Of a stretch of 64,000 nt of DNA, positions 1-64,000 are shown piece after piece; position 1 is the stretch's first letter, and each line of letters starts with the position of its first letter. Location: contig NC_052490.1 of NCBI RefSeq assembly GCF_009730915.1, positions 31,806,625-31,870,624 on the forward strand, in the 5' to 3' direction. A program made the position numbers and the translations under genes. A model generated the notes under the pieces. It worked only from the letters and a program-made list of their open reading frames with translations, made no database searches and was not told where the DNA came from. The DNA is from Dioscorea cayenensis subsp. rotundata (lineage: Eukaryota > Streptophyta > Magnoliopsida > Dioscoreales > Dioscoreaceae).

Positions 1-636
1 AAAAATTATTTTCCTTTTATATATATGGATGTAAATTTTTTACCTTGATCGAATTTTTATATATTACTCCCTTCGTTTTTTTTACCTATCAATTTTATCT
101 AATTCACACGGATTAAAAAAAGTTAGTTAAAATTAGTTGGTAACCTAAAATTTATAAAAATTATATTAATTTTTCAATATTATCTTTATTTAAAATATGT
201 TTTGAAAAATATATAGTTGAATAATTTATTGAAATTTATAGAAGTATATTAAATATAAAAAGTAAATTTGAAAAATCAAATTTAAAGTAGCATAAAATTT
301 CTAAATGTACAAGTACAAAAGAATAGAGAAAAGCTCTAAAACATGACAAGTAAAGAGGAATAAATAGAGTATATTTTTGCAAATTTTGTATAATGTAATT
401 ATTACAATTTAGTGAGAATTAAGTTTTCAAAAAGTGAATAAAAAATAGTCTAATTTTTGAAATATCAAACAGAAAACTACAAAAGAAAAAAAAAAAATAT
501 ATATATATATATAGTAAAATCTACCAAAAATAGATAGTGAAACATGCATGCTTGTTAACTAGTTATCCAACAAATATCTATTTATTTTTTTTAACACGTG
601 AGATCTCACATAGTGAGGATGTACACTCCTACCAGG
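1..636. other. AT-rich intergenic, nothing recognised
   Basis: Very AT-rich sequence with A and T runs and a short TA tract near 497-513. I see no coding potential, RNA gene or clear element. Confidence 0.6.
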
Positions 637-1490
637 TGTTAGGGCTCGAAGGCAAAGTTTGCATTATATGCTAAGTAAGAAGATAACGTGGCATAAGCAA
701 TGGTGACATGACGAATAAAGTGACTCAGCAAACAAAGTGACAAGGATGATGACATGGAAAAGACTCTTGATGATGTGACGAAAAAAGACATGAAGGCTAG
801 AAATTCAAGATAGAAGACATGGAAAAGATCTTGAAGATAATCTTTGGTGAGATGGTTTCGTAGTTTGGTCGGTGCGACCCTCGGGAGAAGGACTTGCTGA
901 GATGACATGAAGAAGGAAGCAATTGTAGGGAGGAGGAGCTCATGACGAGTTAATTGCTACGAAGCAAACTGAAAGAATTGGGAGGGCTGAAGGTGTCTTA
1001 AGTTCGGTTGCAACTAGGCTAAAACTCAGTCATGTTCAGCAAGGTGGGTCGTATTGCAAATTCGGTTGCAACTTTAGTTCATACATCTAACTTTGGAAGG
1101 TGTCTAAGTTAGCAAGCCACGAAGAATCTAAAAAAGGAAGTTTTGTTGGGACATATGGATGCCCATATAAAATACTCTCTTTGAATATTTAGAATGAGCC
1201 ACGAGCGAGAGACTGTGCAGTGTAGGATGAGGAGAGTGGATATCAAGCAATATTGAGAAGGTTTTCTTTGTCATTGTGTGAGTGAGAGAGTGTGCTGTAC
1301 TTTTCATACTATTTCCTTTCTTAGTGGATTGTTTTCTCCAAGCTCGGTCCCTAGATGCAGGCAAAGTTGTGCGAAATTGGGTAACCAATTTGTATGTCTC
1401 TTTTCTCTTATATGATTAATTGTGTGTGAGTTCATTACTTGTGAGGTTGAGAAAAAAAATTATCACACCATTACCCCTCTAGAACTAACA
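637..1490 (-). mobile_element. Solo-LTR-like fossil
   Basis: The segment is bounded by TGTTAG and CTAACA, the short inverted ends typical of LTRs. Read on the minus strand it resembles 2945-4376, so this is a dispersed family. The flanking five bases match only partly, suggesting an old insertion. No internal coding region accompanies it. Superfamily cannot be fixed from an LTR alone; Copia-like is a guess. Confidence 0.45.
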
Positions 1491-2944
1491 CCAAAAATTG
1501 ATAGTTTAGTCTATGTTCAAAACTAGAACTCAGGACAAAAACTTCCTACATTAATGTTTTTTTACAGTAGAGTTAATGTCACTGGGCTATAATTTTTTTT
1601 TTGGCAATAAATACCTTCTTTCAAATTTTGTTATTCCTTATATATATATTATTATTAAAAAAAACCTTTTCTTTTCCAAAATGCGATAAGTGCCGGCTAA
1701 GAACATTCATAGCCATAGAGCAAACTAAACAAACATATTTACCTTCACATTTTGGGAGGGATTCAATATCATATTCATTTTTAAGCAAACATTTTTGTGA
1801 AAAGACCAAATATCAATAAATCAAAAGATTGTTAGTGATTTTTTAGTCTCTCAATTCTCAAATCTATTATTATATTATCATTCAAGTTCAATGAAGAGTT
1901 AACCCAAAAATATATAGATCCAAACAACCAATTGCGTAGAGATAAATATATATATATTTTTTTAATCAAATATCTTTCTTTCTGATTTTTGTTCATTTTT
2001 TTATATTCTTATTCTCTTATTTGACATATATTTCACCGACATTATGCCATCATTATCGTTAAAAAATAAAAAATAAATTTAAGACGTAGACCCTGAGACA
2101 TTAGAAGCAATGCCATAACACTCATCTAGTCGTTATTTTAATTTTTTTAGAGTCTATTAAAAATAAACAAATCATTCAAGATTTTTTTTACATATATAAA
2201 ATTTATGATTAAAACACAATTATCAGACCAAATATATATATATTGTCAACAATGACTCGTCATGCTTCTATTTGTTGCAAGTGGTATTCATTCTTTCCAT
2301 TCATTTTAAAGTGAATAAACAAGAAGTATATTTCATGAAATATTACATTAGATTATGAAAGGTTTGCTTAAAATGGAAAAGTAGATCAAGGAAAATCTAG
2401 AAATCATAAATACTTATATACATATATAGCATTTATCAATCCTTTACAAATACCTGCAGTTTTGTTCAACATTTACAGACACAATCTAATAAGCTTCCTT
2501 CTTCTTCTTACCGTACACATCTTCTCCCTCCATTAATCTCTATAGTTAGATTATGGGTTTTTTTTTAATAAAGAAAATGTAGACAAGTAAAAGATATATA
2601 CAAATGAATCTTAACACATGAACATTTTATACAGGAGACCCAATACCAATAGATTAAAAAATTGTTAGTTAAATTATAATTCTTGTTAATTTTTTTTTTT
2701 ATTTATTGAGAAAAAAAGGTTTAATTGTTTGTTTTACTTTACAAATTAAATTTAGAAATATATTACTTGTGCGACTTGATATTTATTTTGGACGAATTTA
2801 TTTTTTTTATAAATATATGATATTACTTTTAATTATCAAAAGTTACTTCGTGGATTGATTATGGCTGATTTGTTTTCCAAATCACTCAATAATTTTTTTT
2901 TCCGTTTTATTTATGATATATTCATGGTTCCGGTGGAGGTGTGA
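1491..2944. other. AT-rich intergenic, nothing recognised
   Basis: AT-rich, with TA tracts near 1948-1960 and 2232-2243. Short open frames at 1601-1819 and on the opposite strand have low-complexity content and no recognisable motif. I see no gene. Confidence 0.6.
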
Positions 2945-4376
2945 TGTGCTAAATTCACTCAAAAACTCACTCAAGGATTAAACACACACAATCAAAACAT
3001 GAGAAAGGAGATAAGCAAATTGGTAACCCAGTTTGGCACAACCTTGTCTACATCCGGGGGGCCAGGCCCGGACAAACAATCCACTAAAAGAGGTATAGGA
3101 ACAAGGAGTACAATACTCAATCACTCTCACAATACAAAGAATATCCTCTCTAGATTGCCCGACGGCCACACACTCAACTCTCAACAAAGAGTCTCTCACT
3201 GGTTGGCTCACCCTAAATATTCGAGCTGGATCTCTTATATAGACGCACTGACGTCTAATACAGTTACATCTTTTAGAATTCTCCGCGGTTTCCTAACTTG
3301 GACACCTTCCAAAGTTAGATGTTGCAACACCTAGTTGCAACATGACCCACCTTACTGAACATAACTGAGTTCTAGCCAGTTATACCCGAATCTGCGACCT
3401 TCAACCTTCCCGGTTCCTTCTGTCCGTCTCATAGCAGTTGACTCGACCCGAGCTCCTCTTGCTTGCAGCTGCTTTCTTCCTCGCGTCACTTCAGTAGGTC
3501 TCCCTCTCCCGAGGGACGTGCCCACCAAGGCACATGCGACCATCTCACCAAAGATAGCCACAGAAGATCTTCCGATCTTCTTTCCAAACTTGGCCCAAGT
3601 TTGGTCTTCCCAAATGATCTTCATTTGACTCATGGAAATATTGTTACTAAACTTGATCCCATTTTCATCCAAGTTTAGTCTTCAATATCTTCAAGCATGA
3701 TCTTCAATCATCTATGCTTGGATCTCCAAATTTTCAATCGTATCTCATGCAATATTCAAACAATCTCCTCACATGATAAGTCTCTATGAATAGTTCCGCC
3801 CATAGATAGCTCTTGGATCTTTCTTCAATTAGTAATCCTAAATATGGTCTTGATAATTTTCTTGGCTTGTCCTTATATTATTTAGTTTGTGTTTTCAAAT
3901 ATATTCCCACCAAACTAAATCTTTGTGTCTTCTAATAGCTTCATGCAAACTTCATAATCTTGAATTCTTGCCAATAATAGAATATTCCTCTCTCTTCAAA
4001 TAGATCTTTCTACAAATGAGCTCTATCAAAGATATGAATTGTCATCCCAGATCTTATCAAGGATAGACAATCATACCTGAAATAAAAACTTACCTTTCTT
4101 GAAGAGATCCTATAGTCTTGATGCACTTTCCAAAAATAATTAATCATCACATAATTGTATTGAGAGAAATATTTACTAAATAAAATCTTCAACCTTGATC
4201 TTCATAACATCTCCACCTAGATCTTCATAAAATCTCCACCTTGATCTTTATCACATGTTATGACATCATCCTTTGCCACATCATCATCCTAGTCACCTCT
4301 TCTTTGATTAGTTATCTCTAGCCACGTCACTATATGACTTGTCATATCATGTCAATCCACGTCATCAGACTTAACA
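2945..4376 (+). mobile_element. LTR-like fossil, second copy, opposite orientation
   Basis: Homologous to the element at 637-1490 but in the opposite orientation and longer. The shared part starts near 3015, and the resemblance continues to the CCACGTCA-containing end near 4360. Boundaries are approximate: TGTGCTAA at the left, TTAACA at the right. The two short open frames inside are by-products of the repeat. It looks like an old solo LTR or fragment without an internal region. Confidence 0.4.
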
Positions 4377-4699
4377 TATGTATATATATTCAATTAAAAA
4401 ATCAAAAATCATGTTCATGGCCTTTAAAAATAAAAAAAATTGTCACCGATCAAAAGATTTCTTGTTTTTAAAACAACGCCTTTAACTTCTAATTCTTTCT
4501 TGTTGGTTTTGCAACACATCCTCTTGGCCTATTAGCATTGACTTTCTTACATGTGATGTTTGTTTTAGGGAGAACTCAAGATTGAATGCTGAAGTTCATA
4601 CAAAGTGAGAGTACATCTTTAACTTTCCTTAAATAGGTAGCGCTTGTCACTTGTTTGTTAAAAAAAAAAAAGTTCCTCCAATTATTTGTTTATATTGAG

Positions 4700-4785
4700 G
4701 GTTGAAAGCTTCTTTTACTCCGGAGAGGAACCAAAAAAAGTAATAACCTCTTTTTAGTAATTTGTAAAGGAAGCTTCAATCACTC
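4700..4785 (+). ncRNA. Candidate foldback A, miR159/319-like cluster
   Basis: The 5' arm starting at 4701 (GTTGAAAGCTTCTTTTAC) pairs with the 3' arm around 4764-4780 (GTAAAGGAAGCTTCAAT), leaving a loop of about 45 nt. The order resembles plant MIR159/319 precursors, in which the mature RNA is on the 3' arm. This copy is the more diverged of the two, and whether it is processed is unknown. Confidence 0.35.
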
Positions 4786-5205
4786 ATTTATCTATTAAGA
4801 ATGGGAGTGGTCATATAAATTTTAGTAATTTGTGAGTTACCTTAATCACCGAGTTAAATATTTTAAAAAATTCCTAAATGATAACTCGTCTAATATTTCT
4901 TACCCATTTTTAGATATCCCAAAAAATTATGGTTATTTTAGACATTCTTTGATATGCGTAAATACATTTTCAATAGATTTCTATATTAAGAGATCATAGT
5001 TTTTTTGGACTCCATAGATGAACAAAAACGGATAGTGATATATATATATATATATATATTCTTATGTGGAGTGAAGGTAGCTTTGACCTTTCTTTATCTC
5101 CATCTTCTTTACACATGTGCATGTCTCTGTCTTTCCCTAAATAGTGGTTGACTCTTGTCCCTGCTTGTAGAAAAAGAAGGTTATTTCAATGATTTGTTTA
5201 GATCG

Positions 5206-5276
5206 AGGGTTGAAAGCTTTTTACTTCAAAAATCAGAAAAACAATTATCCTCTGGAGTGAAAGAAGCTTCAATGAC
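5206..5276 (+). ncRNA. Candidate foldback B, miR159/319-like cluster
   Basis: This is the counterpart of foldback A in the second tandem unit. The 5' arm is near 5209-5228 (GTTGAAAGCTTTTTACTT). The 3' arm is near 5253-5273 (TGGAGTGAAAGAAGCTTCAA). By eye the 3' arm matches plant miR159 (TTTGGATTGAAGGGAGCTCT and a final A) at about 15 of 21 positions. It is a candidate small-RNA precursor or a decayed one. Confidence 0.4.
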
Positions 5277-5536
5277 TCTTTTATCTATAAATCATGGCGG
5301 ATAATATAAATATCTAGTAGTTTTTGACTTACCTCAATCCTCGAGTTAAATATTTAAAAAAAAAAACTTAAATGGTAGTTTGTCTAATATTTCTTTCCCA
5401 TTATTAGATATCTCAAAAGATTATGGGTAGTTTAGACATTACTTGGCATGCGTAAACATATTTTTAATATAGTTTTATATTAAGAGATCATAGGGTTTTT
5501 TTTTTGGCTTATAACTCTAGAGAAGAACCAAAACAG

Positions 5537-5598
<62 letters not shown>

Positions 5599-5640
5599 TT
5601 ATGTGAAGTGAGAGTAGCTGTAACCTCGCTTTATCTCCAA

Positions 5641-7460
5641 ATAATTAGAGATATAATATTACTACTAGTAAATAATTACTCATCTAGATATCTCATGGTC
5701 AAATTCAAATCATCTCAAATGATTGTTTTGCTATTATATTTTTCTTTCAAATATTGTGGTTTGTTGATATTGATTGCATGTAGCATATAAGAATATCCGA
5801 AGAAAAAAAAAATGATGCTCAATTTTCTTGTCTCTATTATGTGAAAATCATTTCACTCGTTATTTTATTTTTTTCTCAACGGAGGCAGAATATGAATCTA
5901 GTAAATAGTTTGTTGGATATTTATGGTAAAAATGTAAATAATTTTTTATCTCCAATATTATTAGTTTTATAGTTATGTTATATATATATATATATATATA
6001 TATTCTCTTTATAGTTCAACATTTCATAGAATGATTGAATAACGAAAAGTTCATTGATTATTCATAAACTAAGATTGAAATGTTTTTGTGAGTGATAGTC
6101 TTTAATCTATTTCATTTTTTTTTCCCACTATATAGATGTCAAAGAAATATTATTGATTATGGTTAAACATCGCTAGCATGACTAAATAACTTAATGTCAA
6201 TGGCTTGTTCTTATTGACAAGTTAGAATTTATTTTTAATCCAATCAGAGAGACAATAATCATTTTTTTTTCTCTATGGTTTGAAGGAAGCTCTATAAAGA
6301 TTTTTTTTTTCAAAACATTGTAAATAACAAATGAATATTGATAAATAATGCATTATTTTAACTTTATTTTTTCTTGTCATTGATAGAAATCTTAGAATTT
6401 GTTAGATTATTTAGAAAACAAATGACTATTTTTTTTCTTCTCTTCTACGAAGTGAATCTAGCTCCAATTATTTATTATCGTCTAACACATAAATTTCTCT
6501 TCAAATTTTGAGCATTGAGAAAAAAAACATTATAAATAAATAAATTGATAACTATGACAAAATATTAACTTGGTGTTACTCTTAAAGAAAATGACATGCA
6601 TGCCATTAATTATAAGAGAAAAATTAAGTCACATGATCCGGAAATTAAGACAAACAAAATAAAATAAAGATAAAATTATAAAAGCATTTGTGCAATTATA
6701 CACTGTTTATTCTAATTATCTAGCAATCCTTGTAAAATTTACTTGCAAGCCCTTATTTGGTGGGTGCGTTCCAAGATGCCCCTAAAAATTAGTTCTCAAA
6801 CCACACATTTGGCTTGCCATTGGCTCTCCAATCTCTTTACTTCTTTCTCTCCACTTTTAGATGCCATTATTTATATTATATATATATAATTAAATGTATA
6901 TATATACATATACCATTTCATTATCATGCTTGAACCTTCCATGATTATTTTTCTTAATAATATTCTATGCTATGAAAGAGGATGAATTTTATGCTCTAAT
7001 AATCCAGTCTTAGTGGGTATTGTCTGCCACCTTTTAATTATTAACTAATTAAATTTGAGTTAAGTTTTTGCCAACAAATGGTACAGAGAAGGATATTTGA
7101 TAGTTTTTCTTGTTGTTTATTTATTTAATTTTATATATTTTTTTTTTATTTAATAGAATTGTGGTTATCAATCTTGGTGTTTATTTTAAAGGAAAAAAGG
7201 AGCATCAATTTCTCCTTAATAACAGTGCAAATATAAAGGAAAACATTCTTTTGACTCTAAAAAGAAGACCCCAAAATGGTAACTCCAACTAAGAGCACAC
7301 CTCATGAAAATTTTTCTAGATTGTGCCTTCTCTTTTTAAGAAGTTTGCTCTTTAAATAGTACCCATCTCCCCCCATATAATATGCCTTTCCTTGATTTAT
7401 AATAATAATAATTATAAATAAATAAATAAAATAAAAGGAAACACAAAATCACAATCTTCC
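5641..7460. other. AT-rich region with scattered miR159/319-like motifs
   Basis: No protein gene is visible. After T-rich runs the region repeats a degenerate motif of the form GAAGTGAATCTAGCTCC, at 6274-6294 and about 6447-6466. The sequence after each motif is weakly repeated (for example AAAACATTGTAAATAA and AAAACATTATAAATAA), so this looks like a decayed continuation of the tandem array. TA tracts occur near 5978-6002. Confidence 0.5.
6274..6294 (+). other. 21-mer closely matching miR159
   Basis: The 21 bases contain GGTTTGAAGGAAGCTCTA. They differ from the canonical plant miR159 sequence, as I recall it, at about 3 of 21 positions. I could not find a convincing complementary arm within about 150 bases upstream, so this may be a decayed copy rather than an active precursor. 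Confidence 0.4.
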
Positions 7461-7467
7461 CATTGCT

Positions 7468-7475
7468 TATATAAG
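7468..7475 (+). promoter_or_regulatory. TATA box upstream of hairpin candidate
   Basis: TATATAAG is followed by GGGG and a pyrimidine-rich leader. It lies about 170 bases upstream of the hairpin at 7637-7724, a plausible distance for a Pol II primary microRNA transcript. No protein-coding frame follows, so a noncoding transcript is the natural reading. Confidence 0.4.
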
Positions 7476-7636
7476 GGGACTAATAAGTGACTCAAAACCT
7501 CACAACCATTCTTCTATTAAGGTTTGAGAAGCTTCTTCTCCTTCTCCTTCTCCTTCTTCTTCTTCTTATAAGTATTATTATTATCATATATTGCTTGATT
7601 AATGGGTAAATGAAAGAGTATTGAGGTAAATGACTA

Positions 7637-7724
7637 AATTGGGTCTCCCCTTACTCCACATGAGAATTAAAGAGAAGAGATTTTGTTCTTTTTTTTCTTG
7701 TATGGAGTGAGGGGAGCTCCAATT
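7637..7724 (+). ncRNA. Candidate microRNA precursor, miR319/159-like
   Basis: Arms at 7637-7664 and 7697-7724 pair over 28 positions: 22 Watson-Crick pairs, 4 G:U pairs and 2 mismatches by hand count, with a 32-base loop. The 3' arm segment ATGGAGTGAGGGGAGCTCCA matches Arabidopsis miR319 (TTGGACTGAAGGGAGCTCCC) at about 16 of 20 positions. The 5' arm contains GGTCTCCCCTTACTCCA, like a miR319 star strand. The foldback is shorter than typical MIR159/319 precursors (near 200 nt). It could be a divergent family member, a young microRNA, or only an inverted repeat. Confidence 0.5.
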
Positions 7725-7740
7725 ATTCTCTCTCTCTCTC

Positions 7741-9220
7741 TCTCGTTAAAAATTATTTATATTTATCTATGTATCTTTCATTTGTATGAACATATGTTGC
7801 TATATATATATATTACATGCATGCATGTGGCAATCTTCAATTAAGCATGTTTTAATATTGAAGGCTTGTGAGCAGAAAGTGCATCTTTATCTTTCTTTGT
7901 AATGTCAATTGCTACTTAATTTATTTTATTTTTCAGGTTTCAACTCATGGAAATGGAAGTATTCTTCATCGATATATATATATATATATAGGGGAATTAA
8001 TATTATAATTGGATTTTCATGATGGAAATGTGGAGTAAATTGGATGACAGTGATCAGTGAAGAGGATGAGGAGATGAAGAAATTAGAAGAGAACGAGTTT
8101 CTAATGTCCATTTTTATTATTTTTTTTTTTTGAAGAAATAATGTCCATTTTTATGATAATATGTTTGTATTAATTACCAAAAATTTATTGCGAGGAAAGA
8201 AAATGATTCTGGCTCAAACATGTGAATCAGGAGAAAGACGTGCATGTAATATAAAAAGTTGGAATAGACTTCGGAAGTATCTATATCATATTTATTTTAT
8301 TTTATTTTATTTTTGATAAATACAACAAGTGTTATTAGAGACATGCTCACTGGTTGAGAATGAAGCATTTATATTATACGTGTCATGAGTTAGTATATTT
8401 CTTATGTAATATATATATTTTTATTAATTAATTTATAATTTATTTTTTCATTTATTCAGTCATTACTATTTATTGTTTAGTATATAAATCATTATAATCA
8501 AACCAAATAAAGCACGCAAGTTCTTTTAAGTGAATAAGTAATATAAATTAAGATTTATTAAAATAATAATTTTATTAAGTAATTAATTGATTTGGAACTA
8601 TTAATAATTTTAATTAATATATTATATTGTATATGCCAGTTTATTTAAACCACCGCGTTACAAACAAACAAATCACACAATGAGTTAAAAATAAATAAAT
8701 AAATAAATAACCTAAATGGAATTGTTTGGCAAGTTTAGCATCTTTGGATGATGATATGACTCCAAATCAGAAAACACCAACTATTCTTTATGCCCAAAAT
8801 TGCAATTAAACAATTAAGGGCATATTTAGGTATAAAATATTTTTTATACAGTAAAAATTTGTGCAGAAAGTGGCAATGATTAATTACTATGGAAATTTTT
8901 ATAAATTTTAATTCTACCAAATGAGTGATTGGTTTACAATGTAAAATATTTACTACATAAATAATTATAACAATAAAAATCAGTTATTATATATATATAT
9001 ATATATAATAAATTACTTTTTTAGAAATGTATTTTTATAGAATTTTTTAAAAAGCTATTGTGGAAGACACATTTGTGAGATAAACTTCGAAATTTCTTTT
9101 ATATTCTATTTTTAAGATACATTTAAAAGATAGTTTTAAAAAATATCAAATATTTTTTAAATATTTTTTATAATAAAATAATGATAAGCATTGAATGCCA
9201 CGCATGAGAGAGAATGAACT

Positions 9221-9275
<55 letters not shown>

Positions 9276-10721
9276 AAAAACAATATTTATTGATAATTAA
9301 TATATATATAAATATATATACACACATTTCATGTAATATTTCTGCGTTCCATATTAATTATTACTAATGAAAAAAAGTTTAAACACCTTCTAATAAAATT
9401 TTCCTACAAAATACAAAATTCTAGAATTCTTATGCAATTCTAGTACTATAAAGACTATGTTACCTATAGAATAATCTAAATTTGTGCTTATCCTTTCTTG
9501 ATTGTGTAGACATCTTATTTGGAGAAAAAAATTAATCAAAGATCAAACATGCAAACTTCACATTAAGCCATTGGGATTTGTCACTTTAATTTATAGAGCC
9601 AATATCTAATGGTTTTAGTAGCAGTATGATTGCATCATGGCCAATATAGATTAGTCCACATCCTTTATGAGATCACTGCATTCCTATGCTACTTTGGTTT
9701 GCTTATTTTAATTTGATTTGATAAAGTTATCAATGCCACTGGTTTCCTTTATATATACATATGTATACATAAAGCGCTTGTTATTTATGACCGTCACTGG
9801 ATTAAAACTATAGATATATTTACACAATAATTATTATATTAAAATTAAATTATTGTGCAGATTTTTTTTATACTAAGAAAAAAATTAATTTTAATAAAAG
9901 AGAACTGTATCAATATCAATCATTAAATAATTGATAATTTAATTGTTGTTATAGAAATATCACTCGATTTAAATGGTGAATAACTATATATATATATATA
10001 TATATGAATTAGTGGAAATTTGGATTGCTTTATATGGGTGGAATATGTGTAAGAGCAACATCAAACTAAAGCAAGGGCATTGCAATAATTTTCTTTGTTC
10101 TTAGTTGAGAATAAGACCAAGTTCATCGAAGCCCCTTCCTCTTTCTCATTGGTTGATGTATGCTTGTTTGATTATTAAATTTGATGATTTTTTTTTCATA
10201 ACACAATATTAAATGTAGAACATAACTATATGGATTGACCATGACCAAATAATTTTATTGCATAGATATCCATTTTGTTCACAACAATATGGAATATATG
10301 GGTATGAGACATGATTTCATCTTTAAACCATGCAATTTTGTTATTTGTATATGATTACCTCATAAATTATTAAATGTTTTTTATTGATGTTTAAATTAAA
10401 GTAAAAATTAATTAATTTTATTTTCTTGTTAGTAAAATGTTAGGAGCCAATAAACATATCGTGACTTTGGAGATGTGTTAATATTGGCATTGTTGAAGAG
10501 CAATTTTATATAAATAAAAAAAACCCCAAAAACTTATTAGAAAAACTTTCTTTTGGAAACACCTCCACTAACTTGTTTGACGAAATATTTTTAACTTTTC
10601 ATTTAATATGTTTTTTATTAAAAAACCATTTAGTATGGAAAAAAAAAACACAATGTTAATTTTTTTTACATATTTGATTTATCAATTTTTTAAAAAGCCA
10701 CATACTGTAAATCAATCATAT
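7741..10721. other. AT-rich intergenic with TA microsatellites
   Basis: No gene recognised. There are several TA tracts and low-complexity A/T runs. A GCAGAAAGTGCATCTTTATC stretch near 7873 may be a last decayed member of the miR159/319-like motif family. Short open frames at 7926-8111 and 8735-8920 on the minus strand are AT-driven and show no motif. Confidence 0.5.
9226..9273. repeat. TA dinucleotide microsatellite
   Basis: About 48 bases of alternating TA. Similar long tracts lie at 5540-5596, 43977-44020 and 53249-53298. Confidence 0.9.
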
Positions 10722-11263
10722 TGTTGGGTCCAACCCATTTGTTGGGTTGGCCATGGCTTTAAAAAAAAAAAACAGAAGCTATGTTGACTTGTGGAGGAGG
10801 GGTTAAAGGGAATTTTACAATGGTAAAAGCTCTCATCTTTAATGAGAATGAAGGGGTGACTATTCACGGTTTTTGGGGAAAAAGAAGAGAAAAGAGAAAA
10901 GGCTTGGAGAAGACAAGATTGGAAGGCTTCATCGCCGGATCTCTCCTAATCCTTTTTTAGTTTGATCATTCAACTCTCATTCCTTAAGGTCCTTTTGTGA
11001 ACCATCTTAGTGTATGGATGATGTATGAGTGTTGAATCTCTTTTCTTGTGAAATTCATGTTATTTGCATGTATTCTTCTAGTGAGCTAGAGAGAACTTGG
11101 TGTTATCTCATAAGTCAACATAGTGAAAACATGTTTAAGAGGCTCTAAGGAGTCCCGTGGTTTTTCCTCGATTTGTAGGGTTATCCGCAAAGAACTACGG
11201 CAGAGCCGTTTATGAATGTCTACGTGCTTGTGTTGTTGTATGTGTGTTCATCTCATTCTAACA
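10722..11263 (+). mobile_element. LTR-like fossil
   Basis: Begins TGTTGGGTCC and ends TAACA, about 540 bases, with a composition unlike the AT-rich flanks. A G-rich tract (CCGGGGGGTGAGGGG) follows directly. No coding part of a retroelement is next to it and no clear target duplication is visible, so a solo or partial LTR is the best reading. Confidence 0.35.
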
Positions 11264-11299
11264 TTAATTGCCGGGGGGTGAGGGGGGTGGTTTGATAGC

Positions 11300-11650
11300 A
11301 TTTTATGAGTTGTTTTGAATCCTTGGGAGAAGCATTGAAGCCTCAAGGAAGCTAGTCAAGGTGTTCTGCATCTTATGCGGGCTGCATACGGGCCTCACGA
11401 AATCGCCAATGAGTTTCATGGGGTGTTTGCAGGCGCATGAACCCCGTATGTAAATAGTGTTTTTACTACAGTAACAGTGCGGCAATACTGATGCTACAGT
11501 AATCTCGCAGACAGAAAGGCTTACGGGATAGCTTGCGCCAGCATAGATTCGCCAGTGAGGTTCACGGGCAAATGTGCGGCCGCATACCGATCGCATGTGA
11601 ACAGTAATAGTGCCACAGTAATTCCGCGTTTTTCACTATTGCATTTCAGG
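11300..11650. other. GC-rich island with repeated ACAGTAA motifs
   Basis: A sharply GC-richer stretch contains ACAGTAA-type motifs four times (near 11466, 11495, 11590, 11604), alternating with CCGCATACG-like words. Internally repeated GC-rich sequence of this kind is common in plant LTRs, so it may be a fossil LTR piece. The open frame on the minus strand (11303-11596) has no recognisable protein content. Confidence 0.35.
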
Positions 11651-13490
11651 CAAACCCCCACACATATTAAGATAATTAAAATTTTTAAATAGTGTAATTC
11701 TTTTTAATAGATATTTTTATATATCAATCAGGATTTTAACTAAAAATTATTTGTTTGAGTAACCAAATTCTTTAATTATAATTTAGATCAATTTCTACTT
11801 AATTAGTCTACATTTTTATAAGTCTATTTGTTAGAAGTCTATCATGATTCGGATATTTTATATTGACATAAAAAACAAGGCTCCCTAAATTCCATGTTTC
11901 ACCAATGTTATATTATTAAAACACAGACCAATTAAATCCAATTAATAAAAACAACATGTCACATCACCAAAATAAAAAATTTCTCAATTTTTCTTCTTGC
12001 CAAGAATATGTTTGGAAAGTATTTGTAAATCATAGATAAGTTTAAAAATATTAATATATATATGTATATCATTTTATTTATTATAGGCCAATTTCATGTA
12101 TTTCATTTAAAGTATTTTTCAAATAAGAGAAATTTTTAATTGAATGAAAATTAAAAACTAACTTATAAAGAATATACTAATAATCCATTGATAGAGTAAT
12201 TAAGACACAAGATAAACTCAAATGTTTGTGAGCCACCTATTTGGGAGAGTATCAAGAGGGCCACATGTGTCCTACACTGAAACCAATAGACCAAGATAAG
12301 GTTGCCACATAATACCACTTCATAAAACAGTTAATAATATTTATATAAGTTTTGTGATGACAATTGAAGGTATACTAGTTGGCAATCACATCATAAAATT
12401 TTTTTATTAACATGTAAAATAAATAAATAATTAAATTTTTATCATCTTTCAATTATGCAACATGATTATAAAAGATGGAAGAGTTAAAAGCAATTTTGGT
12501 CTCTAATAAAGTAAAGGTTTGAACTAAGACCAAAATGAATATTTATTGTATCATTAATGCATGAAGATAATTGCAAGATAAAAGTGCACTTAACATTAAT
12601 ATCAAGTATAAGGTAGTCTTGATTTTTTTAGTTCTCTCATTATTAATTATAGAAAAATAATGATTCATATTGTATTGGACCGATTAAAGTGTTTACTCAT
12701 AAAACTTATTTCTACATATCATCTTGATTAAATAAATTTTTTAAATTATTTTTTAAGTGTCATCACTATATTTAACCCCTACATTCTCACAAAAAATATT
12801 GAGATTTTATATTATATTACTAGTGTATAAGTTTGGGTTTCTCATTTTACTTTGGGTTTTTCTTTTTTGTTTTATAGTTCAATTTAATTGTAGCCATTCT
12901 CTTTTTCTATTATTAAAGTTATGATTTATTCAAACTTTTATTGTGTGGATACGATTAAAATCAAAATAATTATATTAATTAAAAGAAAATAAAAATTATC
13001 TCTCAACATTACCACAATAGAAAAATTTCTCATTTCTCAATGATAGTTTTTGTGACCATGAAAAGCTCAACTCAATGGCATCTTTTTTTATATTTAGGTC
13101 ATGAACAACATGTGACCATATTTATTTATTGCAATTTAAGCAAGTCAAATTTGGGCATCACCATTTTTTAAATTATAAAAATTGGCAAAGAATTCAAGCC
13201 CATATGGTAAGAGTGAGCCAAAGTTGGTGAGAATAATTGTTGGTTGGAAAATAAAACATAAATAAATCATTCTATAAGTTTAACCACATATTATTATTTT
13301 TGAGTTATTTTAAAAAAAAATCAAGTCACAAATATTTCAAAAATTTAATTTTTCTAACATTAATTTTAGAAAGGTAAGAAAAGCCCAAGAATATTTGAAG
13401 AGAGTTATTTGAATTTTAAAAAAAATAATGAAAATCATTTAATAATTTTTTTAATAATTCAAAAAATTAATAATAATATATATATATAAA
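11651..13490. other. AT-rich intergenic upstream of BTB gene
   Basis: AT-rich; nothing recognised. The final 100 or so bases become pyrimidine-rich and probably hold the start of the BTB gene transcript, whose 5' UTR runs to 13619. Confidence 0.5.
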
Positions 13491-13619
13491 TTGTTTTTTT
13501 TTGGGGACTTTTTGTTCTTTCTCCGACCCGTCCTTCAATCCGTTCCCCACAACGCCCTTTCTCATTCTCTCTTTGGTTTCTTCGTTGAGATTAGGGTTAG
13601 GGTTCCGGCGAGAGGGAGG

Positions 13620-16600
13620 ATGAAGGATTCCGTTGCTGGTGGAGCAGGAGGAAGTGCGGGAGGAGCGTCGGGAAGCGGAGGGGATCTGTTTGATCATCGG
13701 GTGGCGGTGGCGATGGACCCGGACTTCTCTGGGGGGTTGGGGGATCAGAACTTTGAGTTTGCTTTCAATTCGAGTAATTTTTCTGATAGGGTTCTACGGA
13801 TCGAGATCGTTGCTGGGCCGCCGGAGAGCCGGAGCGATCGGGATGGTTGTAGTAGCATAGCTGACTGGGCTCGCCATCGGAAACGCCGTAGGGATGATAT
13901 CAAAAAGGAGAAGGGTTTGTTCCTTTTGATCTATTTTGGGATCTGAATGTTTTCGTTTATTTTTATTGCTATTTGTTAGGATTTGTTTGTTTTAGTTCTC
14001 GATGATGTGTAGTTTTGGATGTGATTTTTTGTGCTTATTCGTTGTTGGTATGTGTTTGATGACTGGTTCTATCGTTTGATGTTTGTGAGAGATTGAGATT
14101 GGTGGATTGGGTATCTGGTTAGCTTTTTTATTGCTATGATTATTGACGGTAGATGGTATAGATCAAGGAAATTGGTTGATTGGGCATCTGGTTACCTTTT
14201 TTTTATTGCTATGATTATTGCCATAAACTTTTGAAGAATGGTATAGATCAAGGAAGCATGAGTGTGGTGCCACAGTGATTATGCTTCGCATGGTGTTTCT
14301 ACTCTGATATTATGCATTTTTGTAAAAAGATTGAATGTATTATGTGGGTAATGGACTGCAAAATGGCACTTTATTACATTGCGACCTTGGTAATGTGTTT
14401 TGACTAATTGCAAATTTAAGCATCTGATGGTTTTGATATGTCTAAGGACATGGAAGGCTCATTGAATCAAGGTGGGTGTCTTCCGTGTTATGGTTTTTGA
14501 TATCAGCTTGTCTGCAAAAAATGTTCATGTATTTCTCACGTATTTGAGCTTACTAATGTCTTTGATATCAGTCTTGTGCGGTATTAACATTTCCCCTCTT
14601 CACATTTCTCTGTTACCACTTACCACTGCATGTATTTTACTTAATGCCCATGCTATAATGTTCCCAGAGGTAACCATTGTTTTTTTTATTCACCTTAGCT
14701 GCGGAGTTCTCAGTGTACAATTCAGAGCAGATTGTAAACTGTGACCAACCTGATACTGAGGATGCTGGCGCATATGAAAACCATGATGGTGAAGCTGTAG
14801 CAATGATTGAAGAATCCCCATCAGGTATCAATTCAAGTTATTGTGTAAAGCATGCTTTATAGATAGCGATAAATTGGTTATCCTATATTGATTACTGGGG
14901 GAAGATATTAGAAACCTTATAGGTGCTAATTTGGCACTTCTGTTTCATGCATGATTTCTTTGTTTGTTTGGGATGCTGTGTATTTTATGTGCATTTGGTG
15001 TGTTTCTTCACATTCCCAAGCCGTATATGAAATGTACTCTTCCTTGACAAGCTTTCTATGTGTTCTTATCAAACAAGGAACTCTGGCATCCTCGTAATTA
15101 GAAGATATTGGCAAAAGTGTTTTTTTTTTTAATCAGAGATAAGTTGTATTATCATTTTCTTAGGTGATGAGCCTTCCAACAGCAGCGATTCCTCTTGGAG
15201 CATGGATTGCTCTCCTGTGCTGAGAATTAAGTCCTTATTTATTAGCTCTGCTATACTTGCTGCCAAGAGCCCTTTCTTCTATAAAGTAAGACGAAAAGAT
15301 ATTTAAGATCCTCTTTTGTTGCTGTACTTAATTTTTTCTTTCTATACTGATTCACTATCTTATGGTTTTATATTTCTTGTAGCTTTTCTCTAATGGTATG
15401 CGAGAATCAGACCAGCGTCATGCTACCTTGCGAATTAATGCCTCAGGTACTTCAAGAAATAGCAAATGGTCATGTTTTTCATTACTGGTTGGACCTGCTT
15501 ATTGGCAATTTTTCACAATTGAACCATCTTTCCTACTTCCAGATATTTTAATGATAAAAAGTTGTTTGTTTCTCATTTATTTAGTCCATGATAAGCTAGG
15601 GTTATTTAGTGCATCAATTTAGGCATCTACAGCTGTCTATAAATTTTGTGAGATGAGTCAGATGACTGCTGTATATGGTCTGAACTAATGCTGGTCAGAA
15701 CTGTGGATTTCACATGACTGCATATCTTAATTCCTTGTGTTTGTGGTCATTCTAGCGAAACAAGGACTTCTATGAGAATGTTACTTAATTTTTTTTCCCC
15801 TGGAACAGAGGAAACAGCACTCATGGAACTTTTGAGTTTCATGTATAGTGGGAAGTTGTCAACTGCATCTCCTACTCTCTTGCTGGATGTGTTGATGGCC
15901 GCGGATAAATTTGAGGTTGCTTCATGTATGAGGCATTGTTGTCAGTTGTTGAGAAGCTTGTCCATGACAACAGAATCTGCTCTTCTGTATTTGGAGCTCC
16001 CATCAACTGTTTCAATGGCTTCAGCGGTCCAACCTCTGACAGATGCCGCGAAAGAATTTCTTGCCAATAAATATAGAGACATAACAAAGTAATTTCTTTC
16101 TTTGAATATAATTCATAATAAAGTAGTTTCTTGGAATTTAATTCATAAAAGTATTTGATTATGGTCTCAAATAGTATATCCTCATTCAGGTTCCAAGAGG
16201 AGGTTATGAATCTACCTCTTGCTGGCATAGAGGCTATCCTGTCTAGTGATGATCTTCAGGTAGCATCAGAGGATGCAGTCTATGACTTAGTGCTCAAGTG
16301 GGCTCGAGCTCAATACCCTGAGGTGGATGAACGTCGGGAGATACTTGGGTCCCGGCTTTGCCGCCTGGTGCGCTTCCCATACATGACGTGCAGGAAACTG
16401 AGGAAGGTACTAACTTGCAATGACCTTGATCACGACCTTGCCTCCAAGGCCGTCCTTGAGGCACTCTTCTTCAAGTCTGAGACCCCGCATCGTCAACGAA
16501 TTCTTGCCTCAGAGGAGGTAGCAAATCGAAGATTCATGGAGCGGGCATACAAGTACCGGCCCGTGAAGGTAGTGGAGTTTGAACTTCCCCATCCACAGTG

Positions 16601-17009
16601 CATTGTTTATCTGGATCTCAAGCGAGAGGAATGTGCAAATCTGTTCCCGTCTGGCCGTGTCTACTCCCAGGCATTCCACTTAGGTGGGCAGGGATTCTTT
16701 CTGTCGGCTCACTGCAACATGGATCAGCAGAGTTCGTTCCACTGCTTTGGACTTTTTTTAGGTATGCAAGAGAAGGGCTCTGTCAGCTTCACCGTAGACT
16801 ATGAATTTGCCGCAAGGACAAGGCCGACGGGTGAGTTTGTGAGCAAGTACAAGGGTTATTACACCTTCACCGGTGGAAAGGCAGTTGGATACCGCAATTT
16901 GTTTGCCATTCCTTGGACATCATTCATGGCTGATGACAGCCTCTACTTCATTCATGGCACGCTTCATCTGAGAGCTGAACTGACCATCAAACAGCCTCAA
17001 CCTCAGTAG
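13620..17009 (+). CDS. BTB/POZ-BACK protein, POB1/LRB type
   Basis: Substrate adaptor for CUL3 ubiquitin ligases. In Arabidopsis the POB1/LRB proteins act in the nucleus and help degrade phytochrome/PIF partners and other regulators. Six coding exons were read from splice sites: 13620-13914, 14699-14824, 15164-15285, 15383-15446, 15809-16088 and 16190-17009, giving 568 residues, close to the family length. The family N-terminal signature [17 protein letters not shown] lies near residues 45-61, and a basic [15 protein letters not shown] stretch that may be nuclear targeting near 80-95. The BTB fold starts at about residue 155 ([19 protein letters not shown]). The BACK domain starts near 296 ([14 protein letters not shown]). 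The start ATG is the first in frame with these motifs and follows a pyrimidine-rich leader. The C terminus ends in IKQPQPQ and runs into CAG repeats after the stop. Identity is secure; the exact family member is not assigned. Confidence 0.93.
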
Positions 17010-17430
17010 TAGCAGCAGCAGCAGCAGTAGCGGCAGCTTCAACCGCAGCAGCAATGGCAGCCTCAACCAACAATCCTTTTCTTATGTACAGGGTTCTTTG
17101 TTGTGCTTGTTGCTGTAAACTTTTTGCGGTGCTTTAAACGGAGTAAACATATTTTTGAGCGGGTGTACTCTTAACGCAAAATGTGCGGACAGCTTGAAAG
17201 CCAGTGTGCAGGAAAGCATTTCAAAACTGGCTCAAATTCCTGTTGTGTATTCAAGACTATTGTAAAAAGAAAGTGCTCCAGTATCTGACCATCGTTTTGA
17301 ACATTTGGACGCGTATTAGACTTTGTTTATTGTTATAAATCTGTTCATATGTTAGAAAATTGGTCACATACAAATGGATACAAATCTGAAACCCATGGAA
17401 ATAAAAGGTGCAGTGTGCTTAACAATGGTC
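17010..17430. other. 3' UTRs of convergent BTB and receptor-kinase genes
   Basis: A Q-codon-rich stretch (CAG repeats interrupted by TAG) follows the BTB stop until about 17070. The rest is T-rich 3' UTR-like sequence. The receptor kinase gene ends at 17431 on the opposite strand, so the two transcripts converge within about 420 bases. Confidence 0.6.
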
Positions 17431-20400
17431 CTAAGCAATGCTTGTCGTAGCATTCAATTCCAGCTTGATTTTCTTCAGTTTTACAGTGACATCCTTCATG
17501 CTGATCCTCTCTTGGGGAGATTCCTTAGAGCACAAAAGCCCCAGTTCAATGACTGAACATAAACACTCCTCCATGCTGTCCTCGTTTTCCAATAAGCCGG
17601 CATCCATCACTTGCAGTATTGAAGCTGGGAATGCACCATTCACCCACTGCCTCAGACTTTCTCCTCCGCTGAACATCTCATCGGTCGGCTTCCTCCCAGT
17701 AAACGTCTCCAATAATAAAATCCCGAAACTATAAACATCCCCTTTAACAGAAATTCTTCCCGTCGATCCATACTCTGATGATGATACACATGTAAGTTAC
17801 AAACATAGCAAAAGAAAAACCGATAAATGGATAGATACACACAAACGATATGCATACCTGGAGCCATGTATCCTATTGTACCTTGAGCAACAGATTGTAT
17901 CAGAGACTGATCATCTCTATCTCCAGCCAAGAGCTTTGCAATTCCAAAATCACTGACATGAGCTATTAATTCATCATCCAAAAGCACATTGCTTGGCTTC
18001 AAGTCACAATGCACAACAACTTGGATGTACTCTTGATGTAGATACTCCAATGCCAATGCTACATCCAGCATGATACTAACTCTCTGATTGAAACTCAGGT
18101 AACAATCCCCGGAATGCAGCCATCTCTCAAGACTCCCACAAGGCATGAACTGGAGAACAAGAGCTTTGAAGTCTAAATTAGAACAAGTACTTATAATTTT
18201 CACAAGATTTCTATGCCTAACCATGCGCAAGACTTCGCATTCGACATCAAAGCTTTTGATGGCATCATCTAAATCCAAATTCAGTACTTTTATAGCCACC
18301 ACATTGGCTTCTTGTAGTTGTAGCACTCCTTTGTACACTGATCCATGGCTTCCTACACCTACCAAATTGGCTTCGCTGAAGTTTTCTGTTGCCCGAACGA
18401 GTTCATAGTACGTTAGCGTTGGATGATACATTACTGTAACTTGTTGCTGCTGTTGCTGCTTCTTCTTCTTCTTCTTGATGAAGAAGCATGCTGATGAGAC
18501 TAGCACTGCTGCAATGATTGCCACAATGATTGCTGGGAGAATATATATGAGCCGGATATTCTTTGTCTTCGATTTGGTTGAGTGACTAAACTTGCAAGGT
18601 GAGACACCTAGTTTTGTTTCACCACACAATGCCAAGTTCCCCATGAATGATTCAGAGGTGAGATTGGAGAATACTCCTCCACTTGGAATCGCTCCCTCCA
18701 AATGATTGAATGACATATTTATGAAACTGAAGTAAGAAAGGTTTGCCAAGGAATCGGGAATTGTCCCGGTAAGTGAATTTGAAGAAATATCCATGCCTTC
18801 TATGTTCAACAACTTGCCAAATGATTGAGGTATCAAACCAGAAAATGAGTTGAATGATAGAATTAGATACTTGAGCATTTGGAGATTTCCAATAGAGAAA
18901 GGAATGCTACCATTCAAGTTGTTATATGATAGATCAAGCTCTCCTAAAGCCTTCAACTTCCCAACATCTGAACTTAGAGGTCCCACTAATGAATTCAATG
19001 ACAAGTTGAGGAAGTAGAGGCCTTCAAGTGTCCAAATGCTTGCAGGAATTGTAGATGTTAGAGAATTACCAGCGATCGAAAGGCGTTGCAGAACGGTGAT
19101 GTTGCTTAAGCAGTCTGGAATGGATCCTGTGAACTTGTTTTCAAAAAGTGAGAGAATTGAAAGAGATGTTAATTGACAGAGTTCAGGAGGTATAGAGCCA
19201 CCAATTCTGTTTGTATAGAGATAGATAAGTTGCAAGTTCTGAAGCAGAGCAATGGAAGAAGGAATAACTCCAGAGAATTGATTATCATGCAAGTTCAGGT
19301 ATATCAAACCAGTCATGTTACCTATACTTTCAGGGATTCGTCCTTTGAGTTGACAATTTGGAGCTCTGAATCTCAAAAGTTTTGTTGAGAGATTCCCAAT
19401 GGAGTCTGGAAGGTAACCACCAAAATTATTCTCACCAATCAACAAGTTTTCCAAGTATCTGCATCTTGTAAGAGTGTCAATGAACTGAACTCCATTCTCT
19501 AATTGGTTTCCTTGAAGACTAAGTACTTGCAGGTACTCCAAGTCTCCAAGTGAATAAGGAACTGAACCACTGAAAAAGTTATCAGAGAACTCCAAAATGG
19601 ATAACATTGAAGCATTTGACAGAGAACTTGGAACTTCTCCACTGAACTTGTTCTCACTCACATACAGTCCTTGAAGTTTCGGCAACCGATAACCGATATC
19701 CATCGGTAGACTACCGGAAAGATTATTGAATGAGAATGAGAGTTTCTCCAGTGAAGAAAGATTGAAGATTGAATTTGGCATAACACCAGAGAGAAAATTT
19801 TCAGCCAAGTTCAAGAACAGCAATCCATGCAAACTTCCAAACTCTTCAGGTATGTTACCTTCCAAGTGGTTATCACTCACGCTTAGGATTTGAAGCCTTG
19901 TGAGGTTTGCAAGAGAGGTTGGAATGAAACCAGTGAGGTTGTTAACACCAAGATTAAGGACTTGCAGGCTCAACAAGCTCCCGAGCTCCGGCGGTATACT
20001 TCCGGTGAACTCATTGTAAGACAGAGACAGTGTATGTAGTTTCCGGCATTGGCCTAAGCTTGTCGGTATCGAACCGGTGATCTGATTATAAGACAAGGAG
20101 ATAAATTCAATATGAGGAAGACGAACAAGATGATCAGTTATCACTCCAGAGAGCTTGTTCTTGCCAAGAGCAATGGAATGCAATGAAGAACTAGTAAAGA
20201 TAGAAGGAGGTATAGCTCCGGTGAGCTCATTGATGGAGAGGTCAAGGTACTTAAGACGGCGGAGATTTCCAATGTCTTGAGGGATGTAACCATGGAGAGA
20301 ATTGTTGGAGAGGTTTAAGGAGGTGAGGAAAGAGAGATTGGCAATGGAAGGGGAGATGGTGCCTTGAAGAAAAAGAGATTGAAGATTGAGAGAGATGAGT

Positions 20401-20636
20401 CTATGTTTGGCAGTGTTGCATGAAACTCCATTCCAGTTGCAGAAGGAGGTGGTGTTCCAATTGGAGAAGAAGGTGGTGTGAGTAGTGATGAGTTTGGATT
20501 TCAATGCAAGAAGTGATTGGAGATCAGTGAGGTTGCTGGTTGGCAATGGAGTTGAACAAGGGATTAGTATTAGTAGTAATTCTAGTAAGGTTGGTAGGAG
20601 GAACTTCTTCTCCATTGCTGGAGTTTGGTTAAGCAA
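17431..20636 (-). CDS. LRR receptor-like kinase, subfamily XII (EFR/XA21/FLS2-like)
   Basis: Plasma-membrane receptor kinase. Relatives FLS2, EFR and XA21 sense microbial patterns; the ligand here is unknown. Two coding exons, 17858-20636 and 17431-17774, join to restore the APEYGS motif and give 1,040 residues. The start could also be the second ATG at 20615 (MEKKFLLP), just before the signal peptide. In order: signal peptide, LRRNT region with CNWNGVSC, about 23 extracellular leucine-rich repeats (LxxLxLxxNxLxGxIP), a transmembrane helix near 696-720, a juxtamembrane run of six Lys then six Gln at 721-732, and a kinase. The kinase has the glycine loop at 760-765, the VAIK lysine near 783, HCDLKPSN at 876-883 and DFG at 896-898. 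HCD replaces HRD, so this is a non-RD kinase as in immune receptors. The intron after the APE codon is typical of the subfamily. No break is seen. Confidence 0.95.
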
Positions 20637-21359
20637 AGATGAAGCTTTTTGTAGATGATCAAGAACTTAATTGGGTTGCTGGTTGACTTTGTGTTGCTCT
20701 AGCTACATGCAGATCGAGATTGATAGTTGTTTCTACAATAACTTAATTGGGTTGACTTGTGTTGCTATACATGCAGAGATTGACAATAGTTTCAAATAAA
20801 TAAATAAAGAATACAAGAGAATTTGCATGATTCGATAACTTTGACCAGCGCCCATTGATCAGGGAAATTTCAAAAAGAACTTTGTGGTTTTGAGTTTTGC
20901 GAAATAGGTACAGACAATTTTGTTTCTCTTTTAAATCAAGTGATTTTTTCGACTAAAAAAATAAAAATAAGAATAAAAATAAAAATAAAAATAAAATTAT
21001 TAGTTTTTCTTTATTTGGTACGCATAAAATTATCATTTCATTTGTAAACTGATTTATATAATATAAACGTAATTTTTTTTCTTTATTAATCCCTTTTAAA
21101 TTTGGAATAAGGAAAAAAACTTAAAATCATATAAAACAAATTTAATTATGTTTAAAATTATGTTATTTTTCATGCAATTTGATAATTTTTAGCTCAATTG
21201 ATAATTTTAACTCAATGTCAACTGTTTCCCCTATGGAAAACCATATAATTTAAAAACAGAATAAAACAAAAATTTTTCTACCTTTATTTCGCAAAACTTG
21301 CAAACTGTAAATTTTTTTAAAAAAATTTCTCTAACTAGAACTAATTATAAAAAAAACTT
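20637..21359. other. Upstream region of receptor kinase, nothing further recognised
   Basis: AT-rich. It contains an imperfect repeat of GACTTTGTGTTGCT and TTGACTTGTGTTGCT phrases near 20680-20775 and an AAAAATA tract near 20955-20995. The receptor kinase promoter must lie here, but no firm TATA box was identified. Confidence 0.4.
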
Positions 21360-21374
21360 AAAACCACAATTATT

Positions 21375-21552
21375 ATTATTTTTTTATAAAAATGGACAAA
21401 CTACTATTTTATTAAAAAAGGAGAATACAAAAAAAATAGAATAAGAGAACAAGAACACAGAAAAAAGAAAATAACAATCTCACACTAGAACAAAAAAAAA
21501 TGACAAGAATAGTAAAGAAGGGAAAGCTAGCTAAAATGATGAATACTAATGA
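21375..21552 (-). mobile_element. 5'-truncated LINE 3' end with 15-bp target duplication
   Basis: The segment starts with A/T-rich sequence, then ATGGACAAACTACTATTTTATT, followed on the plus strand by A-rich sequence. It resembles the 3' ends of the two larger LINEs here (GTGGATAAACCACTACTTTATT near 57,210, and near 44,130), all read on the minus strand. The 15-base direct repeat AAAACCACAATTATT flanks it exactly (21360-21374 and 21553-21567). Only about 180 bases were inserted, so it carries no coding sequence. Confidence 0.7.
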
Positions 21553-21567
21553 AAAACCACAATTATT

Positions 21568-22326
21568 CTCTGGCGTAAAATCAAATAAGTTCAAGTCAAT
21601 TTGAATTATATCGTGGAAAAAAAATAGTGGGCTGTCCACCATAAAGCTTAAATAATAAATAAATAAATAAATAAATAATCCCTTTCCAGTCAAATCATTA
21701 ATTGAGTGAGATAAGTCACAAATTAATTCGAGGCAAATCTCATGTAACTTCTTCAGTCAATGAATGGCAGCTATTATTAGACTTTATTATCATGCCATTC
21801 TCATAGTCTACATCTGTTAGGTTTCCAAGTTGACTCTGGATACCTAACATTCCTCAAGAAATATGTGGTTAAGGAGGGAAACGTGAATGATCTTTCTTTG
21901 CTTTTTTTAAAAACTAAAAACCGGGTGGTGTCATCAATACAATTAGCATAATTATGCCAGTCAGGTTGATTTTTAAATCAAAGGTTATAATTAGACAACT
22001 CTTTGTCTAGTTTTTTACCAGCTAATTCTTCGTCCAAGCCACCAATGCACAGTAATTATTATTATTATTATTTTTTGGCCTACATTATAATAAAAAGAAT
22101 AAACTAAAAACAGTAAATCTTCTTGTATTATCCACCTGTCCATTACCCTTAATTTTCACATTCTTCCAAACAATTGACAGATCATTTGACAATGAAACTA
22201 ATTCAATTCTACAACTCCAACAATGATCATTTCATTATCAAATTTCAATTGAAGTCTGAAACCATTTCTTCTTCACAAAAACTGCAACAATTCAATGTAG
22301 GCTAGGTTCTCCTCAACAAGGAATTA
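21568..22326. other. Intergenic and promoter region of DUF1191 gene
   Basis: AT-rich with an AAAT run near 21650-21680. Nothing is recognised apart from the upstream region of the gene starting at 22327. No firm TATA box was identified. Confidence 0.4.
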
Positions 22327-23172
22327 ATGATCTTAAAATTTCTGTGTTTGTTGGCGCTCATTGTATTCTCTTATGGACATGAAGCAAAGAACATCACAAC
22401 CAGCTCCTTGAACACCATTGTCAGAGACAAGGCATTGCCAGTATTGCTTCATCGTCGAACCGGCATTGTCTATAAAATCCCTATGCCGATGAATTTATCG
22501 GGTATTGAGGTCTCCGGTCTGAGGTTGAGGAGCAAAACATTACGGAGGAAAGGCGTCAATATTGGTGCAGTTCATGTTCCTCGAGGAGCCATTTCAGTTC
22601 CTCGTGTTAAGAGGTTGATCATTGTGTATCAAAGTCTTGGCAACTGGTCATCCATCTTGTTCAATGTCCCCGGCCACACGTTTGTGGCTCCGGTTGTTGG
22701 ATTTCAAGCCTATGACGCATCTAACTTTAGTTCCAAGAGCACAAGGGAGCTTGAATTCAATGTATCAGGAGATTCAATCAGCATAAAGTTCATTACAGAA
22801 GGAATGAAGCCTGAGTTGATGTGTGCTAGTTTGGGTTTGAATGGAGCAGTGGAATTATACAACATGGTGCATTTAAGTACATGTTATGTGAAAACCACCG
22901 GGTACTTCGGTGTTGTTATTCCGGTGAAATTATCGGTATGGAACTCGGTGGGAGGAGGAGGGGGGTTAATGGTTTGGTTGATAGCTTGTGGGATTGGAAT
23001 GGTTGGAATGGTGGTGGTTGGTTTGGTGTGGATGAGAGTGTTTAGGTTTGCAAGGAAGGAGAAGATGAAGGAAATTGAGGATGGAGAGGCTTTGGAGAGA
23101 TTTAGAGTTGGTGGTTCTAACATGCCTTTTGCTACAATGGTTAGAACTCAGCCTGTCCTTGAGACTAGATAG
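22327..23172 (+). CDS. DUF1191 family membrane protein
   Basis: Plant-specific DUF1191 protein of unknown function, 281 residues in one exon, the usual length for the family. It has an N-terminal signal peptide (about residues 1-18). An extracellular-type domain carries the family's conserved segments: LHRRTGIVYKIPMPMNLSGI, then VSGLRLRSKTLRRKGV, then VYQSLGNWSSILFNVPGHTF. A glycine run precedes one transmembrane helix at about 214-238, and a basic then acidic cytoplasmic tail ends the protein. NIT, NLS, NWS, NFS and NVS glycosylation sites suggest passage through the secretory pathway. Likely topology is type I at the plasma membrane. The gene converges with the cytochrome b5-like gene 368 bases downstream. 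The assignment rests on recognisable conserved blocks; the biochemical role is unknown. Confidence 0.88.
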   Translation: MILKFLCLLALIVFSYGHEAKNITTSSLNTIVRDKALPVLLHRRTGIVYKIPMPMNLSGIEVSGLRLRSKTLRRKGVNIGAVHVPRGAISVPRVKRLIIVYQSLGNWSSILFNVPGHTFVAPVVGFQAYDASNFSSKSTRELEFNVSGDSISIKFITEGMKPELMCASLGLNGAVELYNMVHLSTCYVKTTGYFGVVIPVKLSVWNSVGGGGGLMVWLIACGIGMVGMVVVGLVWMRVFRFARKEKMKEIEDGEALERFRVGGSNMPFATMVRTQPVLETR

Positions 23173-23539
23173 TAAATTTCTAAGTGTTTGTTTTTTTGAT
23201 ATGAAATGTAAGTAGATGGAAAAGTATTTTCCTGCTCAGTGATAATATAAAATATGTTCTCTTGTATGTGTTGGGTACAAACGATCAAATTTATGTTTCT
23301 GCAAAAAGGAATAACAAATGTACAAATGATAAAAATGGCTGAATGAATGAAAATAAAACTAGATGTTGTAGAACTTGAAACACGGAATCAGTAAATTGCA
23401 TTGCCAATGGATCGTCTCAAGTTTAATGTCATAACACAATGTAAGTACTATTTTGGTTACAGTTTTACGATCAATGAGTCAGACCCATGACTACACACTA
23501 TTTAACTTAAAAATTCCGAGAGGAGATTCACCTAAAATT

Positions 23540-24713
23540 TCAAGACTTCAGATCTCCAATGTAAAACTCATCGACCATGTCAAAAACCCTAGAAGCATGT
23601 TGAGGCCTGTACACACAGAAAAAAAAAGGTATTTTAAGAGAATACATGGTGAAGGTATCATAAGTAACAGAAAACAAAGAATGATTATAAGTAATTTAAA
23701 TCAAACCCATAAAAGCCTTCTGTGGAGTCACCACCAGCGTGCTTTAGTATAGCATCACCACCAGGATGTTCTTCCACATATGGAGTAACGTCATACACCT
23801 ACATATGTTGCGTCGGATTTTTAAATTTAAGAATGATCATGGCTAAAACAACTTTAACTGTAAAAAAATATTGTCAACACTAAATTTATAACCTTGTCTT
23901 TAACAATGATCCAACAATCATTCCTTGTGTTGTGCAATGAGACCTCTTCCTTCGTGAAGATCTTTAATGTCTATAGGAAGAGAAGAGTATGAAATAAATA
24001 ACTGAGATAACCCCAGGCATATCAAGTGTCAAAAAATTTTAAAACTTGAATCCTGTGAGAAATATCATAAAAGAGAGTGAAACATAGGTTTTTACAAAAA
24101 ATAACAGGCATGACATAAGCTTGCTCCAGGCTGTGAAAGTCCAAGTTAATGATGGATACAACAATCTTGGAGCATATAGTCCAGATGTCACTGAATCATC
24201 TTACAATTGTGAAAACATGGTGCAGAACAGCAATATCATGGTGCCATTCTCCTTTTCCGTTACGTTGTCGGAAAGGACAAAACAAAGTTGCTTTATCTAA
24301 AAATGTCATATAATTACCACCAATAAAGACCTTTGTAATTGCTTTTCACAGAAAGTGCCTAAACATGCAAGGAGGCTAGATAAAAGACAAGCTCTCAAGG
24401 AGTCACAATCATTTTCAAGAGAGATTATAAGTCTATCAACTTTTATTATTCAGCAAAATAATTTTCACAGAAGGATGTTAGGTAATAGCAATATACATCC
24501 TGCAAAGTATACCTTCCGAACAATATACGGTTGAGGGCCTTTTCCTAAACCTGAATTATGAGAGTGAGACGATGATTAACAGAACTCCCAAGCAAGGCAA
24601 AAAAACAGAGGGGGCTATGTTCTGTGAGAGATACCTTTACTGGATGATCTTGGGATGAGAAGAAGAGATACCACTAATAAAAGTATAACTGATATTATGA
24701 TAATCAACTCCAT
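23540..24713 (-). CDS. Membrane-anchored cytochrome b5-like protein (CB5LP type)
   Basis: Small heme protein of the CB5LP type, 117 residues. It is expected to be anchored in a membrane by its N terminus, with the electron-transfer domain in the cytosol. I assembled five short coding exons on the minus strand: 24635-24713, 24513-24550, 23893-23970, 23707-23798 and 23540-23606. All have GT-AG borders and phases that fit. Residues 1-20 form a hydrophobic helix. The b5 fold follows, with [19 protein letters not shown], then EEHPGGD at 74-80 carrying the first heme-ligand histidine (H76), and GPQHA at 96-100 with the second (H99). The last exon adds [16 protein letters not shown], closely matching the Arabidopsis CB5LP end. 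Ordinary microsomal CB5 proteins have a C-terminal anchor instead, so the N-terminal helix supports CB5LP. No single exon is long enough to stand out as an open frame. Confidence 0.9.
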
Positions 24714-25400
24714 GGAAAATAAATTCCCCTGTTGATGACATAACAAGAAATTACAACTTAGTAAAGTAAACAAAACCATTGCAATTTAATGCTTCAATCT
24801 ACCAAGTAAACGAGAAGAATTAGAACACAATGAAGAACAATAAAAATCTCATCTTGAGCTGAGAAGCAGATGCAAATCTAAAAAAAAAAAAAAAAATCAA
24901 ATGTCAGTCCCCTATGCACAGCAGCACAAGTAATCTTCTTTTGCTCACAATACAATTAACATCAGTTCCTAACGAACAATTAATCAATGTATATGACTTG
25001 CATTAACACCAGAATCAAACACTGAAAGAAACAGAACAGTAAAAAAGAAGAATAACCAGAAAGTCAAAACAGTGGTACTGAAAAAAGTAGAATGAATTCA
25101 AGCTACAGAAGATGAAATCATGCATTGCAGTAGCTAATGACAAGAAAAGCAAAGGGAATCACTAAAATCTAACAAACATTGTTATGAAACCCTAATTTAA
25201 CCATTGAACAACGATAAAACTTGAACAAAGCCAGCAACTTTGATTATGCCTGATGTGATATCCATAAAAAAAAAATCAGATCTAAAAACCAAATGGAAAA
25301 GAAGCAGAGTAGAGATTACCAGCGATAGAACAGCGCAGGAAGTGGTGATTCACGGTTGAGTTCTTTCGATTGGAGGAGAATCAAAGACTGCGGATTAGGG
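24714..25400 (-). other. 5' UTR and 5' UTR intron of cytochrome b5-like gene
   Basis: An acceptor lies just before the start exon (CAACAG ending at 24729). A matching donor follows a noncoding exon ending at 25320, whose sequence runs back toward 25400. This implies a leader intron at about 24,729-25,319. Such leader introns often raise expression in plants. The transcript start was not located exactly. Confidence 0.5.
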
Positions 25401-26359
25401 TTTATGATGGGCAATGTGCATTTGGGGGGGATAGGAATTAGGATCACAGTGGTCACTGGCAAGTGCGATAGGATTCTAATTGTGAATCTCGATGCAAAAA
25501 AGGGATAATTTTTTAAAATTATTTTTAATTAGTTAATATTACAATGGATGCTGTTTGCTTACACATGTTCCTCTTTTAATTATAATTAAAAAAAAATAAT
25601 AACTACTAAATTTTGTTACCATGATGAAATTGGAAGCAAATATTTGGGTTTGGTTAATTGTATTTGATTATTGAGATTTCCAAATTCAGTGTTTCTTTAT
25701 TTTTCTTTCAATTTAACGAAATATTTGAACATATTAATTTGTGTTTGAAATCTTAATTGCCTCTAAATCTTGATTTAAAAAAAAAAAAATCCCTCTTTGA
25801 TCACATTTATTACTCCAAAAATGACATTCCAGATCCAATTTTTTTTAATAACAAATTGGCAAACAACAAAAAATAAAAAAGTTTTCCAGGATATTTCCAA
25901 ACAATAATAATTAATATTATTAAATTTACAACTAGTTAATTTATATTAAACAATAATCTACCAATTATTAAATAACACATGCCAAGGAAGGGTACAAAAT
26001 TTCCGGGTACCACAAACACTGTCATCATGGTATTGATACCAAAACTGGATCATAACTCTTAATTTATTTGCATCCCAATAAAGCATAATAATATTATTTG
26101 CCAAAAAGAAGAGGTTTTACATGATTTTGGGCTGCCAAATTCAAAAAACAGTTCTCAATCTTATGGAGGATAACGAGCACAACAAACTGAGTTGATACTT
26201 ATGACACCATAGCTCACAAGTTCAAATAACAAATAATAAAGATTTTTTTAAGTAATACAATAAATACTTTTGAGACTCCAAATAGCAAATCTGATCACTG
26301 TTTCAAATAATTTGAAACCAAAATCTGGGAGTCTGCAGCAGACAATCACATCACAGTGC
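25401..26359. other. AT-rich intergenic
   Basis: Between the cytochrome b5-like gene promoter and the 3' end of the V-ATPase E gene. Low complexity, with no gene or element recognised. Confidence 0.5.
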
Positions 26360-29300
26360 TTATGCGAAAAGCCGCTTCCGGATCTGTTAAACAAAATGAT
26401 CAATTAGACATCTAATTGTACAAACTAACAACCATTGAAAACCTTAGCAAAGTAATAAGATGTTCTGGAATAAATATATGGTGCAACCCTTTTGATCCCT
26501 GGAAAATCAATGATCATTGTTTTGAAATGGAAATGACATTTAATTAGAGATTATTTTTGACTTGTATTAAGAGAGTAGTAAAAACCTTTTTCATATAAGC
26601 ATGCAAAATACTAAATTAGTCTATGACAGTAAAATAAAAAAAAATATCCAAGATTGACCAGAAAATTGTATATTATAAGCATTCTTGATAAATGAGTGAC
26701 ACTGGATCCAAAACTTTTTGTAAATATTGAGAGCAGAACCAACTAAGATTCCACAAATAACACTCATAATCCCATCATCCCATACTGGTGAGAAAAAAAC
26801 TGAAATAATTAAAGAATATGAGGACAACAAAAGAGTGAATTCACGCAAAGACAATGACGCATTACCTACTACCTTGTAATATTAGTTTGTGGCTCACACA
26901 AATCAGTGCATAAACCAATACAACTAATTTGTTAAAAAATTAAACCACATATATTATATGAATTATCATCAACTAAAGCAAGATACTTCATTCTCTGTGT
27001 GCCATTTGAAATAGGAGTAAACCACAAGGGAAACATAATTAAACTTCTTGAACTCATAAAGAATGATTCTAGGATAGTTATGAATCCAGACAGAAAAGTA
27101 TGACATAATCCACATGAAGTTTCACAACTTTCCCAAATCAATTCAACAGACCATCATAGAGATCTAATCATAGAATTAAGCGCAGAAAGATGATGAGTAC
27201 CTCTGGCAGCTTCTTGCGGAAGACAACTTCCAGGCGTGCATCAAGTGTGTTTTCACACACAATCTTCCCATCTCGAGAAGCTAAAACAACCCCTCCAGAG
27301 CTGAATAAAGAAAAATCATTAGAATGCTAAATACTATCGACATTTGGGAAACAAGGGATGTTGGGGTGGAACTATTACCAGTGCAGCCCATGAGGATTAT
27401 GATGGCTGGGGGCAGATGGCAGGTAAATGTTATCAATCAAAATATCAGGGTGATGAACATTTGCTTTCTCTGCATATTCCTCTTTTGCAGATTGCAAGAT
27501 TGACTCAACATGCTCAACATCTTCTTTCCGACAACGTAGCAGCACAGCTGGTTCCATCAATCTTAGCAAACTCTGAGAGTAGGATATATCAGCCTCAAGT
27601 TAGGAACAAGAGTAAGTTCTGGAGATGAAAATGTTAAACAACAATCTTTTACACTAATTTTATGCTACTTCGCAATGCATTAGAGACCTCCCTTCTATTC
27701 ACATTTAGAGGCTTATTATCATTCAAAGTAATTGATTATAAAATAGAAATTCTAAAACGATAATTATGGACTATACAAATCCAGCTCATCAGACCTGAAA
27801 CTACCCCAACTTTTCTGCATTATTCTAAATGGACAATTATTAGAATTCATCACGAATTGGGGAATGACTATTAGGGAGGAAAAAAATCCTCAACTAATAT
27901 GCTCTTGCCGCTTATTTTACAGGGCTTTGTAAACCTAAAAGCAATCTTGATTCCTGGTTCACAGGACATCCACTTGCTTCTAAGAGAAGGAAAGGAAAGT
28001 CAACTATGTACGTCGGTAAGTTTGGCTGGTGAGATACTCTCATTCTCCGACTAACACCTCAACATTATCCCACCAGCCTACTTTTATATAATATTTAATT
28101 ATTTAAATAAATATATTTATTATTAATTATTAACAATATTTAACATTAACAAACATTTATTACTAATTAAAAAGGTAAAATTTTAATTTTAAATTATTCA
28201 ATTTTAATTAGCATTAATTGAGTCAAAGTATGGTCCACTAAAATAAAAGTTTTTCCTCCAAAAAAATTTTCAAAAAAATTCCTTGAACACACACATTTTA
28301 TTCACCAAAACAAACACAACCTTAATCTTTATATCTGTCTATCTGTCCATTTGTCCAAGGTTAAGCTTTATATTTAAAATGACAAAAATAACCTAAAGGT
28401 AAATCCAACAAAGTAAACTATAATTGCATCCGAAAAAGAGATATTTATAAGCAATACTTCAGAAGACTTGAAATTTTCATTTATTGCCATTTGCCAACAC
28501 AATTATAACTTAGAGAACAACTAAACATATTATATGTGGAGCATACAACCATATATTGCATCTATATATACAACACAAAATTGTTAGCACATCACCTGTA
28601 CAATCAGTTCTTTGAGGAGATGCTTATAAGCATGGTGATTATGGCTAACGTGCAGAAGTTCTTTTGCAGCAGTCTCCTTCATGGAGTTCACTAGATCATC
28701 CTGTGCTTGAAGAACTTTTATCCGAGAAGCATTCAACTGCATGGAATATTCACTGCACCAAGCAGGAGATGCAGTAGAATACAATATCAGATTCTGAATT
28801 AACATTATAAAACAGACATGTTAAATCTTACACAAACTACAACGTAACAAAAAAGGATTGATGATAGGCAAATAAGCAACAAGATTTTTCTCACGTCTTG
28901 CATAGGCCTCCTGAAGTAGGAGTTATGTGCCACAGCTAAACAAAGTCGCGAAAGAAAGAGCCAGATTATGTTTCTTCAATATTGCTCTTGAAGAAACACA
29001 AAAGTAGAACCTTAAAACTCATATAAAATATTAGTAAGCAACTTTCAAAATTTTACTAATGTATTTATGTCTGGAGTTGCACATCTCATTAAAAGCATAG
29101 CTCCTCCCCAAGACTAAAATCTTCTCTAAAGGGAAATCAAGCAGTACAAAATGTAGTTTTTATGCAATAAGATCAATATAACCACGAACACAGGCAAAAA
29201 GGATTAAGTTGACAAATAAAAAATGAACTAAAAAAAAAAGGCAAAAGATGACAATCAAAATGACAAATTGGGCAAAAATAAAGAAAATGTGAAGGGGATT

Positions 29301-29827
29301 TACATTTTCTTCCGAATTTCAACCTGCTTTTCTTTGCGCTCATACTCCTGCTTGATCTTCTTCTTCTCAGCTTCAACTAGTTGCAATTTCTCAATGTTAA
29401 ACTCCTACAAAACAGCAAAAACAGCAAAAACGCATATAAAAATGGTACCATGCCCCAGGCCTAAGCAAATTCATCGAAACAACCACTCAACAACGATCTC
29501 TCCTCATAAATAAATCACATATCCTCAATAACCACATTTTCATCAATAAATCTCCATATAACAAAACAGAGAAAAACCCTAAAAACTATTATATCATAAA
29601 TAAACAAAATCCACAAATCAAACACTCTAATCAATTCCCAAACAACAACAACAACCAATCAAGCGATCCAAATCAGTAAGATCGGAAACTAATGAAAAGG
29701 AAAGGGATCAAAAGGGGATCAGTACCTCCTCGGCGGAGACGGAGATCTCGTTGGCCTTCTCCTCCGCCTCCTGGCGGATGAACCGCACCATCTGCTGGAT
29801 CTGCTTGGAGACATCCGCATCATTCAT
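26360..29827 (-). CDS. V-type proton ATPase subunit E
   Basis: Subunit E forms, with subunit G, the peripheral stalk of the V1 sector of the vacuolar/Golgi proton pump. Six coding exons on the minus strand, 29726-29827, 29304-29404, 28596-28752, 27379-27572, 27201-27300 and 26360-26383, give 225 residues, close to the plant norm near 230. The N-terminal helix MNDADVSKQIQQMVRFIRQE and the EEKANEISVSAEEEFNIEK join across intron 1 match plant VHA-E almost residue for residue. Further blocks are SMQLNASRIKVLQAQDDLVN, LLRLMEPAVLLRCRKEDVE and CSGGVVLASRDGKIVCENTL. The last exon codes only IRKRLFA, a shorter tail than the Arabidopsis protein. The start is the ATG beginning MNDADV; an open frame extends upstream but lacks family similarity. 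Expression is probably constitutive. Confidence 0.95.
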
Positions 29828-30375
29828 CTTCGATCGAGATCTGGAAGCTCTCACAAAAACTACGAGAAAGAGCGCAAGATCGAAGAGAAGCAAAGACAAA
29901 GACGATGGAAAGAGATGATTGAGAGTGCCATTTATTGGCGTGGAAGAAGCAAGCCATATATGATCCACGTGTTACTAATTTTGGCCGTACACACACCATC
30001 GAGATCCGCACTGGTCGTGATATTGAACGGCGGTGATTTTTTTTTTTTTCACTTTGGTCCCGTTAAAGACAAAAAATTAGATACAAATGATTAGCGGGAC
30101 TATAGTGAGAATTACTCCAGTACAATTGGTTATTACTTATTAGCATGCTGTGAAACCAAACAAAGTATATGAACCAAAAAAAATAGAAAGGAGAAAAGGT
30201 ATTATAACCCAAACAGGAATCACCCACGCAAACAATGTATTAGTCTTTGTTTCTTGACAATCCATAGAAAGCCAATGAGTTCTTTTTCTGGCTTTTCAGG
30301 GAGACAATACAGAACAACCATTTAATTCTTAGATAGTACAGGGAGAGCCATTGAACATCCCCAAAGGATTAGGGT
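29828..30375. other. VHA-E leader and promoter; UBC 3' UTR
   Basis: The V-ATPase E leader runs upward from 29828, and its promoter lies near 29,930-30,100. The 3' UTR of the ubiquitin-conjugating enzyme gene occupies about 30,230-30,375. The two genes run in the same direction. No other feature was recognised. Confidence 0.5.
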
Positions 30376-35031
<4,656 letters not shown>

Positions 35032-35260
35032 GGGCGACAACCTACTCCAACCAACCAAAAAAAAAACCTAGATCGATGAGAATCACATCAAAAGAAAGCC
35101 ACCAGAGATCAAAATCGAAGAACAACAACAACAACAACACGACGAATACCTTGGGGAAGAGATTAACACGGATCAGATGCTTCTCCAAGCGCGAGGTCGC
35201 AAGGAATGGAAGAAAGAGGAAAGGGGGATCGGATGGAGAGCTTTATGGCCAGGCGTAATA
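35032..35260 (-). other. UBC 5' UTR with leader intron
   Basis: An acceptor (CGATCTAG before a T-rich leader, near 35069) and a donor (CCCCAAG then GTATTC near 35150) outline a leader intron of about 80 bases between a noncoding first exon and the coding exon. The transcript start is probably near 35,230-35,260. Confidence 0.5.
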
Positions 35261-35478
35261 ATTAGAAGATAAACAATTAATTAACGGATGGATTAGGGAA
35301 TTAAAATTAAAATTAATAAATAATTAAGAAAAAGAGGAATCCTATTCGAGTGGGCAACAAGAGCGATGGTGGATGGTGATAAGATTGCGAAGCTCGCGGG
35401 CAACCTCGAGTTTGGAGATCTCTTGATGTACGGCTAAGATTGAATTTTTGATGTGATTTCTTCTGACCGTCCATATTG

Positions 35479-35496
35479 CCACGTTGGCGATCCGCG
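35479..35496 (+). promoter_or_regulatory. Plant histone type I element (hexamer plus octamer)
   Basis: CCACGTTGGCGATCCGCG closely follows the known plant histone type I element CCACGTCANCGATCCGCG. It has the intact reverse octamer GATCCGCG at 35489-35496 and two changes in the hexamer part. This element confers S-phase expression in wheat and maize histone promoters. It lies about 115 bases upstream of the TATA box of the H3 gene. Confidence 0.8.
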
Positions 35497-35514
35497 AGAC
35501 TTCCAGCAAATATC

Positions 35515-35548
35515 AGCCGTTGATCCTCAAAATTGAGAATCAACGGCT
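35515..35548. promoter_or_regulatory. 34-bp near-perfect palindrome with paired AACGG cores
   Basis: The arms AGCCGTTGATCCTCAA and TTGAGAATCAACGGCT pair at 15 of 16 positions around a central AA. Each arm carries an AACGG/CCGTT core, the centre of the MSA element bound by three-repeat MYBs in cell-cycle promoters. It lies between the histone octamer and the TATA box. The function is inferred. Confidence 0.5.
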
Positions 35549-35609
35549 TGGATCACAGCAATTGGTCGATCCCTCGCGCGGGAATTTGAAATTTCCCCCC
35601 CATAACTTC

Positions 35610-35616
35610 TATAAAT
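35610..35616 (+). promoter_or_regulatory. TATA box of histone H3
   Basis: TATAAAT lies 78 bases before the H3 start codon, downstream of the type I element, as expected for a plant histone promoter. Confidence 0.7.
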
Positions 35617-35678
35617 TCCGGCCAAATCCTCATCGTCTTCATCCTCATCGTTGGCAATCACTAGATCTGAAACCCTAG

Positions 35679-36098
<420 letters not shown>

Positions 36099-36552
36099 CC
36101 GTAGATCTCTCATTGTTGCTTTTGAAGTTTATGCATCTGTTTGTGTTCGTCCATGTCATGTATAGGATGTAGGGTTTGTTTGATGTCAGTGTTTGATTAA
36201 TGAATGATTAGTTGAGTGATCTCAATGGGGGTGTGGGGTTTTTTTTTTTTTTCTCTGTTATTTTTATGCTGAACTTGGAATCATGGCGCCAATCTTCTTG
36301 ATTGAATGCTGATTTCACTAGGTTAGATTTCACTACTTGAAATCAGACTAGTGAAGAGAGGTCTAATAATTGCCGTTGGTTTGCTTCGAGATTGATGATT
36401 TTCTGGAGGATTTCTTTGAAGGTAATTAATTTTTCCGATTTTTTCGTTTCTTCTTTAATATTTTCCGAAAATGACGGATTAGGATGCCTGAAAAGGCTTC
36501 AGATCCATGAAGCAGGTTGTGTTTGTGCCCGGAGTGAGGGGTGCACTTGGTG
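36099..36552. other. H3 3' UTR and leader of the TH1 gene with upstream ATGs
   Basis: The H3 3' UTR extends through about 36,230, and the leader of the next gene probably starts beyond 36,400. Two upstream ATGs precede the main start: one at 36484 with an 8-codon frame, and one at 36507 with a 22-codon frame (MKQVVFVPGVRGALGDGCYG and two more residues) that overlaps the main ATG in another frame. If both are in the transcript they may limit translation. Confidence 0.45.
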
Positions 36553-39500
36553 ATGGATGCTATGGTGGACGATGATGGGAGTGTTAGATCGGATAGATCA
36601 GATCAATCAAAGAATGAGAAGATCGTTATGGAGCCGTTCATGGGGATGAAGGTGCGGGGAAGGGCATCGCTTCACCGGGACTGCGAGGGAGATTATTTGG
36701 ATGTGCCTTCTGATCCCCATCTAATGAAGATCCTATCAAAACAAGGTCTTCCTATAATTATTTATTTCTTTGTTTTTGATGTTTATGATTTTTTGGCAAG
36801 CATGATTTGTGTTTGAGTTTGGAACGCAAACTAGTGTTGTTATGTATATTAGTTTGATAATTATGCGCCTATAATTTAACATTTGCACATTTTGATTAGT
36901 TTATGGGGGTGCTGTGTATTATCTAATATGATGGACTATTCTCTTCTCAAGATTTGGTTGGCTCTTTTTAAGTTTTGATGTTTTCTCATGCAATTTTTGT
37001 TGGAAATGTTTGTGTGAGTATGTGGTCTAACCAGCTCTTGCATGACACTCAATGTAACGCACAGAAATTAGGTATTTAATTAGACTTGAAAGTTTGATGG
37101 TGTCAAATATTCAATCTGATATGAGCTCAGAGTTAATTAGACTGTTGCCACATTGCTGGCAAGTCTCAACTTTCTATTAAGGTATTTAAAATTTATATTG
37201 TAAATTGATTTGATGTCTTAGAGGTGTCATTTTCTTGGTCTTTGCCACAGTCTGTGTCCTTTTTCTCTCTACTTGAGACCTGCAGAAGAGCTTGCCTTGA
37301 TCATGAGCTGGAAATTTAACTATCATGAACATAATTACTGAGAATCTTTTGAATGGTTCTCTTTTGGATCTGCCAAATCATTTGGTTAGACAGTTTGAAG
37401 ATTTTAAGACATTAAGAAATTTGGAGAAACAAAATGTCTAGTAGTCATTCTACCCAGACTACAAATTTTGTGCTAGGTTTTGTATTGTGTTTGATTGAAG
37501 TGATCGCAAACATTGCACACTTCTCCAACTGGCACTCTCTAATTTATTTTGTTTTATAATTTGTGAAAATGTTTTTAAAGGTTATCAAGGAACTTGAACA
37601 AACTATCTTTGAAAGCCTGTTGATGATTCAGGTTCCCTGAGCTTTTGGAATACTCTGGCTGTCTTCAATGATTATAGTTCTTGGTAGTGTAAATTACTGA
37701 CAAAGCAAGTTAATTTATGGTTATTTACAATTGAATAATTGGAATTTGTCACTTATGCCAAAACCACTGCATCTATGCAGGTGATGACAAGGTTCTGTTT
37801 GCGGACAGGGTTCTAAAGTTTACTGGATCAGGAAAGATGAAGCAGCGTATCTTGTTAATTACGGACTTTGCCATTTACATTATTGACCCAGATTCTGATT
37901 TGTTAAAACGACGCATTGCACTTGCAGCTGTCGATAAGTTATGCTTGAGCAAGTTGAGTGATAATTTTTTTGCAATCATTGTTCCAAGCGAGTATGATTG
38001 CCTAATGGCCAGCACTCGGAAGACAGAAATTGTTAGTGTGCTAGTTGATGCTACCAGAAGCACATCTGAATATGAACTTGAGGTGGATTTCTCAAACAGG
38101 TAAAACTGCTTTCAGTAATTTGTTTTGTCTCTTCCTACGTGGTCGTTAAAAAGCACTAGGTAATCTCACTGGTGTGTCTTCACAACCTTTTGGTTATTGT
38201 ATGGCACTTCAACATAGGCAAGTGTAGATCACCATATGGTGTGGTGCAATTGTGATTCATTATTGGCTTTACATACAATTCCTAATTATCTATAATATGA
38301 TTAGTCATCTATTACAATGATTGGGCAATCGTTATACATTTATATATGGCTCTCATCTCTTGTTTCTACTTCATCTGATTTGCCCTATTCATCAACATCA
38401 GCACACGTACGACATGTTTTTAACTGGTCATATGCTATTTTATTTTATTTTTCAAACTAACAATCATATGTGGTTCTGTCAGTTTAGTGCATATTATTCA
38501 GGTCTGTCACTTTGAAACTAGTTTTGCAAGTGGGAAGTCAAACATTCCAGGCATATCAGTTCCCAGAAAAAATAATTGATATATAAATGATTGCCACTTG
38601 GGCCATTTTCAAGCTATTGCAGTTGGGCTCTTGTTTAGAAACTCATAAGAATTTTTTTTGCATCTTCAAATTTATGCCTTGGTGAACCTGATTTTAACAA
38701 CAAACATATAAAACATGCAAGATGTCACATTTCAACCACAAGAGCTATATTCAAATCTTTATATCTTAGTTTTTTGTGGTGTAGCAATCATCTAAGTACT
38801 ACTAGCTTCTTCAATTAAATTAGTTAACATTGATGTCATATTTTCCTTAGTGTCCTCAAAGGTTTGTTTGTTTGTATGTTTTTGTTTTTTGTTTTTTTTT
38901 TTAAATTTGGAAAAATTCCTTGCTTTTCTAATTGTTGCAATATCTAATAGTCTGCAAATTCAATCCAACAGTAGTTAGAAGAATACTTTTACGGTTTATG
39001 GTTTAGATTGCATTTTGTAGCCATTTGTTCGGGACTTCTGCTAGAAGTTTACAAAACAGTGATAATTTTTGGTGGTGCTAGCTAAGTTGTCTTTTCTACA
39101 AAAGAGTGGCTCTTGTCTGTGGTACATGAACTTGTCAAATGCATTATATTGGAGCCATTTGTTTTTTTACTCATACGGCGGTAGTTAGGCTGAATTGCAT
39201 AAATCTAGTGGCACTAGGATTTTATAAAGTTCAATAGGGTCTTTACTTGGGAATTTTCTTGTTTAATAAATTTTTATTCTTTGGGATGTGTTATATTTTG
39301 AGTCATATTGCAGTAGGTAGGCTGAAATATTCAAATCTGCTGGCACTGAGATTTTTCTGGGAGTGGTAGGGTTTTTACTTTGAAATTTATTATTTTAGGT
39401 ATTTTTATTCTATGAAATATGCTGATTACATGAAAGTTTTCGTCAACCTTTGGTTACATCATATGTAATTTTTTGTTGACTCTGGAATGAAAGCAATAGC

Positions 39501-40763
39501 TAGTAGTATATTTTGTTCCATGAGGCTTCATTTGAATCTAGGAGTCTGATTATATTACCTCTTGGGTGCTCTACTGTGCCATGTGCCATCGCGTTGGCAG
39601 AAACCAGTCTCTTAATCAATTTTTTTTTTTTTTTACTGGAATTGTCAGAGCATGCAGTTGGCATTGCTTTGTTAATTTAGTGGTTTCTTGGTTTCTTGCT
39701 ATGCAGCCTCATTATAGCAAGATTGTGGTTGGGGATGGGCTCGGAATGGGAAGTAATTGACAAAATAAAAGTTAAAAATAATAAAAGTAGCGCTTTGATT
39801 TTTCTTTTAGGTCATGTGTACATGCTTCAGCTTTTGTGTTGGTGGTTGGAATAATTTAATTCTGGTGCATTTATATTGTTAGCATTTTGGCTTGCCATCT
39901 TTTTAAGGACATGTAACTATTTAAGGCCATGACACATCAATTCATTGATATTTGCCCTGGTGGTTGGGCGTCTAGGATAATGTACTGTTGATGCATTTAT
40001 ATTGTTTATTTGTTGACACTGTTCTTTTATTGTCATGCTTGTACACATATTAAGTCCTGCCACATGCTTTGTTTTCTTCACCAAGTAAATCTAGGTGGAG
40101 TAAGACAAGGGCACATAAATCACACTCTTTAAGTACTATAGAGCCTGGAGGATAAGTCACATAAAGGTTTTTTTTTTTTTTCTGTTAATCAAATACATTC
40201 TAGTGCTGATACTGACTTTTGGCAGTCATTGACCTGCAAATTAAGGTTAATTATTCTTACAAATAATGGAGTGGTTAAAGTATGAAATTGGTACACTTCA
40301 AACAAGATTTGTTGGATTTGACATGAATTTTTTTTTAAAAAAAGAAATTGATATTCCAGGTCTTATTTTCTACAAAGAACACTTCCATTGATGTCTATTG
40401 TGAGAATTTTGCAGGTTTGAATACCATGCTGCTGCTGATTCAGTGAAAGAAGTTGAATTTGTCGAAGTTGAAGGTAGGTGATTCATAATGCTAGGATCAT
40501 CTTTGGTAGTAGATACGATACTAATATAGACATAAATGTTCATAAATAAACTTCTACTAGGTGTCAGTATCGCATCAGATAATTCAATACCTTGATTGTG
40601 CACAACCGTTTTGATACTTTCACAGACTATTCTCCTGCAGCAAGATATTACTTGCTGTTTCTTGCCGACATTTTTACTCTTGTATTCATAGACTGTATTA
40701 TTCATTCTATATGCAGGAGGAATCAGAACAAGAATTTCAAAGAAGGAAAGTCCTCAAGATTGA
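36553..40763 (+). CDS. Stand-alone class I myosin tail homology (TH1) domain protein
   Basis: Four coding exons, 36553-36745, 37781-38099, 40415-40473 and 40717-40763, give 205 residues. The core resembles the TH1 domain of class I myosin tails, which binds acidic phospholipids. The match covers KVLFADRVLKFTGSGKMKQR, ILLITDFAIYIID, LKRRIALAAVDKLCLSKLSD, NFFAIIVPSEYDCLM, RKTEIVSVL and VDFSNRFEYH. There is no motor domain. Plants lack class I myosins but keep such proteins, often annotated as myosin I heavy chain-like. The N terminus is acidic and basic (MDAMVDDDGSVRSDRSDQSK), and the C terminus is lysine/arginine-rich (GGIRTRISKKESPQD). The start is ATG 36553, with ATG 36562 as an alternative. 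Intron 2 spans about 2.3 kb. A membrane-lipid binding role is inferred. Confidence 0.82.
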
Positions 40764-42470
40764 CTGCCATTTGACAACCAGACATGAACCATCTGGCGAT
40801 TTTCTCTGATTGTTAATCAACATATGGTACCGCCCATTCCTTTGTTTATATTATATATCATTTGAAATGATTCTTTTGAAACCTCATCAGTTAACATATT
40901 TTGTAATACCACCTTTTGCATGCACATCCTTTTTTTATAATTTATTCTTTTTTTTTGCATGTTTTATGTTTGGCCTAACCGTGTTTCTGATGATTAGTTA
41001 AAAATTCAAGCTGCATATGCATGGACTACATGCCAACTTAATTTAAGTAAAGAGAAGAAAAAACAAAAAAAACAAAAAAGGTTTAACCTTTTAAGGATGA
41101 CACTATTGGAAAAAGAATCTCGGTCTTTGTTTGCTATTCTTTCTGTTCTGAATTAATTATTGTTTTAGCCTTTTGTACAATAATTAAGACAATAATAAAT
41201 TTTTTTGGGATATGTATAATTCAATCAAAATTAAGTTAAATGACTAAATTACTCATTTTTTGGAACTATAATTATAATTGAATATTATTTTTTTTATTAA
41301 TTTTTTCACCAATTGTATTGTTGGTTTTTTTTTAAATTTTTTTTAAAATACTTTAATTAAAATTACTTATTAAATATGGGTAAAAGTTTTGGAAAAAATT
41401 TATTTTGATAACATAAAACGATAATTACTTTGAAATTTTGTTTTAAAAAATAACATTTAATTCGGAATGGAGGGATATAAATAGTAGCAATCAATATGTG
41501 AAAGCCATCTAAATGCATGTCGGCCATAAAACAGTGCGTTGTGTTAATTTTGATGAGATGGGTGGCTGTTGTGAGCCAGACCATTTGACTTGGTCTGACC
41601 TAATCAAGTATAGTCGGTCAACCCGGGCAACCATATCATCATATTATTATTGCTTATTTGTGACATTTTCCACACTGTCACTATTTTAAAGTGGGTGTTA
41701 GCTTGGGAATTTAATGTTCTGAACTTGTCTGAAAGTCATTCTTTGTCTAGTTCTAAAATTTCAGCTAAATGTCACTTTTATGTGATTTATTTTAGATATT
41801 ATGAATTATTTGTACCACTAAATCATATAAAATATTATTTTTTTGGTGAAGTGTTTCAAGTTTTCAACTTATGGCTCCAATGAGACTCACATGAAAAAGG
41901 AAAAAATTATTAAAAAATAGTGATTTCTCACCGACTAATAAGTTTCGCCAACCTAAGGGTTTAGTATATTATTTTAAAAGCTAACTAATCTTTTTAAAAT
42001 AATGGAGTAAACCACTAAATCATGGCAATGAATTCCTTCATTTCAATCAAGTTTACATATATGATCACATTATACAATTTGTTTAAGCAGGGAATTCTAG
42101 TATAAGTTTTAAAAACAAGCATTATTAAATAACTCCTGAATCATGCACAAGAATTTTACCTACCTACAAATCAAGTTTTATAATATGACTTCAAAATATA
42201 ATTAAATTAAATCCGACATCTTAATTAAATCAATTTAAAAAATAAAAATATTAAAAAAAAAAAAAACAAATACAACATTGCTGCACGTCTATCTATGTAC
42301 GGATCATATTTTTGATATAATTTTCAAAAAATATATATAAATAATTTAAGTAGGAAATATTTTTTCCCTTTTCAAAAAAAAAATTAATTTTTAAAAAATC
42401 ATATTTTCATCCTATGCACGTTATATAAGAGACTTATTTTTAATGCTGTTAATTAATTAAACCAACTAAT
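40764..42470. other. AT-rich intergenic before the hydroxylase array
   Basis: 3' UTR of the TH1 gene, then low-complexity AT-rich DNA. No gene or element was recognised. Sequence shared with the other array units begins near 42,470. Confidence 0.5.
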
Positions 42471-42745
42471 TTTGGCAAAAATATTCTTTTTAAAATCAAT
42501 TGAAAAAGAATTAAAAAAAAATGGATTTCCAACATTTCCCGGTATTAGGTATACGTATCCGCCTACAAATCTAATTGCCCTCTCATTCATTGACTTTATC
42601 AGACTTGCAAACATCTGACAATTTCCCAAAAAATTAATGCGCAAAAACTATGAAAAAGTCCACGTAGAGCCTCATTTATTTCAACTGCCACCTTGCTCTC
42701 TTCTTTCACATGACACGGCTTCCATTAATGATTAATTTGTGCATT

Positions 42746-42752
42746 TATATAA
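42746..42752 (+). promoter_or_regulatory. TATA box, hydroxylase copy 1
   Basis: TATATAA lies 123 bases before the start codon, in a promoter block of about 400 bases shared by all three copies. An AC microsatellite follows in the leader. Confidence 0.7.
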
Positions 42753-42868
42753 ACCTCACCACCTTCTTCTCAATCATGCAAAGTGAAAACCATATACACA
42801 CACACACACTACTCCATAGAATCCCACATCATCTTTCTCTAGCTATCTCTCTCTATCTCTCTTTCACA

Positions 42869-43785
42869 ATGGATGAGTTCTTTAGTTCAGATGAATTCAT
42901 GGTGATGATTGTCCCACTCATAGTTTACTGGGTTTATTCAGGCTTGTATGAGATGCTTGGCTCTTTAGACAACTATAGACTCCATTCCAGAAGAGATGAA
43001 GATACCAAGAACTTAGTTTCCAAGCTTGATGTCTTCAAAGGAGTTCTTTTCCAACAAAGTCTTCAAGCTGCCACTACATTCCTCATCTTCAAGGTACACA
43101 TATATCCATATATATATATATATACCTCCATATATATATATACATACATATATATATATCTTTAAATATTAATCTTATATATAATTAATATTCATCATCA
43201 TCTTCTTCTTCTTATTCTGATCAGTTAACACATGATCCCAATCAATCTAAAACAACCAGCACAAGTACTACATCATCTTTTCCGACACTGGCTCGGCAAA
43301 TCTTCGTCGCAATGTTCGTATTGGATGCATGGCAATACATGGTTCACCGGTGCATGCATTCAAACAAGTTCTTGTACAGAAACTTCCACTCATGGCATCA
43401 CAGGGTTGTTGCACCCTATGCTTTTGCAGCTCAGTACAACCACCCTTTGGATGGATTTTTCACAGAGGCTTTAAGTGGAGCTATGGCCTTCTTCATCTCA
43501 GGGATGTCAGCAAGGACATCAATCTTCTTCTTCTCATTTACAACCATTAAAGGGATTGATGATCACTGTGGTCTTGTTTTGCCATGGAATCCATTTCAGT
43601 TGTTGTTCAGTAACAACACTGCTTATCATGATGTGCATCACCAGCTTTCTGGAAGCAAGTGTAACTTCTCACAACCTTTCTTTGTTGTGTGGGATAAGGT
43701 TTTTGGGACTTATGCTCCTTATAGTATTAAAAAGAGAGAAGGTGGTGGATATGAAGCAAGGGTCTTAAAGAGTTGTGATAATTAG
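42869..43785 (+). CDS. Sphinganine C4-hydroxylase (SBH type), copy 1
   Basis: Fatty-acid hydroxylase superfamily enzyme of the endoplasmic reticulum. It adds the C4 hydroxyl to sphinganine, making phytosphingosine for glucosylceramides and GIPC lipids. Two exons, 42869-43093 and 43225-43785, give 261 residues, matching Arabidopsis SBH1/SBH2 length and sequence (KNLVSK, DAWQYMVHRCMH, NKFLYRNFHSWHH, SARTSIFFFSF, NFSQPFFVVWDK). The di-iron histidine boxes are intact: HRCMH at 116-120, HSWHH at 130-134 and HDVHH at 210-214. Residues 8-26 and 97-113 are hydrophobic. Copy 1 differs from the other two at residues 154 (F, not L) and 255 (V, not A). The intron of about 130 bases is filled with TA tracts. 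An upstream in-frame ATG at 42776 lies where transcription should begin and is unlikely to be used. Confidence 0.93.
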
Positions 43786-43971
43786 TACTGGTGTAGGTGA
43801 AACCGTAAAAGTTGTTTAGCTTTAACAGTGAGGTAAGATAAAGGAACAAACGGGCTTGTCAAGTTGTACTTACAAAGTCAGACATTGTGTCGAGACATCT
43901 TCATGTACTTTTTAACTATAAGAGATAATTATATCAAAAGCACTCCAGTTACATTTGGAACATAATTGGTG

Positions 43972-43976
<5 letters not shown>

Positions 43977-44020
<44 letters not shown>
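43977..44020. repeat. TA microsatellite downstream of copy 1
   Basis: About 44 bases of alternating AT in the 3' flank. The equivalent place in copy 3 (about 55,530) has a much shorter tract, and copy 2 has almost none. Confidence 0.9.
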
Positions 44021-44022
<2 letters not shown>

Positions 44023-44119
44023 TTAGGCACAAAAGCAAAAGAAATTAAAGCCTAATTTTATTATCATTATTAAAAAAATGATAATATCTGTATAATAGCG
44101 GAGTCTAAATATTATTTCT

Positions 44120-46956
44120 TTTTGAAAAAAAGTGGATAAACCACATTCATTAAAAAAAGATAGCCAACAAACAAAACTCTAGAGAGGAGCGCCAACAGTC
44201 TACCCACCAGGAGTGGGAGAAGAGAAGAACAACAAAAACAACAAGGGAGAAAAACACAGACCACTAGGAGGACAGACCCCTCCTAGGAAAACAGGAACAT
44301 CAAAGAGCTATCCCTCGCACTGAGGAGGAACCGGATCGGACTGAGCCCCCTGCTCTAAGTCACGAGAGGAGAGGAAATCAAGGCTTCTCCTGAGTTTGCT
44401 GCTTGGCTCCTCCAGTTTAGCTTTCTTCGAAATAAAACCCGCTTCCTCATTCCATCTGGATGAGGGCTTTTTCCTGCGCTCACTCCTTCTTGTGCCCTGA
44501 TTAGGGTCCTCGGTCTGACCATTGAGCAGCAATCTACGAACTTTCTCCTCAAAGTCAGTCTCAGAGTCATCAGAATGTCTACTATCGGAGCTATAGATCT
44601 CCTGTTCAGATTCTTTGTCCCCATGGATTTCCGTGCCTTGTAGGTTATCATCATGATGATCACCCCCCCGTGGCTCATTATGCTCGAGTGGGTCGGACCT
44701 AGATTTAATAGCTGAGGCAACAGTGACATCAGTTGAGAACATAGTTGGAACAAGGGTCCAAAAACCGTGAAGAAAAGCCCACTTAAAAATTTGGTGGAGG
44801 ATTAAAAAGCATCCGGTGGTTTTTGATGGATCACAATAGGAGCTTTCCTTCCCATCAATAATTTTGCTCCCTTCTTCATTTAAACAATCCTTGTTAATCG
44901 GCCCAGCAAGCTCAGGCCCACTAGCCCTATCTAAGCCATTCAGTTCAATCTCCCCCATACTAATTAAATCCTCACTCGGGCCAGGGCTCACAGGAGAGGG
45001 CCCAAAAACAGGAATGAGCTTCTCACTATGTGGCCCACCCAACTTAAGAGAAGCAGCTGCCTTGAGATCAGCACTCCTCCCTTCATCAGAGCTCGCCACC
45101 TGCACGCTAGTAACCCCCCGAGAGTCACCATCATGCGACCTCGTACCCAAGCTGCAGTCTCTGACTCTTGGAGCGAGAGTAGCCCTGACCAATCCCCACT
45201 CGACAGCAGGGGGAATGTATGACGAAGCACATGCATCCCCATGCACCTTCTTTGATCCCTCGGTCCGACCCAAATCTCTCAGCTCAGCATCCACCGGAGA
45301 AGGACCGATGGACCGAGCGAGATCAACGTCATTGTGATTCACACGGCGATCGCCAGAATCCCGGTCACCCCCCACCGGAGAGGACGGAGATACTAACGGG
45401 ACCCCGGGAGAAGCTCTCACCGGTCGGGCCTCTACAACAATATTCAAAGAAGAGGTAGGAGTCGGTAGGTTGTGATCACTATTCACCGGTCCGGTGAGAG
45501 CTTGGACCCCGGGAGCATCGCTCACCGGCCGGGTCTCTATCGCTTGACTCCTTGGCCTCCAAAGACGTTCACGTTGCTCCTTTCCCATCTCTGAATGCTG
45601 GGAACCCTTCACCTCCTTTCCTTTAGCTTCCTTCGATATTTCATGAGTGAATTTAGGTTGACGAGATGCCTCCACCACTCGTTCACACTCCAGCTCCGTT
45701 GAGGAGTAGCAGAACTTCTCCAGCTCCCGTCTAAACTCCGGAAAAGGCAGCTTATTATCAGTTATCAGAACCATGAACCTCCTCATGCCAAAGCTTAGGG
45801 AGATCTCAAAAGGCAAAGACACCCTCTGATGACATCGAACGAGAACCGAGAGGAACGACTTATGAGGTTTGCTCGGTTGGGGGATCGCCACCAATTCTCC
45901 GATCGGCTTTAGTAGCTCCACCAATACTGGCCAAGTCCACGCATGGAGGGGAAGGTTCCAGATGAGAAGAACCTGGCCCCTACCGGATGCTGAGCCAATC
46001 GAGCCAACCTCCGCTGTCCACGGTGAGATGGAGATGACGCACGGGCCCAATCTCGATGGCAGGCTGAGCTCCGCAACCTTACTGACCTTGATCGCTTCAT
46101 CTTCGCTGCAAAGTGTTGCGAGAAAAGAGTTCCCCCGGAACTCGTATACCGCCTCGACCCTCGGTGTATTCAAGGCGCCCGGAAGGAATTCCAGCAAGAT
46201 TTCCTCACTAGTCTGTCCGGAGATGACGTCAAGGACGATGATCTTCGCCAGGTCCTTCCTCAATCTCGCTGTCTCCTGCGTAAGCGAGAGCGAGATACCG
46301 ACCTTCTGAGGATGAAGACGGTCAATCGTTGCTCGGTCTGAGACCACCTGGGGCGCCATCGAGCGAGCCCCCCAGTCGGAGCCCTTCGCCGTCTGGGCGG
46401 TGACGGCAGCTCCACCCGACATCCAGAGGCCATATGCCCCACTCCCCCACATCGCTTACAAGTTAGCAAGTGTCGGCATTCCGAAGTCCGGTGAGTGGAG
46501 CGAAGACAGTGGCCACAGGTAGGCGGCGACCGCTGTCGCTTGGTACCCGTCAACGAGGAGCCCTCCACCTTCGGAGAGTTAGCTGAATCCAATGGCGGGC
46601 TCTGTCTGTTTCTCCGGTTGGCTACCATCACCCACCCGCCACCTTGCCCACCTTCCTCCGTCGAAGCCTTAGGATGCTCAGACCCCGTTGAATCTCCTTC
46701 CTTAGGAGGACTGGCCACTCTAGCGAAAGAAATACCTGGCCTTACGAAACAGTTGCGTTAAAAGCGTCGACCTCCACCCTCCCTAGGAAGCCCCCCCACT
46801 TGCCGAGAGCGAGAGAACACATTTCTCCGACCCGAATCACCTCCTCCGCCGCGTCCTCCGCCATGCGCTCCAGTCCCGCCGCCCAGGAGGTCGTCATGAA
46901 GTCCCATCCGTCCTCAAGTTTCTTTGTTTATCTATTTTAATTGTCATTGCATCTCC
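44120..46956 (-). mobile_element. LINE derivative with ORF1 but no reverse transcriptase
   Basis: A perfect 17-base direct repeat (GTCTAAATATTATTTCT) at 44103-44119 and 46957-46973 bounds this 2.84 kb insertion. On the minus strand it encodes a plant LINE ORF1-type protein. The start at 46718 (MASPPKEG) leads to two CCHC zinc knuckles (C68-C81, C87-C100, spacing C-x2-C-x4-H-x4-C). After one frame change near 46,400 a long frame runs to 44308, with a DUF4283-like block (EVGSIGSASGRGQVLLIWNL, SLSFGMRRFMVLIT) and a low-complexity Ser/Asp/Glu tail. That frame ends LRRSLDFLSSR, matching the C-terminal end of ORF2 in the LINE at 57-60 kb (IRRSLDFLSAR), and the 3' UTRs match too. No endonuclease or RT lies between. 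GC content is far above that of the flanks. Confidence 0.8.
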
Positions 46957-47329
46957 GTCTAAATATTATTTCTCTCCAACAAATTATTTAGAATTTAATC
47001 AGAGTAAAGGTTTTTTGAAATAAAATTTTTATTCAAAGAATTATTGTGTAGTTAAAAATGAAGAGACAAGATATTTTTATTAATCTTTTGCAAAGCAGTA
47101 CAAGTTTCTAGAAGCTTGGATTTTTTTCGTCCCATAAATATTGCTGATTTGTATTTTTAAAAAATTATATTATTAATATCATATTTATTTGCACTTGAGT
47201 ATTTCATTATATTTAATTTGTTTCATACACGGTCCACCATTATTAATATAAAAGAATATAGTGATGGGTTCATCTAAGACCTCAGCCATGTAAAGTGTGG
47301 GCTAGTTGCTTGGCTATATGCTTGTAAAT

Positions 47330-47690
47330 CATGGGAACTAAAGGGTGGGGGCATTTTAAATCTTTAATATTTTAACAATGCTTTCTTTTGTAAATGTTGG
47401 TGGAAGCTATCTTTGGGATGGGTATTGGTCTTAAGTCATTTCTTTTAACAAATACTTAAGGAGGCATTTAGAATTTCACCATGCATCTCCTTGTAGAAAG
47501 TCTTTCTTCTAGCATGGATTTTTAACTGTGACTATCTACTTTTCAACTAGGTACCACTTTTGCTATTTAGGATGGTGAATCCACCTTGTTCTTGCATGAC
47601 GGTTGGTTAGAGGGTTTTGTGTCTAAAGACATTTGGATGACAACACCATGTTCATGGACCTTAGTGCACAAGCTACCAGAGTACAAAATA
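47330..47690 (+). mobile_element. Decayed LINE ORF2 fragment
   Basis: Plus-strand pieces GGGILNL (near 47345) and DGESTLFLHDGWLEG (near 47572) match GSWGILNLVEFNKALLGKWW and NGKDTLLWHDRWTGG in the C-terminal part of the LINE ORF2 at 57-58.5 kb. Several stops and frame changes interrupt it. It lies in the part of the unit 1 spacer that unit 2 lacks. Confidence 0.6.
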
Positions 47691-48248
47691 CCTGAAATAT
47701 ATAGCTTACCGGAGCAATCAATGTCCTAAGAAAACAATCAACATATCAAAGAACATATGTGTCAGATTGACACCAAGCACAAACATCCATAAGAGCAAAT
47801 AAGAACCATTAGAAAAACCAATAGATGAACGCAAAAGAAATAAGAATCAACAACTAACACAAAGATTTACGTGGAAAACCATTTGAGGAAAAACCATTGG
47901 CGGTAATGAGGCTATCAATTCACTATAGAGAAACAACATAAAATGGGAGTCAACAACAACGGAGAGGCTCCAACTCACCAATCTCTCTCACAAAAAGATG
48001 GATTTGAAACACTCAATTCTCCAAACTTTTCTCTCAATCCCTAGCTCTCTTAAGAAACCCAAAAGACCATTTACCATATGGGGATTGAAAGATGAGTTTA
48101 AAAAGACATTTTTTTTAAAGCCCCCAAAAGTTGCTAAATATTACAAATAGCCCATTTTCCATTCTACTACACATATAGAAAAGAAAAGAAAGTGAAAGAG
48201 GAGCCGAACATCACATTTTCAATTGGCTTACTTGGGAAATAAAATTCT
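47691..48248 (+). other. Spacer part, probably old LTR-derived
   Basis: Contains TTTACGTGGAAAACC and a block with CTATAGAGA, CTCTCAATCCCTAGCTCTCT and a later CACATATAGAAAAG, shared with unit 2 at about 52,255-52,560. The first phrase is common beside Copia LTR junctions, so this may be a fossil LTR piece present before the array duplicated. No coding content. Confidence 0.3.
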
Positions 48249-48641
48249 GTTCGACATGTTCCAGAATTAAAGAAGAATCTGATTTCTTTGGGTACTTTGC
48301 ATAGAAACTGTTTTGGCTATAAAACCGAAAAGGATTGCATTGTGGTGAGTAAGAATGGTTTGATAGTGATGAAAGGAGAAAGGAGTGCTAGGAATATCTA
48401 CACGCTAATTGGAAATACAGTTGTAGGTGGAGTTGTTGTTGCAGTTACAAAATCAGATCAAAACAATCACTACAGGGAAGTTCAAGCATTGCTTGGACTT
48501 GATCAATGTCTCTAATGCTAAAGAGACATGGCACTCAATCTATCAAACTGATGCTCCCACAATATGACAGATGTTGTCACGCCACTCCACTCCGTTCCCA
48601 CATCTGGTAGTTTACTTGTGTATATGAGCCATACACAACAA
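48249..48641 (+). mobile_element. Copia (Ty1) pol fragment, fossil
   Basis: A 393-base segment is present only in unit 1, between direct ATTCT repeats. It encodes a recognisable Copia GAG-pre-integrase region (VPELKKNLISLGTLHRN, VMKGERSARNIYTL). It is a partial, broken copy without LTRs. Units 2 and 3 have uninterrupted sequence at this site, so it arrived after the units separated or was lost from them. Confidence 0.75.
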
Positions 48642-48928
48642 ATTCTAACTGGACAATTCCGTAAAACAATGTTGCAATAGAATCTCAACATTAACATGCA
48701 TGTATACTCTGTCATTCAACTGAAGAATCAAATAACGACCTGCTCCTCATTTGTCGTTTGCTTCTTGAATTTGGGACCATTATAGACACATTTTTAACCT
48801 TCCCCGCCATCCAACATCTTTGATCCTCCTTGAGACGCAACTGCAAGTTTAATTTATATGATCTAGAAAATCTTTTTATTAGATCCATTTGTTAGAATAT
48901 TTGGTTACAGCATAACAACCACATCTTC

Positions 48929-49164
48929 TTTGCCAACGATCACATGGTCTATTGGTATACGGGTCGCCGATAGAGCTCTTCATCGAGTGGTGAGAGTTCG
49001 ACTCTCGGCTGAGAGCACATTTCTGGGTGATGTGAGCGGTGGTTGTGTGCGGGTGGTCCCATCGCCATGTGTGCACGGGTCGCGCCCCCACTTGCTCCAC
49101 CGAGACTTGTGCACGCCCCTGACGATTCAGCAGGGCCTTCGGGCTGTCTGTTACTCTTGTCAAA
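48929..49164 (+). mobile_element. tRNA-derived SINE with 12-bp target duplication
   Basis: A 236-base GC-rich insertion between perfect direct repeats AACCACATCTTC (48917-48928 and 49165-49176). Pol III promoter boxes are visible: an A box near 48945 (TGGTCTATTGG) and a B box at 48994-49004 (GAGTTCGACTC), about 40 bases apart as in tRNAs. It ends in TACTCTTGTCAAA. The empty site is seen in unit 2 near 52,800 (ATAACAATCACATCTTC). No protein is encoded. Confidence 0.85.
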
Positions 49165-49176
49165 AACCACATCTTC

Positions 49177-50727
49177 AATTACACTGCTTCGCCCTTACAT
49201 TTTATAATTGTTAAGATCAACCGCATGCTTCTTACTTGGATTCTTGCAAGTCTAGAGGTATTAAATAGAAAAAGAAAACAACAACATCATCATATTGAAA
49301 GAATCGATTCCAACTATCAAACAAAGCCTCAGCTTCATGGGTTTCTTAGCTCCTAATATTAACGGTCCATCCTCCCGTTGGTTGTGGTTAAAGTGCTAAT
49401 TTTGAGCTGCGAAGTGATGTGGATTTGGTTTGATCAATTCGGACCAATGTTATTGTACCTTTTTTTTTTCTATCTCTTTTTTTATTGTCTTGTGTCCCTT
49501 TCCATTTTTGGTGGACTTATAGTTCTCTTCGTTTTTATCTATTTTTTATTTTAACTTTGTAATTATTGCTTTTCTTCAATAAATTGTAATGTATATATAT
49601 ATATATATATATATATATTAGTTAGTAGCAATGCCTCTAAGGGTGATATTTCTCTCACCATCATTAGTGAGAACAATATTTTGTCCATGTTTCCTTCCCA
49701 TGCTTCTTTTTCTTTGCACTTTTCCATGGCCAGAAGCTTTGTAATTAATGTTTGTGTTCAACAAATTTTTTTTTTCTGAAAAAAATTGATAAACACATAT
49801 ATTAAAAGTGTTCGATAATTTTCAACAATCTTGTGTTTGTTTTGTATTGTTTTATTTATCTAATAAGTTATCCATTTATATATATATACGATAATCTCTT
49901 TTGCAGTAGTAATCAGACAAGATAATACACAAAAACCACTCAACAGAATTTCATTGAATATAGATTATAGGACAAAACATTGAGAATAATACTTCCTTGA
50001 CTTTAATCGAAATCCTAAAAATATAAATATAAATTTGAAAACAATAGTTAACAAATTCCAATTTCTTAAATTGAACAGATAAAATTTTTAATTGTTTATT
50101 AAATGGATGGTTGAAAATTTTTAGTAACATTATTGATCATGGTTTGAAATTCATGTGAAAAGTTTCAAAAGAATTTAAACATGTTGGAGAATTGAACTTT
50201 CTTACTTGGTTTATTAATAAAAAGATATGACATAGTGATATTTTTTTTAATAATTAGAGCGTGTTAACAAGAAAAAGTAATAAAACATTTCTTCGAATTG
50301 AACTTTTTTATTTGGTTTATTAATAAAAAGATATGACATAGTGATATTTTTTTTTAATAATTAGAGCGTGTCAACAAGAAAAAGTAATAAAACATTTCTT
50401 GTTTGAAAAGTATTTTAAATGTTTAATCCTAAGAATTCAAATAAAATCACAAATTATTGGAGCTTTTAATTTATGGAACTTCAAAGTTATAATTATTTTA
50501 GTAAAATTATGAGGGTCTTTTGTTTTTATTTAATTTAATAACCGCTACTATCCCAATCACTTTTACTAATTAAATTTTTTTTTTAAATGTATTGATAAAT
50601 CATATTAAAGTTCTTTAGAAGTATAGAATTATAGCATATTATAAATTTGGTTCATAAAGAAAAACAAACTAATTTATTGAATTAAAATATAATTGAAGGA
50701 TTAAAATATAACTTTGGTCCAACAATA
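49177..50727. other. Array spacer of unit 1
   Basis: AT-rich spacer shared with unit 2 (about 52,830-54,010) at visibly lower identity than the genes, with small insertions and TA-tract differences. A short local direct duplication around AAAAAGATATGACATAGTGAT occurs at about 50,220-50,400. No gene. Confidence 0.6.
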
Positions 50728-50931
50728 TTTCCCGGCATACGTATAAACCCACAAATCTAATTGCCCTCTCATTCATTGACTTTATCAGACTTGCAAACAT
50801 CTGACAATTTCCCAAAAAATTAATGCGCAAAAACTATGAAAAAGTCCACGTAGAGCCTCATTTATTTCAACTGCCACCTTGCTCTCTTCTTTCACATGAC
50901 ATGGCTTCCATTAATGATTAATTTGTGCATT

Positions 50932-50938
50932 TATATAA
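50932..50938 (+). promoter_or_regulatory. TATA box, hydroxylase copy 2
   Basis: TATATAA lies 119 bases before the start codon, in the shared promoter block. Confidence 0.7.
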
Positions 50939-51050
50939 ACCTCACCACCTTCTTCTCAATCATGCAAAGTGAAAACCATACACACACACACTACTCCATA
51001 GAATCCCACATCATCTTTCTCTAGCTATCTCTCTCTATCTCTCTTTCACA

Positions 51051-51967
51051 ATGGATGAGTTCTTTAGTTCAGATGAATTCATGGTGATGATTGTCCCACT
51101 CATAGTTTACTGGGTTTATTCAGGCTTGTATGAGATGCTTGGTTCTTTAGACAACTATAGACTCCATTCCAGAAGAGATGAAGATACCAAGAACTTAGTT
51201 TCCAAGCTTGATGTCTTCAAAGGAGTTCTTTTCCAACAAAGTCTTCAAGCTGCCACTACATTCCTCATCTTCAAGGTACACATATATCCATATATATATA
51301 TATACCCCCATATATATATATATACATACATATATATATCTTTAAATATTAATCTAATATATATAATTAATATTCATCATCATCTTCTTCTTCTTATTCT
51401 GATCAGTTAACACATGATCCCAATCAATCTAAAACAACCAGCACAAGTACTACATCATCTTTTCCGACACTGGCTCGGCAAATCTTCGTCGCAATGTTCG
51501 TATTGGATGCATGGCAATACATGGTTCACCGGTGCATGCATTCAAACAAGTTCTTGTACAGAAACTTCCACTCATGGCATCACAGGGTTGTTGCACCCTA
51601 TGCTTTTGCAGCTCAGTACAACCACCCTTTGGATGGATTTCTCACAGAGGCTTTAAGTGGAGCTATGGCCTTCTTCATCTCAGGGATGTCAGCAAGGACA
51701 TCAATCTTCTTCTTCTCATTTACAACCATTAAAGGGATTGATGATCACTGTGGTCTTGTTTTGCCATGGAATCCTTTTCAGTTGTTGTTCAGTAACAACA
51801 CTGCTTATCATGATGTGCATCACCAGCTTTCTGGAAGCAAGTGTAACTTCTCACAACCTTTCTTTGTTGTGTGGGATAAGGTTTTTGGGACTTATGCTCC
51901 TTATAGTATTAAAAAGAGAGAAGGTGGTGGATATGAAGCAAGGGCCTTAAAGAGTTGTGATAATTAG
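51051..51967 (+). CDS. Sphinganine C4-hydroxylase (SBH type), copy 2
   Basis: Second array member. Exons 51051-51275 and 51407-51967 give 261 residues identical to copy 3 and differing from copy 1 at residues 154 (L) and 255 (A). The three histidine boxes are intact, so it should be an active ER hydroxylase. Its intron, promoter and early 3' flank are almost identical to the other copies apart from TA and AC repeat lengths. The leader has the shortest AC tract of the three. The downstream spacer is the cleanest in the array, with no large insertion. Confidence 0.93.
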
Positions 51968-52917
51968 TACTGGTGTAGGTGAAACCGTGAAAGTTGTTAG
52001 CTTTAACAGTGTGGAAAGATAAAGGAGCAAACAGGCTTGTCAAGTTGTACTTACAAAGTCAGACATTGTGTAACTTATATATGGATCGAAGACATCTTCA
52101 CGTTTTTTTTTTTTCTTTTAATTATAAGAGATAATTATACCAAAGCACTCTAGTTACATTTGGAACATATTGGTGACTATATAGGTATATATTCTTAGGC
52201 ACAAAATCAAAAGAAAGGTTTTTCTATTAAAAAAATTGACAATATCTGTATAGAGACCATCAATTCACTATAGAGACGAAGCAATACAAAATGGGAGCTA
52301 ACAACAATGGATAGGCTCCAACTCCCAATTCTCCAAACTTTTCTCTCAATCCCTAGCTCTCTTAAGAAACCCAAAAGACCAGCCAATCTCTACCATCTGG
52401 GGATTGAAAGATGAGCTTAAATAGACATTGGTCTGAAAGCCCCAAAATAGCTAAATATTACAAATGGCCAATTTTCTATTCAACTACACATATAGAAAAG
52501 AAAAGAAAGTGAAAGAGGAGCCAAACATCACATTTTCAATTGACTTGCTTGGGAAAATAAAATTCTAACTAGACAATTTTGTAAAACAATGTTGCAATAG
52601 AATCTCAACAGTAATATGCATGTATACTCTGTCATTTAACAGAAGAATCAATCAACGACATGCTCCTCATTTGCCTTTACTTCTTGAATTTCGGGCCATT
52701 ATAGATACATTTTCAACCTCCCCGCCTTCTAGCGTCTTTGGTCCTCCTTGAGGCTCAACTGCAACTTTAATCTATATGATTTAGAAAATCTTTTTATTAG
52801 CATAACAATCACATCTTCAATTGCACTGCTTTGTCCTTACATTTTATAATTGTTAAAATCAATCGCATGCTTTTTACTTGGATTCTTGCAACTCTGGAAG
52901 TATTAAATAGAAAAAGA

Positions 52918-52949
<32 letters not shown>

Positions 52950-53243
52950 TATTGAAAGAATCGATTCCAACTATCAAACGAAGCCTCAGTTTCATGGGTT
53001 TCTTAGCTCCTAACATTAACGGTCCATCCTCCTGTTGGTTGTGGTTAAAGTGCTAATTTTAAGCTGCGAAGTGATGTGGATTTGGTTTGATCAATTCGGA
53101 CCAAAGTTATTGTACCCTTTCTTTTTCCGTCACCTTTTTTATTGTCTTCTGGCCTTTTCCATTTTTGGTGGACTTATAGTTCTCTTTGTTTTTATCTATT
53201 TTTTATTTTAGCTTTGTAACTATTGCTTTTCTTCAGTAAATTG

Positions 53244-53304
<61 letters not shown>

Positions 53305-54010
53305 AAAATCTCTTTTGTAGTAGTAATTAGACAAGATAATACACAAAAAACTGCTCAATAGAATTTCATTGAATATAGATTATAGGACAACATTGGGAAT
53401 AATACTTCCTTGATTTCAATTGAAATCTTAAAAATAAATAAAAAAATACTCGAAAACAATAGTTAACAAACTCCAATTTACTAAATTGAACAGATAAAAT
53501 TTTTAATTGCTTATTAAATGGATGGTCAAAAATTTTTAGTGACATTATTGACCACGGTTTAAAATTCATGTGAAAAGTTTCAAAGAATTTAAACATGTTG
53601 AGAATTGAACTTTCTTGTTTAGTTGGTTTATTAATAAAAACACCTGACATAGTGATATTTTCTTAATAATTTGAGCGTGTCAACAAGAAAAATTAATAAA
53701 ATATTTTTTGTTTGAAAAGTATTTTAAATGTTTAATCCTAAGAATTCAAATGATCATCACAAATTATTGGAGCTTCTATGAAACTTCAAAGGTATAATTA
53801 TTTTTTTAAAATTATAAAGGTCTTTTGTTTTCATTTAATTTAATAACCACTACTATTCCAATCACTTTTACTAATTTTTTTTTAAATGTATTGACAAATC
53901 ATATTAAAGTTATTTAGAAGGATAACATTAAAGTATGTTATACTTTTGGTTCCTAAAGAAAAATTAAACTAACTTATTGAATTAAAATATAATTAAAGGA
54001 TTAAAATATA
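51968..54010. other. Array spacer of unit 2
   Basis: AT-rich spacer, homologous to 47,910-50,700 minus the unit 1 insertions. It includes a CAA repeat at about 52,920-52,950 and a long TA tract at 53249-53298. No gene. Confidence 0.6.
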
Positions 54011-54274
54011 ATTTTGGTCCTTTTTAAGTCAATTGAAAAAGAATTAAAAAAATGGATTAATTTCCAACATTTCCCGGCATACGTATAAACCCACAAATCT
54101 AATTGCCCTCTCATTCCTTGACTTTATCAGACTTGCAAACATCTGACAATTTCCCAAAAAATTAATGCGCAAAAACTATGGAAAAAGTCCACGTAGAGCC
54201 TCATTTATTTCAACTGCCACCTTGCTCTCTTCTTTCACATGACACGGCTTCCATTAATGATTAATTTGTGCATT

Positions 54275-54281
54275 TATATAA
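54275..54281 (+). promoter_or_regulatory. TATA box, hydroxylase copy 3
   Basis: TATATAA lies 127 bases before the start codon, in the shared promoter block. Confidence 0.7.
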
Positions 54282-54401
54282 ACCTCACCACCTTCTTCTC
54301 AATCATGCAAAGTGAAAACCATATACACACACACACACACACTACTCCATAGAATCCCACATCATCTTTCTCTAGCTATCTCTCTCTATCTCTCTTTCAC
54401 A

Positions 54402-55310
54402 ATGGATGAGTTCTTTAGTTCAGATGAATTCATGGTGATGATTGTCCCACTCATAGTTTACTGGGTTTATTCAGGCTTGTATGAGATGCTTGGCTCTTTA
54501 GACAACTATAGACTCCATTCCAGAAGAGATGAAGATACCAAGAACTTAGTTTCCAAGCTTGATGTCTTCAAAGGAGTTCTTTTCCAACAAAGTCTTCAAG
54601 CTGCCACTACATTCCTCATCTTCAAGGTACACATATATCCATATATATATATACCTCCATATATATATACATACATATATATATCTTTAAATATTAATCT
54701 TATATATAATTAATATTCATCATCATCTTCTTCTTCTTATTCTGATCAGTTAACACATGATCCCAATCAATCTAAAACAACCAGCACAAGTACTACATCA
54801 TCTTTTCCGACACTGGCTCGGCAAATCTTCGTCGCAATGTTCGTATTGGATGCATGGCAATACATGGTTCACCGGTGCATGCATTCAAACAAGTTCTTGT
54901 ACAGAAACTTCCACTCATGGCATCACAGGGTTGTTGCACCCTATGCTTTTGCAGCTCAGTACAACCACCCTTTGGATGGATTTCTCACAGAGGCTTTAAG
55001 TGGAGCTATGGCCTTCTTCATCTCAGGGATGTCAGCAAGGACATCAATCTTCTTCTTCTCATTTACAACCATTAAAGGGATTGATGATCACTGTGGTCTT
55101 GTTTTGCCATGGAATCCTTTTCAGTTGTTGTTCAGTAACAACACTGCTTATCATGATGTGCATCACCAGCTTTCTGGAAGCAAGTGTAACTTCTCACAAC
55201 CTTTCTTTGTTGTGTGGGATAAGGTTTTTGGGACTTATGCTCCTTATAGTATTAAAAAGAGAGAAGGTGGTGGATATGAAGCAAGGGCCTTAAAGAGTTG
55301 TGATAATTAG
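54402..55310 (+). CDS. Sphinganine C4-hydroxylase (SBH type), copy 3
   Basis: Third array member. Exons 54402-54626 and 54750-55310 give 261 residues with the same protein sequence as copy 2. The histidine boxes HRCMH, HSWHH and HDVHH are intact. The intron is slightly shorter because of its TA tracts. In exon 1 it shares GGCTCT with copy 1 where copy 2 has GGTTCT, but in exon 2 it follows copy 2, a mosaic pattern. The leader has the longest AC tract. Downstream the unit 3 spacer is more diverged and carries a Copia fragment and a LINE. Confidence 0.93.
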
Positions 55311-55555
55311 TACTGGTGTAGGTGAAACCGTGAAAGTTGTTAGCTTTAACAGTGTGGAAAGATAAAGGAACAAACAGGCTTGTCAAGTTGTACTTACGAA
55401 GTCGGGCATTATGTAACCTACATATATATATAGAAACATCTTCATGTTTTTTTTTTCTTTTACTTTTAATTATAAGAGATAATTATATCAAAGCACTCCA
55501 GTTACATTTGGAACATAATTGCTGCAACAATATATATATATATATATCAAAAGCG

Positions 55556-55860
55556 CTCAAACAAGGCGCAAGATGCCTGTTTTAGACCATAAATAGCTCG
55601 ATAAATTAAGATGACAAATATACCGAGAAAGATGAGAGAGACCAGGAGGGGATCATGTAAACATTCTCAGAAAGTTTGCCATGTAAAAAAATATTGGTCA
55701 CATCTACCTGATGAAGTAGCCAGCAACGAGTGGTTGCAATAGTAAAAAAAAACGAACAGTTGCCAAATTGGGCACATGAGCAAATGTTTCCTCATAACCA
55801 ATTAATGTCATACTCCTGAGTAAAATCATGAGCAACAAGACACAAGACGTGCCTTAATTA
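55556..55860 (-). mobile_element. Copia (Ty1) reverse transcriptase fragment, fossil
   Basis: On the minus strand, pieces such as YEETFAHV and LYGLKQA correspond to the Copia reverse transcriptase. It is a short, old, clearly broken fragment without LTRs, located just downstream of hydroxylase copy 3 and absent from the equivalent place in unit 2. Confidence 0.65.
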
Positions 55861-56851
55861 TTACGCTTAATGCTTCCAGCAACTTGAGTCTACTTGCTTT
55901 TTGGTTAAGTATTGTTTTGTTGCCATTAAGAGTAATAGATCCATTTTGTTCTAGCTTGACCTTGATTAGAATTCTTTGCAGTGAAAGACATTTGGGCAAA
56001 TGTATTTCTTTCCTAATTAAACCCCAATATTTATAGTGTATGATTTTAGGTCTTGGCTACCCCCTCTTCAATGATATATATGCATGTGACCTTCATGCAC
56101 ATCTATCCAGTCTATTGACTGAAGCATTGGATATAACAAGGCATTGCACTGGGTTAAAGTAGCTTGATTTTCTCTTTTAAATCATTTTATCACTTTCTAA
56201 ACAATAGTTGACTCTGGTGACTCTTGAACAAGTTTACGTGAAAGGAAACATGTTCGCGCAAAATAATTATTTTCAATTGCCTTGCTTTTGATAATATAAT
56301 AAAATTCTAACTTGGACAATCTCGTAAAACGAAATGGTAATAGAACTCAACTGTAACATGTATGCTCTCTCATATGCAAAAAGAATCAGTCAACTACCTA
56401 CTCCCCACTTGCATTTTCGCTGAAATTTGAGACCATTATAAACATTTTCAACCTTCCCCAACCTCACATGTTTCTTAAGGAGGTTTGGCACTCTTTGAGA
56501 CACAAGTGCTACTTTGATCTACATAGTTTAGAAAATCTTCTTATTAAAATCATTAAAGATTATCAAGTGCTATAATTATCAAAATCCATCACATACTTCA
56601 TACTTAGATTGTTGCAACTCCGGAGCTAAAAAAGCAAGACTAGAGGAATCAATTTTAACCTCATCCAAGTGATGGGGATTTGCTTTGATCAATTCAGACA
56701 AGTGCCATTGCACCTTTGGTTTTTAATCTCCTTTTCCTCCTTTTGTGTTCCTTTCCACATGTCACAGACTTTTGTGTTTCTCTTTTTTATCTTTTTTATT
56801 TTAATTCTCAAATCCTTGTCGTCTTTCTTTAATAAATTATTGTTTATCTAT

Positions 56852-56882
<31 letters not shown>

Positions 56883-57183
56883 GTGGGTGAGAAAATCTCT
56901 TTTGCAATAGTAATTTGACAAGACGATGCACACAAACCACTCAACATAACTTCACTGAATATATGTTATAACATGCATATTGTTTTATTGATTGAGCTAC
57001 CATCTAAGACAAAAGATTGGATATAAATATAATACTTCCATGGTTTTAATATATATAGAAATACTAAAGATAAATAATACACTTGAAAACAACAGTTGAA
57101 GAATTCCAACTTATTAAATTGAATGGGTAGAATTTTTAATTACTTATAAAATGGATGATTGAAAATTTTTAGTGACATTAACT
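55861..57183. other. Array spacer of unit 3
   Basis: Recognisably homologous to the unit 1 and 2 spacers from about 56,150 (for example AAAATTCTAACTTGGACAAT, and ATTATTGTTTATC before a TA tract at 56,858-56,881) but clearly more diverged. No gene. Confidence 0.5.
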
Positions 57184-57196
57184 ATGGATTGAAATT

Positions 57197-60100
57197 TTTT
57201 TATTTGAGAAAAGTGGATAAACCACTACTTTATTGAAAAAGAAGAGCAGCAAATCAAAAGTACAACCAACAGGGAAAACAAAGCAAAGAGTTCTCACAAG
57301 CAGTGAAGAACTCATAAAAGGAAATACAAGTAGTCAAATAAGGCAGCTGGGAAAGCGAAGAAATCCGTCTGGAGTCACAGGATAGTCCGAGCTGCAAGAA
57401 GGAGTAGATTACTCTTGAATCAATGGAGTGTCAAGATTGCCGGTGTTATCTACGGTCCGTGCGCTCAGGAAGTCGAGCGAGCGCCTTATCTTCTCGGAGG
57501 CTTCATTGAGTGTTTGTTGGTGGGGTAAAGAAGCTGTAGAAAACCAAGCAAGCAACATATTAATGATTTTGAATAATACTTTAGGAAAAGGTAATGCAGT
57601 GTTTTGAAAGATGCGGTTGTTACGTTCCAGCCAAATATGCCAGATAATTGCTCTAGAAAGTAGGTCCCACAGCAATATAATGTTTGAATGTAATGAAGGT
57701 AACCATAAGGTCCAGATGCTTGAAACTGTGGAAGGTAGAGATTGTAGATCAAGAATGTTGGAAAAGTAGGACCAAAATCGGAAAGAATAGACACAATCTA
57801 AAAAGAGATGATCTACTGTTTCAGAATCTTTGTGACAAAGAGTGCAAGTATCTGTGGCGTTTGGGTTACATCCCTTCTTAAAGAGATTAGTGAGTGTGAG
57901 AATTTTATTATCCCAAACAAGCCAGCAGAAAAGAGTAATTTTACTTGGACAATGAATTTTCCAAAATTTAGAATACAGTGGACTGCACATTCCTCCATCA
58001 ATTAAAAAATTATAGAATGATTTAACAGAGAAAGTGTCATTCTTTTCCAATGTCCAAGTAATGGAATCATCCTGATCATGAGAACAGTCTGGAATTAAGT
58101 TTAAGATAGTAGACAAATCTTCTCGTATTGTGGAATGAAAAAAACTTTCAGCAGAGTTGCGAAGGTACGAGAATTGTCTAAGGGAAATCCATGGTTGGGA
58201 ACAATCATTGAATAGTGTTGGCCAAAGATCCTTAAGTACTTGTCCCCCCGTCCATCTATCATGCCAAAGAAGAGTATCCTTGCCATTTCTAACAGTTTTG
58301 GAAATACATGATCTAAAAGAAAGTAGGGTAGTGTTGACACCGGCCCAGAAAAAAGATTTGTTTCTAGGAGGTGTATGAAACAAAGTTCCAGGTAAATTGA
58401 TGGAGTAATTGGATCTAATGATTTTAGCCCAACACAAGTTAGGATTAGATATAAACTTCCACCACCATTTTCCAAGGAGAGCTTTGTTGAATTCAACAAG
58501 ATTGAGAATTCCCCAACTCCCATGGGACGAGGTCGACAGATCCGATTCCAAGCGACCAGTCTAGCTCCTTTAGAGTTTAAGTCTGGCCCTTTCCAAAGGA
58601 AGTCCCTATGAGTCTTATCAATTTCCTTAATTACCTAAGCAGGTAGTTTGAAGACTGTCATCCAGTAAACATGTATTGTGGATAAGACAGAATTAATAAG
58701 GGTTAGACGACCACCAAGGGAAAGGTAAGTAGCTTTCCAAGTGGGAAGTCTCGCTCGGACAGTCTGGATAAGTTTTGTCCAATCCTGGCGCCTGGGTCGC
58801 CTACCAGAAAGAGGTACTCCTAAATAGGTAATAGGGAGACAGTTTATTTTGCAGTTGATAATTGCTACATATGATAAATTTGGTTGAAAACCAAAGTTTG
58901 TTGAGTATAAGCAGCTTTTGGAAAAATTAATTGATAACCCAGAAGAGCCTTCAAAAAGGTAAAGTATAAGTTTGATGATGTGAAGGTCTTCATGTCTACC
59001 AGCGGAGAAGATGATAAGATCGTCCGCATATTGAAGATGGCAGATTCGTTCGTCTTGAAAAAGCTGAACCCCAATTAAGATTTTAGAACTGAGGGCGTGG
59101 TGGAACATGGCACTAAGAGCGTCAGCAGCTAAGGCGAAAAGAAGGGGAGAGAGCGGGTCTCCTTGTCTGAGCCTTTTTTTGCAGCGAATGTAACCTTGGG
59201 TGGTGCCATTGATTAGGATCTGGGCCTTGGCAGTCTTTAGGATGGTATGAATCCACGATAACCATCTGTTACCAAAGCCTCTAGCAGCAAGGATTTCAAG
59301 AAGGAAGTCCCAGTCTAAAGAGTCAAAAGCTTTAGCGAAGTCTACTTTGAAAGCGTAACCAAGAGATTTCTTTTTTTGGAAATGAAAAATTAGTTCTTGG
59401 GCCGCAATGATGTTATCAGCGATACATCTGCCTTTGATGAATCCAGATTGAGATTCATCGACTAAGTCGTTGATCACCAAACTTAGTCTAGTAGCAAGAA
59501 TCTTGGAGATAATTTTGCAAGTGAAATTGATTAGGCTAATAGGTCGAAAGTTAGAAACATCAGTCGGGGCCTTCTTTTTTGCAATAAGAGCTATATGAAC
59601 CCAATTAATCTTTTCAAGGTTAATTGAGCCATCATAGAAGTCTTGGCAAAGATTGACAACCGAATCTTGGAGTATGGTCCAATGTTTTTGAAAGAAGAAA
59701 ATTGGGAAACCATCTGGGCCTGGGGCTTTGTCGGCATTCAGATCAAAAACATCATTTTTGATCTCATCCAAGGTAAACGGCCGATCAAGGGAAGAAAGTT
59801 CAACATGCGTCTTGTAGTTGAAAAGGCTTTGCCAATCAAGGAGGAATCTTTGATTGGAAGGTGTTCCCAAAAGAAGTTGATAGTGTTTGGAAAATAACTT
59901 CCCAATTTCAAAATCCCCTTCCACCCAATGTCCATTATTATGAATTCGGGGTATGAATTGAAGTTCTTGTTACGTCTTCCGTTAGCAATATTATGGAAGA
60001 ATTTGGTATTTGAGTCTCCTTCCTTGAGCCAAGTAATTCTAGATCTCTGCTTCCAATAAATTTCCTCTTGTTTTTGTATAGTGTGTAGTTCAAGGCGAAT

Positions 60101-60289
60101 CTGAGAGAGATGTGTGGATTCAGCTTCTGTAAGAGATCTAAGTTCACTTATGGAATCAAGTGAGGTTAAATCAGAGATAAGGTTTTTCTTTTGAAGATTA
60201 GTCGCGCCAAAGTTTAACTTAGCCCAGTTTCTAAGTTTAGCTTTCATAAGGGCTAATTTTTTAGAGATGATGAAAGCTCCACAACCATC
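57197..60289 (-). mobile_element. 5'-truncated L1-type LINE with ORF2
   Basis: A 3.1 kb insertion flanked by a 13-base direct repeat ATGGATTGAAATT (57184-57196 and 60290-60302). The minus strand reads first a pre-RT segment (60247-59738), then a reverse transcriptase (59924-58635) with NADKAPGPDGF, the catalytic AFKVDFAKAFD block, RQGDPLSPLLF and QYADD at residues 298-302. A C-terminal part (58551-57409) has a zinc-binding zf-RVT region (FWKIHCPSKITLFCWLVW, then C-x2-C and a later H-x4-C) and ends IRRSLDFLSAR. These lie in different frames, so at least two frame changes break ORF2. The endonuclease and ORF1 are missing: a typical 5' truncation. It sits in the unit 3 spacer, whose homology resumes directly after the right repeat. 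Confidence 0.9.
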
Positions 60290-60302
60290 ATGGATTGAAA
60301 TT

Positions 60303-62640
60303 CATGTGAAAATTTTGAAAAGAATTTAAACATGTTGTGAATTGATCTTTCTTGTTGAGTTCATTTAATTAATAAAATGACCAGACTTGTTGATATTTTC
60401 TTAATTGGAATGGGTCAACAAGAGAAATTTATAAAGTATTTTTTGTTTGAAAAATATTTTGAATGTTTAATCCTAAGTAACCACAAATTTTTGAAACTTT
60501 TATAAAACTTCAAAGTTATAGGTATGTTTCTAAGATTGTGACAGTCTTTTGTTTTTCATTAATATTTGATTTAATAACCATTACCATCCCACTCAATTTT
60601 ACTAAATTCTTCTTTTTAAGTTATATTGACAAATCATATTAAACTTATACAGAAATATATATATATGAATTATATTATAATTTGATTCTTAAAGAAGAAA
60701 CAAACTAATTAATTGAAATAAATTATAATTAGAAGGATTTATTTATTTATTTTTAAATAAGTGGACAAACTAGGTCAGTGCATGCACAAAGGCAGAATTA
60801 ACACATAAATTAACCCACACTAGGCAAATTCCCTTGTCTCGCGTTGTTTTTTGTAAATGAATTTAAAAAAATGCTAATAAAACAATACCTACATGAGAAT
60901 CATGCATAAAAAGAAAAAGAAAAAAAAATGAAAGGTAAAAAGAATTAATTACATAATAATAGATATCACAACCTTTTTTTTGTGAATCATTAAAAAAAAT
61001 CAAAATCAAAATGAATAAAATTAGGATTATAATCACATTTTATAGAAATGCTAAAGATAAATAATACACTTGAAAATAACAGTTGAAGAATTCCAACTTA
61101 TTAAATTGAATGGTGTTTATATAGAAAAAAAAGGGGAAGAGTTTTAATTTGAATAAAACCCTAATCTTTATCTCTAAATAAAACTTAGGGGGATAAAGGT
61201 CATTTTGAGCTTATCCATGCTTAAAAAAAGAGAAAGAGTTTTAATATTAATCAAAGTCCGATTCTATCTCATAATTCGGATTTAAAAGAAGAAATATATA
61301 AATTTTAAATTTGAGTTAAAAAAATTAAATTAAAAAAAAAATAATAAATAAAATAAATAAATAAAAAATAAAACATAAATATTCGGATAATGCTAATGAA
61401 AATTCGGATATTTGAAAACAAAAAAAAAAAAATCTTTTGGTTAAAAAAATAATAACAATATTGTGGGCCTGGTGCTGTTGTGAAGTTCGAAGTATGAGGA
61501 AGAAGAGAGTGAATATGATCAGATCCAAAAATGAACAAGAGCAAGAATAGAATAGATAAGATGCTATGAAAATGGATGGAATGGATGACGATGCAAAACT
61601 CCTTGCGAAGCTCATCGGTGTTGTGCCATTTCTCACATGATGCATCTCGTTGTGCAAGCTAGACTTCTGTACATGATCAACAACCTTAGCTCCTATATGC
61701 ACAACAACATTATGAGCCTTGTCATCCTTTTGAAGACCTGCAAAGTAATGGACTCCCAGCCAGCGATCGTCTGGCCGTCATTATCCTCCGTCTAAGGCCT
61801 CAACAAGAAAGTCCTACTGAGATGCTTGACGATGGTGATGCCCTCTTCATGAATCTTGAAGCATGCTTGAGAAGTTCGTCACTCCAAAGAGGTAGATGAC
61901 CTTATAAAATCTCATACCAAGTATATATATACAAGTATGTTTTGGTTTCGTTCAACCCATGCAAGATGCCATGAAGAAAAAAATCTTAGATGAAAGTTCA
62001 TGCAAAATACCTACATTTGGTTGTTAATCCCATGCATAATGCCATAGAAAAAAAATATCATCTTGATGAGGTAGATGAAACTCTATACAAAATGTATAAG
62101 ATGCGTTCTGGTTGTACGCCCCATACCCATGCCATAAAAAATCTTTAAATATTAATGCTAGACCCTTCCCTCTGCATAATTTGTCTTTAAATCATGCCCA
62201 TAGACAAGAGCATATGCATGTTGTTGGTTTTCACTCACTGTGAACACCATCGTAAAAAAAGAAGAAGAAGAAGAAAGAAAAGAAAATTTTTGAGGACACA
62301 TGTACAAAAATGTGAAAATGTGTGAAAATACGAAAGCTCGAGGGTTTAACTGCAAAAAATAATAAATATGGAAAAATATGAAAATATGAAAGTTTGGGGA
62401 TTTATTTGCAAATTTTGATAAAATGTGAAAAAAATGAAAATTTAGAGGATTTAAATGAAAAGAAAAGAAAAGAAGAAAAAAAGGATTTTTTAAGCGAAGA
62501 TGAGGGTATTTTGGTAATTTCACAAGACCCTCTTAAGTCTTAAGCTTACCGTGATGTCTAATGCATGTCGACTGCTCTCTTTTGGAGGGCCTCTTCATTG
62601 CTTCTTAACAGTCACGGAAGCGGATAGACTATTGAAGATC
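60303..62640. other. End of array spacer, then unrecognised AT-rich DNA
   Basis: From 60,303 to about 60,740 the unit spacer continues (AATTTAAACATGTTG, then TTAATCCTAAG), but no fourth gene follows. Beyond that is AT-rich sequence. 61,500-61,870 is less AT-rich and has gene-like composition, but I find no open frame or motif that identifies it. The open frames on the minus strand at 61,305-61,702 and 62,158-62,523 are low-complexity. Confidence 0.45.
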
Positions 62641-62649
62641 CTTTTAAAA

Positions 62650-63310
62650 CTCTCTTTGAGCTCATGGACCTGGTTTGAGTCCATTGACTCTCTTTGGAGT
62701 GATGACAAATCTCTTTGAGCTCATGGACCCTGTTTGAGGTCATTAACTCTCTTAGGAGTGATAAAAAAATTCCAAAACCCTTTAAAACTCTCTTTGAGCT
62801 CATGGACCTTATTTGAGACCATTGACTCTCTTTCGAGTGATGAAAAAATTCCAAAACTCATAAAACTCTCTTTGAGCTCATGGACCTTATTTGAGGCCAT
62901 TGACTCTCTTAGAAGTAATGAAAAATTCCAACAAAAAAAAAAACCTTTTAAAACTCTCTTTGAGCTCGTGGACCCGGTTTGAGACCATTGACTCTCTTTG
63001 GAGTGATGACAAATCTCTTTGAGCTCATGGACCCTGTTTGAGGTCATTAACTCTCTTAGGAGTGATAAAAAAAATTCCAAAACCCTTTAAAACTCTCTTT
63101 GAACTCATGGACCCTATTTGAGGCCATTGACTCTCTTTCGAGTGACGAAAATTCCAAAACCGATAAAACTCTCTTTGAGCTCATGGACCTTGTTTGAGGC
63201 CATTGACTCTTTTTCGAGTGATGAAAAATTCCAAAACCCATAAAACTCTTTTTGAGCTCATGGACCCTGTTTGAGGCCATTGATTCTCTTAAGAGTGATG
63301 AAGAAATTTC
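62650..63310. repeat. Minisatellite, nine units with higher-order period
   Basis: Nine units with the core CTCTCTTTGAGCTCATGGAC start at about 62650, 62709, 62788, 62866, 62954, 63013, 63093, 63169 and 63246. Spacings are 59, 79, 78, 88, then 59, 80, 76, 77. Units 1-4 correspond one to one with units 5-8, for example a shared GATGACAAAT junction and shared GAGGTCATTAACTCTC, so a four-unit block of about 304 bases was itself duplicated. The open frames across it come from the repeat. Confidence 0.9.
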
Positions 63311-63397
63311 AAGATCTTCAAAAGCCAAACATTTTAAAACAAAAAAAAGAGAGGAAAAAAATCAAATCAAAATCAAGGCATTAAAAAAATGATGAAT

Positions 63398-64000
63398 CAA
63401 CAGATGAGCTCAACAACCTCAAGATTACAGTGTTGAAGAGTTCATAAGTTGCAAAAAGTTTCACAAGCTTGAAGGCCGAAGCTTATGAAAAGTCAAATCA
63501 AGTTCCAAATCAAATCAAAGAAAGCAAATTCAACAAATGAACCCAACAACCTCAGAGTTAAAGCGTTGAAGAGTTCACAAGTTGCAAAAAGGCTCACAAG
63601 CCTGAAGGCCGAAGCTTATAAAAAAATCAAATCAGGTTCCAAATCAAATTTAAGATGCAAACTGAAAAGTCCGAGTTCCAAGTTTCAAACAGTCAACAAA
63701 TGAGTTCAACAACCTCAAAGCTAAAGCGTTGAAGTGTTCACAAGTTGCAAGAAAAAGCTCCACAAGCATGATAGCTGAAGCTCATGAAAAGTCAAACCAA
63801 ATTTGTGATTCATCAACATAGGGAATCCACAGCTTCAAATCCAAATCAAAATCTAAGATGCAAAATCAAAGATCCAAGTTTCAAACAAATCAACAAATGA
63901 GCTCAACAACCTCAAGGATAAAGCGTTGGAGAGTTCACAAGTTGTAAAGAGCTTCACAAGCATGAAGGCCAAAGCTTATAAAGAAATCAAATCAAGTTTC
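63398..64000. repeat. Second tandem repeat, running off the window
   Basis: Four units begin with TCAACAAATGAGCTCAACAA-type sequence at about 63400, 63531, 63693 and 63891. Each continues with GTTGAAGAGTTCACAAGTTG, then CACAAGC and GAAGGCCGAAGCTTAT. Units lengthen (about 131, 162, 198 bases) through an AAATCAAATC-rich linker. The last unit is cut by the window end. Adjacent arrays of this kind often sit in the untranslated parts of large plant LTR elements, but nothing here proves it. Confidence 0.8.

Follow-up and report, generated by a model that had tools for sequence, protein, structure and literature searches.

A candidate short-foldback MIR159-type gene and a local array of worn relatives in Dioscorea cayenensis subsp. 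rotundata

A compact foldback and its surroundings

The stretch of DNA analyzed here, 64 kb in length and hereafter called the window, holds an 88-nt foldback on its plus strand, with a TATA-box-like motif ahead of it and an array of degenerate relatives further upstream (Table 1). The minimum free energy of the foldback is -46.5 kcal/mol, compared to a shuffle mean of -20.7 (sd 3.2), which corresponds to a z of -8.0, and none of 200 shuffles equalled it. When the plus strand was scanned in 2130 windows (120 nt, step 30), the one at 7621 had the third lowest z, behind those at 5521 (AT repeat) and 35491.

Table 1 Window coordinates of the candidate precursor, its predicted parts and the upstream array
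Feature	Position	Strand	Basis or remarks
Compact foldback, predicted pre-miRNA	7637..7724	+	36 pairs: 31 Watson-Crick, 5 G:U
Predicted mature miRNA, 3′ arm	7701..7721	+	miR159 likeness and geometry; 5′ U, weakly paired 5′ end
Predicted star strand	7642..7662	+	2-nt 3′ overhangs to 7701-7721
Upper stem and terminal loop	7663..7700	+	fold; two helices with pair probabilities 0.96 and 0.82
TATA-box-like TATATAAG	7468..7475	+	read upstream of the hairpin
Degenerate copy D, 3′ arm 18/24	6446..6469	+	6415-6472 against 7670-7727, 71% over 58 nt, E 4e-4
Degenerate copy C	6213..6306	+	arm 6274-6297, 16/24 to focal arm; Rfam MIR159 16.6 bits, E 1.1
Degenerate copy B2, 3′ arm 16/24	5602..5625	+	duplicate of B1
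Degenerate hairpin A2	5208..5274	+	5′ arm 5208-5229; 3′ arm 5251-5274, 18/24 to focal arm
Degenerate copy B1	4988..5095	+	arm 5065-5088, 16/24 to focal arm
Hairpin A1, tandem duplicate of A2	4694..4790	+	Rfam MIR159 23.0 bits, E 0.026

A preliminary description of this DNA had reported 22 Watson-Crick pairs, 4 G:U pairs and 2 mismatches between arms 7637-7664 and 7697-7724, and recounting pair by pair gave the same figures. The 32-base loop that it placed between them is there but is not wholly open, as eight extra pairs form inside it with a mean pair probability of 0.82. Folding of 7450-7800, which it had proposed as a check, retained the same hairpin within this 351-nt context, and the pair probabilities stayed near-constant in contexts of up to 601 nt. 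The box that it placed about 170 bases upstream was found 162 nt ahead of the hairpin; this 8-mer occurs three times on the plus strand of the window and seven times on the minus strand. The absence of a protein frame, also claimed, holds for stop-to-stop frames of at least 120 codons, none of which lies over the hairpin; among the listed plus-strand ATGs from 7491 onward, short frames of up to 26 codons do touch it.

Predicted duplex and dicing geometry

The predicted miRNA and star strands pair with two mismatches and no bulges and are separated by 38 nt, a geometry that agrees with the structural criteria for plant miRNAs (few mismatches, 2-nt 3′ overhangs). In a rough calculation over few bases, the 5′ end of the miRNA strand was the weaker one (-1.4 versus -2.2 kcal/mol). 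The stem directly under the duplex comprises at most five pairs, too few for base-to-loop processing. On the 3′ side, 15 nt (six pairs, one unpaired, eight pairs) separate the terminal loop from the predicted loop-proximal cut, a count that ignores one lone pair within the loop.

According to PMC8688358, dicing proceeds from loop to base where a terminal loop or bulge sits 15-17 bp above the duplex, and from base to loop where an internal bulge sits 15-17 bp below it. miR159 itself is presented in the relevant part of PMC6724108 as strongly conserved, with an unusually long precursor that is diced stepwise from the loop. In the focal hairpin, about 15 nt separate the terminal loop from the predicted first cut. 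This is the spacing of the loop-to-base ruler, so processing is plausible. We infer that the hairpin would be diced by a short loop-to-base route, in which the direction typical of the family is kept and the middle steps are gone.

Affiliation to the miR159 family

The 3′ arm matches Dof-miR159f at 18 of 21 positions (register 7702-7722) and ath-miR159a at 17 of 21, both query sequences being taken from print. The preliminary description had emphasized a likeness to miR319, at about 16 of 20 positions; we count 16 of 21 to ath-miR319a, in agreement with that claim provided that the canonical sequence used is correct. The best matches obtained in 60 shuffled windows were 16 for Dof-miR159f, 17 for ath-miR159a and 16 for ath-miR319a; therefore, only the match to Dof-miR159f exceeds chance when taken alone, and that to ath-miR159a lies within the chance range. 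A UUUGGAUUGAAGGGAGCUCUA-type mature sequence on the 3′ arm, used as a criterion for MIR159, is present at these two levels of identity.

The focal arm carries a G at position 6 (6/7 by register), adjacent to the seed, together with one change at its 5′ end and an A-to-G change at position 10/11. The same G next to the seed occurs in UUGGAGUGAAGGGAGCUC (or its DNA form), which is printed as a miR159 variant of soybean, grape and others in the parts of the literature that give the sequence, including Table 1 of PMC9320484, where it appears as Dof-miR159f. Meanwhile, GGAGUGAGGGGAGCUCC, which has the added A-to-G, and shorter forms of it gave no match in the main texts of the literature searched.

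At gathering thresholds, no match passed in the Rfam scan of the window. The MIR159 model (RF00638) scored 34.5 bits on the plus strand of the hairpin (E 6.8e-6), below its gathering score of 74, and 22.6 bits on the minus strand. Of the 196 positions of this model, the long middle part has no counterpart in the hairpin. The MIR319 model scored 31.4 bits on the plus and 32.0 bits on the minus strand, both below its gathering score of 54. The same stretch also scored 33.8 bits (E 1.5e-4) with the model of human mir-4782, which is not known as a plant family, so part of the Rfam score reflects mere hairpin shape.

The plus strand is the likelier precursor strand, because its fold is better by 10 kcal/mol (-46.5 versus -36.4 on the minus strand) and because of the difference between the two MIR159 scores. 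A minus-strand precursor was considered and set aside for its poorer fold and poorer MIR159 match; the MIR319 model showed no strand preference.

Taken at the level of the miR159/miR319 superfamily, the affiliation proposed in the preliminary description is supported, and its closer assignment gives way to one nearer to miR159. We consider it highly probable that 7637-7724 descends from the MIR159 family.

Predicted targets

Target fit was assessed with a crude penalty score against one MYB33 and one TCP4 site. On the MYB33 site, the focal arm incurred penalties of 3.0 (register 7702) or 5.0 (register 7701), compared to 3.5 for ath-miR159a, 3.0 for ath-miR319a and 1.0 for Dof-miR159f. On the TCP4 site, its penalties were 7.5 or 8.5, with a G:G clash in the seed, while ath-miR319a scored 4.0 and ath-miR159a 5.0. 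By this score, the focal miRNA should accept a GAMYB-type site no less readily than known miRNAs do, and should not accept a TCP site. Hence, of the two first candidates named at the outset, TCP and GAMYB-like transcripts, the scores favor the latter. We also considered a looser hold of the focal miRNA on GAMYB sites, for which the penalty scores give no support. Slicing may be affected by the wobble at position 10/11.

These scores bear on whether the locus could be a miR319-type gene that targets TCP transcripts, a reading that we regard as very unlikely. The likeness to ath-miR319a and the MIR319 covariance score are in its favor, but the miR159 isoforms are closer to the focal arm, and the penalty on the TCP4 site is above that of ath-miR319a, and the MYB33 site fits. 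Canonical miR319 is recognized by a C at position 6 and by TCP targets; the focal arm has a G there, and together with the poor match to the TCP4 site this led us to reject membership in miR319.

An upstream array of worn copies

Five worn copies of the focal 3′ arm lie 1.2-2.6 kb upstream on the same strand (at 5065, 5251, 5602, 6274 and 6446). The preliminary description made no mention of the relatives found between 4694 and 6472. When matches of at least 16 of 24 positions were counted, the 24-nt focal arm occurred seven times on the plus strand of the window (itself, these five and one at 60149) and three times on the minus strand, its own other arm included. Within 4400-7600, this amounts to five matches on the plus strand and none on the minus strand, and none of 1000 shuffles reached five. 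Among 2764 24-mers of the window with the same GC content, 24 (~1%) had at least five local matches of 16/24, and 41 had at least two of 18/24.

Most of these copies were also recovered with ath-miR159a as the query, a stronger test than one with the focal arm itself. At a threshold of 15/21 on both strands, three of the six non-focal matches fell on the plus strand of 4400-7600 (binomial p 3e-4), and none of 1000 shuffles of the array region contained three. Lowering the threshold to 14 placed 4 of 20 matches in the array (p 1.4e-3; the 20 include the other arm of the focal hairpin), and raising it to 16 placed 2 of 3 there (p 1.8e-3). The best match of the window, at 18 of 21 positions, belonged to copy C (6274-6294), above the focal copy itself, while copy D (6446) was absent from the ath-miR159a matches even at 14/21. 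Within 4400-7800, ten other miRNA families gave no match that reached 15.

In a further test, independent of both queries, a permissive Rfam scan of 4450-6600 assigned 4 of its 13 matches to MIR159 or MIR319, all on the plus strand and at three places of the array, compared to 0 of 27 in three control stretches of equal length. The single E-values are weak, and it is the pattern that carries the weight: copy B1 matched MIR319 with 21.0 bits (E 0.29) and MIR159 with 17.1 bits (E 0.82), and the unrelated mir-1277 (AT repeat, 0.0093) and snoCD11 (0.019) had better E-values than any MIR159 match in 4450-6600.

Some of the copies are related to each other by local duplication. The units that hold A1 and A2 are tandem duplicates (4616-5059 and 5124-5560) with 75% identity, and 5575-5639 of B2 is 89% alike to 5038-5102 of B1. 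Copy D resembles the focal locus along the 3′ arm and the adjoining 3′ part of the loop. The 3′ arm of A1 no longer resembles the focal arm. The focal arm has a G at position 11, where the A of the family is retained in four of the five copies and a G is found in one, as expected if the A-to-G change of the focal arm is recent. The T of the family at position 2 occurs in none of the five.

A long AT repeat (5538-5597) directly precedes the arm of B2, and a shorter one precedes that of B1. The long repeat may have expanded within what was once a hairpin loop.

That miR159 itself detects this array lends support to the membership of the focal hairpin in the superfamily, and it also bears on a different origin for the foldback. 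The locus could have arisen by a young inverted duplication or as a MITE-like repeat, with siRNAs as its product and a chance resemblance to miR159. We judge such an origin improbable, although the arms are almost perfect and the region is rich in repeats, among them the tandem unit described above. In a sensitive search of the 64 kb, 7637-7724 matched nothing but copy D and the inverted arm of the hairpin itself, and no duplicated flank was seen by eye beside the ends of the stem. Furthermore, none of the ten control miRNAs found the array, and the MIR159 and MIR319 models matched three further places and no control stretch. A transposon was likewise rejected, the window containing no further copy of the hairpin.

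Folding state of the array members

Only one of the four upstream members folded here retains a significant fold. A1 (4695-4792) had a z of -4.7, with none of 200 shuffles as good, whereas A2 (5200-5285) had a z of -1.35, with 17 of 200 shuffles as good, and B1 (4990-5105, z -0.3) and C (6213-6306, z -0.2) were no better than shuffles. The idea that the upstream copies are intact hairpins was thus rejected for A2, B1 and C.

The 5′ arm of A1 pairs better with the 3′ arm of A2 (-37.7) than either does at home (-22.8 and -21.6), and at the best offset this cross-pairing reached -40.2, the top of 20,636 cross-pairings scanned. Hence, the tandem unit probably once carried a better hairpin, and its two descendants have since diverged in different arms. 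For six upstream arms, A1 being left out, the best upstream partners ranged from -9.2 to -18.1 kcal/mol, values equalled by 6.7% to 67% of background positions, while the focal arm reached -35.3, equalled by 0%. The partner arm proposed for copy C was rejected, as 43% of background positions equalled its best upstream candidate. The focal hairpin is the last and best-preserved (best-folded) member of the local array.

Comparison with short MIR159 and MIR319 foldbacks

The preliminary description had allowed for a new family on account of the short foldback. This part of it found no support, as such foldbacks are already known as type 2 of MIR159/319 (Li et al. 2011, PMC3118147). In the passages of that study that define the types, type 2 comprises 19 genes and candidates from six species, in which miRNA and star are no more than 60 nt apart and an extra conserved duplex is lacking. 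The focal hairpin, with its 38 nt between miRNA and star, falls within this definition; at 88 nt, it has neither the long stem nor the second conserved duplex of the long bi-duplex foldback of type 1. It shares with the type 2 genes, as characterized there, a miR159/319-like sequence, the short gap and the lack of a loop-proximal conserved duplex. It has in addition its array of worn same-strand members and its 15-nt loop spacing, on neither of which the section cited comments for the 19 genes and candidates.

Among monocot sequences, Dof-miR159f of Dendrobium officinale, as tabulated in PMC9320484, resembles the focal arm in its G at position 6/7 and its 18 of 21 identities, but its locus spans 319 bases, unlike the compact focal hairpin. 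The Dof-miR159g loci span 82 bases by the coordinates of the same source and are short like the focal one. In the sequences given there, both Dof-miR159f and Dof-miR159g lack the A-to-G at position 10/11. The novel pre-miR159 of Phalaenopsis is, by the account given in the relevant section of PMC4254996, another divergent monocot MIR159, with three seed-region changes and without miR159.2; its 214 sequenced bases set it apart from the compact focal hairpin, and that section speaks of no array. Our literature search found no short MIR159 precursors and, for MIR159 clusters, a tomato review with one mention; judged by title and abstract, papers on yam (Dioscorea) miRNAs offered nothing that bears on this locus. 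The short foldback belongs to a known rare class, and the array with graded decay is the unusual part.

Some if not all genes of types 2 to 5 are suspected, in the same passages of PMC3118147, of being pseudo-miRNAs, because processing in this family needs the loop-proximal duplex. The focal locus may fall under the same suspicion. It would then be MIR159 by descent, having lost expression or accurate processing, and younger than its upstream neighbors. The poor partners of the six upstream arms are compatible with such a course, as is the Phalaenopsis pre-miR159, which its authors, in the section concerned of PMC4254996, did not see in leaf small RNAs. We hold a pseudo-MIR159 to be possible but rather unlikely, as the focal duplex has only two mismatches and an upper stem with the right loop spacing, pairing and spacing that a copy decaying freely near worn neighbors would tend to lose.

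A proposed route from hairpin to target

It is very probable that a relative of miR159, shortened and somewhat changed, is present in this stretch. As it directly follows several worn copies of itself, the locus looks like a snapshot of miRNA genes multiplying, shrinking and decaying. Based on these findings, we favor as the probable explanation a divergent MIR159-family gene of type 2, with a shortened foldback and a predicted expression, which is better preserved than the other members of its worn local array. That 7637-7724 gives rise to a processed and loaded miRNA is a prediction in which we place slightly more than even trust.

In the proposed mechanism, RNA polymerase II would transcribe the plus strand from near the TATA box at 7468. 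The terminal loop, situated some 15 nt above the duplex, would direct the first cut of DCL1 to the loop side, in a single-step version of the loop-to-base processing of the family, and a second cut would release the duplex 7701-7721 / 7642-7662. The strand from the 3′ arm, with its 5′ U and weaker 5′ end, would load into AGO1 and direct the cutting of GAMYB-like mRNAs, or of target sites that drifted along with this strand. At the slicing site, an A:U pair would become G:U through the A-to-G change at position 11 (position 10 in the other register).

A more far-reaching, tentative and on balance unlikely extension is that duplication followed by loss of the long middle stem gave a working one-step miR159 variant with a changed 5′ end and a slicing-site wobble, which now controls GAMYB differently or has acquired other targets, its sisters having decayed. 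If true, a birth-and-death series of one of the oldest plant miRNA families would lie within 3 kb. With a compact precursor of unchanged loop spacing, the need for the long stem could be put to the test, the worn neighbors would allow the losses to be ordered, and type 2, a small class of doubtful standing, would gain a case.

Other features of the window

An exact scan of viral contigs gave no matches, as expected for plant DNA, and a scan for bacterial-type promoters and terminators, inapplicable to such DNA, was left out. A frame at 37735-38103 has a Myosin_TH1 domain (class I myosin tail), which is not known to be usual in plants; no myosin motor was found among the other nine frames scanned. 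An LRR receptor-like kinase gene occupies 17431-20666 on the minus strand; the frame changes within its kinase part, perhaps at an intron. A fatty acid hydroxylase-like gene is present in three same-strand copies (42548-43890, 50734-52071 and 54077-55414), each split over two frames and sharing 300-nt stretches of 100% identity; the Pfam search covered one frame of the first copy. A LINE-type reverse transcriptase with a zf-RVT domain extends over several frames at 57409-60301 on the minus strand, and 62629-63998 holds families of degenerate, minisatellite-like direct repeats spaced 59-139 and 133-197 bases apart.
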